Source of the DNA: Narthecium ossifragum
Lineage: Eukaryota > Streptophyta > Magnoliopsida > Dioscoreales > Nartheciaceae
Length of the DNA stretch: 64,000 bases
Assembly (NCBI GenBank): GCA_963920575.1
Contig: OY986974.1
Coordinates: forward strand, 5,216,729-5,280,728
Direction of reading: 5' to 3'
Shown: piece after piece, positions 1-64,000 of the stretch
Layout of the letters: every line of letters begins with the position of its first letter
How positions within the stretch are numbered: the first letter of the stretch is position 1
Notes under the pieces: model-generated
Seen by the model: the letters and a program-made list of their open reading frames with translations, nothing else
Database searches by the model: none
What the model was told of the DNA's origin: nothing
Program-made: the position numbers and the translations under genes

Positions 1-3000
1 GAGAGTTTTGTCTCCCATCTTGATGCCATTAAGAGCTGCACATGCAATGTCTGTGACAGCGAGGTCTTGGTAAACACAGAAGGCATAGCCCTTTGAGTTA
101 CCCGTTTCTTTGTCTTTAACCAAATCAAAACCTCGAAGAGGCCCAAAGGACTCGAGCAGCTCCCTTATCTGTGCTTCAGTAAAATAATATGGAAGCCCAC
201 CCACAAAAATACGATCTGGCCCTTCAAGGCCACCAGCAGATCCAGGGATGAGCCCCACTGCAGCGAGGTTCAGATTGGGATTGGGTTGACTAGGGCCAAG
301 TGCAGCAGCAAGAGAAGGGTTGTAGTCAGTCGGCCTTCGTACCTTCACTGGAGCACCCTGAATAGATGCATCAGCAGACAGCAGGTTCAAATAAATTAGC
401 TCAACATTGTAAGAAATTCAAAACTAGCACAATTTAGGGCTATCAATCAGCATAACTTAGTTGAGCCAAGAAAAATTCAGACCTCAAAAATAATCCCATC
501 TAAAGCCATTGCATTGCTAGCTTCTTCAACAGACCTCATCTCCACAAAAGCAAACTTCTTCTCATGGTTTATGTATACATTGACAACAGAATCACCTAAA
601 AACAGTAATAAAAAAAACACCAAATAAAGATTAATTTCCATACAGAAGCATGGAGAAATCACGAAAATATAATAGATCACGTGAAATCTAACCTGGACCA
701 GCTGTGTTTCCACCAATAGCAGCCATGACCTGGCTGAAAAAAATTGCAACGGACTGCAAATAGTTTCACAAAAAATGCAAAAAAAAAAAACAATGAAGAC
801 ATTAGGTAAGGATTGTAGTCTTTGGGAAAAGAACCGAGTCTACACCAATGCTTCAAGCTTGATACAGTGTTGGTAGGCAATCTACTGCAAAAGAAAACTT
901 GCAAAGAAAGTTAAGAGCCTATAAATGCACTTCAGATTATAAACCGAGTAGATTTTATCATATTGAAACTTCAAACCTAATAAAGAAGAGCTACTGCAGC
1001 CTTTCTATTAGAAGCTTATTTCCTATGATTCTCATGATATTAGCTATCGAATATATTGCTCCCTATGCAATTACATTCTGTCTGTCTTGAATTGAAAAAT
1101 AAATTCACTAGTTCCTCAGATTCTTCGATATACACAACAGATTAATACTCAATATAACTGTGATCATCTGATATGTTTGTTAGACTATCTAGGGAAGGGT
1201 AAGGATGTGGGTGCTATGAACAGCTGAACCCAGATTTGGGGCCCACAATCTGATTTCTTCACAAACGCCTTATGCCAAAAAATCAAGCTTTGGAAGACAG
1301 CAAAGGTTATAAGCTGCATCTTCACAGTAGTACTTTTCAATTGAGGACTAAAAGGTTACCAAAAATGGGGAGGTTGTAGTGCACATGGCAGTGTTCCTGA
1401 TGTCAAAGTGACAAAATTGGAAAGAGTTCACAAGGAATACCATGGCTAGAAAACGAAACATTGAGGGAAGAACAATTCACAGTGAACTTGCGCAAAGAAC
1501 CAATCCAACCAAACTTGCATATCACCGACAATTAATAATTGGCAACAATTCATAACAGGGATAAATCAGCCTTCCTAACCTAGTTGTATGATATGCCAAA
1601 GATCAGATTATATGTATGGCTTAAAGAAATTTCCAGCTGGAACAGTCTAAACAAATAGAGAGGATGGTAACCTGCTCATTAGCAGTAGCAGAAAGGCCTC
1701 CAACATATATGCGTCGAGCATGTCGAGTTGCCTGGAATATTCAGAAGTGACACAGGTTTAGAGGTGAAAAAAGAAAAGAGGTTTGTAGTGAGACCATTGA
1801 GATATACCTGCTGTGTCATGGCCTGAACAGGCATCACAGGCATTGTAGGGAACTGCCAAATTTAATGCAAAACTAAATTATGGGACATGTTGGGCAACCA
1901 AAAATATTATACGACTATGAATACAAGTATATAATATGATAGGTTGGAAGGCCAATATTCAAAAAGTGTAGTTACCACTATCTATTTCAGCACTGGCATA
2001 CTCCACTGTAGTGGAGTAATCTAGACATAAATCTATTGCTCGTGTCCTTGTGTGTGACAAGAAGACACATATATGAAGGCATTCACGTCTAAATGAATGT
2101 TCCAGACATTTAACATTCAGTCCCTCTAAAGTCCAATCCAAACTCTTAACTTTTGCAGAAACACAAACCAGAGTTATTCCATCCATCTATACAAGTAGAT
2201 TATGTGATCACACATGCAAGAATAAGAATACAAGACTAAATAATACTGCAGATACAAATAGCTTAGTAAACAACTAAGTGAGGATGGAGAAGAATGTAAC
2301 TCTTTATTGTATTAAACAAAGGTTGCTTGCCAGCTAATTTTCAGTAAGGTGCAATCCCAGATAAAGTCAAAGGATGCTTTCAGAAAAATTTGTCACCTTC
2401 CAAAGTAATAATACAAGCCTTACAAGGTACTTTGGAGAGCAGATTTGACTCTGACTTGACATTCAACAAACATATAAGAACAGACCCACAACTCGTATAT
2501 AAGATTGATATCCTGATTCAGCAAGCAAGTTCAAGCAACTCAAGCTATTTAGAACACCACTATCAATGTAATGCGAGACATACTCCAAAAAAAAGTCCAA
2601 ATTCAGACAAGTAACTAAAATACAACATCCATTGCCGTCTGAAAGAATATAGATAGACTGATCAGAACAGAAAACAAAAAAAAAGTGATTACCTGTCCTG
2701 TTGGCAGAGAAAACATGCTCGGAAAAATTCCTGTAATAGCAGGAGTTGTTGCTGGCACCTGACCTGTAAAAGAAAGTAAGCTACACCACAGAATGCAAAA
2801 CACAAATTAATTAATACACAAGCACACGAAATTCAAATTAAGCATCATCTTTATATGCCTTCACTGATAAGATATGTAACATGACACCCATAGAGTTTTT
2901 GCAATAAATTTATCGTTTTCAAATACTGGAGGACATATTTGTAAGACTACCAAAAAGGAATAGTTGCCGGTTGAAGACGAACAAGATCCATCAAACCGGT

Positions 3001-6000
3001 GCATTTGATTCCTCCTTGTACATAAAAGCTATAGTAGTCATCACGCCCATTGGCAGCACAGTGGGACAAGTAAGCCAATATTGCCTTCTTAAACAAGACA
3101 TATACACAAAACAAACAAACAAACACCAAAACAAGAAAACAACCAAAAATGTGCTCAGTCTCAGAATTAATAAGTGTAAGGAATAATACATAAACAAAAA
3201 GATCTCTAGTATTGCAGATTTAGTTCCTTATACCATTCTGCCTACATGGTTGATCGCTTACCAAGCAACACCATAAGCTGTGATATGAGTTTCCCTCATT
3301 TTTAATAAAGCATCTCTGCAAAGACAAAAAAGAGCAAATGACTTGAAGAAAACATCCGCATACCTGCAGCAGCTGCACCAGGTATCATCATAGCAGCAGC
3401 AGGTGGTGCCACGTCAAATCCACTATGGCTTCTGCTGCAAGCAAAAGGCAAATGTAAATAGGGTATCAAACGGCACAAACCAACCCTAACATTTTTATAT
3501 TGTTCCTCCATATACATAGATAGACTTTGTGCATAGCTGCATCTCCTTTTGAAATATCAAAAAAACATAATTTCTCAGCAATCATGCATAAGTGCTCACA
3601 ATTTTTCCAAAATATACTATCAAAAGCTCTCAAAAACTGATCTCAAGTAACATCCCTCTACAGATGCAGATGAACATACAAAACAACCATTACCCCATCT
3701 CAACCAACATAAACAATGAGTTTTGATCAAATTCTTTCTGAGAATTCCAACCAACTCAATGCAAGATTCAAGCTCAGATTATTCCCAAAGAACTGGGCTG
3801 TGGCTCAGTCTGCCCACCTCCTACGACTTCATTGACATTGATCACTATGTGACCATGTGTTAGACAAGGTCACGGTGGTGGTGCTGTGTAGCAACTGAGA
3901 TGACGCTGCTAAAAGAAGAAAGAAGAAGAAGAGAGTAATTGTGATGTAGAGCAAGCATAATGGTTAATCCAAGAAGCCAGGCAGAGTGGGGGGAGATCAT
4001 AATGCAGCGAGCACTCGTATTACAGGCAGCTATGGAATACAAATGTTGCACCCGGGATACAGCCAACCAAATAGCCCTTATAGCTCTTCAATGAAAGCAA
4101 GAACATCATGTTTGATTAAGCTTTTCAACAAATAACCGCATTGAATCACTTAGATCGTCTTTCAAGTAGTCTGCTGAGCAAGCTCCTTGAACTCCAAGCC
4201 ATTGATCTCCAACTCCATTTAAGCAAATGAACTCTATACTCTAAGATCCTTTGATTCAGAACCGAGGGATCAACTATGGACTAATGGACATAAACACACA
4301 ACAAAAGAACCCAATGGTACTTATCTAGCTAAATTTGATCAATGTAGCCACATCAAGAGGAGTGGATAAAAACTTGATTCGTTCATCATACTTTCCACAT
4401 GATAAGATGCCTACTGCTGAGATGCAACAAAATGTGCCTTTGTAATAGCTTAACATCAAGCATGCAGAAACCAACAAAGTTCAGAAAAGTTCAGAAAAAA
4501 ATTAACCATGAATTCATAGAAGAGTTTCGCAGAGTTAATCACAAATTTCTAAAATTCCAGTAACAATTTAATATTGAGAATATTTTAAGTTGGCAGTTGC
4601 CAACTACCTAATTACCTCTTTGATCTTGATTGAGAGCGAGATCTAGATCTAGATCTATGTTCAGATCTCCCCTTGGACCTAGATCGAGATCTATGCCTGT
4701 GGCGTCCATCTCCATCTCTATCATAGTCCCTCCGCCTGATAACAACAGAAACACAAGATGTAATCATGACCAACTAAAGAGCAGTAAAATCTATTAAAAG
4801 GGACAAATGTTTTACAAAATTCAGCTGATAATTTAACTCAACAGCCTTAATTGCGGTTATGAAACATAGAAAATGCCATCACTCTAATCAAGCTTCATAT
4901 GTGCTAAATGTATCCAATAGCATGAGAGTACCCTAGTAGCTTACATCATGATTTATATGGTAGGAACGTAAGAATCTAACAGCTATATACTTGACCCTAC
5001 AACTTTCACCAGAATATAACCTGGATTTGCGTGCATCAATGGATAAGATATCTTCTTTGTGGGAACATAATATCTTTTCCACCTTTAGTGGAAAAAAAAG
5101 TTGAACGTGAAAAAATGTTCTAAAGGGGGTATGGATGTCAAGCAATCAGAATGCCAAATAGACACCCCTGGTTGTCCTTCCAGGGACAGATACTGTGAAC
5201 CTAATCCATGTGCCTAAATAGCCACCCCTGGCTGATATTCTAAGAACCCTCTCATGCATCCTCCTCCTATTGCATTCTCTCTGTTTTTGTCTTTCATCAT
5301 CAAATACAGTGAGATGGCAACATTTATGACTACATTGACAATGATCTCATTTCATCAATGTATTTTCTTTCTTTTATCCAATTTGAATTTGATAAAAACT
5401 AGTTGATGGAAGACCTATCATGTGTCTTTCACATGGATAATGGCACAACATAAATATTTTGTGTTTTTGTGTTTCAATTTCGCTACACTGAATATTATTG
5501 GTTCTTAGAGTGCTTGCATATCAGTAATATCTAATTAACCAGAGGTACAGAAGAAAATGCTACTAATTATACCACATAATTACGTGCTAATTGCTAATCT
5601 ATTCGATGGTGAAAGTGGAATGCTAAGGCCAACATCTTTTGAATACACAATAATTTTTGAATTTGCAAATTAGGAAGTGAGTTTTGCAAAATTCGGAAGC
5701 CAGAGAATCTCAAAGAAAATTTACCTAAATAAAGCATACCATCATATTGTTGCATCCCTAGAATATTCCTATCTCAGTTTCTTGGGAATTGCCATATAAG
5801 AAACATCTGATCTATATACTTCAAACATTGACAGCAATGCTATATACATCAAGAAAATTTTTCTTACGAATAGTGGAAATTACGAAATGCCTCAACACCC
5901 TAGTCTACTATGAATCTTGTATCATTTAAGAGGAAAACATCCTCTATTCAGTGCCTTTTCAACTACAAAACAACAGAAGATCCCGTGTTCGCTCATAAGG

Positions 6001-7159
6001 TAAAACGATATTGAGAGAATTGCAGTATAAACTACATTTAAAGTTTGTAATATATCTACTATATGCATGCTATTCCACGCCAAGAAGCAAAGAAAACAAC
6101 TGATAAAAGAATTTTATTAGATAGTACAAAGGAAGATTAAAACAAAGCATGAAAGGAAAATTCTATACCTATCACGTTCCCGGCTCCTGTGTCGGTCCTC
6201 ATGGCTAGATTTATCTCTGTCCCTCGAACGCCCTTCATCTCTATCTTTGTGGTCTCTGTGATGGCGATCATGATCCCGATCCCTATCCCTATCCCTCTCT
6301 CTATCTCGATCCTTCTCTCTGCGATGGTCTCTGTCTCTGTCCTTGTCACGCTCCCTCTCCTTCACTCTGTCCCTGCTCTTCGAAGATTCCCTCTCATATT
6401 CATGTGAATTGTGCTGCAAACAAGAAATAGTGTGAGCTAAAGTAAAATCTTCTCCCCAACAGCAATGTTAACAGAACATCACATCAACAAAGCCACGACG
6501 AGAAAACGTCATAGGCAAAAATCACGAGCAGCCACTGAAAACCCAGTGAAATCCAACCAAACCAATTTTACCTAAAAAGCTTTGAATCCACGACGTTATT
6601 CTAGGTGCAAAAAATAAAACCCTTCAAGGTCCTCGTCAAAGAATCAGGACAGAGGGTTGCGATAATCAGATCGCTATAGTGACAAGAACAACAAATTAGA
6701 CGCATTACGCCCGTGCACTCGAATTCAAGATTCAGACCCCTGGACAGCGAATATAAACAAGAAAATTTTTTTATTAAAAAGGGCCTCCGATCAGTTGTCC
6801 ACACAAAATCTAGAATTCTATTCGATAATCCAAAGTAAAACATTGAGATAATTATATAGCTAAGAACAACAAATTAGCCCCATTAAGCCTGCGCATTCGA
6901 ACTCAATGGGACACCCCGATAATATCTGGCCATCGAATAAAAACAAGAGAAATCCTCCAAAACAAGAGAAATCCGGGCAAAACCTAGGATTCTAATCAAG
7001 CAGAACATTGAAGTAAAGAACAAACCAGATGGAATCGATGCACAGAAAACAAAGAAACAAAGAAAAAACCTGGGATGTGCGATCATCGTAGCCATCAAAC
7101 TCGTCATAGCCATTAGAATTGCGCTCATATCCGGGTCCATGGTCCGGTAACCTCGACAT
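1..7159 (-). CDS. U2AF65: U2AF large subunit (U2AF65), ten exons, 3' end outside window
   Basis: Splicing factor that binds the polypyrimidine tract at 3' splice sites and recruits U2 snRNP in the nucleus. Exons read on the minus strand with GT/AG borders: 7159-7070, 6413-6169, 4735-4616, 3434-3364, 2763-2693, 1852-1808, 1731-1672, 753-693, 595-483 and 357-1. They join in frame to 411 residues. The order is a short acidic N-terminus, an RD/RS-rich region (exons 2-3), a linker, RRM1 (exons 7-9, RNP2 RIYVGG and RNP1 KFAFVEMR) and RRM2 (exon 10, RIFVGG then KGYAFCVY). The rest of RRM2 and the C-terminal U2AF-homology motif lie outside. The start is the first ATG in frame with the RD region. Family assignment is firm; paralogue A versus B is not decided. 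No defect is seen in the exons. Confidence 0.95.
4736..6168 (-). other. U2AF65 intron between exons 2 and 3
   Basis: A 1.4-kb AT-rich intron with a GT donor next to exon 2 and an AG acceptor before exon 3. I see no coding sequence, RNA gene or clear repeat in it. The introns at 754-1671, 1853-2692 and 3435-4615 are likewise plain AT-rich sequence. Confidence 0.75.
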
Positions 7160-7324
7160 ATCTCTCCTCTTCTATATCTATCCAGCGGCAATTCTAGGGC
7201 ATCAATCTCGACAGAAAACGCTCGATGTTCTTCTTTGTGTTTTATTAAAAGCAAAAGAGGTGAAGAGCGTGTGGACCAGGAGTCGGGTCGGCTCTTGGGG
7301 TGCAAGCACGCACAGTATGCTCGA
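7160..7324 (-). promoter_or_regulatory. Probable 5' leader and promoter of U2AF65
   Basis: Sequence directly upstream of the U2AF65 start codon. I see no unmistakable TATA box. The assignment rests only on position. At most about 450 bp separates the start codon from the Tat element, so that element may bound or disturb the promoter. Confidence 0.4.
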
Positions 7325-7570
7325 TGAACAGCTCGTGAACGGGGTCGACGGGTGCGTCTGGGCGTGAACGGGGTCGATAACGGCTTGTTCATATTCGTTT
7401 GCGATCTTGTAAGCGAGCCGAGCTTGAATTTGAATACAGAAGAGCTCGGCTCGTTAAGGTTCACGAACAAACTCGATCATTCGTTTGTGAATAGACTCGT
7501 GAATATCTTTGATTACTCGTTTATGAACAGACTAACAAGCTCGATTATTCGTTTGTGAACATGCTTATAA
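7325..7570. repeat. Degenerate short repeat with CATTCGTTTGTGAA-type motif
   Basis: The words CTCGATCATTCGTTTGTGAA, GATTACTCGTTTATGAA and CTCGATTATTCGTTTGTGAA recur at intervals of about 35-50 bp, mixed with CTCGTGAAC words. Similar wording is common in dispersed plant repeats. I could not find ends or a target duplication, so the class is open. Confidence 0.4.
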
Positions 7571-7609
7571 GTTTATATAGTTTTTGGTTATTAGACTTAC
7601 GATACATAT

Positions 7610-8348
7610 TGTTAGCCAAAATAATGGCTAAATTATTAATGACGGACACGTAAGCAAAAAAGTAATGATTAAATGGACGATAACTATAGAATCTATCGAC
7701 CAAATGGATGATATAATATCGACCAAATGAACGATGGAATCCTATCGACCAAATGGACGATAGAATATTGACCAAATGGACGATATCGTCCATATGGCAC
7801 CATCACTTAAGGGACTAAGGACGATAATCGCCCAAAAGTCACAATTGGACATGTTACTTAATATCATCGTCCAAAAGCAATTAACACGTGTGCCAAATAT
7901 GGTTAAAAAACACATGCAGGTATGACGTGAACAAGAAACGATAAGTAAGCCAGCATAATCGTGCCGTATGTAACGAACGAGCATCGACCACGTGTACTCT
8001 CCAAACCAGACACGAACGTGGGAGAAGCTGTTATGGAGCAGTTCGCGCACGATCTCCTCCTTTTACGCCATCAACCCTCAAGGCGGGAGCAGTTATTTAG
8101 TTCCTAGGATAAATAGCTTCTCTTCTCCACTGTAAACCCCCCCCCCCCCCCCCGACAACTTGTAACCTACTCTTAAGCATGGCTTTCGTTTCTTATCTAC
8201 CTGTAAGTTGATTAATAAAGCTTTCAGTTTGATTAACGGCTTTCCTTTACTGCTTTCTTAGTATAATATAGATAATGTAGTTGTTTTAATCGTTTCTTCC
8301 TTTCGTTTCTGTTTTATAGTTCTAGATTAATGGATTTCCTCTCTAACA
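7610..8348 (+). repeat. 5' LTR of the Tat element
   Basis: 739 bp. It starts TGTTAG and ends CTAACA, the inverted ends expected of an LTR, and is followed by the primer site. Bases 7610-8133 align with the 3' LTR; the last 215 bp (from an AAA plus about 16-C run at 8134-8153) are absent from the 3' copy. It contains four imperfect copies of a CGACCAAATGGACGAT-like word at about 7696-7790. Confidence 0.9.
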
Positions 8349-8353
8349 TTTTT

Positions 8354-8371
8354 TGGCACGCCCGGTGGGAC
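8354..8371 (+). other. Tat primer-binding site
   Basis: TGGCACGCCCGGTGGGAC begins five bases after the LTR end. The TGG start pairs with a tRNA CCA end, as expected for minus-strand priming. I could not assign the tRNA species from memory. Confidence 0.75.
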
Positions 8372-8386
8372 CTGTGTTAAGTCTTT

Positions 8387-11300
8387 ATGGAAACCGGTCA
8401 AGTTGAACCAGACGGAATGGTCATTACTAGGACTGGGTTTGACACCAATAGTGGTAGTGGAAACACCGCCAATCACGGCGATGGCCAACAAAGTCCAATT
8501 GTGGTCGAGGAAGAGCCTGTTATTTTTCCACCTCTCGACCAACCACACATTCCTCCACCTGTTCCCCCACCACACATAGAATATCGAGATAGGGTGGTTT
8601 ATCGCTCTGTAGAGTGAGGGAACTCATCGGCCAGAGTTGGCCTAGATCCAGGAAACATAACGTCAAATACAGCCCAAAATATGGTCGATGAAGCTTTACA
8701 TGCTAACAATCAGCAGATGGCTAGCCATATCGCCACTGCTCTAAGGCCTTTTATTGATACCATGCAAACTTTTATCAACTCAACTTTGTCTCAGGTAAAC
8801 CCTGGATCAAATGTTGCTAGGCCTACCATGTCAGCAATCCCTATCGGCCAAAACACCACCCAAAACAATCGTCCATTTCCGCCCAATACGGTCATGGGAC
8901 CTGGTGGTAATCACGGTTTTGTTCTTTTATAAAATCCAATGCATAGCCAAAACCGTATCGGCCAAAATAGTCAAGTTGGCCAAACTAGTTCAACTCATCA
9001 TCGACCATCGATGAACAATGACAATAATCAAAGACCTAACTTAATCGGTCAAACATCTGGGTTGTTTCCATCGCCAACGCCAATACCTCATAATAATGAG
9101 ATTTTAACTCCTGGAGGAATACCAAACAATGGTGTCCCTCCTCTTCAAGGGATGCAAGGGGGTGTTGTGCCTCCGGCACAAGGAGCGCCAAATAATGGAG
9201 TTCCTTTAGGTCAGGTCATACCAATAGGTGGAATGCCTTTGGGTATGGGCGAGAACATTCCTCAAAACATTCCTCAGAATATTCCTCACAATGGCCAAAA
9301 CCTTGTTTATGCAAATAATGGCCAAAACGTTGTTTTCGTAAACAATGGCCAAAACCCTGTTTACCCAAACAATGGCCAAAATATCGGCCAAAATAATAAC
9401 TTGGATGCTCAAGGCCAGGGTTTTCCACAGAATAACTATGGCAACTAGGTGGTCAAGTTAATCGGCCAGTAGGAAATAATTTTTATAATCAAAGAATGGC
9501 CGATGGTCAACGCATGGGTGATATCCCTTATCAGAATAATTATCGACCATATGAGGCACCTCTGTATTATGCTCGACCACCAAATGAGCAGTATGACCAA
9601 GTGTACAACAACCCTCTTTATAATCAGGGCGATGCTCTACGTGAACAAGTTGCTGAGATTCTACAAGAGCAAATAGGTTTATGACGACCAGCTACTCGTC
9701 CAACTTATAGGAAGCCTTATCCCGATTGGGTTGACCAAATGCATCCGCTTCCGAGGAACTATAAAGTTCCAGAGTTTACTATGTTCTCTGGGGTAGATGA
9801 GATATCGACCATTGAACACATAGGGAAGTTCTCCATGCAATGTGGAGACGTGAACGATTTTGTCAAACTTAGACTATTCCCTAACTCTTTATCCGGGGTA
9901 GCTTATTCATGGTTCATTAAGCTATCGCCCAATTCTATTCAAAATTGGTAGCAAATGGAACATGCGTTCAATTCTCAATTTTATAAGTCAGAACCGGAAA
10001 TAACAATGGCCGATTTGGCTCAACTCAGACAGCGGCCAGATGAGAATGCTGAATCATTCTTACAAAGATTTAAAAGAGCGAGAAGTAGGTGCTTTATTCC
10101 CTTACCTGAAAGGGAATTTGTAAAAATCGCTCAAAGTGGACTAATTTTTGAACTTAAGAAGAAGTTCCAAGATAGAGATTTTATTGACCTATTTCAGCTG
10201 CAGACTAGCGCTATACGCTATGAGCAATTGTTGAGGGAAGAAGATCAAATGAAATCATCTTCCAAGGGAACTTATTATAGAGATACTAACTATGAAGTAA
10301 ACCAAGTTAGTAACATCGATAAAGAAAACTACAACATGAACGATGTTTGTTTGGCCGAGCTCCTTAAGGGAAAACTTTATATATATAAAGCTCTTGCCAA
10401 ACTTGAGCGAGAACTTAAAGGTAAAGAAGTAAGCAGAGACGGTAAACGTCCAATGCGAAAGTTTTTTTTTGATATTTCAAAGGCTGATCAAATCTTTGAT
10501 CAATTACTGAAAGATAAACAAGTCAAATTGAAAGATGGACATGATATGCCAAGCCTTGATGAGATCAAGGACAAAAGATATTGTAAGTGGCATAATGCTT
10601 GGTCACATCACACTAACCAATGTTTGGCTTTCCGTAATGTTTTGCAGGATGCGATCGATTCCGGTAGGATTGGTTTCCCAGCCAAACACATGGGAGTTGA
10701 TGCGAATCCATTCCCCAAAGCTGCTCCAGTGGGAATGGTGTTGACAGATGTGGCAAACTTCAAATTGCCAAAGTTCAAGATTGTCATCGACGAGACTGAG
10801 GACGACAGTCGTCCAGATGTGTTCACAAGACTTGGTCAAGACAAAGGGAAGGAACCTGTTATCCCACATGTCTGCCCAAGATGCCATTGGGATCTCAGTC
10901 GCCCGATGACACCGTTTTATGGGACCAAGTTTCATCGTCTACAGTCTAAGCAGTGGAACAGAGTTCAGCCTCATGTATACCCAAAGAGCTTTATGCCTCA
11001 GCCTTACAAGCCAGAGCGATGGTATAACTACAACTGCTATACTCGTCGATCAGTTCCTGTGGAGGAGATGACGAGGACTCAGTACCGCCGCCACCAGAAG
11101 AAGTATGGCCAGATGATGAAGGCCAAGCAAGCCCAGGAAACTAACCCAAGTCAGGATGAGGAGGCTGAAGAGATTGAAGAAGATGTTGCTGTTTCTAATG
11201 CAACAGAGTCTTCAAAGAGCAAGTTTCATCGTCCAAACAAGAATGATGATGATGAGACTGGAGCAAACCAAGTGATCAGATTCGGAACACTCCCGTCAGT

Positions 11301-12585
11301 CATTGTGAACAACTACATCTTGCCAAGCCGCCTTGGACAACAATGTCCAACTGAAAGCGACTCAGACATATCCGATATGGCCGATGATGGATCGTCAGCC
11401 ACACTGGTCGAGGGAAATGAAGAAATGTCCGCCACCTTGGTCGATGAAATGGAAAATTCACCCTCAGTGAATCTAGTATCAGACCAGGACGATGAGTACG
11501 TCGAGATCGAGGAAAAAATCGACGTTACTGAGGAAGCTTGGAGGAGGAATATATCTACAGAACAGCTGTTGAGACAGTTGTATGAAGAAGGAAATCCAGC
11601 AGTTGGACCAGGTGGCCAGCCAAGTGGCCGATATGATTACCTGCGAGTATATGGGGAGGTGAAGGTGAAGCGTCTCGTCAAGAAGACGGAAGTTGTCGCC
11701 CAGATTATTCCGTCGACGTCGACAACAATTGTTCCAACTGGCTGGGGTGATGAAGAACAAGAACCCATGGTCGAGAACGTTGAATGGGTAGAAATAGAGG
11801 TACCTATCAAAGTGAATGAAGAAGCAGCGAGAAGAAACATCTCCCAAAAGAAGCTATTAATGGATCTCTACAAGGCAGGTAATCCAGCTATCAGCACTCA
11901 GGGCCAGCCAAGCAGTAAATTTGATTATCTGGTTTGCTATGGTGATCCCATTGTGAAGAAGTGGGTTCCCAAGTCTGATGTGGCCAAGTACAGTCCACAA
12001 GCTGATGAAGTGCCAATCATCCCAACTGGTTGGGACATGGAAGAAACAGAGACACAGCAGGAACAAAACCAGAAGGATCAACAATGGCCATCATGGAATG
12101 GTCAAGAAAACCCAGAAGTCATCCAGATTGCAGCTAAGGAAAAAGGGAAAGCAGTTGCCCCTCAACCTTATTCATCGACCAGTTCACGCAAGGAAGCTAC
12201 CCAAGATCGGAACAATGCAGTGTTCGAGCGACCTCCCGCAGCAATGACGTGCCATTTACGGCCTCTTCATATCAAGGCCGAGATCAATGGTGTCCCAGTA
12301 AGCAGAGTTTTAATTGACACTGGAGCCGCAGTGAACGTCATCCCGGCAAAGATGATGAAGAAATTGCACAAAACCGATAGTGATCTTATCCCCACGGATA
12401 TCACACTAACAGGATTCAGTGGAGTTTCAGCCCCAGCAAAGGGAATCCTTCCTTTGGACATTAAGGTTGGAAGCGTCACAAGAACGACAGCGTTCTTTGT
12501 CATGGACTCATCGACCAGTTATAATGTGCTGCTTGGTCAAGACTGGATCTATGCCAGCCAGTGTGTTCCTTCGTCTCTTCACTAA
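8387..12585 (+). pseudogene. Tat gag and protease, broken
   Basis: Structural protein and aspartic protease region. The first part (8387-9448) is Asn/Gly/Gln-rich. A frameshift near 9440 moves the frame by one. In-frame stops lie at 8615-8617, 8930-8932, 9682-9684, 9949-9951 and 12583-12585. The gag core is at about 9739-10270, a Cys/His knuckle-like segment (YCKWHNAWSHHTNQC) at about 10579-10623, a tandem duplication at 11497-12039, and the protease at about 12240-12570 with the active-site motif DTGAAVN and a later LLGQDW. The stop at 12583 falls where the reading frame otherwise runs on towards RT. The frame from 9955 to 12582 is open for 876 codons. Confidence 0.85.
11497..12039 (+). repeat. 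Internal tandem duplication in Tat gag-protease linker
   Basis: Two 255-bp copies (11497-11751 and 11785-12039) encode 85-residue repeats. Both have the pattern VEIE, then RRNIS, then LYxxGNPA, GQPS, a DYL segment, and PTGW at the end. The two copies differ at many positions, so the duplication is old. No function is known to me for this linker. Confidence 0.85.
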
Positions 12586-12588
12586 TGT

Positions 12589-15500
12589 TTGTTCTTATGG
12601 AACGACAAAGAGAACGTGGAGTCAGTTATGGCCGATAACATGCCATACAGTATGGACACGCATGTCTTGGAGGCCTCCTTCTATGACTGCAATTATGGCC
12701 CCTTACAATTCATTCAGTTTGAAGATACACTCAAGGTAGTTTCTGAGAATGGAATTATGCTACGGGAGCGTGTGGCGGAGCTGTTTGATCCGGTAAGACC
12801 AACCTCAGTGGTCTTTGCACCTAAATCTGGCCGACAATCGGCCACAAACCAGAAGTGATGAGTTCAGACTCTGAAAGAAATCAGGCCGCTGTAACGGCCT
12901 TAAAAGCCAAACTAATGGCTTATCAAGTGGAAGCGTTCGCTGCACAAGAAGAGAACGACTAGATTGTCTAAAAGAGATCCCCCAAGAAGACGCGGAAGAA
13001 GTCCCCTGCGGCAAACGTGGAAATATGCAAGCTCAAGACCCCTTGGGAGAAATCAACCTTGGTGATGGCGAGGAGCATCGTCCAACATTCATCAGTAAGC
13101 TTATCGACCAAGATGTAAGGTACGAACTCATTGCCATTTTACGTTCATATAAAGATTGCTTCGCATGGGATTATAAAGAAATGACTGGTTTAGATAGAAA
13201 TATTGTAGAGCATGAACTACCTACTCGACCAAATTTTAAACCATATAAGCAAGCGCCTAGACGCTTTGCTCCAAACATAATCCCAGAAGTAAAGAAAGAA
13301 ATTGAACGATTGTTGAATGCTAACTTTATTAGAACGGCCAGATATGTAGAATGGCTGTCTAATATAGTGCCAGTTAAGAAGAAAAATGGCAAACTTAGAG
13401 TTTGTATAGACTTTAGAAATTTAAACTTGGCTACACCCAAAGATGAGTATCCCATGCCATCGGTCGATAATTTAGTTGATTCCACCGCTGGGCATGAAAT
13501 ATACTCATTTATGGATGGGTATTCTGGGTATAACCAAATATATATCGCCGATCATGATGTTCATAAAACGGCATTTAGATGTCCAGGATCACTTGGAAGT
13601 TATGAATGGGTTGTTATGCCCTTTGGTCTAAAAAACGCTGGTGCTACTTATCAGCGAGCGATGAACTTGATTGTTCATGATATGATTGGCCATTTTATTG
13701 AAGTCTATGTAGATGACATTGTAGTAAAATCACCAATTATGGCCGATCACTTTTCGCAATTGATCAAAGCTTTTGAGCGAATGAGAGAATATAATTTAAA
13801 ATTAAATCCCTTGAAATGTGCCTTTGGTGTGCAAGCAAGGAATTTCCTTGGTTTTCTCGTCCATCAGCGAGGAATAGAACTTGACCAAAACAAAGCAAAG
13901 TCTATAATTGAGGCCAGTCCTCCAAAGACTAAGAAAGAACTGCAAAAGTTTCTTGGTCAAGTAAATTTTTTAAGAAGGTTTATTGTTAACTGCGCAGGTA
14001 AAACTCAAGAGTTTTCATCACTCTTACGATTAAAGAATGAAGACGATTTCGTTTGGGAAGAGCGACATCAACAAGCCTTTGAACGCTTGAAGCAATGTTT
14101 ATCAACGCCACCAGTTATAGCGCCGCCAAGGTTGGAACAACCCATGAAGCTTTACATCGCTGCAGCAGACCGATCAATAGGCGGTCTCTTGGCGCAAGAT
14201 GGAAAAGATGGAGCTGAGAGAGCAGTGTATTATCTAAGTAGACAGTTGTTGCCTTATGAACAGAAGTACTCGGCCATAGAAAAGTTGTGCCTGGCCTTGT
14301 ATTTTATGTGTACCAAGCTTAGAGCTTATCTAAAACCTGTAACTGTCTACTTGATATCTAAGTTCAATGTATTAAAATTCTTGTTTTCTCAGCCAATTTT
14401 ACACCAACGTATTGGTTATTGGGTTTTAACTTTGGCTGAATTCGATATTCAATTTGTATCTCAAAAGGTTGTTAAGGGCCAGGCATTGGCCGATTTTTTA
14501 GCTAACTATCCTTGCGTAGATATACCAAAGGAATTAGAGCGAGAAATCAACAACATATCGCTCACCCCATGGACGATGTACTTTGATGGTTCTAAAACTA
14601 TCAATGGAGCTGGCCTTGGGATCACAATCCTATCGCCCATTGGACGCAAATATAAATTTGCGTATACTTTATCGCATTATGTACTAACAATCAGGCTGAG
14701 TATGAAGCTCTAATCATCGGCCTAGAAATTTTGTTGGATTTAGGAGTGTCCAATGTACAAATTAAAGGTGATTCACAATTAGTGATAAATCATATACTTG
14801 GACATTATAAATGCCAGAGCGATATCTTAATTCCATTTCATCAAATCGCTCTAATGTTGTTAAATCGTTTTAACGATTTTGAATTACTCTTCGTTCCAAG
14901 ATTGCAGAACGTTGAAGCTAATACCCTGGCCCAAATAGCATCAGGATATAAAGTGTTAAAACACTTGGGGGGCATGAACGATTATAGTTCTGGTATGATA
15001 CACTCTGCACTAGAGCGATATAATCGACCAAACGATGTAAGTCTAATCGATAGCCAACCAGATTGGCGGACCCCAATCGTCGATTTTTTGAAAGACCAAT
15101 CGCTTAAGGTCGATAGAAAAATCCGTCTTAAGGCGATACATTATTTTCTACAAAATGACATTTTATATAAACGTCGACCAGATGGAGTTTTATTACGCTG
15201 TTTGCATCCTGATGAGGCTAAATTAACAATGGTCGAGATACATAATGGTGTTTGTGGAGCACATCAATCTGACATCAAAATGCGCTGGCTAATAATGCGC
15301 AGTGGCTTTTATAGGCCACGCATGGGGGAGGAGTGTGCTATATATGCAAAAGGATGTGAAGCATGCCAAAGACATGGTCCATTACAACGAGCTCCAGCAA
15401 GTGAGTTATCGATTATAGTTAAACCTTGGCCATTCAGAAGTTGGGCGATAGACATTATAGGAAAAATTTATCCTCCATCGTCCATGTTGCACAAGTTTGT

Positions 15501-16311
15501 AATTGTGGCAACAGATTACTTTACTAAATGGGTGGAAGCGATTCCATTAAAAAAATGTTTTTGATGATTAAGTGATAAACTTCATTTGGGAAAACATCAT
15601 ATGTAGATTTGGCATTCCACAAACAATTGTGTCCGATCAAGGGACAATGTTTGTAAGTTCTAGGGTAAAGAATTTTTTGGCTGAGTATAAAATTAATATG
15701 GCCAATTCTACACCCTATTATGCCCAGTCTAATGGACAAGCTGAAGCGTCCAATAAAACCATCAAGTCTATCATAAGAAAGATGATGGACGATAACCCAA
15801 GGCAATGGCATGAAGGTTTACTAAGAGCGTTATGGGCACATAGAACTACACCTAAGTCTAGTACTAAGGTTACGCCTTATCAATTAGTTTATGGTCAAGA
15901 GGCGGTGCTACCGGCTGAGATAAATGTTCTATCGCCCAGAGTTATGGAACAAGATCGCTCAACTAGTGAGGAATATGAGGACGCATTAATGTATAATCTT
16001 CTAGAGCTCGATGAGCAACGAGCTATTGCTTTAGAAAATATAGAGGCACAAAAGTTAAAAGTGGCCGATATCTACAATAAAACGGTAGTATCAAAAGAGT
16101 TTCAAGAAGGAGATCTAGTTTGGAAAACGATCCTACCTATAGATCGTAATGATCCCAAATATGGAAAGTGGTCGCCCAATTGGGAATGACCATACTTGGT
16201 CGATCAAGTATTTCCAAATGGATCATATCAACTGAGGAATATTGACGGTGGGTTGCATCGATCAATGATAAATGGTCGATACATTAAGAAGTATTACCCA
16301 TCAATGGAATA
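12589..16311 (+). pseudogene. Tat pol: reverse transcriptase, two RNase H domains, integrase, broken
   Basis: Replication and integration enzymes. RT spans about 13170-13900 with the catalytic YVDDIVV at about 13708. The ordinary RNase H follows to about 14510. A second RNase H of the Tat type begins with YFDGSKT near 14580. The integrase zinc finger is at about 15240-15375 and the core runs from about 15420 to 15900. Breaks: a one-base frameshift near 14690, a frameshift plus TAA near 15560-15572, and a TGA at 16187-16189. The last recognisable residues end at a stop at 16309-16311. The long open stretches that survive indicate recent decay. Confidence 0.9.
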
Positions 16312-16609
16312 AAAGGCATAGAAGGAAAACGTCCTTAAAATATGGATGATAGCAATTAACAAAATACGACCTTGAGATTTGGACGACAGCAATTGACAAA
16401 TATTGTTCATTAAAATTGTCGGCCAAAAATTTTTACATTACAAGATTTTATCGCACATATCAGACAAGAAAAAATTATCTCTTCAAAGAGAGATTCTGAG
16501 ATAAAAGAGCAATTTTTTCACGGACTGCCCTAAAGCGTTGCTTGTTCTTCACAAGCTCACCCTTCAACTCGACTTGGTGATCTTTTGAGGAATTCGCCTC
16601 CAAAGCGAC
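16312..16609 (+). other. Spacer between Tat pol and the antisense gene
   Basis: About 300 bp between the end of integrase and the end of the antisense coiled-coil exon. It holds several CGNCCA/TGGNCG words like the rest of the element and no coding sequence I can support. Confidence 0.6.
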
Positions 16610-19600
16610 CTACTCTTGCATCATTTGATTGCCCTCCTCAGCCAGTTTAGTAGTCTCGTGAAGGAGATAGTTCTTTTGAGTGGTGCACTGGGCGATTTTT
16701 TCCTCTAGCTCTTTCATTTGGTTTTGGTAACCAAGGATCTCTGATTCTTTTTCGCCAATATCATCAGTATTTTTCTGGAGATGTTTAACACGGTTACTGA
16801 TGATATCTCTTATGTGAGTACGCCATTCTTGACGTTCCCCTATAAGAACTATCTCATTCATTAGGTTATTCCTCTCAGCAGTCAGACTCTCAACTTTGAT
16901 CTTAATGCTGTGAATATCGTCCATATCACTGGACGAAAACCCTAAGACTGTAGGATCCACGGAGAGAAAAGGTGTTATAGCTTTGTCCAGTGCTTCACTA
17001 TCTGATCTGGTGAAGTCTTCTTCAGGTAGTTTGTCCAAAACTACAAGACATTGAGATAAAGCACGCCTGAATTCTTCATGTTGACTGCCTTGTGCAACTT
17101 CAGGGTCAACAGTCATTTTCTTGGCAGTTACTATAGAATGCCAGGAATCCGAGAAGGTCTGGACAATATTCATTAATTGGGCGAGATCGCCCTGAAAAGA
17201 ACAAGCATTCAGTAAGAGTTAACACTAAATGGTCGAAAGAATCAAATTGAACTATTGAATACCTGTGAAGAGGTAGAACTGGATGGATGAGCAGTGGGAG
17301 TAACAAAAGATGAAGTTGAAGTCCTCATTACAGAAGGAACAGCTGCCGGGCTTTTAGTAGTCGCCCTTGTTTGAACATCAATAGTTGATGTTAAAACATG
17401 AGAAGTTGGCGATATAATATCGACCATTACTTGTTTAAGGATACCACAGCGGGATGTTGGAGATGCAATGATTGCCTCTGTTGATGAGACAACTGGAGAA
17501 GCAGCGACGCCCGGTTTAACAGTTTTGGCCGAGGGATCTTCAACCAGAGGTGGAGCAGCTGGGAGATTAGGAGAAGCTGATACAGAAGATAAACTCGCAT
17601 TACCAAGGTCTCGTAAAAGACTATACGGACCGTGAACGAGTATTCTACCAGTTAATGGCAAACCTGGTTTAGATGGAATTGCATTTAAGACGTCAAAAAG
17701 GTTGTTATCGTCTTCATCCTCCTCTTCTCGACCAGAGTCTTGGCCTCCAGACTTTTGCTTCCTCGATTCCTGAAGATTTAAACGTCAGAGAATGGTCGAT
17801 AGATCGATCATCAGTAAAATAAGGTTATCTATACTTTTAAATTCTTTTGGGTGAGTCGTTTGATTCTACCACCAGAACGTACATGCGCCTTTGCCTTTGA
17901 AGAAGATTTGGCCGAGGAAGTTGGAGGCACACTCTTATCAGCATGATCAGGAGAAGTTGGAGGATGTTCCTCGACCATTTGTGATGGAGATGTATCAACC
18001 ACAACCTCATGAACTTTGGTTGTAGGTCGAGAAGGAGACAAAGAATACACAGAGCTCGGAGTACTAGAGCCCACCTCTACCGCAGTCCTGAAAACGTAAA
18101 GGTTTAAGTATCAAAAGGAGAATACCAACATAACTGGAAAGAAAATATTATGATACTCACGTGGCATGAGCAGATTGACTGCTTCGATGACTGCTGCCGG
18201 GAGAATCAACCTTTTCCTCTACAACTGGCCGAGAAGATGATTGATCTTTCGGAGAGGAAGAAGGCTGAGGTTGGACGATAGTTTTTTCTTTCCCACGTCT
18301 CTTTATGAGAGGTTCATCATCCTCATCGTTGGAACCTATCGATCGAGGAGACGATTGATTTTTTTGGAGAAGAAGATGGTTGAGGTTGGACGATGGTTTT
18401 TCCCTTACCACGCTTCTTTTTAGGCGGTGCATCGCCCTCATCGTCTGAACCTATCGATCATATGTTATTAAATTAAGAAAGGATATCAAAAAATCAAGAA
18501 GAACGATGAAGATATACCTTTTGTCTTTCGTTTACTTGGTGGAGGACCAACAGCCATTTGCTTTTGTCTTTTCTTCTCCTTTGGAGGAATGAATTTCTCA
18601 AAAACTAGGTCCTTGTCAGCAAAGAAAAGACGTTCATCGACCATTTCTTTCCAGCTGTCCGTGATACTAGCTTCAATCTCGCTAGTAGGCTCAAAAGGTC
18701 TAAGCCTAAACCTCTTAATGAGGAGCAATTCTCTCTTATCCACATAAATTACTCGCTCAATGTCTGGGAAGATACATCGCCCTCTAGCGACAATATTGAA
18801 GCTGAAGTATGGTGGCACTGGCCAAGATTGTTTAAGGCCAAATTGGCGAGCAGCAAAATTGGGAGCATAAACTTCTACTCCACATTTATTGTTCGCCTTA
18901 CCCCAAGCCGTATCGAAGTGAAGATCACGGCCGATAAGAAAACGGGCCCAAGCCAGTATCTTATCATCAGACTCTAAGTCTGAAGAAAGATCAAGTAAAG
19001 GCTTAATGGACGATGGGTGAGACTCAGGGTTGAATGGACGATATGAAGAAAAATTGGACAAAGTATAGAAATAATTGAACGCCTGTCGAAAGGACTTGGG
19101 AATAGAAGATGAAGAAAGATACAAATGGCCTTGAGTTCTGGCCGATGAAGATGAAGGCGGCATATGAAGATCAGGGAAGTAAGCTCTAAGCCATAATTGG
19201 ACGAGCCACAGAGGACCAAATCCCGTCAAGCTACCACCTTCCCTCAACTGTTCAAGGACGAGATACATTCCTCGGTAGATGGCCGACAAAACAAAAGGTG
19301 CAAGAGAAAAAAACTTGTTTGCCTGAAGAAAGGTCCTGAGCGAGTGGGATATACCCCTTGACAGGTCTTTTGGTAGGAAGGCAAAGGACGTATTTACATA
19401 GCCAATAGTAAATGAACGCTAATCGTTCAAGAGAGTTTAGAGGGCCATCGCTCTCAGACAACTTGGCATAGTAATTAATGAAAAGGCTATAGTTCTTATC
19501 GGCCTCAAAAACAATTTCTTTCTTGGGTACGTCCATATTGGCCGATACAGAAGTACTAAGTGGAGTTAAACCCATTAAGAGCGATATGTCCAGTACAGTT

Positions 19601-20103
19601 ATGGTGAGCGAACCAAAGGGAAAGACAAAATTGTTATATTCTGTCGACCAAAAAAGGAGCGACGAAATAAGCAAGTTAGAGTCTTGAAGAGGAACCCTGG
19701 TGCTCAAATCCAAAAAGTCTAAAATACCCGCATCAGAAAAAATTGACTTAATCTCAGAATGGCCAATCATCCTATTATACCATTTGACAAACTTGTTATC
19801 AACTAACGGCCAGGAGATGATAGGATTTTTTGAAGAAAGAGAAGATAAATTTAGGGTTCCAGAAAAGGGCAAATCGCCAGAAATAGGAAAAGAATGAACA
19901 AGAATAGCCTCCTCGGAATCAAGAGAAGAAATACTTTCAGGAATGAAGCAATGACCCAAAATAAACAACTGAGAGTTAAGGTCACCTTCCCGGACCAGAT
20001 AATCGCTCCTTATGTCCTTCGACTTCATGTTCTCATTGTAATCCCCAACGGCGGACGTCACCTCTTTCTGCACGTCGTTGTCAGCCTTGATCTCGCGCCC
20101 CAT
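16610..20103 (-). pseudogene. Antisense plant mobile domain (PMD) gene inside the Tat element
   Basis: A multi-exon gene opposite to gag-pol. The PMD (aminotransferase-like) part runs from ATG 20103 to about 18486 and includes MGLTPLS and the FGPLWLVQLWLRAYFP stretch. The frame shifts by one at a T run near 19307-19316 (as read on the minus strand), after which it continues from 19289. Downstream Ser/Pro/Lys-rich exons are at about 18441-18157 (with a diverged in-tandem repeat of a KGKTIVQPQPSSSPK-like segment), 18074-17829 and 17661-17242, followed by a coiled-coil exon at 17173-16610 (SLTAERNNLMNEI, MKELEEKIAQ). GT donors follow several of these pieces. Tat elements are known to carry extra ORFs, some with domains shared with DNA transposons. 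The function is unknown; PMD proteins of the host act in transposon silencing. Confidence 0.75.
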
Positions 20104-20441
20104 GATGACGAAAGGGTGTAGACGCCGGAGTTAAGAGGAAAAGAACAAAGAACCGCCGCGGAGGTAGGTAAAGAGCAGTAAAACCCTAGGAGACTTGAAG
20201 AAGAAGACAGGCGAAGAAAGTTCTTTCCTGGCTAAAGGAAGGGATTTAAATAAAGGGTTTTTTGTCGTTACTTGCCAAAAGGTTTAAATGCCGGATCCCA
20301 AAAGATTTGGATAGAGAAAAGAAACGGCGCAGCGGTTCATTTTCCTAAACATCCGCTATGATTAAATTTGAAAACCTAGGCAAAACAGTCAAATCCCGTC
20401 TGATGCGGTTACCTCGTCATTAAAGCGTCTCCTCGATTACC

Positions 20442-20456
20442 GCATGGGGGGCAAAA
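20442..20456 (+). promoter_or_regulatory. Tat polypurine tract
   Basis: GCATGGGGGGCAAAA directly precedes the TGTTAG start of the 3' LTR, the position and composition of a plus-strand primer. It ends exactly at the LTR border. Confidence 0.8.
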
Positions 20457-20979
20457 TGTTAGCCAAAATAATGGCTAAATCATTAATGACGGACACGTAA
20501 GCAAAAAAGTAATGATTAAATGGACGATAACTATAGAATTATCGACTAAATGAATGATATAATATCGACCAAATGAACGATGGAATCCTATCGACCAAAT
20601 GGACGATAGAATATTGACCAAATGGACGATATCGTCCATATAGCACCATCACTTAAGGGACTAAGGACGATAATCGCCCAAAAGTCACAATTGGACATGT
20701 TACTCAATATCATCGTCTAAAAGCAATTAACACGTGTGCCAAATATGATTAAAAAACACATGCAGGTATGACGTGGACAAGAAACGATAAGTAAGCCAGC
20801 ATAATCGTGCCGTATGCAACGAACGAGCATCGACCACGTGTACTCTCCAAACCAGACACGAACGTGGGAGAAGCTGTTATGGAGCAGTTCGCGCACGATC
20901 TCCTCCTTTTACGCCATCAACCCTCAAGGCGGGAGCAGTTATTTAGTTCCTAGGATAAATAGCTTCTCTTCTCCACTGT
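20457..20979 (+). repeat. 3' LTR of the Tat element, truncated
   Basis: 523 bp, aligned to 7610-8133 of the 5' LTR. I count nine substitutions, all transitions, and one single-base indel. Identity stops after CTCCACTGT at 20979, where the 5' copy goes on into its poly-C run. The missing 215 bp include the CTAACA end, so element and neighbour meet at a breakpoint rather than a normal LTR border. Confidence 0.85.
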
Positions 20980-23100
20980 CAATTTAATCCTCAAGTTCAT
21001 ACAAAAATTTCGACAGAATCCCCTTTATAATTATAGCACAAGAAACCTGTACATTTTATAATTTCAACTTGAGCAATGACACCATTGTAGATAACTAATT
21101 ATTACATTTCTCAAATGTCTACATTAAAGAATATTACAACATTTCTCAAATAGAACTGAATTAATAATCATACAATTCTGTTATTGGATACATCAGATTA
21201 TTCATCAATTTGTACATCATTGATTAAAACTGTACATTAACTGTAGAAGAACTCCTTGAAGCTCCAAGTCCTCGATCAACTCGAAATATCACACCATCTT
21301 CTAAAAGAACACCTGAAAGAAGAAATTGCATCGACATTCATCGCCGATGCAGCCCAGGTAGGGTGAGCAACAATGCCCAGTAGGGTTCTACTCTACGTCG
21401 CACAGAAAGAAGGTGAAACTGCAACTGTGTCGTTCTCTGCCTAAGCCTAAGGTATGTCAAGGGGCCCCATAACCCCGTCAATTCCTGAGGGCTCATGTCC
21501 AGGTCCCACCCTCACCCAAGAACAAATGAGAGGAAACAAATACTGCGGGCTCCTGTCCAGGTACCACCCTGCCCAGTCATACCATCTCTCGCGGGGACAC
21601 ACATGTCAAGGACATCGACAACCATCCTTAACGCTTGGCTTTGGAGATCCGACACGACCTCTACACCTCAAGTACAATAATATCAAACATGGTCGACTAT
21701 AACAATAACCTCAAATGACATCAAACATAATTATTGATGACAATCACGTCCTAATCCTTGACTACCCAAACCCCGGTCCTAGGGCTAGATCCAGGGTACC
21801 CGAGAACCCTGGATCGGCGATCGAATCCATCGCCTACCACCTAGCCTGAATGCCTCTAATGTAAGCATCATGCATGAGCCTATTCAAAGAACTAGGCCTA
21901 GGTGTCTCTACATGCTAAATCATCAGTCAATTGTCCACGATGTTATAACAAAGATACACATTTGGCATACCATAAGTTGAGAACAAGACCATCACGAAAA
22001 ACAATAACCTTTCAACTATTCACATGCAGGGAACGCCTTCAACCCAACTAAACTACACATTTCCAAGGGGCTTCACTCCCTTCGTTAACCCACAAATAAA
22101 AATAGAAACGGGCACACCGCCGGCCCTAGGCTTAAGCATGGTATAAGTGTATAATAAGTGGACAAATAACAAGAACTTGTAGCAATTGAGTAAAGGGAGG
22201 AACAATTGGCACCAATGATAACCACCAGTAGTATGCACATGGACCATAGCAACATTCAGCATAAACTAATTGGAGGGCTACCTTAGCATTTCATTCAAAC
22301 ATTAATTCAGAGAATTAGAAGGACACTAGGACTCACTATCAAATTTCAGCAGCGAGGGGCAAAGCCACGAGCACCTTGCCGGCAAGTAACCGACTACACA
22401 AGAACACAACCCGCAAGGGTCAGATGTCCTACGACCATCCAATCCACACAGTAGTACCACGAGGCAAGGGAAGAATACCAGTACAACTACGACCATCAAA
22501 GAAGAAGGAAACTGAGCTTCTAACTCGAGAGCAAGGGAAAACAGGGGCATCTAAACAGTCGCGGCAATCCACGCAATCACAAACACTAAGAGCAACCCAT
22601 GGCAGCAAGGAAACGAAACAGAGCAGATGCAAAGATGGGAGGGGAAGAACACCATCGGAGCTACAAACACAGAACTGATGCATAAATCCTAAGCTAACAA
22701 CATCGCAGTCCATCGAACCAGGGTAAGGGGAGAGATCTCATCAAGAAAAACCACCACTAATCCATAACGCCAGCAAGGAGAAGGTGAAGAACATCAATAG
22801 AGGACCCACAAGATCAACAGAGCATCAAGCTAACACTAGAGGGGTCGAGGAGGTCCAAGAGGAGAAGAAATCTTGTCACAGCCCAACTACAACCTGCAAA
22901 CCCAAACTAACACCAAGAGACTCAAGGGAAAAATCGCGAAAATGGACAGGAGGACCTCCAGTATCCGGCCAACCAAGAACAGAGGAGAAGAAAATCCACA
23001 GAAAGCCATCGATCAAAACCAAAAACCACAGAAGCAAGCAAGAAATCTCATCAGAAGTCCGTTGGCATCCAAAGTTCTAAGAAACCGCAGCAAAGAAGAG
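20980..23100 (-). repeat. LTR family copy A, minus orientation, truncated
   Basis: It shares with the other copies of this LTR family a CAGTAGGGTTCTACTCTACG word (21380-21400) and the neighbouring GCCCAGGTAGGGTGAGCA block, the reverse complement of 24484-24545. The end next to the Tat element lacks the TGTCRCGCCCC terminus of copy D, and its promoter end is not visible. Short open frames here look like chance. Confidence 0.6.
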
Positions 23101-23418
23101 AGAAGAAACATCAACACGCAGTCCTGAGCCGGTTTCTTGTTCTAAGTCCCTCTGACCTGGCTCGACCGCGTGGGTCGAGAGCCGGTTTCCTGTTGGTTTG
23201 GTTCCGCGTCGGGCACGATCGGGCGATCGTGTGGCGGTTTGGACCCCGGGGGCATTTTGGTAAATATGCCTTCTGGTGGTCGGTTTCACACCCGTGTTCC
23301 ACACACTGCCTTGGATTGACGTATGTGTTTGATTAGAATCCCTAGGGTGCGTCCGATCGGAGGATCGGAGCTCGATCGGGGAAGATCGAATCGGACGGCT
23401 GAGATAGATCTGGATTTT

Positions 23419-23427
23419 CTATATAAG
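23419..23427 (+). promoter_or_regulatory. TATA box of LTR copy B
   Basis: CTATATAAG, followed by a CT-rich stretch typical of plant transcription starts. It fixes the sense orientation of the LTR family and places the hairpin array about 0.5-0.9 kb downstream, inside the probable transcript. Confidence 0.6.
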
Positions 23428-23955
23428 CCCTGTCCCTTTCTCTCTCTTTCTTTCTCTTCTCCTGTCGTTTTCTCTCCTTCTCTCTCTCCTTCGGCTAAGC
23501 TAGGGTTTGGAGACTTGGGCTTCAGAGCGCGGATCTTGGCGGCTTGACCAGCGGGACGCGTGGAGAAGCTACCCTACTTGCTCAAGTAGGTGTTTCTACC
23601 TCGATCCTAGGATCGGGTTCTCCTAGGATAGGTTTATTGTACTTTCGCTATAGGAATACATGTTAGAATGCTATGTAGCTCTTTGTGCATGTAGTGTGGA
23701 GGATTTGAAGTATTCTTATCTCGCTTTTTCCGTATTCTAACGGTTGGTTTTCGTATTATCGCCGTTTTGTCGGTTTTCGTCCATTTGGACCTAGATAAGA
23801 GATTTAACAGTCAAAAGCTGGATTTCTTCATCCCATTAGCTTCTCCATTGTTAAATACGCTTGCTTGCGAAATCTCTTTGTTTTCCAACTTGATTTGATC
23901 CTTAAAATCCAAGAAATTGGATTTCCGGCACTGTTCTGAAGAACTGTGCCTAAGG

Positions 23956-24354
23956 CTCGACGGTCGATCGGTGCATCGACCGTCAAGCATTGATACGCTC
24001 CTTCGGTGCTCGACGGTCGATCGGTGCATCGACCGTCAAGTATTGTTTTACTCTTTCTGGGCCTGGCGGTCGACCGTCGCATCGACCGTCGGGCTCTGTC
24101 AGGATTTTAGCCTCCCAGGGTCGATGCATGGATCGACCGCGGGATCTTCTCTTTTTGGCCATTTACCTGACGGTCGACCGTCGCATCGACCGTCAGGCAC
24201 TGTTTGGTTTTGGGCTTCTCAGGGTCGATGGGTGGATCGACCGTCGTCCCTTTGGTTTTCTTCGCGTTGGTGTCACGGTCGACCGTGACATCGACCGCAC
24301 GGTCGACCGTGACACCGACCGTGGTCTCACGGTCGACCGTCGCATCGACCGTGG
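23956..24354 (+). repeat. Array of nine fixed-geometry dyad repeats, TCGA-N8-TCGA
   Basis: TCGA pairs start at 23964/23976, 24017/24029, 24070/24082, 24121/24133, 24174/24186, 24225/24237, 24279/24291, 24303/24315 (CCGA in the second half) and 24333/24345. Every pair is exactly 12 bp apart. Most read CGGTCGA-N8-TCGACCG and can fold into a hairpin; flanking bases often extend the stem (GACGG with CCGTC, CACGG with CCGTG). The sequence between units is unrelated. Confidence 0.9.
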
Positions 24355-24908
24355 GCCCTTGAACTGTGTCCAAGAGAGAGGTTCATGACAGGAGCCCTTG
24401 GGACACCGATGGGTTATGGGACCCGTGGCATCCGTTAGACTTAGACTGGGAGACAATACTGTTGTTGTTTCCCTCCTTTCAGTGTGCCGTAGAGTAGAAC
24501 CCTACTGAGCTTATCGCTCACTCTTACCTGGGCTGCGTTTGCAGGTGCAGGCGGCAGTTCTTCGTCTGTGGAGCCGGCGGGATCGGCCTTTGGCGGCGCA
24601 AGTACATCCAGAGGTGCTTGAGGTTGCTGGAGGATTATCTGTTGTACCCTTTTTGATATATATATATATGTTGTTGTAAACATTTTGAGGATTTTGAGAT
24701 TTTGTATAAATCTGTCTCTTGGAAGATTTTGTATCAATATGAACTGTACAACTTGATGATATATTATAATTGAATATCTGTTCACCTCTGGAATACAATT
24801 GTTTAAATTATCCGTCTTTTCCGCTTTGTATCGCGCCGATTGAAGATGAATAGTGATAGGAACCCTTACGTTCCATCCTGGATGGGTTTTCTGGGTCGGG
24901 GTGTGACA

Positions 24909-26400
24909 TCGTGAGCATCAGATCTACCAACCCATCAAGTTTGGTGAAGTTTGGTTTGGTTTTCCGGCCGTGATTACCGTCGAAAGTTGGCCGGAGGGCC
25001 GGTTGGGATCGATCCAGTTGGATATTGGATCGATCCAAGTTGCACTCAAGATGGTCTGTTCACTGGTGGAAGTTGGATTGATCCATGGGTATGTTGGATT
25101 GATCCAGTGTTTCCCAGGAACAGTGTTTGAGGGTGACAGAGAATGGTTTTCTTGGTTTTCCAAGTCGGATCAATCCAAGGGCAAGTCGGATCGATCCACG
25201 GGCAAGTCGGATCGATCCAAGGGCAAGTCGGATCGATCCAAGGGCAAGTCGGATCGATCCATGGGTATGTTGGATCGATCCAACGTGCACCAGAATGCAT
25301 TTTTGAGGCTGTTTTGCCCGCGAGGCTTCGTATGTATGCGGTTTTAGCGGTTTTGCCCGTGGGGGCTTGCCATGATAGTTTGTTTATCGCTTTAATGGCA
25401 TGTTTATTGATATTGCTATACAATGCTGTCTGTTACCGCTTTGTGGTTGAACTGGGAGAGTGATGACTCCCGGGATTGTGTAGAATAAATGGACTGACTG
25501 TATGCCCTTTATCGCTTTGTGGTTAACCGAGGGAGTCATAACCCTCAGGAATGTTTAGTATAAATGGGCCGAAGATGTGCCCTTGATTGTTGTCTGTTTC
25601 TACTGTTGTTTTGCCTAGCTTTCTTGTGCATTAGAGGCATGTGAGGCTAGGCGTGGGCGGTGGTTGACCGCTGATCCGGGGCTCTCGGGTAACCCGGATC
25701 TAGCTCTAGGGGCGAGGCTGGGTAGCGAGGCATAGGGTTTGGCTATAGCACTGTTAATATGATGTTTGAGGTTTGTTCCTTGTACTCCTGTATCAATTGC
25801 TAAGAGGTGGATGTCGTTACCCTGACATGTGTCGTTATGTCCACCCTGTGTCAGGGATTGTCGGAGGTGGCCCGTCCTTGAACAGTTGCAGTCGGAGGGA
25901 CGTACTTTGGACAGGAACCCTGGGGGTATCGTTGGGATTTATGGGCTCCCTGGCAAGTCTTAGCTTTTGATTTGGAGTCTAGAGGTCGTGTCAGCTCTGT
26001 TGCTTTGAGTGATGAAAGTTGGTTGTCATAACCACGGTTGTTCCGCCAAGTGTGGAGATCCCGCTTGAAGAGGGGTGTCCTACTGGTATCGTCATGTCCA
26101 CCCTGTGTCAGGGATTGTCGGAGGTGGTCCATCCCTAAATAGTGGCTGTCGGAGGAACATACTTTGGACATGTACCCTTTGGGTTAATGATGGGATTTAT
26201 GGGGTCGTTGGCAGGCCTCAGTACTTGGCACAAAGTTAGTTCAGTTGTTGTTGCCTTCCCTGTGCGCGTCGTAGAGTAGAACCCTGCTGAGCTTTTGCTC
26301 ATTCCTACCTGGCCTGCGGTATTTGCAGGTGCATGTACCAGCTCTCCTTCTGTGGGCCCCAGTTGCTCGTCCTGCGGCAGCGCGTCGACATCAAGTCCTA
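24909..26400 (+). repeat. LTR family copy E, plus orientation, truncated at both ends
   Basis: It carries the family blocks in sense order: a dyad array (25009-25285), the CTCTCGGGTAACCCGGATCTAG block (25682-25704) and the GTAGAGTAGAACCCTGCTGAGC block with the exon-like TTTGCAGGTGCA (26272-26340). A 90-bp stretch containing CCACCCTGTGTCAGGGATTG occurs twice (25840 and 26098). Neither terminus is present. Confidence 0.6.
25009..25285 (+). repeat. GGATCGATCC dyad array with 21-bp period
   Basis: Self-complementary GGATCGATCC words, some with one C-to-T or G-to-A change. Six consecutive units start at 25165, 25186, 25207, 25228, 25249 and 25270, each 21 bp apart, with the spacer AAGGGCAAG or near it. 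Three to four looser copies precede at 25009-25105. Confidence 0.9.
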
Positions 26401-28336
26401 ATCGAAGTAGAAAACCCCCTTACTTAATTAACAAGTAATAAAACTTCTATACTCAAACTCAACTTCTAACTCAAATAGGACTCATAATTAAATATAAAAG
26501 ACTAATGATAAATCCTAATTAAATAACTCTAGTTTGAACTAGGGAAGTTCAAGCCAAACTATGAAAGAGGCTAAATCCGTTTGGGTCCTCTTATGGGTGC
26601 AGGTCCAGTTGGTCGAGTCGGATCGACTCGTATCAAATTATCATACATAACTTATGGGATAAATCCCATGGATAGCTACTTTTGGATGTAAAATACCAAA
26701 ATTACCATTCTTTTTATTCCATGCTTTTGCTTAGAAATTCTTCATGTCAATAGCATCGTATTGGTTTATTAATTACCAAATTTGATTAATAAGTCAACAT
26801 ATATTAGTTATAGCTTAGTTATTTAATTTATACAAAAATGTGTCATTTTGTTGTGTTTTGGTTGCTTTGCTAAACTAATGAACCTAATTATTTTATCCAT
26901 TCTTTTTATGTTAGGCCTCTAATTAATACCAAAATTTATGATGTTTCTTTATTCTTCATGTTAATAGATGGTATGTCTGGCTGCCTGCAGATCATCGTTG
27001 ACAAAATTGACCTCCTATAGTTCTCATTCCCTGGCATCACATCGTCCCATTGCTATTGTTGAAATGTGTGCATTTTGTGGCCCATATAAAGTTCATATAA
27101 GAGCTGCAAAAGTTTGCAGGTAATCCTCTAGTTTGCATCCAAAGGTATGAGCCTCCATATATCACACTTCTACTTCACTATCAAGTTATAAAGAGAGATA
27201 AAGTGACGAAAGTGAACAACCATGCAAAAGAAAACCGCAAAGAAAGTTAACACTCTGAAATCCAAATATTTCTCGTCAGACTTCACTCCATGAAACAATA
27301 GCAACATCAAATGCTAACTACATTGGCTTAGATTCTAGTTCTCATAGCCTATGTGGATACTGCAGTAAGAATAGAAATTGAGAAACTTCTCAACAGCGAA
27401 AGATGCATCTAAATGCGAAGAACATGAAATGCTTTTTTTTCAATTCTTTTGTTCCAATCTTACTAAGACAATTCCAAAGTTCTTGAAGAAGCAATTCCAG
27501 TAATTCTTGCCCTGGGATTGGTAGTAGAGGTTTCATGGCTAATGGAAGCATGGGACATGAGGTTATTGGTTAAGAACAAGGGGTTCCTTTCTGCAATATG
27601 CTACAGTCCACCTGAGAGAAAGCGTACGTAAGTGACGTTCTCGAGCAATGTTGCTTCATCCAAGGAAGGCTTCACTACACACCAAGTTTTATGCAGAAAC
27701 AAAAGAAACACTCATCAACTTCTCCACCCTTCATGCTTTAGAACTCTGTTTACATGCTTCAGAAAAGCATTCTAAACATTTGATTGAAAGGATGATAAAT
27801 ATGCATATATGGAGAATTATTTCTACATGAGATTCACCTGCCCTTGCATCATTTGTGAGGCCTCTCCTGCAGAGAATGATAAAAAAAAGTTAGAGATTAG
27901 ACAATAACCGAAGAACATATATAGATCATGTTATCCAAAGCACTTGAAGCAATAGATCCATAGAGAACCTTCAAATTTCATACAGATTCAGCACATTACC
28001 TCACTATTATTCTCAGCAAATTCTCATAAATGTAATGTTCTATATTGTAGCTTATGAACTACAGCAAAACAAATAAAAACAAATCATGTAGGTTGTTGTT
28101 CAAATCTACATGTTGCCCACATATGGGGTTGCTATTAGATGCATAAATCATGTAACTGAGAGTATTGTAAAAATGTTGATAACAACAGCCAGATTACCTA
28201 CAAATCCAAAAATAATTAGTCCAACCTAAACCATATAATCGGCTTCACACCTCTAATCAGACAAATGTACCAAATTTACTTCACTTCACATGACCCTATA
28301 AATAAAAGAAGAAACAAACATGACAGATAGAAATGG
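26401..28336. other. AT-rich intergenic sequence, no supported gene
   Basis: About 1.9 kb without a convincing coding region, RNA gene or element border. A short AAAGAAAACnnGCAAAGAAAG-like stretch at 27226 resembles 890-915 in a U2AF65 intron, too little to call homology. A splice-flanked 29-bp segment near 27840-27868 on the minus strand is noted under rejected items. Confidence 0.5.
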
Positions 28337-28339
28337 TTG

Positions 28340-28490
28340 AATTACAGATTTAGTTGGCTTAGTTTTAAACTGTGTTATTACATTTGTACTTGTTATATAC
28401 TACATTCACACATCCTTCCAGTCATCTTTCTTTCCTTTCTTTTGTTATCTCGTTCCTTCCCTGTTGGTATCACTATATCCTTCTACGGTG
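28340..28490 (+). repeat. Inverted second copy of the pararetroviral leader
   Basis: About 130 bp matching the reverse complement of 31208-31345, including TTTTAAACT, ATACTACATTC, CACATCC, CATCTTTCTTTC, a TATCTCGTT word, and TTGGTATCA at 28465, where the other copy has the full primer site. It has diverged after the first bases of the primer site. Confidence 0.7.
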
Positions 28491-28599
28491 GCATTTTAAA
28501 GCAGATATGCCCTAACTCTAATACCAAGAGTGATCTTTTTTGGATATCAGTGCTAATTTTTCAAAATTTGGAGTGCTCTTCTAGCAGAGTAATTCTTTG

Positions 28600-29700
28600 T
28601 TCTTGTTCCTGAAGATAATAATTCAATAACCAAGGCACAAAATGTTGAATCTGATTCTTAGATTCAAGATCCTAATAGTATAACCTTTTATACCTTTGTT
28701 GTTGTTTTTCATTGAAATTCGAGAAAAACCAATTTCTAAATTGTTTATTATATAGTTATTGGAATTCCTTATTAAGGAATTGCCTTACATGACTTCCTAA
28801 ACTAAAATCCATTACAAACGAACACTCATTTCAGAGTATGCATTAGACTCTCTCTCATATATTCCATGAGGAATTTGAAACTCAGATATTATGATCGCTT
28901 CAATAGGTTGTCCATTAGAGTAATTTGATTTTCTGGATGGAGTAGTAATATTAGTAAACATTATAATCTTATTAGGATTAAAAGTTATCGTAATTTCTCC
29001 TCATCTGCTTGAGTTATTTGATCTATCTCTTGATTATCAATCGGTTTAGATGAGATTGCATTCTGTATAATCCAATTTTCAGGAAAATTAACTTCATCTC
29101 ATCTAATTTGCCTATTAGTTGCAATTCTTAAGGATAACAAATTTGTTTCTATTAGCACCGTTTTCCCTGAGGAGTAAATTGTTTAGCCTTTGGAGCTAAG
29201 GTGCTTAGAACCTTATAATGAATTCGATATACTACTGCAATCACTTCTCATTAAGGAAGGAGTTCATATTCATGAGTCTTAATATTCAGACTCGTGGCTT
29301 TTAAGATATTTAGGTCCGTCAGAGATAGACTCAAATTAGAATAGACATTAAAGTATATTGGTCCATGATTAAGACTTGTCTCCATTATTCCCATTAGGGA
29401 TTGAGGCCAATTCAGATATCGAGCGTCTTTTAAGCATAAGAGAATGGATGCATTCAATCCTTGTTTTAGTTAGTGTCTTTACGCTACTTGTATTAACCCA
29501 ATATGGATATAATTATATTTATCCATATAAGGATTCAGATCTTCTTTAGACATTAGTTTGATTGTCTGATCTTCTTCATCAACTGTTACTGTCTTTTCGA
29601 CAGTCTTAATCCATATTAGCGATTTTAGATCAAGAAATCCAATTTTATAAATGTCCTTCTAGGGACATTTGGGATTGCCCACTGATTTAAAGCTTCTAAT
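28600..29700 (-). pseudogene. Remnant of caulimovirid movement protein ORF
   Basis: A decayed reading frame of the 30K movement-protein superfamily, which in living viruses opens plasmodesmata. The most conserved part is the open stretch 29457-29251, and related frame continues on both sides. It is interrupted by in-frame stops near 29490, at 29246-29251 (two in a row), near 29097 and near 28990. Downstream (to about 28600) a Lys/Asn-rich region like the viral linker is just recognisable. Not expressible as a protein. Confidence 0.65.
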
Positions 29701-30059
29701 TCATAAAGGAATTATGTTAATTGAGCATTTTTTTTTTATCTTTAGTACTATTATTTCTTCATATCGAAGTAGATGCCATGTTTTTAAAGGCATGCAGACT
29801 TAATCTTGGAAGATGTAGATCTTTGAAGAAAATTTTTATACAATTCATTCTAATTCATATTTCTACCGTTTAGTATCAGTCAGTGGCTTATATCTACTTC
29901 TACTCCTTTTTATATTTTTACTATCTTCCTGAATTCTCTTCTACTCGTTTGCCAATGTCTTATAGGGTTTGCCCAATGCCTACCCATGGCTCACGGTATC
30001 TTGCGTGGCTTCAATGATGATCCACAGAATGAATTCATTAGAAAGATAAACAAGAAAAG

Positions 30060-31140
30060 GGGAGAAGGAGACGCGACTTGATTTATATTGTGCAGAATTA
30101 TGTGAAAGTCCAAGAGGGGGTGGTCTTTGGACCTTTAACGAATAATCGATGAGTGAAAAACCTAGATAGGAGGAGTCTAAGAACTCATATGCTTGTAAAT
30201 AAAATGAATGATAAATAAACTAGCAATTAGAAGAATATGAGGAAGGGTTAGAGAGATTGCACCATATTTTTATAGTGGTTCGGTCAACCTGCCCTGCATT
30301 CACTTCACTCGAAGCCCTCCTTGAGATTTCACCACTTGCAAGACCTTTTACAAGCTTTCCACTAAGCTTTCGGGAGCTTGGCAACCTTACAATCTCCTTA
30401 AGACCTATTGGGTATCCTCCAAGTCACTATTGGATATATCTCAAAGTCTACTTCACAACTTATAGTAGTTTTATAAAGATTAAAGCTCTCAACAAAGAGG
30501 AAAATAAAAGATAAATTTGCTACAATGTATACCAATTATCCCATTGGTCTTCTTACAAGTTTCTTGTATCTCCTCTCTTATACTTGAGCTTCCAAGCCTC
30601 CCAAAATAGCTCGTAATGGCTATTTTGCTCTTCTCCAATGATTATATTTCTGACTGACGGTCGACCGTCGCATTGTCCTCCACATCATCTATTGCGCTCA
30701 AACTATAGCCAGAATTGACCGCCGCATCAGGCTTCAAGCTTCACGGTCGACCTTCGCATCGACCGTCACATCGACCGTCAGCCTCAATGAGGAAAAAAAC
30801 TTCTCATGATCGATGCCTAAATCGACCGTCACTTTTCCAAAACAAGTCACATAGGCCATGGTCGATCGGTGTATTGACCACTACATCATCCGCCAGCTTA
30901 CAACAATAAAACGGCTTTCCCTCCAAGCCAATACTTAGCCAAAGTATTAAACACACAACCATTCTCCGCGATCGATCCGTTCATCGGTGGCCGCATCGAC
31001 TGCGAGTACAAAAACATTTAAATATTGAATTTAAACATTTCAAAATTAAGGGATATAAATATTAAATAATTGTTTATCATTATTACACTTATTGACATCA
31101 TCAAAACAAGATTAGGATCAACACTATGAACCACAAAGAA
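30060..31140. repeat. Repeat inserted in the pararetroviral leader, with dyad array
   Basis: GC-richer sequence interrupting the viral leader. It includes a TATAGTGGTTCGGTCAACC stretch (30275) of a kind found in plant retrotransposon LTRs, and an array of TCGA-N8-TCGA dyads. Exact borders and a target duplication were not found, so its class is uncertain. Confidence 0.45.
30661..30988 (+). repeat. Second TCGA-N8-TCGA dyad array
   Basis: TCGA or one-base variants pair at 30661/30673 (second half degenerate), 30747/30759/30771 (three in a row), 30810/30822, 30862/30874 (TTGA second) and 30972/30984 (TCGG second). Every interval is 12 bp, the same geometry as at 23964-24348, in an apparently different element. 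Confidence 0.8.
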
Positions 31141-31214
31141 CATATATAAAAGAAACCTTTTATAGACTTCATCATTCCTTAATTAAGTCTACATAACTAC
31201 TCTACTAAGAATTC

Positions 31215-31229
31215 ATGGCTCTGATACCA
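31215..31229 (-). other. Pararetroviral primer-binding site
   Basis: Minus strand TGGTATCAGAGCCAT, the complement of the initiator-methionine tRNA 3' end used by caulimovirids (and by Copia elements). It lies about 200 bp downstream of the TATA box on the same strand. Confidence 0.75.
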
Positions 31230-31424
31230 AGAGGGAAGAAACGAGATAAAAAAAAAGGAAAAGAAAGAAAGATGACAAAGGATGTGCGAATGTAGTATAC
31301 AAAAAGTGAGTGTAATAATATAGTTTAAAACTTAAAAAAATACAAAAGCTCTTCAGCAGAACCGGCGACATTTATTTATGTGAACTGAGGTTACAAATGC
31401 GTGCTTTATAACAAGAATTCAGCT

Positions 31425-31434
31425 CTATTTATAG
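31425..31434 (-). promoter_or_regulatory. TATA box of the pararetroviral promoter
   Basis: Minus strand CTATAAATAG within GTCTATAAATAGAGC, the usual form of the strong pararetroviral promoter TATA box, correctly placed ahead of the primer site. Confidence 0.65.
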
Positions 31435-31639
31435 ACGAGGGTTGAACTCGTTAGAAGAAACGAGAATAGGCTAAGATGTTTTTAATAAAGAGATTCTTTT
31501 AAGGAAAGAATCCTTTTTTTATTTGAATGATTAAGTTGAGAAAAGAATCTTTTTAATAAGGAGATTCTCTTCCCTTAGATACACATTGTATGTTAGATAT
31601 AAATATAATTATATACATAAAAAGATAGTATATACATTT

Positions 31640-32120
31640 ATATTATATAGCATATATCAAGATGGTTAACTTATATCCATCCTGTTATATCCTACGTGGA
31701 TCCTTCGTAATAGGCTTAATTTTATGTGGAGCCTACGTGTATGGGGAAGTTAGTGGAGGAGGGGCTTAATGGGGATGAGGAGGAAGTTAGTGGGTGGTTA
31801 ATGAGGACATTAATGGGGAAGACGGGGTAAGTTAATGGGAAAGTTAGTGGGAGCTAACCTGCCACTTGGGAGAGGGCCCACTAGTATATACATATATATA
31901 TCTTAGGTGGTAGGTAGCACAGGTAACCACTCACCCTTACTACCCCTAACTATCCACCCTCACCGTCATCTCTCTCCTCCCCTTTCAATGACTCAGCTGC
32001 CATGTGTCCCTCTCTCTCCTTTTCTAACCAACCACCCTCACCGCCCTCTCTCCTCCTCCCCTCTCTATGACTCATCTGCCACGTTTCTCCCTCTCTCCCC
32101 ATCTCTTTATGACTCAGTTG
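31640..32120. repeat. Modular repeat, left outlier
   Basis: Short modules of the 1.19-kb tandem family: CCTACGTGGATCC, GTGGAGCCTACGTG and AAGTTAGTGGAGGAGG at 31690-31870 in reverse orientation, then CCACCCTCACC and CTATGACTCA modules in forward orientation to the assembly gap. Confidence 0.65.
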
Positions 32121-32320
32121 NNNNNNNNNNNNNNNNNNNNNNNNNNNNNNNNNNNNNNNNNNNNNNNNNNNNNNNNNNNNNNNNNNNNNNNNNNNNNNNN
32201 NNNNNNNNNNNNNNNNNNNNNNNNNNNNNNNNNNNNNNNNNNNNNNNNNNNNNNNNNNNNNNNNNNNNNNNNNNNNNNNNNNNNNNNNNNNNNNNNNNNN
32301 NNNNNNNNNNNNNNNNNNNN
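32121..32320. other. Assembly gap of 200 N
   Basis: Exactly 200 undetermined bases. The size is a round number, so it is probably a placeholder and not a measured length. It hides the left end of LTR copy C. Confidence 0.98.
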
Positions 32321-34455
32321 GAGGGGGGGAAACCTACATCTACTGACAACCAACAGCGGAGACAGTTACAATAAACCAAAAAGGCGGAAGTAAAGTTAAC
32401 ATTAACTATAACAAAACGTTATAAACATCAGAGTTACATGTACAATTATCAAAAAGAGGTTACATCTTCTAGAGTCTCCGCAAACACACAGACAAAGCCG
32501 TCCTGGCCCTCAGACATGCTCGGCGGGCGACGCGCTACCGCAGGACGAACACCGGGGAGCCACAGGGGAAGGGCTGGTACCTGTACCTACAAACACCGCG
32601 GTTCAGGTAGGAATGAGCAAAGAGCTCAGTAGGGTTCTACTCTACGACACACACAATGAAGGGCGACTCCAACCGTACTAATTCCGTGCCAGTACAACCC
32701 CTAAACTCCAAACCTCTCATAGTATGACATCACTGCGCAAGGAAAACATAACATGCAAGATGGCATACATAGTATAATCCAGCTAGAACAGATACTGCCT
32801 GGGCTGGGCTTACTCCGACAGCCCCTAAAGTACAAGAACCGACACGACCTCGAATGCACATGAAAGCAAGACAAAGATACTACCATAGAACAAACATGCA
32901 GATAATTAACAATATTAACAGACAGATAAATAACAGTAAAGCATGTAACAAACAAGACAAAATAAACAAAGCAGTATAGCAGACAATTAAACACAGTAAA
33001 GCAAGCAACAAATAGGACAAATATAAATAAAGCAGTAAAACAAACAAATAATATAACAGTATAAACAAACATCATTTATCGTAATATCACTAACATGTCA
33101 ATCCCTGTTTCCCTCAGATACTGTTCCTAAGAAACCCTGGATCAATCCAAACGTGCCCAGGGATCGATCCGACAGCCCTCAATGAACAGACCATCTTGGT
33201 GCAACCTGGATCGATCCAACCCGAAGTCGGATCGATCCAACTTGCATGGATCGATCCAACTCAAAAGGTCCAATAACAAGAACAATATTCTCTACACAGC
33301 TGCTGTTTGAACTGTCGATCCGACGTCCAACCAAAGTCAGATTTGGGATCCAAGCTAGCTTCTGTTAGATCTATAAGCATGGATCAACATACCCAAAATC
33401 CAGATTCATCCAACGGTTAGATTAACGGGAAAACGCTAATCAAAACCACTAATTAAACTAACTTACCCATTTAATTACTGCAACGCAGCCCGTCAGTAAT
33501 AAATTCATAAGAAATCGTAGAAAAATCGGAAAAATGCGAAATAAGATGGAATGGAAAGCTAACGCATAGATCTACAACTCTTGTATTCAACAAAACCCAA
33601 GATCATGCTTGTACAAGCCGGGAATCTCGCCGCAAGCCGGCTGTTCTTCATGAACAGCAGAAAACCGGAAAAACCGCGAGTAATCATGCATAAATCCCAC
33701 TCAAAACTCATCCAAAGATTATGAAACTTAAAACAGAAACTCTACTAGGCAAGATGCATCTAATACATGAAGATCAGCCGGATCCATCGGTTAGATATGG
33801 AGAAACCTATTAAATAGTGCATGTAGGTAGAACACCTACTAAAGCCGTAATCCTTGGATGATCCCCGCTAAACAGCTGCTAACCACGCTACTAAACCACG
33901 TCAAAGATCATCCTCACGTCGCCACGATTCCAACGAGCCTTCAAGCTCCCAAAATGGTGGCCGGAGGAGGGATAACGACGAAGGAGAGCGGGCTACCGGA
34001 GGGAAACAGAGCAAGCTCTGCTTGCGGGAAGAACCAGCAAAGGAGAAGGAGAGGAGAGGAGAGAAGAGAAGGGAAAGAGGGGAAGAAAAGAGGAAGGAGG
34101 AGTAGGGGAAGGCCGGGAAAAAGGGAGGAGGCCATCCCTTCGCTGACAAAGGGAGTGACGGCCACGACGGCCGTCCTCGCGGAGGAAAACAGGACCGACT
34201 CACTCATGAGTCCAATCGATCGCTCCTATGCGCGATCGATTGCTCACGGGCCGCCAGTTGCCAAAAAGCAAGCTTCTGTGCGCCCGAGCGGGGATCTTCC
34301 GATCCCGGGTCCACCTAGCCATTCTATTCAAACACATACACTAAAACAAGGCCTGTGTGTGCACACGGGTGTGAAACAAACCAACAAGGAGCAATTTACC
34401 AAATTGCCCTTATGGTCAACAACGAGCCACAAGATTTGAGGGACGGGTCCTCACA
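32321..34455 (-). repeat. LTR family copy C, minus orientation, one end in the gap
   Basis: Its sense start is the complement of GGGACGGGTCCTCACA ending at 34455, identical to the end of solo LTR D. It contains the TAGGGTTCTACTCTACG block (32630), a GGATCGATCC cluster at 33128-33262 related to that of copy E (shared neighbouring words such as AGACCATCTTG), and an ATCGATCG...CGATCGAT dyad at 34216-34243. No coding capacity is seen. Confidence 0.7.
33128..33262 (-). repeat. GGATCGATCC dyad cluster in copy C
   Basis: Five GGATCRATCC words at irregular distances. The stretch around CAGACCATCTTG (33190) matches the complement of 25050-25065 in copy E, so C and E inherit the same array type. Spacing in C is looser than the 21-bp period of E. 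Confidence 0.7.
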
Positions 34456-35097
34456 GAGAGGAGTAGTGAGAGGTAGTGGTTACAACGTGTCGGGTGGCTC
34501 CACTTAGGCATATGAAAGGGAGTAGTGAAGCCACTCACTAACTTCTCCCTCCTCTCCATCAACCACCTCCCCCACCAACTTCCCCCCTCTACGTAGGCTT
34601 CACGTAGGACTAAGCCTGTCATGTAGGATCCACGTAGGACAACGCAAGGGTTATTTTATAACCATCCTATCATATAAGGATGACTAGCGGGACCACGTGC
34701 CACCTGGCACGGTAATCACCCACCCCTTAACTTTCATGTTAACTTCATTGTTAACCACCCACCCCTCAACCCCCTCCTCCACTAACCCCTACTAACTTCC
34801 ATGTTAACTGCCCCCCTCATCCCCATTAACCACCTCCTCCACTAACTTCCCCCTTCATGTAGGCTCCACATAGGACTAAGCCTGCCATGTAAGATCCACG
34901 TAGGACAACCAAAGGTTATTTTATAACCATCATGTCACACAAGGATGACTAGGTGAACCTTGTGCCACCTGGCACGGGTAAGGACCCCCATTAACCCCTT
35001 AACCACCCACCCCTATGCCCCCCTCTCTTCTCCTCTCTCTATGGCTCAGATGCCATGTGTCCCATTTTCTCCTGCTCTCTCTATGACTCAACTGCCA
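34456..35097 (+). repeat. Partial unit of the 1.19-kb tandem repeat
   Basis: It carries the modules GTAGTGGTTACAACGTGTC, CATGTAGGATCCACGTAGG, GGTTATTTTATAACCATCC and TGCCACCTGGCACGG in the same order as the units at 37407 onward. The final TGCCA (35093-35097) is the target duplication of solo LTR D. Confidence 0.8.
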
Positions 35098-37397
35098 TGT
35101 CGCGCCCCGACCCGCGTAGGCCCAACCGGGCCGGGCGACGCGAACCGGAACTTAACCTACTGCGGAAATTTGGCGAGGTTTCCCTCTAATCGTAGTGATT
35201 ACCCTAATAAGCATAATCATCCTGTAATAAACAACAATTATAAAGCTCAACACACAAAGATGGAATATAGTACAAATTCTCAAACAGGGAATGTTATACA
35301 AAATCGCTCCCGTAGGAGACTATCTAACCAAGGTGTACACGGACAGATCACAGCTCCTCAAGCTCCGCCAGACGCCGCCACGTCACCAAACACCTGCCCG
35401 GTAGGGGCAACCGAAGAAGAGCTAGCGCCAGCACCTGCAAAACGCAGCCCGGGTAGGTGTGAGCACTAAGCTCAGCAGGGACACTACACTACGACACTCA
35501 CAAAGGAAGGGAACACAACAGTGTCGTCCCCAAGCAAAGCCTAGGTGTATCACAGGGGTCCCATAACCCCACCGGATACCCCTGAGAGCCCCAGTCGTGG
35601 TCTTCTAGCGAACTGGTCACACACTGGGTCACACTCAGTAAGACAGGAAACGGCACTGCCAACTCACGACAGGATCCTGGGCACTGTCGGCGGGTAGCAC
35701 CGCTGGGTAGTCACACCTGCCACCCAAGAGTTCTAGAAGGATTGGGTACCGGCTACACCACGACTTGGCTCAAGGCCGACACGACCTCTAAACATCAAGC
35801 ACAACAGTATTCATGTCCAACTAACCCTATCATCGAAAAGACTGAATACTACAAATCGAGTCCTGGACCAAGCTACCCGCACGGTCCTAAGAGATAGATC
35901 CGGGCTACCCGGAAGCCTCGGATCGGCAACGCCCTAACAGATGCAACTAATGCACAACACAATGCATGCTATGAACATGCGCAGAAAAGATACATGTAAG
36001 CATGCAGCAGGATGTGATGATATAAATACAAGGTCTGGGCACGGCACCCTGCCGGCCCGGGGTGGTGAACAGATAAATAAGGTCTAAGGACTGCTGTAGT
36101 GGTACCACTACCAACCGCCAGCAGTCCACACAACACCTGCACCGGGAAACAACCCCGCAAACAACAGTTCACAATGTGCAACAAGTAATGTGGCCCTCGG
36201 CGAACGCCGGCGTGAGAGGCTAGGGAAAGCAGTAGGGCCACCCGCCCGTTTATTCTAAACATCCCGGGAGTCATCACTCCCCCGGTTCACCATTGCCCCT
36301 ATATAGGGCTAACATGCTTAATGTTATGTACAAGGTATAAAACAATAAAGAAAACCAACATACAAAGCCCCTTGGGCAAAACTAGTCAAAACCCTCTCTT
36401 CTACCAAAGGATCGATCATCCCCTAGGGTAGGATCGATCCTCTCAGCAACAGAGAGTAAAGCCTCACTGTCGAGACAAAAGGATCGATCTTTCCTCTCAG
36501 GAGGATCGATCATTTTCGCGACAGAGAGCACCCTTCAGATCGCACCACGAGTGATCGATCCTTCCTCACAGGAGGATCGATCCTCTTCGCGACGAAGGAC
36601 AGCCATGCTCCCCAAGAACCAGGATCGATCCTCACCAAACTGATGATCGATCCTTCATCGGGCGGAGCATGACCAACCCAGAAGATCGATCCTTCCTCAA
36701 GGGAAGATCGATCATGATGGGTTCCGCGGCGTCCTTCCGGCGAAGAATACCGCCGGAAGAGACAACCAAAAACCACGAAACTCTGGGATCTGATAGATCA
36801 GGATCTCACGAGTCCAAAACCGGCAAAAACACAGAAAACCAACAACTATATACGCAGATCTAAGCAATAAACCACAGATCAAACCGGAAAACTCAAAACC
36901 CCGAAGAGAGATGTCGGTAGGATCCCTACCGGAGCAAACGCAGCTTAGATCCAAGCAGCTAGGCCTTGGATCGTCCTCAACGCCTTCGAAAATCCCAAGA
37001 TCCGAGCTCAAATCGCCGGGTTTTCAAAAGGATTTGAAGGAAGAAGGTTCGTCTGCTTTATAGGCAAACGAACCGACCTATGAAGGATCGATCCTTACCC
37101 AAGGAAGGATCGATCACCTCATGACGATCTCACTTGACTTTCTGGCACAAGAGGATCGATCTCTTAGCTAGAGAGGATCGATCCTTTGTGTGCTGAAAGC
37201 TAAACTTAGGCGAGAATTCAAGCCTAAGTCCGGATCTTTCGATCCCGGGTCCCACTAACCATTTTAAGCAAACATTACCACAAACAAGGTCAGTGTGTGT
37301 ACAAGCGCGAGTGTGGAACTAGCCTACAAGGTGCAATTTACCAAATTGCCCTTGCGGTCCACAGCGAGCCACAGGAGGGGAGGGACGGGTCCTCACA
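35098..37397 (-). mobile_element. Solo LTR (copy D), 2300 bp, with 5-bp target duplication
   Basis: On the plus strand it runs from TGTCGCGCCCCGACCC to GGGACGGGTCCTCACA and is flanked on both sides by TGCCA (35093-35097 and 37398-37402). An uninterrupted version of the site (CTATGACTCAGCTGCCACATGTGAG) survives at 39768-39792, which confirms the borders. On the minus strand a TATAAAG lies at 37056-37062, about 335 bp inside the sense start, so the LTR reads right to left. No internal coding region is present, hence a solo LTR. Confidence 0.85.
36410..37183 (-). repeat. Paired GATCGATC array, 22-bp spacing
   Basis: GATCGATC pairs start at 36410/36432, 36482/36504, 36553/36575, 36623/36645, 36684/36706, 37086/37108 and 37154/37176. 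All seven pairs are exactly 22 bp apart. The 14-bp spacers are mostly CCT/AGG-flanked partial palindromes. Five pairs are downstream of the TATA box in sense direction and two upstream. Confidence 0.9.
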
Positions 37398-38639
37398 TGC
37401 CACATGTGAGAAAATACATGAGTCAATCTTTATATGAGGCTATGGTTATAAAATAACCTTTGGGTTGTCCTACATGGATCTTACGTGACATGCTTTATCA
37501 TATGTGGAGCATACGTGGAGGGGAGAGTTAGTGAAGGAGGGGGGGGGGGGGGGGGGGGTAAGTAGTGAGGGAGGGGGTTAAGGGGTGGGTGGTTAGCGTG
37601 TCAGGTGGCACGGAGGCTCGCTAGTGTGTGTATATATATATATATATAAGAGATGGAATTTATTATATAAGATGAAGTGCATTCTATCAGGCGCCCTAGG
37701 ATGTCCAATTCAAGTTATACCATGATTTATAAAGTGATTGAGATGAAGGCACATGAAAGAGAGTAGTGAAGGGTGGTGGTTATCAGATGATTAGAAGAGT
37801 GAGAGGAGTAGTGGGAGGTAGTGGTTACCTGTGTCAGGTGGCACATGGGTCCCCACCTATACAAACATAAGGAGAAAGTTTTGAGTAGGGGAGGGAGATG
37901 AAGTCACATGAAAGGGAGTAGTGAAGGGTGGTGGTTATCAGATGATTAGAAGAGTGAGAGGAGTAGTGGTAGGTAGTGGTTACAACGTGTCAGGTGGCTC
38001 CACTTGGGCATATGAAAGGGAGTAGTGAAGCCACCCACTAACTTCCCCCTCCTCTCCATCAATCACCTCCCCCACTAACTGCCCCCCTCCACGTAGACTT
38101 CACGTTGGACTAAGCCTGTCATGTAGGATCCACGTAGGACAACGCAAGGGTTATTTTATAACCATCCTATCATATAAGGATGATTAGCAGGCCCACGTGC
38201 CACCTGGCACGGTAATCATCCACCCTTTAACTTTCATGTTAACTTCCTTGTTAACCACCCACCCTCCAACCCCCTTCTCCACTAACCCCTACTAACTTCC
38301 ATGTTAACTGCCCCCTCATCCCCATTAACCACCCCCCACTAACTTCCCCCTCCACGTAGGCTGCACATAGGACTAAGCCTGCCATGTAAGATCCACGTAG
38401 GACAACCAAAGGTTATTTTTTAACCATCCTGTCATATAAGGATGACTAGGTGAACCCCATGCCACATGGAACGGGTAAGGACCCCCATTAACCCCTTAAC
38501 CACCCACCCCTATGCCCCCTCTCTTCTCCTCTCTCTAGGACTCAGATGCCATGTGTCCCATTTTCTCCTCCTCTGTTTATGACTCAGCTGCCATATGTGA
38601 GAAAATACATTAGTCAGATTATGACTCATAAAAGTTGAT

Positions 38640-38676
<37 letters not shown>

Positions 38677-40500
38677 TTATATGAGGCTATGTTTATAAAA
38701 TAACCCTTGTGTTGTCCTACATGGATCTTACGTGACATGCTTTATCATATGTGGAGCATACGTGGAGGGGAGGGTTAGTGGGGGAGGAGGGGGGGAGTTA
38801 GTGTGGGAGGGGGTTAAGCGGTGTTGGGTTACCGTGTCAGGTGGCACGGAGGCTTGCTAGTGTGTATGTCTATATATATAAGAGATGGAATCTATTATAT
38901 AAGATGAAGTGCATTCTATCAGGCGCCCTAGGATGTCCAATTCAAGTTATACCATGATATATCAAGTGATTGAGATGAAGGCACATGAAAGAGAGTAGTG
39001 AAGGATGGTGGTTATCAGATGATTAGAAGAGTGAGAGGAGTAGTGGGAGGTAGTGGTTACCTGTGTCAGGTGGCACATGGGTCCCCACCTATACAGACAT
39101 AAGGAGAAAGTTTTGAGTAGGGGAGGGAGATGAAGCCACATGAAAGGGAGTAGTGAAGGGTGGTGGTTATAAGATGATTAGAAGAGTGAGAGGAGTAGTG
39201 GGAGGTAGTGGTTACAATGTGTCAGGTGGCTCGACTTAGGCATATGAAAGGGAGTAGTGAAGCCACCTACTAACTTCCCCCTACTCTCCATAAACCACCT
39301 CCCCCACTAACTTCCCCCCTCCACGTAGGCTTCACGTAGCACTAAGCCTGTCATGTAGGATCCACGTAGGACAACGCAAGGGTTATTTTATAACCATCCT
39401 GTCATATAAGGATGACTAGCGGGCTAACGTGCCACCTGGCACGGTAATCACCCACCCCTTAACTTTCATGTTAACTTCCTTGTTAACCACCCACCTCTCA
39501 ACCCGCTCCTTCACTAACCCCTACTAACTTCCATATTAACTGCCTCCTCATCCCCATTAACCACCTCCCCCACTAACTTCCCCCTCCACGTAGGCTCCTC
39601 ATAGGACTAGCCTGCCATGTATGATCCACGTAAGACAACCCAAGGTTATTTTATAACCATCCTGTCATATAAGGATGACTAAGTGAACCCCGTGCCACCT
39701 GGCACGGGTAAGGACCCCCATTAACCCCTTAACCACCCACCCCTATGCTCCCTCTCTTCTCCTCTCTCTATGACTCAGCTGCCACATGTGAGAAAATACA
39801 TGAGTCAGATTATGACTCATAAAATTTGATCTTATATATATATCAATCTTTATACGAGGCTATGGTTATAAAATAACCATTGGGTTTGTCCTACATGGAT
39901 CTTACGTGACATGCCTTATCATATGTGGAGCATATGTGGAGGGGGAGGGTTAGTGGGGGAGGAGGGAATTTGTGGGGGAGGGGGTTAAGGGGTGGGTGGT
40001 TACTGTGTCAGGTGGCAAGGAGGCCGCTAGTATATATATATAAGAGATGGAATCTATTATATAAGATGAGGTGCATTCTATCAGGTGCCCTAGGATGTCC
40101 AATTCAAGTTATACCATGATATATCAAGTGATTGTGATGAAGCCACATGAAAGAGAGTGGTGAAGGGTGGTGGTTATCCGATGATTAGAAGAGTGAGAGG
40201 AGTAGTGGGAGGTAGTGGTTACAATGTGTCAGGTGGCTCGACTTAGGCATATGAAAGGGAGTAGTGAAGCCACCCACTAACTTCCCCCTCCTCTCCATAA
40301 ACCACCTCCCCCACTAACTTCCCCTCCACGTAGGCTTCACGTAGGACTAAGCCTGTCATGTAGGATCCACGTAGGACAACGCAAGGGTTATTTTATAACC
40401 ATACTGTCATATAAGGATGACTAGCGGGCTAACGTGCCACCTGGCACAGTAATCACCCACCCCTTAACTTTCATGTTAACTTCGTTGTTAACCAGCCACC
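37398..40500 (+). repeat. 1.19-kb tandem repeat of inverted modules
   Basis: Units begin with GAGAAAATACAT at about 37407, 38598 and 39788 (period about 1190 bp), the third cut at 40500 by the Copia element. Within a unit, a forward block (CATGTAGGATCCACGTAGG ... GGTTATTTTATAACC) and a reverse block (GGTTATAAAATAACC ... CCTACATGGATCTTACG) form a large imperfect inverted repeat, with a TA-dinucleotide run between unit parts. No coding sequence. A run of about 20 G lies at 37541-37558. Confidence 0.85.
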
Positions 40501-40924
40501 CCTTAATGTGGTCTAATTATAACTTGAGTAGGTTTAACTCTTGAGTCAAGTCCTGATTCTACTAAAAGAGCCCAATTAATCAGAGTCCTATTCCCACTCA
40601 GATGATGGAGTTTAACCTCAATTAGAGTTCTAGTCTTATGATGGTTGGACACTTTCACTTCTATATATATGAGGCCCTGGTCCCTTTCTCTACTCACGGT
40701 TTAAGCCTAAAGGATCCCCATCGTCCTTAAGCATAAAGGTTGAAGAGTGAGATTAAGAGAGAGAAGACCAGTCCAGCCTACCGTCTTGAGTAGGCGGTAC
40801 AACGATGAACGGAGTCATCGTATTATATACACGATGATGGAAGGTATCATTTATTTCCGCATTATATTATTGCTTTACGTGAATATAGTGTAGAAGATCT
40901 AGCATGACAGTATAATTGCTAACA
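40501..40924 (+). repeat. Copia 5' LTR, first 14 bases missing
   Basis: 424 bp aligned without gaps to 48044-48467. It ends GCTAACA, just before the primer site. A TATATATATGAGG promoter-like stretch lies at 40663. Confidence 0.9.
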
Positions 40925-40926
40925 AT

Positions 40927-40940
40927 TGGTATCAGAGCCA
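40927..40940 (+). other. Copia primer-binding site
   Basis: TGGTATCAGAGCCA, complementary to the initiator-methionine tRNA, two bases after the LTR. Confidence 0.92.
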
Positions 40941-41569
40941 GGTTTATACCTATATTCATGTAAAGTTTTTCCACGAATTTTCGGATTTTCTGGTTGGGTT
41001 TTCAGATTTTTCGGAATTCATATAATGATTATTCGGATTTATTCAAGGTTTTATTAATTCCAAAAATAATATTTTAATAGTTATAATATTTAGAGGTTGG
41101 GGCGGCCAGGGTTGGCCGCCAAACCTTGGATCAATGGCTTTAGCCACTTGATCCACCCCTAACGCCTAACGGCGTCGAGGAGCCGTTCTCCGGCGACCTC
41201 GGCCCCGAACGGCGACGGCGAGGCTTGCATGCGGTTGCTCCGGCGGTCGCGACATCACCTCGCCGGTCTTCTTCGACCCCGGCATCGCCCCAAAGCTCGA
41301 CGACGACCTCCCAGTCGGGATCTCCGGCTTCGGGCGTCGCCAACGTGCAGCTAGCCACCGGCATTGGCCGGATTAAAGAGGCGGCGGCGGCGCATCAAGA
41401 CGACGGCGGTAGGGTTTCGTCTGATCGAAGGAGAGGGGAGGAAGGAGATGAGGTTAGCGGGTTTCGGGTTTCGGGTTTCAGGATCCGAACTCGTTTAACC
41501 CATTTAAGTTTTACTGCTTATTGGTTTTCGGGTTTGTGGGTTTGAAACCCGTTTCAGTTTTAAAGTAAC
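40941..41569 (+). other. Copia leader ahead of the inserted MULE
   Basis: Untranslated leader. It contains a GC-rich stretch at 41150-41350 and a triple GGGTTTC run at 41459-41480. No protein is supported. Its last nine bases, TAAAGTAAC, are the MULE target duplication. The leader resumes at 43268 and runs to gag. Confidence 0.6.
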
Positions 41570-41715
41570 GGGATTTTTGCATTCCGGTACCATGTATTTT
41601 TCCAAGAATGCACTTTGGTACCATCAAGTTTTGGATTTGCAATTTAATACTACCGAGTTATAAATTAAGTGAAATTTAATGCCGATCGCCAACTCCGTTA
41701 GTATAAGTTGACGGG

Positions 41716-41747
41716 AAACCGCTCACGTGCGCGCACGTGAGCGGTTT
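41716..41747. repeat. Perfect 32-bp palindrome with two G-boxes
   Basis: Starts AAACCGCTCACGTGCG and is followed by its exact reverse complement. Each half contains CACGTG. A tandem of three CACCCGTTTCCC(GGG) words follows at 41750-41802. Confidence 0.95.
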
Positions 41748-42475
41748 TACACCCGTTTCCCGGGTTTTTCACCCGTTTCCCGGGTTTTGCACCCGTTTCC
41801 CACTTTTCTTCTCTCCTCCTCTACTTCTCTCGGCTCCGGCTAATTAGTCATAGCTCCCTCGCGGAGGTTCTCCCGCAATGGCGTCGAGGAGACCTTCTGC
41901 TCGTCGAAGATAAGGGAGAACATCGAGGATCCCTCCCTCGCCGATCTCTTCTCTCCCTGTGGTGGAAGGCTCACCAGCCTCAACAGCCGGAAGCTCCCCA
42001 TCCTTCGCTATCTCCAACTCAGTGCCGAGAGAGGAGTCCTTTACAGGGTACGCACCAACCCAATCGTTGGCAAGGCATCGGCTCTCCGAGGCATGTCGGA
42101 AGAGGTGCTGATGAACTCCTACAGGATCTTGAGGGAAGAAGCGAGGAGGTTGAAGCACAACAGAGGCGAGGAGATGCGCATCTTATCAGCGAGGAGGTGC
42201 TGATAAACGGAATAAAGGCCTCCTGTATGATGAAATGAGGAGCTCGATAGGGAGATCGGGGAGCTTCGACGGGGAGATCGACGGGGTGATCGACGAGGAG
42301 GAGCTCGACGGGGAGATCGGCGAGCTTCGACGGGGAGATCGACGGCTCAAGGACTCCATCTCTTCTTCTTCTACTCCTCCTCTGCTCCAGCTCCTTCACC
42401 TCCTACGCTCCTCCTCTCTTCTTCTTCTCCTCCTCCTCCTCCCACCACCCACGTTGTCCTTGATCAACGGCGTTC

Positions 42476-42742
42476 ATGGGGTGCCCGTTTTCTCCGGAAG
42501 AAGTGATCGAAGGAGTGGTGGAGGAGATCGTGAAGCTGTGTAGCTTCGAGAACCTGAGAAGCTTGGAAGTGAATGAGATGGGAGCGAGTGGAGGCAAGTA
42601 TTTGGGCTTGATCATCAACAACTCCCCGTTCTTCCGCAAAGGCAAGGTGGGTGATTGGGTGGAGCATCTGACTCCCGAGATGGGTCGGAGGTTTGACCGG
42701 ATCAACCAAGAGAAGCTTCAGGGCTCCGGCCTGAGCTTTGCC
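42476..42742 (+). pseudogene. Captured sulfotransferase C-terminal fragment
   Basis: The frame encodes a stretch typical of the C-terminus of plant cytosolic sulfotransferases: PFSPEEVIEGVVEEIVKLCS, then FFRKGKVGDWVEHLTPEM with the conserved RKGxxGDW signature that contacts PAPS, and EEKLQGSGLSF-like ending. The N-terminal half is missing and the open frame then runs into low complexity. It is a captured exon piece, not a working enzyme. Confidence 0.8.
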
Positions 42743-44026
42743 GACAGTGCTGCCATGATGCTGAATGCAACTAGCTCTACTGGTGGGAGGGCCGGATGAG
42801 GAGGACGAGCAGAGGTGGAGGAGGGGGAGGAGGAGAAGAAGAAGAAGAAGAAGAAGAAGAGAAGAGGAGGAGGAAGAGCCGGAGGGCCGGATGAGGAGGA
42901 CGAGCAGACTAGGAGGAGGAGGAGGGCCGGATGAGGAGGCCGAGCAGAGGGGGAGGAGAAGAAGAAGAAGAGAGGAGGTGGAGGAGGAGGAGGAGCCGAA
43001 GCGGAGGAGTTGGTGCATGACCCCTCGCATGCACACGACCCCTACGCGCGGCCACGCATTCGCACGCACGATGACTAACTCGACGGACGACCCCTCGCAT
43101 GCACGGTGATGTCACCAGTTTTCCGTCAGGCCACATGACACCATTTGAGGGATCGGATTACTTTGCTCTGGTATTATAACTCGGTGGTATTAAATTACAA
43201 ATCCAAAACTTGATGGTACCAAAGTGCATTCCTGGAAAATTACATGGTACCGGAATGCAAAAATCCCTAAAGTAACTGTTGAGTTTTTTTGCAGAAACCA
43301 CCCTGTGTTTTATGGTATTTACGTTTTCTGCCTAATGCTTTATACTGCTTCAATTTCTGAACTTTTGGAGGGTTTTTTTGCGATAGCTTTCTTTAAGTTA
43401 GCATAACTTTGTCGTTTTAGGTCCGTTTTTATCCCGATTTGAGCCATTTGACTCGTGAAAGTGTAGGGAATTTAAAGATGATATTATTGTTACCTGATTG
43501 CATGATGATAAATTATTTATTTATATTTATGTTATCATGCTATGAATTAAATTTAGCAATTCCGTTCACTATCACGACATTCAAGAGTTGTTTTCGCATA
43601 GCCCAAAGTGCCCGGAGCACTCTATGGATTAGGGTGGTGAATTGAGGGCTGACGGTCTTCTCTCTCTTGGAATTATATAAAGGTGCAATCTATTATAGTA
43701 AGCCCAAAGGTGACTGTGATAGGATGCAAAACTAAAAGTTGAGGTTTACTTACTTGTATTGCATAAAGATGGGGAGTTCTCTTGCCCAAAGGTGTGAATA
43801 ACCCCTGATCTATGTAATCAGTAAGATGAACCACTTATAGTATAACTAATATATGGATCACAGTCTTTGCATAATTTTATGTATATGTCATATTTGATCT
43901 TATGTTTTTTCATTATTCATATTATAGTTTCTTAAATGATTAATGGGAGACATGTATTGTTATGACATTATGTTATGGTATGACTGTGTGTTTAATTAGT
44001 TATTTTCGCTTATTGTGTCATAATTC

Positions 44027-45540
44027 TTGCCCAAAGGTGTTTTATGGTTATGCAATAAGTGTGTTTTGCGGAATTGTATTAAAGATATATGCATCATTAA
44101 ATTGACTGTAGATATACTTTATTCTACAACTATGACCCCTGCATCTCTGTCAACGCATCTTCCTAGCATTCCCCAACTGAATGGTTCTAATTATGGTGAT
44201 TGGCATGAGCAATTAGAAATTATCTTAGGATGCCTAGACTTGGATTTGGCCTTACGAGTTCCTAAACCTGATGATTTAACTCCCACTAGTTCTGATGCTG
44301 ATAAGGATTTTTATCATAAGTGGGAGCGGTCAAATAGATTGTCTCTTAAGATCATTCAAAACTCGATCTGTAGGATTATTAGAGCATCTATTCATGTTAA
44401 TGGCTCGACCTTTGATTTTCTTGCCTCTGTAGAAAAACAACATAGTGGATCTGATAAAGCTTTAGCTGGATCTTTAATGTCTCAATTGACCTCATTAAAG
44501 TATGATGGATTTAGTGGGGTGCGAAAGCATATTTTGAGTATGAGTAGTCAGCTGAGAAATTAAAAGGGCTAGGTATGGAAGTGTCTGCCACCTTTCTAGT
44601 CCAATTCATCCTTAACTCTCTCCCATCATAGTTTTTTCAATTTAAAATCTCTTATAACACACTTAAGGAACTATGGAATTTAAAGGAACTTATATCCCAA
44701 TGTGTGAATGAGGAGGAGAGGTTAAAGAGAGAAGGTTTTCCAACTGTTCACATGACTTCCCAAGAGCATTTTAAAGGCAAGAAGGTGAAGAAAGGAAATA
44801 AAGGACTCAACAATCCAGCATTTAAAGTTAAAGGACATCCTCGCAAATTGAGGTGTTTCTTCTGTAAAAAGGAGGGACATCTCAAGAAGGACTGTGAGAA
44901 GAGAAGAAATTGGTTTGAAATAAAGGGTATGCAACTAACTTTGGCATGTTTTGAAACCAATTTTATTAATGTTCCTTCTAATTCATGGTGGATTGATTCG
45001 GGTGCTGCAATTCATGTTTCAAATTGCATGCATGGATTTCTTTCAAGCCGTAAACCAAATCACAATGAGAAATGGATCTACATGGGGAACCGGGGGAAGT
45101 CAAAGGTCATTTTGATTGGGACCTACCGACTTATTACAGACTTCGGATTCACCATGGATCTTCAAGACACTTTTTATGTTCCTTCAGTATCTAGGAATCT
45201 TATTTCTGTTTCAAGACATGACTTAGATGGTTTTTCATCTAGTTTTGGAAACTCAAGTTTTAGATTGTTTAAAGATTCTGTTTTAGTTGGTACTACAAAC
45301 TTATGTGATGGTTTATATAAGTTAAATTTGGATGTGTCTTTTGCTCAATCTTTACTTGCCTTGAATATGAATGTTGGTATGAAACGTGGTATTATGGATG
45401 AGAGTTCATCTAGCTTGTGGCATAGGCGATTGGGTCACATATCGAAGGAGAGGATGACTAGATTGGTAAAGGAAGGAATTTTACCAAATCTAGACTTTAA
45501 TGATTTTCGTATGTGCACCAGTTGCATTAAAGGTAATTAA
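44027..45540 (+). pseudogene. Copia gag, zinc knuckle, protease and pre-integrase region
   Basis: The gag domain starts near the ATG at 44132 (LPSIPQLNGSNYGDWHEQLE) and runs to a frameshift near 44545. A TAG interrupts at about 44629, and the frame continues from 44704. The zinc knuckle CFFCKKEGHLKKDC is at about 44850-44895, the protease motif WWIDSGAAIHVSN at about 44986-45024, and the pre-integrase LWHRRLGHIS at about 45415-45445. A TAA at 45538 ends this frame. Confidence 0.88.
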
Positions 45541-45588
45541 ATTAAAAGTCATAAGAAACATGCCACTAGAAGCCATGAACTCTTAGAA

Positions 45589-47529
45589 TTGATCCATACC
45601 GACATATGTGGCTATCTTTCACCTTGTTTTGGAGGGCAAAAGTATTTTATCACCTTTATAGATGACTTCTCACGTTATGGTGAACCGCATAATGCGGTGC
45701 TAGAGGAAATTACAGATAAATTTCCTATTACAGTTGCACCAAGAGATGTCACACATGATCTGTTTCAACCAGAGATTGTGGTGCATCAACCGGCGCCTAA
45801 CGCACCAACTCCTGATCAGATTGCCAATGAACATGACCTAATAATTCATAATCACAATAATGATCATGAATCTGGAATATTAAGGAGGTCTACTAGAGAT
45901 AGGAGACTAGCAATTTCAGATGATTATATTATTTATTTACAAGAACGTGATTATGACATTGGGATTACAGATGATCCACTCTCTTTTGATTCTGCCATGA
46001 ATAGTAATGATTCTGATCTTTGGTTAAATGCCATGAAAGATGAGATTGAATCCATGAAGAAAAATCAAGTTTGGGAACTTGTCGAATTGCCTGAAGGATT
46101 TAAACATGTTGGTTGTAAATGGATATATAAGACCAAAAGGGATTCTAAGGGCAATATCGAGAGGTATAAGGCCATACTCGTAGCAAAGGGATTCACTCAA
46201 AAGGAGGGCATTGATTATCATGAGACATTTTCTCCTGTGTCTAGTAAGGATTCATTTAGAATCATTATGGCATTAGTAGCTTATTATAATTTGGAGCTAC
46301 ATCAAATGGATGTAAAGACTGCATTTTTACATGGGGACTTAGAGGAAGAGGTGTATATGGAACAACCTAAAGGTTTTATAGTGCAAGAAAATAAAAGACT
46401 GGTATGTAAATTAAAGAAATCCATATATGGTCTTAAACAAGCTTCTAGGCAATGGTACTTAAAGTTTAATCGTATCATTACTTCTTTTGGATTCACTGAA
46501 AATATTGGTGATCATTGTATATATCTAAAGGTGAGTGGGAGCAAGTTTATATTTTTGGTTCTATATGTGGATGATATCTTACTTGCCAGTAGTGATTTAG
46601 GTCTCTTGCATGAAACTAAAAGATTTCTTTCTGATCATTTTGATATGAAAGATGCTTCTTATGTTCTTGGGGTAGAAATCCATCGTGATAGGAAAAAGAG
46701 GTTACTTGGTTTATCACAGAGGCATTACATTACTAGGATCCTAGAAAGGTTTGACATGTCTAACTGCCCATCTACTCCCGTGCCAATCGTTAAAGGAGAC
46801 AAATTCAGTAAATTTCAATGTCCCAGGAATGAGATTGAACGAAATCAGATGAAAGATATACCTTATGCTTCTGCACTAGGTAGTCTGATGTATGTTCATG
46901 TATGTACTCGTCCTGACATTAGTTATGCTTTGGGGATGCTTGGAAGGTATCAAAGTGATCCTGGAATGGATCATTGGAAGGCAATAAAGAAAGTGATGCG
47001 ATACTTGCAGGGTACTAAAGACCATATGCTCACATATAGGATGACCGATCAGTTGGAAGTGATTGGTTATGTAGATGCAGATTATGATGGTTGCCTCGAT
47101 AGTAGAAAGTCCACTTCAGGATATATTTTTCTGCTTGCTGGTGGAGCAATCTCTTGGAAAAGCGTTAAACAACGCATTATAGCTTGCTCTACTATGGAAG
47201 CAGAATATATGAGTTGCTTTCAGGCCTCCTCACATGGACTATGGTTGAGGAAGTTTATTTCAGGTCTTCAGGTTATGGATTCTATATCCAGACCCTTGAA
47301 GATTTATTGTGACAATTCCGCAGCAGTTTCCTTCTCCAATAGCAGCAAGACTACCAATGCGAACAAGCACATTGATATTAAATTTCTTGCTGTTAATGAT
47401 AGAATAAGTAGTCATCAAGTGTCTATTGTTTCTTTTAGTACTACTTGTATGTTGGCTGATCCCTTGACAAAAGGTTTGTTGCCCAAGTTTTTCAAAGAGC
47501 ATGTTAAAGGCATGGGCATTTGTCAATGA
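45589..47529 (+). CDS. Copia integrase remnant fused to intact RT and RNase H
   Basis: Open for 646 codons. The integrase starts normally (THTDICG-like, FITFIDDFSRYG at about 45649-45684) and then joins directly to the integrase tail (EPHNAVLEE): the catalytic core after the first acidic residue is deleted in frame. The RT follows with WIYKTKRD, YHETFSPV, the catalytic YVDDILLAS at about 46564 and RNase H near 47065-47460 (VDADYDG, DNSAA). Uninterrupted RT and lack of integrase suggest it could at best move with help from other elements. Confidence 0.9.
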   Translation: MIHTDICGYLSPCFGGQKYFITFIDDFSRYGEPHNAVLEEITDKFPITVAPRDVTHDLFQPEIVVHQPAPNAPTPDQIANEHDLIIHNHNNDHESGILRRSTRDRRLAISDDYIIYLQERDYDIGITDDPLSFDSAMNSNDSDLWLNAMKDEIESMKKNQVWELVELPEGFKHVGCKWIYKTKRDSKGNIERYKAILVAKGFTQKEGIDYHETFSPVSSKDSFRIIMALVAYYNLELHQMDVKTAFLHGDLEEEVYMEQPKGFIVQENKRLVCKLKKSIYGLKQASRQWYLKFNRIITSFGFTENIGDHCIYLKVSGSKFIFLVLYVDDILLASSDLGLLHETKRFLSDHFDMKDASYVLGVEIHRDRKKRLLGLSQRHYITRILERFDMSNCPSTPVPIVKGDKFSKFQCPRNEIERNQMKDIPYASALGSLMYVHVCTRPDISYALGMLGRYQSDPGMDHWKAIKKVMRYLQGTKDHMLTYRMTDQLEVIGYVDADYDGCLDSRKSTSGYIFLLAGGAISWKSVKQRIIACSTMEAEYMSCFQASSHGLWLRKFISGLQVMDSISRPLKIYCDNSAAVSFSNSSKTTNANKHIDIKFLAVNDRISSHQVSIVSFSTTCMLADPLTKGLLPKFFKEHVKGMGICQ

Positions 47530-48029
47530 GATATTTAGTATGTGATAGACACTTATTTGAGATCTCAATTAAATCCTATGACTACTTTACCTTCTGTTTA
47601 TTCATACTTGTATATACATTACAGTTGACTTTTTTCATGCTTATAGTTAACAGAAGGGTCATATTTATATGACATTATAGGGGATCATTTACATAGGCAT
47701 TACAGTTATTGGTAGCCTATGTACTCCATTATTTAAGACCGGGTTAAGTGAAGGTTATTGATGTTGTGGTACATGGAAGGAAATATGTCAATTAAGAGAT
47801 GTATGACCGCCATGATCCGCATTAATGGTTTTTGCTTAATCAAGGTATAAAGGTTTTGATTGGGATAGTTTATTGGGCATTGTTTTTTAAAATTGGATGC
47901 GCATCCGTCGAGTTTTTTTTTTAATTTTGAATCAGGACTATTATTTTTCAAATATTAGTTTGACAGTGTTTTTTTCAAAAGAAAGGTTAAGAGTTATATT
48001 CAAGCCATAATATAGACCAAGTGGGAGAA
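47530..48029 (+). other. Copia 3' untranslated region and polypurine tract
   Basis: AT-rich, no ORF. It ends with CAAGTGGGAGAA at 48018-48029, the polypurine tract directly before the 3' LTR. Confidence 0.8.
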
Positions 48030-48467
48030 TGTTGGATTTAACTCCTTAATGTGGTCTAATTATAACTTGAGTAGGTTTAACTCTTGAGTCAAGTCCTGAT
48101 TCTACTAAAAGAGCCCAATTAATCAGAGTCCTATTCCCACTCAGATGATGGAGTTTAACCTCAATTAGAGTTCTAGTCCTATGATGGTTGGACACTTTCA
48201 CTTCTATATATATGAGGCCCTGGTCCCTTTCTCTACTCACGGTTTAAGCCTAAAGGATCCCCATCGTCCTTAAGCATAAAGGTTGGAGAGTGAGATTAAG
48301 AGAGAGAAGAACAGTCCAGCCTACCGTCTTGAGTAGGCGGTACAACGGTGAACGGAGTCATTGTATTATATACACGATGACGGAAGGTATGATTTATTTC
48401 CGCATTATATTATTGCTTTACGTGAATATAGTGTAGAAGATCTAGCATGACAGTATAATTGCTAACA
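48030..48467 (+). repeat. Copia 3' LTR
   Basis: 438 bp from TGTTGGATTT to GCTAACA, complete at both ends. Compared with the 5' copy I see about seven substitutions in 424 bp. Confidence 0.92.
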
Positions 48468-48820
48468 GTAGGATCCACGTAGGACAACGCAAGGGTTATT
48501 TTATAACCATCCTGTCATATAAGGATAACTAGCGGGCCCATGTGCCACATGGCACGGTAATCACACACTCTTTTAACTTTCATGTTAACTTCCTTGTTAA
48601 CCACCCACTCTCAACCCCCTCCTCCGCTAACCTCTACTAATTTTTATGTTAATTTCCCCCTCATTCCCATTAACCACCTCCCACTAACTTCCCAGTTCAC
48701 GTAGGCTATACATAGGACTAAGCCTGTCATGTAGGATTTACGTAGGACAACTAAAGGCTATTTTATAACCAGCCTGTCGTGTAAGGATGATGATAAGGAG
48801 AAAGTTTTGAATGCGGGAGG
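48468..48820 (+). repeat. Tandem-repeat unit continuing right of the Copia element
   Basis: It starts at GTAGGATCCACGTAGGACAA, a point about 135 bp upstream of where the left flank stops within the unit. The 135 bp at 40366-40500 are therefore present again at 48468-48605. Confidence 0.8.
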
Positions 48821-49182
48821 GAGACACATGTCAAATATCCGGACGACGGTTTATATAAATGAACCGTCCGGATTATCTCGAAAGCAACCCGTCCCCCACC
48901 CAAACCCCCGCTGCTCGAATCCACCTGCGGTGGAAGATCTCGGCCGTTCATTCAAATGGACGGCCACGATTTAATCAGCGGGACCCTTCTTTTCTTTAAG
49001 GGGTTTTTACATATCTATCCTTCAAAAGTTTGAAAATATCATAAATACCCCTATATTTTTTCGGCTTACTAAATTACCCTTGAAATTTTGAAAAATTCGT
49101 AAACCTACCCCTCCGTCTACCTCCGTCTGTACATCTAACTTAACCATGGTTATAATCTAACTGGGGCATGTAAATTACTTAA

Positions 49183-49458
49183 TTACCCAATTTTAACCGG
49201 TTTTTGTGTATTTTGACTGCTTTCCTTTATTTGCTGACGTAGGAGGGGGAGAGAGAGAATCAATTTTGACCAGCTTTTGCTATTTTGACTGCTTCCTCCC
49301 TTGATTTGCTGAACCATTCCGAGGTCCGCCCGGTCCTTCTTCCTCAGCTCCGAGCACTTCAACGCAAGCTTAGCATACCCATGAGTCTCCTCCACCGGCC
49401 AATCCGGCATCGTCTGGTCGAGCATCTCGGCTTTTCCATGACGGCCGAGACTAGGCAT
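49183..49458 (-). pseudogene. Captured U-box kinase fragment, C-terminal part
   Basis: A short frame with EMLDQTMPDWPVEE followed by AKLALKCSELRKKDRADLG, the end of the kinase domain of plant U-box receptor-like cytoplasmic kinases. Flanked by unrelated sequence. Confidence 0.75.
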
Positions 49459-49593
49459 CGCCGCTATGTCCCACGTCCCAATCTCAACAAAGACTTTGGA
49501 GGTCAGTCAGTCAACTGCCAATCCTATGCCTATGTATAGCCAGGCCAATGCAAGCCCAGCTACACACCCCACCAAGCACCAACACCAGAGACG

Positions 49594-50105
49594 ATGAGGC
49601 CGTCGGCTGTGTTCCTGCTGTATCCTCTGGCGCTATGGCTCTCCTCCTCCATCCTCGCGGCGGAGGCGGCGGCGTTCACCTGCAACGCCACCGCCAAATG
49701 CCAGTCCCTCGTCAGCTACAAGCCGTTTAACTCCACCTACGCCGCCGTCCAGTCCCTGTTCCAGGTCCCGTCTCTCAGCTCCCTCCTCGGCGCCAACAAC
49801 CTCTCCCTCTCCACCGCCTCGACCTACCTCATCCAGCCCAAAGCCTACATCCGCGTGCCCATCACCTGCGCCTGCGCCAGCGGAACCGGGGCCTCATCGG
49901 ACGGGGCGACGTACACCGTCAAGTCCGGCGATGGACTGGACGCGATTGCGAGGTACACCTTCGGCGGGCTGGTGGCCTACCAAGAGATAGCGGCGGCCAG
50001 CAGGATCCCCAACCCCGACTAGATCAAGGTAGGGCAGAACGTGACGATCCCCTTGCCCTGCAGCTGCGATCCGGAAGCCGTGCACCTGGCCTACAAGGTC
50101 AATGT
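49594..50105 (+). pseudogene. Captured LysM receptor-like protein fragment
   Basis: GC-rich. Signal peptide (MRPSAVFLLYPLALWLSS), Cys motifs (FTCNATAKC, ITCACAS) and a first LysM (TYTVKSGDGLDAIARYTFG) as in chitin/peptidoglycan-binding LYP proteins. An in-frame TAG at 50020-50022 interrupts it, after which the frame continues with GQNVTIPLPCSC to about 50105 and then ends at a junction. The second LysM and the GPI region are absent. A 17-bp GACGGTCGATGTCATCC word is repeated at the junction (50117, 50147). Confidence 0.85.
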
Positions 50106-50149
50106 AACAGAAGGTCCCGACGGTCGATGTCATCCGGTCCTGCGTGACG

Positions 50150-50353
50150 GTCGATGTCATCCCGGTGAACCAGCGGCTCCGGCTTCGTCTGGTGGAGGAA
50201 CAGCAGCGTGGTGGCTATCTCCACCGCAATCTTGAACCGGAGACTCCAGCTCATCGTAGGAGTGTTGCCTCGCCGGAAAATCCTATCTTCCAAGCTTCCG
50301 TTGTCCATGTATTCATACACCAAGCTTCCTGTCTTCCAAGCTTCCGTTGACAA
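50150..50353 (-). pseudogene. Captured U-box kinase fragment, N-lobe part
   Basis: Encodes LVYEYMDNGSLEDRIFRRGN and LRFKIAVEIATTLLFLHQTK to LVHRD, characteristic of the kinase domain of plant U-box kinases. It breaks off at the LysM junction. The C-terminal piece of the same domain lies at 49183-49458. Confidence 0.8.
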
Positions 50354-50893
50354 AAGAGGAGCTAAGCTCTATTCCCTCACCATGAGAAGAGAGAAGAGAG
50401 AAGAGAGAAGAGCTAAGCTCTGTTTGGAATCTTTTCGAAACCCTAGATAGAGCTGGAAGATGAGAAGAGAGAAGAGCCGGAAGATAATAGAGCTGGAAGT
50501 TGAGGGCAATAAGGTCTTTTTACCTAACGCCGTTAACGGCGTTAGGAATATTCCATGAAGATTCACCGGCAAGTAACCCGAGGGGTAGGTTTATGGATTG
50601 TTCAAAATTTGAAGGGTATTTTAGTAAGCCAAAAAAATATAGGGGTAATTGTGATATTTAGAAACTTTTGAAGGATAGATACGTAAAAACCCCTTTCTTT
50701 AATGGGTGGTTTTAAATGCAATATAATATTTGATGTATGCACCCATTTTACTAGGTGTACCACAAGCAATTTTGATAGTACAACATATTACTGGGTGCAC
50801 CACTCTCCCATGACGATATTAGCCTTAGTTAATTAAGCCAGGTGAGAGGGTAACATCCGATATTACCCTTCTCCCCACGATTTAAACCCTCGC

Positions 50894-51200
50894 ATGCACT
50901 CGCCGCTGTCCTCCGTATTCCGCCCTCGTCGTCGGAGAAAACCACCATCGCCGGAGCCTTCGCCCTCTCTCCCGTCGCCGCGACCTCTGTCCTCCTCCCG
51001 TCGCGTCCCTCCTTTAGCACATTACGGGTTAGTCCGCTATTTTACTCGCCGGCATCATTTTAGCATCTATCCTTTTAGTTCGGTCCTGTAAATCCGTTCT
51101 TAAACCATCATCGGTCCTGTAAATCCGTTCGTAACCGAGACGAGAGATGCAGCCCTTGGGGTTTAAACGGACTTAGAAAACCGGTTTTTTCCCCCAAATT
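50894..51200 (+). other. Region upstream of the left dyad array
   Basis: GC-rich then AT-rich sequence that may be the first, largely non-coding exon and promoter of the PMD gene. No start codon or splice donor stands out enough to call. Confidence 0.3.
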
Positions 51201-51532
51201 CGGGTTTAAAACGCCGATATTTTGTTATTTCGGTTTTATTAAACCGATTTGTCTCCTTATATTCGGCTATGTAAAACCGAACTATATTTCCGGCATGTTA
51301 TGACCGATTAATTTCGAATAGTTCGGTTTTAAACAACCGATTGTTTATTGTTTCGGTTTCTGGATGCCGAACAGTTGGTATAATTTCGGGTGTTGGTAAC
51401 CGAACATTAGGTATAATTTCGGGTTTTGGTAACCGAATTAGGTATAATTTCGGACTTTCGGGACCGAACATTAGGTATAATTTCGGACTTTCGGGACCGA
51501 ACATTAGGTATAATTTCGGGTTTCTATAACCG
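51201..51532 (+). repeat. Left CGG-N10-CCG array, 11 units
   Basis: CGG words start at 51201, 51231, 51264, 51291, 51324, 51354, 51387, 51420, 51451, 51484 and 51517, each followed after exactly ten bases by CCG, most as TTCGG-N10-CCGA. The N10 parts differ (TTTTATTAAA, CATGTTATGA, ACTTTCGGGA and others). Units repeat every 27-33 bp, most often 33. An intron-like TTGTATTGCAG acceptor follows at 51545-51555. Confidence 0.95.
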
Positions 51533-51560
51533 AACTTGTCATGTTTGTATTGCAGGAGGC

Positions 51561-53044
51561 ATGGCAGGAAAAGGGGAGAGCTCGACTCCTCTTCCTCTTC
51601 CCCACAATATGCGCCAACGCCCTACGGCATCAGAGAGGCAAAGGAGAAGAAAGGAACATGAGGTGACTAATGAGGTTCCAGCTGATGCGATTGAGCCATT
51701 GTGGGAGGCACGACCGGGTGATGATGAGTTCGATACGAGTGGGCCTATTCCTGGAGGGCCTGAAGATGAATCGATCCTAACGCTGTTCATGACCCATGTT
51801 GCATATCGGATATGGCGTGGAGTGGTATAGTACTTGATACTAAATGTAATTTTTACTTAATTATATACTATTCACTACTGTTACAACAGCTGTTTTATTT
51901 ACTCAATGACGTAGGAACGCGGTCCTTTGAAATGTTTGGCCCACGGGACTATGGTGGCTGATTGGGGCGGCGTGGAGACGGCTGAATTCAGAGAGGTCGT
52001 GCATGTATCAGGACTGGGGAATTTGCTGGATTGTACATATAGTACAATCAGTAAGGTGTTGGTGTCGGCACTCGTTGAGAGGTGGCAACCGGAAACAAAC
52101 ACATTCCACCTACCATGTGGCGAAATGACCATCACACTTGCTGATGTGAGGACCATTCTGGGTATCTCCGTCACTGGACCGGCCGTAGAGCTTCGTAAGA
52201 TGGCCACTGAGGAAGCAGCACGGCTGGTTTGTAGTCAATTGGGAGTCTCTATGGAGAGCGCACTGGCTCAACTGAATAAGAACAAAGGAAAGGCACTTAG
52301 ACTGACATGGCTCAAAAGTGAGTGCAAAATAGAGAAAGTTGGCCTGGATTGCTCAGTAAAGGCCTACTTGCTCTACTTGCTCGGCTGTACTCTATTTTGT
52401 GATAAATCTGCGAGCAAAGTGCATGTGTCTTACCTTTTTGCACTGAGGGACTTGTCTAATACGGCCCAATATGCATGGGGAGCTGCGGCCCTAGCGTACT
52501 TGTACCGACACTTGGGTGTCGGTAGTAGATGGGCTACGAAGCAAATGGGAGGGTACCTTACCTTGTTGGAGGTAATATCATCACACATGTATGGCATGTG
52601 GATCATATATTTACCAGTACTCCTAATTATTTTTATGATTTGCAAGCATGGATATACGATCACTTGCCGACGATCGCAAATCCACACCGCGATATACGAT
52701 ACACACCAGACCAGCCGCGTGTGTATCGCTGGATCCCTGTTAGAGATGGCGGTAATCCTGCAGATAACCTTGTGGTCAAGCGTGAGGAGTTAGATGATCT
52801 GAGAGAACATCAGGTGAGTTGTCGTGTCCTCGTGCAAGCTCTTTTAATTTCCGTATACGATATTTACTCGTGCAAGCTCCTTTGTTACAGGTTTTGTGGG
52901 ATCCCTACCGTGACAAAAGGGGAGGACCATTTCCTAGCGATGACATCAGTTTTTATTTCGGACTCATTGTCGCCTATGTGGACTCATTGTCGCCAATTTC
53001 AATGGTTTTCCTCGTGGCAACATTGGGTCCCTTGATCTCCATGA
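51561..53044 (+). pseudogene. PMD gene of the large MULE
   Basis: Plant mobile domain protein. The first recognisable exon starts at ATG 51561 (MAGKGESS), after the acceptor at 51555, and runs to about 51824 (YRIWRGV). The main PMD exon is about 51915-52573 (HGTMVADWGGVETAEFRE, then TFHLPCGEMTITLADVRTIL, the conserved PMD core). The next exon ends at 52813 (DQPRVYRWIPV, LREHQ then GT). The last starts at 52891 (VLWDPYRDKRGGPF) and loses frame after about 52990, the rest (LDLHEMLGLLVMD) being in another frame. The splice into the AWIYDH exon near 52648 is not clean. It ends within about 100 bp of the transposase gene, tail to tail. Confidence 0.75.
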
Positions 53045-53072
53045 AATGCTTGGCCTGCTTGTCATGGATGTC

Positions 53073-53462
53073 CTAACCCTTGGCACATTCTTGTCTGCAT
53101 CTGAGCCAGCTCCTAGCTATGGGTGGGATAGGATGACCAGGGTGCATGTGGATCATGACGAAGTGTCCACCATTCACAAAACCAATTGCGATGGTCTTCC
53201 GCATGAGGGCCGGCTGCGGGGGGCTCCAAAGTGGCAGGAAAGTCAAGCACTGACTCGCGAAAATGTGGATTAAGACAACTTCGTAGCGAGAGGCAATAAT
53301 AGGTCCCATATCTGGCATGGTCATCCACCCATCAACAGGAGGATAGTTCTCATAATAAGCCAACCTGTTGGCAAGCTCTGAAACTCTCACCTCACCCTCG
53401 TGATACACCCGACAGTACTCAGTACTATGTGCCATCAATTCATTCCCCAGATCCCTCCGCAC
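53073..53462 (-). pseudogene. OTU protease-like C-terminal segment of the MULE transposase gene
   Basis: Encodes RRDLGNELMAHSTEYC, WMTMPDMGPIIASRYE and GGHFVMIHMHPGHPIPPIA, resembling the second half of OTU-type cysteine protease domains found in plant MULE proteins, including the catalytic-type His in GGHF. The N-terminal part with the catalytic Asp/Cys (DGxC) is missing. The preceding transposase frame runs into this region one frame off, so a deletion and frameshift separate them. Confidence 0.65.
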
Positions 53463-55818
53463 CTAGACGGGCCAGTGCATTTTTGCACGATAGGTTTGAG
53501 TCTGACTTAGAGGTCATAGGCAGTACATCCAGCTTCTTCCAATAATGATATACACTAGAGAGAGGTACAACCCTGTCTTCTCGCCTGTACTCCGCAATCT
53601 CATGGGCACATGGCAAACCATGGGTACGCCTTACTTGGCAGCCGCAAGCATGCTCGTCTGGGCCTATATCCTCTGCTCGTTTGGCCTCTGCACAGATGAT
53701 ATCGAGTGCGGTTTTTGAGACGAAACCCCTTAGCTCTCAGAATATGGCTGGCCTGAAATCATGCTGCACAATGTACTTGCTCTTCTCAAAAGAAGCAAGG
53801 ATCTCCGTGTGTTGGAGCTCGAGCAGGGCATTGATCGTGGTCCAGGAGGTGTGAAAACTGCAGTTCGATGCCCCCAGATGCCTCTTCAACTTTGCATGTG
53901 CACTCTCAACCCGATTTGTAGTGACATTATCGAAGTGCATACATTTTTTTGTCCATGCGCTGACAAACAATTCCTTGTACTTGAGCAGCCATGACTCCTT
54001 GACATAATCAAGAGCACTTGGGTAGCCGCAGAAGGACTTCTCCATTGACTCCACATTTTGGATAAATTCTGTCTCAGTCTCAGAACTAACAAGCACCTCC
54101 CAGCTCAGCAGAAAAGATTTCCACTTCTCATTTGTCCCAAACATCTTTTTACAATTTGATGTTATATTCTTGTTGATATGCCACCTACATAGCATGTTCT
54201 TGGTGTTAGGAAACACGGACTGCACAGCCTTCATCAAACTAAGTTCCCTATCAGTCAGGACAACCCGGGGCAGCATGCAACCCTCCAACAGTGATTTTAA
54301 CTTCTCCATGGCCCATTGGTAGGTTTCCTCTCTCTCAGACTCAAGGTACGCAAAGGCGCCAGCAAATGTCATACCTGTATTCAAGAAAGTCAACTAACCG
54401 TCTAAATCAATCCTACTCGATCACATAGTGACTAATAGAAAACTATAACAAATTCATATGTCAATTACCTGTGGGCGTCACTCCAACAATCTCGAGTAAG
54501 GGAAGCCGGTACTTGTTGGTTTTGTATGTGCAATCCATAATCAGCACCTCTGGAAAGGCACGCAATAGCTCAACCGAAGACGGGTGTGCCCAAAATATGC
54601 TTCGGACACAAGATGTGTCATCACTGCTCGTATGCCACTCAGTATAACAAGCATCATTTAGGTGGCCCAAGAGTTGCTGCATCTCTGATCGACCGGCTTT
54701 CTCAATTACCCTATGCTTCTGTCTTGCATTATAAACATGTCTTATGGTTGACACATTGTGCTCATTCCTCTGCTTCAGGGTATTCAAGATCATCCTCGGC
54801 TTGATTAGACTCTTGGACATGTCAACTAAAATCATTTGTTCCTCTTCTGATAATCTCCCAGCATATGCATGACCCTCAAGATGAGGTGCAGATGGGTGGT
54901 TATGCACGTCACATTCCACCCTGATCATCCAGTCATCATCGGATGGTAGCTTCAGTCCCCGGACTTTGAAGGGACAGCCACATTTCTTAGTGCCGCAGCT
55001 TTTCTTCTTCTTGGCCGGAGCCTTCTTATCAACAGCTTTCCTCCATTGGGACGAGTCCCTATATTCACCACTTCTCTCACATGCCAAAAGGAGCCTTGGT
55101 TTTCTACCAAACCCACCCGTCTCTGAGCTTTTGATCACTATGACCAGCCCATTCTGCCTACCCACTTCTTGAGTCCACTGGATCAGGGTTTCACGGCTGT
55201 GAAATATCTGCATGCATGAATAAGAAAACGGTCAGTTGGAAAAAAAAATTACCATGTTAGTAGAAAACAGTTGTGCATACCATGTTAGTCGTGAACATCG
55301 ACGTGTAATCCACGACAATCGCATGTCCAACACCACTGCCAGCAGTGGAAGCATAGTCCTGTCATATCACAATTATTATACTCATTTCGATATAAAAAAA
55401 CCGATAACTTACGAATTGTTCGGCTTCCAACAACCGAACAATGATGCAAAAGTCGGCTATTCAAAACCGAATATAAGATAAATCTTCGGTATATACGAAC
55501 CGAAAAATTATAGTCGGCTTTATGAAACCGAACTTCGCATACAATATCGGTTATAAAAAACCGTTACATATAAAGTTTCGGCTAGTATGGACCGATAAAT
55601 ATACAATTATCGGGGTTTTGAAGCCGCTAATTATTATAAAGTTCGGTTTGCAATAACCGACAAATATAACAACGACCGGCCTGGTTCGATCAGGACGCGC
55701 TACTTCAGGTTAACAAAAAAAAAATCCAAAACAAACCGAAAAAAGAGAACTACGATACCTTAAGATGGCCCGTCGTTTCGTCCGCGTGCTCTGGGGATGA
55801 TAGGCTTTCCGAAGCCAT
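53444..55818 (-). pseudogene. MULE transposase (FAR1-type), four exons, internal stop
   Basis: Cut-and-paste transposase. Exons: 55818-55759 (starts MASESLSSPEH), 55358-55281, 55207-54469, and 54374 onward. A FAR1-like DNA-binding region (GCPFKVRG, VECDVHNHP) comes first. The DDE catalytic positions are visible as IMDCTYKTNKYRLP (D1), VLTDRELSLMKAV (D2) and ESAHAKLKRHL (E), and a SWIM zinc finger (CGCQ, then GLPCAHEIAEY) is at about 53650-53590. A TGA at 53735-53737 lies between the DDE and SWIM parts. All introns have GT/AG ends. Intron 1 contains the right CGG-N10-CCG array. Confidence 0.9.
55385..55665 (-). repeat. Right CGG-N10-CCG array in transposase intron 1
   Basis: About nine units, among them CGG-CTTCCAACAA-CCG, CGG-CTATTCAAAA-CCG, CGG-TATATACGAA-CCG, CGG-CTTTATGAAA-CCG, CGG-CTAGTATGGA-CCG and CGG-TTTGCAATAA-CCG. 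All have ten bases between the half-sites. A tenth, at 55388, has CGA for CGG. The mirror position of the left array. Confidence 0.92.
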
Positions 55819-56220
55819 CTTCAGCCCTCGTTAGAGCGAGTGAGAATGATGTCGATTTGGGCACGATGTGTGGAGGTCTGTAGGAGGCAATGTAGGTGGA
55901 GATGGGTCCGCGTGACCGTGAGGAGCTGCTGCAGGTGCTTCGGGAAGTAAGATTGGTGATAGAGGACGGTTTTTTGAGGTTGGAGGTAGGGGACGGGTTG
56001 AGTTGAGGAGCTCGCTGGTTGTAGGTGACGATGTAGATGACGATGCTTCATAGGTCGTGATGCACACAGTAAATCCAGGGGTTTACACTAATTAGCTTTG
56101 GATAATTAATAAAGGGAGTTAATTGAGGGCATTTTAGTAAACTCATGATAGGGATATACTGGGTAATAATATTAGGTGGTGCACACATAAAATATTGTAT
56201 TGCATTTAAAACTACTCTTC

Positions 56221-56798
56221 TTTAATAACACCAAAAATAACTCCTCCCCTGGCGATCAAGGTCCGCCGCCGGTGAGGGACGGATGGTGTCGTGGGCAACT
56301 TTACAGAGATCGCCGCCACCCTCCTAGCCGCCCATCCACCATCTCCCGGAGACCCACCACCTCTCCCCCTACTTTCTCTCTCCTCTTTCCGTCTCCTCGT
56401 CCCCGCGCGCGGCCTTCTCCTTCCTCGTCTCCTCGTCTCCTCCCCTCCTCCCTTCACCTTCCCGTCGACCAGCCACCCCACGTCACCGGCATCCATCGAT
56501 TCTGGCGACGAGTCCATTACTTCAGGAAACCGCACCAACCGCACCACTACCATTTCTCTCGAGCACCCAAGACCCCAACTCCATCAACCCCGCCTCCCTC
56601 CCACGATCACCAACCTCCCAGCAAGCCGCAGCCCCATCGCCCTCATCTCCGATCACCGGAAACAACGCCCTCACCTCCTAATATCTCCTCTCGGCGTATT
56701 CCCTGCGTCCCTCCCGTCTCCGACGTGATCCGCGCCGGTGAACCCATCATCGGCACCGTGAAAGGGTGAGGGGAGCAGTTTTTTTAGGTGTTATTAAA
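56221..56798. mobile_element. Small inverted-repeat element in the right end of the large MULE
   Basis: Inverted ends TTTAATAACACCAAAAA at 56221 and the complement of TTTTTTAGGTGTTATTAAA ending at 56798, with CTCCCCT-type similarity just inside. The interior is GC-rich and Pro/Ser-rich in translation, resembling a captured exon (SDVIRAGEPIIGTVKG near the end), but I cannot name the gene. No target duplication found. Confidence 0.55.
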
Positions 56799-56867
56799 AA
56801 GGTGAGTCCAACTGATTAAATCGTGGCTGTCCATTGGAATGGACGACCGACATCCACTGCTGCGGAG

Positions 56868-56893
56868 CCTGCAGTAACATAAGCTACTGCAGG
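56868..56893 (+). repeat. Short hairpin upstream of the insertase gene
   Basis: CCTGCAGTA, eight bases, then TACTGCAGG: a 9-bp stem. It sits 42 bp before the start codon at 56935, probably in the 5' untranslated region. Confidence 0.7.
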
Positions 56894-56934
56894 CCTCCCG
56901 AATCCTTCTCCACGGTCCCCTCATTACTCTCCTA

Positions 56935-59900
56935 ATGGCGGCGGCCGCCACCCTCCTCCGCCGCTACCTCCGCCGCCGTCTCCCATCTCAACTCCGCTCC
57001 CCCTTCATCTCGTCCATAAAGTCTAGTCCTCTCCCTAATTCCCAATTCTCCCTTATTGGCTCTGGGCATGGATCACCGTGGAACTCTCGCCTCCCCTCGA
57101 ACTCTAATCTCCATCCCTTCTCCAGCGCCGTCTCGTGCCGGAACATCTCCTGGATCTCATGGCGTGGAGGCGGTGGTGGTGATGGCGCCACTGACGGCTC
57201 TGAAGCTGTAGAGGAGGTGAGCTCGGTGGTCTCGGGTTATGAGTTAGAATCAAAGGTCTCCGGTTTAGAGGAGTTAGTTGAGACGAAAGCGGTGGAGAGT
57301 GCCGCTGGGGTGAGCTTGTGGGATCATCCGGTTAATGCTGTCATTTCGATGCTCGACGGGTTCCATGAATTCAGCGGCCTACCATGGTGATTGTTGTAAA
57401 AAAAAAACTCGGTTCTTTTCGGCTATTTTGGATTCTTCTCTTCGCTCTGTGAGGAGGGAATTGTTCTCTGATTGTTCAAATTCATATTATAGGTGGGCAG
57501 TTATCTCAGCATCTACAGTTGCCCTTCGACTATCGTTGCTCCCAGTCCTGCTGTTGCAACTTAAGAAGACGGGCCAAATTGCCGCTTTATACCCCAAATG
57601 TAAGCAAATTAGTTCCCCAGTTTGCCATCTTTGTCATGCTACCTATCGTCCTTTTGCTTGATGGGAGAAGTGTCTTGTTCCACTTGCCCTTTAGCCTTAG
57701 TTTGTCATAGGTTCTACATTTCGAACATTCTTTCTGAGGCATAAAATGCTAGTGTTTGCTGTATTGTGGCAAGATAAACTTGAACTGCGATCTGATAGAC
57801 ATGTCATGTTATTAAGTGCCTCCTCCATGGCCACCACCTTCATCAGGAAGGAGCATTGGAGAACAATTTTCGCTTTTCCGAAAGGCAAGGCGAGAGCTTG
57901 GTTGTCCCTCATTCTTGTGGAGTTTTGCATTTTTCACTGTCCAGGTAAATTTGAGTCTTTGTTGAACCTTTTGGATACACCACCTTTTTTTCTTGTTGTA
58001 TGTTTATCTGGACAAAGCCTACCTTATACATTTGGGAAAGACTTGATTTAAAAATAAAATACAGAAGACAATGTACTTGTTGGCAATCTTTAAGTTTACT
58101 AGAATTCCGCCTATGGTAGTTATAATTTATGGCTAAAATTTTGATGCTTAAGGTTGATGCGATGAGAAAAGCGGACATGTCGATATGGTGTTCTGATGCT
58201 TCAATAGTATAGGAAATCTTGGAGGGCGCTGTGGATATTCTAGGCTCCAAGCATTCTGCCTTTTATACTGTTAGACTGTCTGGATTGTATTAGTACCGCT
58301 AAGATTTTAAAGAATTCTGATTTCTGTTATCCACTATAGATGTTGAACTATTTGATAAAAGTACTAATACTAGTTTACAATTTTGTATTTATTATTAAAT
58401 CTTGACCAACTTAGTGCTTCCTGCTGATATTATGCGCATCTTTTCCATGTTTTATCTACAGTTTCCATGCTTTTTGTTGTGGATGACTAGCATTCGGAGG
58501 ATGTGTCTGGACCATCACACTGGATTTGATTGTGTAAGAATGAAACTGCACTTATTTTATGGTTCATAGGAAGCTTTGATATCATTTTATTGACAAATCC
58601 CTTTGCTATATTGACCATGCAATGCTCTTTTCCTATTAGGGCTGCCTGATGAAAATGAATTTCTTTCTAGGGTTTCTTTTCTATTGTTGAGATGCTTGAT
58701 ATTCATGATGTTAATGTACACAGTGTCTTAATTCACGTGTTAGTTTTTTATTTCTTGCCTTAAAAAGGCATGAAGCAAAGTCTGGTCATAAAGTCACTTG
58801 GTTATAAGAGTAATATTTTGGCGAAATTACTGGTAAGGAACTTCATGACAGTGCCTATCATTATGGTTGTTTGCTGCTGTTGTTTTGTCTTGGTTCTAAT
58901 TAGTAGTTAAGTCAATGACCCTGGCTAAGGGACCAACCTACATTGTCTCAATCTAAGTCAAGCACATGTTGTAGGATGATAGGTGGGCTTTGAAGCCCCT
59001 TAATTAATCCAAACTTACAAGGCCTAAAGAGGGGAACCTGAGTTTTCAATTGGAGATCGTATGCAAGTGGCACAGTAGGCTGTCCTTAGACCTGCTTTAG
59101 GAGTTTATTAGACATAATCTTGGTGCTTGCACATCTGGGAAGCTAGATGTGATAAAGTTGGATGTTTGGAAATTCCAATGGACTTGTTATTTTTCCTTCT
59201 GATGATGCTTGTGTGGAGCAGCACTGAAAAAAATTGAAACAACCATCCATGAAAGAGGTATAGAGTTCAAGGTGTCGGAGCAGATTATGTTCTCATGTTG
59301 ACCTTTGTCATAATGCAATCTGTCTATTCATTTTGACCTAGTAAAGTTGAAACGCCCTGCTCTTGTTTATGTTAGTGATGTTCTTGATTCCAATATCTGA
59401 CGCATGTAGTGTGTTTTATTGATAGATTGGTTCAAATCTATAATAGAGCATAGAATATTGGAATTCTCTGCGTGACTTAATTCATCCCTTTTTTCTAGTC
59501 TCTTTCTCTCTGATTTGTGTCGTAGATGGAGTTTCTAATGTAGTATCTTTCAGGGTGGCATACTTTGGTTTCAAAATTTAACCGATTACCCACACGGTGT
59601 TTTAGGTGCGGTTCTCCCTATCTCAATTGCTGCTCTGCATTACATCAATGTGCAGGTATTACTTTGCCTTATTTAGTTTGCGTTACATCAGTATTCAGTG
59701 GCTTGTCTATAAAATCGATAGCAATTGTTCTCATACTTGGTTGGATGTGATAGTAATCTGTGAATGGTTTTTTCTTTTGGTTTTTGGTTTATTATTGTGT
59801 TAAACTTTATTCTGCTAGGCTTTTAAAAATTAGTTGTTGATGACAATCTTTTCTTTGTGTCTTCAGGTCTCTTTCCGAACTCTTAAAATTAAGGACATGA

Positions 59901-62900
59901 ATGGAATTTTGGGCTTATTGGCAAAAGTGAGTCATGAGAAAGTTACATTAAGATTATTCTACAAATTTGTGTAACATTCCTCCTTTTGTCAGAGAGATAG
60001 AGGGTGAGAAAAAAGTTCCCCATGGATGATAGCTGCTAGTTCTAATAATGAAATAAGTCGGGGCTCGATTAAAAGTTTTTACTCTTAGTTTGTGCTAATA
60101 TGATTTTTTATGGTCATTTGATGATACATCATACTGAAACTATTTGTACTGTAACTAATGTGGCAGTATTACAAGTTATATCTGGATGTTCTGGCTCTCC
60201 CTTTGGTTCTGATTGGACATGTTGTACCTCAGGTGAGTTATTTTTGGATATAATTCATGCTAAGGTAAGATGTTTTAGCATTTTGCGCTTTTACATCAAC
60301 TTTAGCAAGAGCTGATCATGATATGCACTATTCTGGTTCATAAATGATTGGAATATTGCTTCCCTTTTTCTGATATACTCTACAATGGCAGTATGACAAT
60401 TAAGACTGACAAGTGTTAGTCCATTGGTTATCCTCACCTTTTGTAACAAGCGGTTTGCTCGTAAGCCTTCCAGACTCGCGTGTCGGGTTGTTGCGGGCGG
60501 AACGCCGGCGTGAGGGTTTCCTGGGACTCAGGGTCCTCCTTCGCTATGGTGGTGGAGGGGGAGTCCCGGGTGCGAGCCCTAGTCCTCCGGATGAGGAGCT
60601 GAGGTGATTGGCTCGAGTCAATGTGGCGGAAGTGGAGTTGACTTGGAGGACAGCGTGGCACGGGCGCGGCGGCGCGTGGGGGGGGGGGGGGGGGTGGTCG
60701 TGGCATGTGATGGCTCGGCGCGAGCGGGCGCGGCGTCAGGCGTGTCACGATGTGGGAGTGCGGGTGCCGAGTTTGGCATGACACGGGAGCGCAGTGGCAG
60801 CGGCGTGGGGCGGTGTGGTGCGACAACAGCAGCGGGTGACGTGGGTGGTGGCGTCGAGGGAGGATGCCGAAGGAGGGCGCCGAGAGTGTGGGCTTTGGAG
60901 GGGAGGTTGGCATGGCGAGGTAGCCGCCACGGCGAAGAAGAGGCCGGCACAAGGGAGGTTGTGGCGATGGGAGGAGGTCAGCGCAGGGGTCGATGGTGGC
61001 GGTAAGGAGCCGGCGCGGGGGAACGACGGTGGCGGCAAGGACGGCTGGCGTGGGTGAGGAAGAGAGGAGAGAGAAGAGTGGAGAAGGAGGAGATGGCGGG
61101 GGAGCAGCCGGTTTATATGGAGGTGGAGGTGGAGGTGGAGTCCCGGTCACAGAAGGAGAGGGAGGTCGGCACAATTGGAGTGGAGGTGGGAGAAGGATGA
61201 GAGGAAAGAGGGAGAGGCGGTGGAGGAGGGGGTTAGAGTAGGAGGGGGTTAGAGTAGGAGTAGGGGAGGAGAGGAGAGTCCGGATGAGGATGGAACACGG
61301 GAACTGGAAAGAGAAAGGAGAAGGTAGGAAGGGAGAGAGGGACAGTGGCCAGGGAGGCGGCATCGGAGGGTGGCGGCGAGCCAGGTGGGGCAGTTTAGGG
61401 GGGCGATTGGGTCGCGGGCGAGCGGCGCCTCTCTGCGAGGGAGGTGGCGCGAGGGATAGGCGGTGCTGGGGCCGAGGAAGAAGAGGAGGCCGGGGTTAGG
61501 GTGGGAAGGAAGGAAAGAGAGAGAAAGAGAGGCTGTGGGAGCGGCTTGGTCGCGTGGGCGCGGCGTGCGCGGGTCGGGGTCGACGGGGGAGAGGGAAAGA
61601 GGAGCTGGAGGAGAGAGAACGAAGAGAGTGGGAAAGAGGAGGGGGAGTGGCTTGGCCGCGAGTGTTGTTGTGGGCGCAAGGCCGGCTTGATGCCGGGAGG
61701 GTCAGAGAGAGAGAGAGGGGGGGGGGGGAGAGCATGAGGGCTAGATTAAGATGAAGGGTGAAGAAGCAGTACCCGGAGAGGAGGGATCGCCGGCGATCGT
61801 TGTGGTCGGAGCCTGGGTCAAGAGCTCCGGGAAGCTGTTGACTTGGGAGTGACTTCTCTAAAACGATCCCTTCGTCAAGGGAACCGAGTTTGGTAGCAGA
61901 AGCCTTTGGGGGTTTTAATTATTTCTTGATTGATTTAATTACATGGTATGGAGGCCTTTATATAAGCATCATACAAGAGACCTAATCAGAGTGGAACTCT
62001 GGCTTACTGACTTCCTATTCAAGAAAGGGTCTGTTCTAGAAGGGAAAAAGAAAGAGTCCTACTACAACTCGGTAAGGGCCTATTCTAGAAGGGAAAAAGA
62101 AAGAGTTCTACTACAACTCAGATGACTAAACTAGGAAACCAAATTAAGAAAGCAAGTAGGATACTAACTAAGATAGATTGGTGATCTAAGGGAGGCAGGT
62201 GGGGCTGGCCAAGGAGGTGGCCGGTTCCAAGGGGAAGCTGGTCCTTGTGGGGCCGGCTTGGGCCTTGGTTGGGCCCATGTTGGGTCTAGCCTAGTGAGTC
62301 ACATCTGGTTTTTGAAGGTTGGAATTTTGATGTGTATCACCTTTGTTTCTTACTTTGTTCATACCTTAGCTTTATGACCTTACTTATATGGGTCACAACA
62401 TTGCCCTCTTGATTTCCAAGTCTATTCAGCCAGTAGGGTATTAATTACTTAGAACACCGTAATTGGACAGAAACTGTCCTTACTAGATCACGTTGATAAA
62501 CATTATATCGCTATCATTTTTATTGTTCGTTAGTTCTCGCCTATATGTAAGCTAATGTTTGAACTCAAACTCCCTCTTTAACCTGCACAAATTTAGCAAT
62601 CCTAGTCTTCAGGCAACATTTTCATTCCACTTCTCCATTTTAGTTTCTGCAGTTGTTGAACTTTTAAAAAAAATTTCTTAGCAATTGAAGTCAAGGTGTG
62701 GAATGGGCTTCTAGCAAAAGGACAATGAAAGACTGAAATTTGAGGAGATTTAAGTATCTTTTGAGTTCCTCGATATCTGTTCAGTTTGTAACATAAAAGA
62801 AATCCTCAAAAATTTAGCAATTTGTATTGACAAATTAGGGTACTGGTCACAATGGAGCACAACTTAATGTGAGGTTTTGATATGACCTCAGAGGATGTTC

Positions 62901-63306
62901 ATTTCAAAGGGAGATATACATGTTGGCAATTTGCCTTTTGAGTTCCTTGATATCTGTGCAGTTTGTAACATAAAAGGAATCCTCTACGAAATTTAGCAAT
63001 TTGTATTGAGAAACTAGGGTACTGGTCACAGTGGAGCACGGTATAATGTCAATGGTTTTAAATTGACCTCTGATGATGTCCATTTCACAGGAGATATACA
63101 TGTTGGCAATATGGCTGCATACTCTTACTGTTCAGCTATATATATTTATAGTTGCTTCTCTGTCTTCTGATTTCTTACTGTTTATAGAGGACAATATCCA
63201 TCTGCAGCACTTCTGTCTCCAAAATGAGGAGTTTATTTTATCTCTTTTTATTCTACAGGGTAGTCTAGTCTACTGGGCAACCAATGGCTCGTTAACTTTA
63301 ATTCAG
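56935..63306 (+). CDS. YidC/Oxa1/Alb3-family membrane insertase, eight exons, 3' end outside window
   Basis: Inserts proteins into an organellar membrane, mitochondrial inner or thylakoid. Exons with GT/AG ends: 56935-57386, 57493-57599, 57817-57944, 58462-58533, 59554-59655, 59867-59926, 60167-60232 and 63259-63306. They join in frame to 345 residues. The first exon encodes an Arg-rich, Ser-rich organelle-targeting N-terminus. The insertase core starts at WAVISASTVALRLSLLPVLL and includes the PSFLW helix, FDCGGILWFQNLTDYPHG and ALHYINVQVSF, typical of the Oxa2/Alb3-like proteins 2 and 3 of Arabidopsis. Those have C-terminal TPRs, which would lie outside this window. Intron 7 is enlarged to 3.0 kb by inserted sequence. 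Confidence 0.92.
58534..59553 (+). other. Insertase intron 4
   Basis: About 1.0 kb of AT-rich intron with normal borders. I see no gene or element in it. Introns 2 and 3 (57600-57816, 57945-58461) are also plain. Confidence 0.8.
60434..62400. repeat. GC- and G-rich inserted sequence in insertase intron 7
   Basis: About 2 kb that differs sharply from the surrounding AT-rich intron: purine-rich on the plus strand, with a run of about 14 G near 60680 and long proline-rich frames on the minus strand that are compositional. A 55-bp tandem duplication (TTCTAGAAGGGAAAAAGAAA) lies at 62034-62120. It ends near GGGTCACAACATTGCCCTC. Probably a transposon, class not identified. Confidence 0.5.
62757..63111 (+). 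repeat. 177-bp tandem duplication before insertase exon 8
   Basis: Copy 1 at about 62757-62932 and copy 2 at about 62934-63111 share TTTTGAGTTCCT, GTTTGTAACATAAAA, TTTAGCAATTTGTATTGA, GGTACTGGTCACA and GAGATATACATGTTGGCAAT. Diverged by roughly one base in ten, so not recent. Confidence 0.85.
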
Positions 63307-63486
63307 GTTCGATTTTACTCTTACACACAACAGGACTATGTTTCATTGCGTCCCTTGCCTCTTCTTTGTTTGTGTTTGTGGTTGCATGATGTTTTACCCA
63401 TATGCATAGACACTCCACCTCTTTATGTTGATTCTCTTAAGTGTATGGTAATTAAGAAACTGAATTCTCAAAGAAGATGTCATGCA

Positions 63487-63929
63487 TAGGGATGGCAATG
63501 GGGCGGGGTGGGGCGGGATCCCCCTTCCCCCAACCCCGACCCCGCAACCTAACCTAGCACCCCGACCCCACCTCAAAATTTTTTGACACATTGAATACAT
63601 TATATTTAATAACACACTAAAGAGTTATCATCTTAAAAAGCAATCCAAATAAAACTTGTCTCTACGAAATGATCCAAACATGAATTGTATCAATAACAAC
63701 TCAAAAATATTGTCCTAAATAATAATTCAAACTTAAATTGTCTCAAATAATACAATCGAGGCGGGGCGGGACGAGGGCGTCCTTCCCCGACCCCGCCCCG
63801 ACCCCGATCGGGGTTTTACACATGTCCCCCAAACCCGATTCTGAACCCGTTTAGAGTCCCCCGAACCCGCCCCATTAGGGACGGGGTGGGGGCGGGACCC
63901 CGTCGGGGCGGGGCAAATTGCCATCCCTA
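63487..63929. mobile_element. Non-autonomous hAT-type element in insertase intron 8
   Basis: 443 bp. Terminal inverted repeats TAGGGATGGCAAT/ATTGCCATCCCTA (13 bp perfect) and a perfect 8-bp target duplication GTCATGCA (63479-63486 and 63930-63937), both typical of hAT elements. The inner ends are G/C-rich GGGGCGGGG runs and the middle is AT-rich without coding capacity. Confidence 0.93.
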
Positions 63930-64000
63930 GTCATGCAGTTGATAGTAATGACTGTTAGGAAATGTCATACAGATGATACTGATGACTATTATCTTCTAGT

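Follow-up and report, generated by a model that had tools for sequence, protein, structure and literature searches.

CGG-N10-CCG arrays of constant spacing in a PMD-carrying Mutator-like element, candidate targets of an element-encoded protein

A Mutator-like element of 5514 bp (E1), found at positions 50704-56217 of the window, carries two arrays of CGG-N10-CCG units next to its two genes, and a related element of the same genome (E2) has arrays with the same prevailing spacing and flanks of its own. The window is the whole 64,000-nucleotide stretch that we analysed (contig C12, 5216729-5280728), and the genome surveyed is an assembly of 379 Mb in 150 contigs. The predicted fold of the PMD protein of E1 matches the structure of VANC21 bound to DNA. 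We suggest, at roughly even odds, that the arrays are cis-acting targets of E1's own PMD protein, acting in a VANC-like anti-silencing system.

The preliminary description of a MULE with two genes was borne out, since a PMD gene and a transposase gene lie between terminal inverted repeats (TIRs) and a target site duplication (Table 1). The 9-bp duplication, the TIRs (arms of 38 nt at 50706-50743 and 56178-56215, 89% complementary) and the MULE transposase domain (PF10551) are what was found of the features that define such elements. The PMD gene, which judged by eye probably starts near 51561, and the transposase gene are convergent, pointing at each other from opposite strands. An in-frame stop lies between the last two transposase frames, where the gene may be interrupted or else spliced, and this copy of E1 may consequently be non-autonomous. 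A SWIM-like C-x-C...C-x-H pattern was seen by eye in the last frame, with no Pfam match to SWIM there. The gene content around E1 is that of a plant.

Table 1. Features of E1 and its arrays (window coordinates)
Feature	Position	Strand	Remarks
Left target site duplication copy, TTCTTTAAT	50695..50703	.	9 bp, identical to 56218-56226
Left terminal inverted repeat	50704..50743	+	without CGG or CCG
Two outlying units	51081-51096, 51112-51127	.	identical N10; excluded from counts of 20
Left array, 12 CGG-N10-CCG units	51168..51532	.	periods 33,30,33,27,33,30,33,33,31,33,33
PMD (PF10536) reading frame, first gene	51915..52793	+	Pfam E 6.1e-45
Transposase reading frames	53440..55231	-	AFT/WRKY-like + MULE domains
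Last transposase frame	53440-53736	-	
MULE domain, transposase	53737-54393	-	PF10551, Pfam E 4.8e-16
AFT/WRKY-like DNA-binding part and start of catalytic part, transposase	54461-55231	-	
Degenerate right unit, CGA-N10-CCG	55388..55403	.	excluded from counts of 20
Right array, 8 CGG-N10-CCG units	55421..55659	.	periods 33,33,28,33,31,32,33
Right terminal inverted repeat	56178..56217	-	without CGG or CCG
Right target site duplication copy, TTCTTTAAT	56218..56226	.	perfect 9-bp match

All eleven left units described earlier (51201-51532) are exact, and a twelfth begins at 51168 with two outliers further out, while the "about nine" units on the right consist of eight exact ones and the degenerate one. 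Since units were sought by CGG and CCG, the six columns of the half-sites show no variation by definition; a one-mismatch scan of the E1 arrays returned the degenerate unit as the sole near-unit, besides a chance overlap at 51277. That the N10 sequences differ is largely correct, with 19 distinct sequences among 20, but one pair is identical (51451 and 51484) and the N10 is not random. It is T-rich at its start and A-rich at its end, and its final base is A in 17 of 20 units, in the same plus-strand direction in both arrays (10/12 and 7/8). Outside the half-sites, TT is favoured before CGG and A after CCG. The earlier idea that the sites would share one face of the DNA draws on the period of the left units. 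Splice-like sites picked by eye would delimit a first intron of the transposase gene from about 55759 to 55360, and the right array probably lies inside it; the left array immediately precedes the probable start of PMD and may belong to an intron of the 5' leader. A coding reading of the arrays was considered and rejected: one frame does run open through the left array, yet periods of 28, 31 and 32 (right) and 31 (left) are not multiples of three.

The fixed spacing is more than base composition would give. Within segments 51181-51545 and 55371-55680, N10 is the sole CGG..CCG spacing between 3 and 22, with 11 and 8 occurrences, against means of 0.195 and 0.103 and maxima of 3 and 2 in 1000 dinucleotide shuffles per segment, which is the outcome that the earlier proposal of selected spacing had anticipated. 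Outside 50600-56300, N10 pairs (6) are no commoner in the window than other spacings (3-17). A look-elsewhere scan of the whole window, covering all 3-mer half-sites at spacings 0-20, placed CGG-N10 as the densest among half-sites with at least two G/C (12 in 380 bp), compared with 3-4 per 380 bp in ten block shuffles of the window. Higher densities (up to 18) are reached by AT-only half-sites within a TA microsatellite, and further dyad arrays, at 23.9-25.3 kb, approach its density (9-11, with ATC-N17 reaching 13), so that a dyad array is not in itself exceptional in the window. We regard the array as a motif of two half-sites at a fixed distance, plausibly bound by a protein of the element.

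Ordinary tandem duplication had been said not to explain the constant spacing. Duplication of a 33-bp unit did take part, as TRF reports 5.2 copies of 33 bp with 86% matches at 51367-51535. One could then propose that the units are young 33-bp duplicates whose dyads persist with no selection on spacing, and the N10 pairs are indeed more alike than random (4.25 versus 3.05), with CpGs beyond the half-sites kept too. We consider this improbable given that linkers depart from 17 in 7 of 18 cases and cores vary in 0 of 20 (Fisher P 0.0025, a generous value because the units are kin through duplication), and given that the spacing is common to the arrays of E1 and E2, while the N10 sequences and flanks are not.

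The search for related elements began from a count in which two N10 units 10-25 bp apart occur 4379 times in the genome versus 676 times for the reversed pattern, a number inflated by short ATCGGTAGTG..ACTACCGAT repeats. Twenty stretches were taken around such places, from among the matches listed, all on contig C1. Runs of at least three units were present in 8 of them, and matches to both PMD and transposase in 2, which overlap and belong to the same element. This element, E2 (C1:4800635-4809605), is bounded by a perfect 9-bp duplication TATTCCTAT and has the ends GGGTGCGGCTATCCGCA; its identity to E1 is 58% in PMD and 61-71% in pieces of the transposase. It has 6 exact N10 units on the left, 7 in the middle and 5 on the right, the middle array sitting between its two genes; three more N10 matches (two left, one coding) fall at isolated G/C-rich places and are excluded from these numbers.

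The half-sites of E2 read ATCGGTA..TACCGAT. TA follows CGG in 16 of 18 units, versus 1 of 20 in E1, and precedes CCG in 16 of 18, versus 0 of 20. The N10 sequences of the two elements agree at 3.11 of 10 bases, where about 3.05 is expected from the composition of E1. As the N10s are no more alike than composition predicts and the flanks differ, the spacing has been kept and the sequence has not. The check on spacing in relatives that the preliminary description called for was thus made in one related element, where N10 prevails; the constancy is not complete, since four units within 75 bp of the counted ones have another spacing (three N11, one N12); they belong to the middle array, and some of them at least are copies of one another. 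In the same vicinity, five further N10 units of E2 have one half-site base changed, and a sixth one-mismatch match (5104) appears chance-like.

No PMD or transposase match was found in the other 18 of the 20 C1 stretches. Many of these contain short non-coding repeats, alignable over about 150-400 bp, with ATCGGTAGTG..ACTACCGAT units; L014, L015, L018, L019, L021 and L024-L031 are repeats of this type, with half-sites like those of E2. Possibly they are non-autonomous partners. Their presence along C1 could be cited for a reader supplied by the host, be it a transcription factor or the silencing machinery, the arrays then being enhancers or silencing nucleation sites; tandem repeats in general can be silencing targets according to passages of PMC10398659, and those here contain CpG. 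However, the flanks of E1 and E2 are distinct and each largely uniform within its own element, which suits element-specific readers, and the one paper with the motif string in the literature searched is on a fungal factor. We think a host reader unlikely.

The CpG content of the arrays is high, with observed/expected ratios of 2.1 (left) and 2.3 (right), compared with 0.64 in the PMD frame, 0.49 in the transposase region, 1.03 at the right end and 1.46 in the GC-rich left stretch. Half-sites account for 24 of 28 CpGs in the left array and 16 of 18 in the right. After masking of the half-sites 4 and 2 are left, close to the 3.7 and 1.9 predicted from base counts, and therefore the arrays overall are not CpG-depleted. 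Among the E1 units none was found that had lost one half-site by a CpG transition; a similar but decayed array (L020, around 2622325 of C1) has an altered half-site in 3 of its 6 units. Low methylation, a recent origin and selection on the sites are all equally compatible with this pattern.

Which protein of the element would read the arrays? The transposase is one candidate, its AFT/WRKY-like domain binding as a dimer to CGG half-sites and raising the local concentration at both ends. Its N-terminus is AFT-like by Pfam (PF08731), matches by profile the AFT2-DNA structure 4lmg (E 1.1e-7), and by fold both AFT2-DNA (E 3.7e-4) and WRKY domains. The inner edges of the arrays are placed nearly symmetrically, 828 and 829 bp from the ends of E1 with the degenerate right unit included (796 bp without it), which would fit a function at the ends, and passages of PMC3260210 give a precedent in the Ac transposase with its AAACGG repeats. 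However, CGG and CCG are absent from the E1 TIRs, and the middle array of E2, between its genes, would not be needed for end recognition. AFT factors recognise a CACCC core and the left TIR contains TGCACCC, so that the domain may instead bind the TIR, a weak argument as the full motif is absent from the right TIR. We hold transposase binding to be rather unlikely, if the least so among the alternatives. Apart from this question, TGCACCC in the left TIR is the motif given for yeast Aft1 and the right TIR has only TGCACC, possibly by chance.

The units might also act as RNA or single-strand hairpins in introns. The minus strand of the right array does fold better than dinucleotide shuffles (z -7.6; left plus strand z -2.7), and the advantage persists against shuffles confined to the letters of each N10 and each linker, half-sites being retained (z -4.1; -0.4 to -1.7 in the other three cases). 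When whole N10s and linkers were permuted among units the energy was unchanged (z -0.05 to 1.1, four cases), and covariation across the dyad was absent within E1 (P 0.12-0.92 at 8 positions). The folding is thus attributable to column-wise preferences, the T-rich start and A-rich end, and not to unit-specific pairing, and on both counts a hairpin function is very improbable.

We return to the PMD protein as the preferred reader. Each unit would be a dyad bound by a dimer or a two-headed protein contacting CGG and CCG, whose centres are 13 bp apart, with nearly any N10 tolerated. The E1 protein would coat the repeated sites in the non-coding parts adjoining both genes, and would keep or make the element free of silencing marks solely at places that carry its own array. 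In the host, PMD proteins control silencing. The resemblance to VANC21 surfaced by fold search alone, a sequence search of PMD against the PDB giving nothing credible. The arrays and the fold match together give a candidate DNA target for PMD and a structural ground for expecting it to bind DNA, and the unlike flanks of the two related elements allow a direct test of specificity.

The closest known systems are VANDAL21/VANC21 and VANDAL6/VANC6 of Arabidopsis, described in passages of PMC5735166 and PMC10398659. They too are MULEs with an accessory gene and an element-specific short motif that differs between related elements; its tandem copies occupy introns and other non-coding sequence, as E1 and E2 have theirs in non-coding parts; and the predicted fold of the accessory protein adds to the likeness. 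The differences are that the E1 motif contains CpG and consists of two half-sites at a prevailing fixed distance, whereas the VANC motifs are 8-9 bp (YAGTATTAY or AGTTGTMC, neither of which occurs in E1), that VANDALs are called non-TIR MULEs in part of PMC13317346 and E1 has TIRs, and that theirs is an anti-silencing system while E1 is known here from sequence. Passages of PMC13317346 make no mention of PMD. No VANC21 structure paper was among the matches listed, which may miss some. DUF287 gave no Pfam match in the unspliced ORFs of E1, where small exons could escape, and the E1 protein is annotated PMD. A DUF1985 profile reached E 5.3e-5 against the E1 ORFs (23.7 bits, below the cut-off of 35.1), and among 27 alignment members 15 also matched it with E no higher than 0.01.

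PMD genes beside a MULE transposase, often antisense, appear in passages of PMC5418596, PMC6446971 and PMC8616336, where neither a target-site array nor a PMD-VANC fold link is given; the candidate sites and the fold match to VANC21 are what we add. The function of PMD is called undetermined in parts of PMC5418596 and PMC8616336. An anti-silencing role for captured PMD was a speculation of Ikeda et al. 2017 (PMC5418596, in part), and passages of a 2021 review (PMC8616336) repeat the idea that TEs may produce PMD proteins as a means against silencing, naming VANC and PMD as separate strategies. More tentatively than for the arrays of E1, perhaps PMD is a VANC-type sequence-specific DNA-binding domain, each PMD-MULE evolving CGG-N10-CCG arrays with private flanks bound by its own PMD dimer, in a second anti-silencing lineage, independently specified, outside VANDALs. 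If so, sequence-specific anti-silencing would reach beyond VANDAL elements, and the host MAIN/MAIL proteins would be domesticated or ancestral DNA readers.

Further afield, Ac (AAACGG; PMC3260210) and CACTA elements (TNPA sites; PMC2613891) likewise carry, internal to each end, multiple copies of a short site that a protein of the element recognises, but they are of other superfamilies and fixed-spacing dyads are not described in the passages concerned. A barley MULE paper of unusual structure mentions none of tandem, subterminal, CGG or PMD. The spacing of Put3-type zinc-cluster sites is N10. The format of fungal zinc-cluster sites is CGG-Nx-CCG, and in the literature searched the CGG-N10-CCG string was met in one paper, on a fungal factor (PMC5215518). 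This is another kingdom, and no Zn2Cys6 Pfam domain was found in the E1 ORFs scanned, in keeping with the earlier use of that format as an analogy only.

No relative of the E1 transposase was confirmed in viral contigs or bacterial and archaeal genomes. When viral contigs were screened for three TCGG-N10-CCGA units, 9 loci came up, and in 7 the G+C content is at least 61%. Two viral contigs (L005, 1882-1992; L008, 10960-11070) have iteron-like runs of four CGG-N10-CCG units with periods of 31-33 and a variable middle; their N10 spacing proves nothing because the contigs were selected by the query pattern.

The window also holds a Ty3/gypsy element (7610-20982), with LTRs 97.9% alike and PMD frames at 18486-20130 (minus strand). 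Its LTRs have an array of about 23 bp with CGAT..ATCG dyads at variable spacing (13 or 12, 8, 0), in contrast to the fixed N10 of E1. Palindromic arrays of GGATCGATCC and GGTCGATC types lie at 23954-25283 and 30747-33262, partly inverted between about 24.4-26.4 and 32.5-35.6 kb, and these probably represent another transposon.
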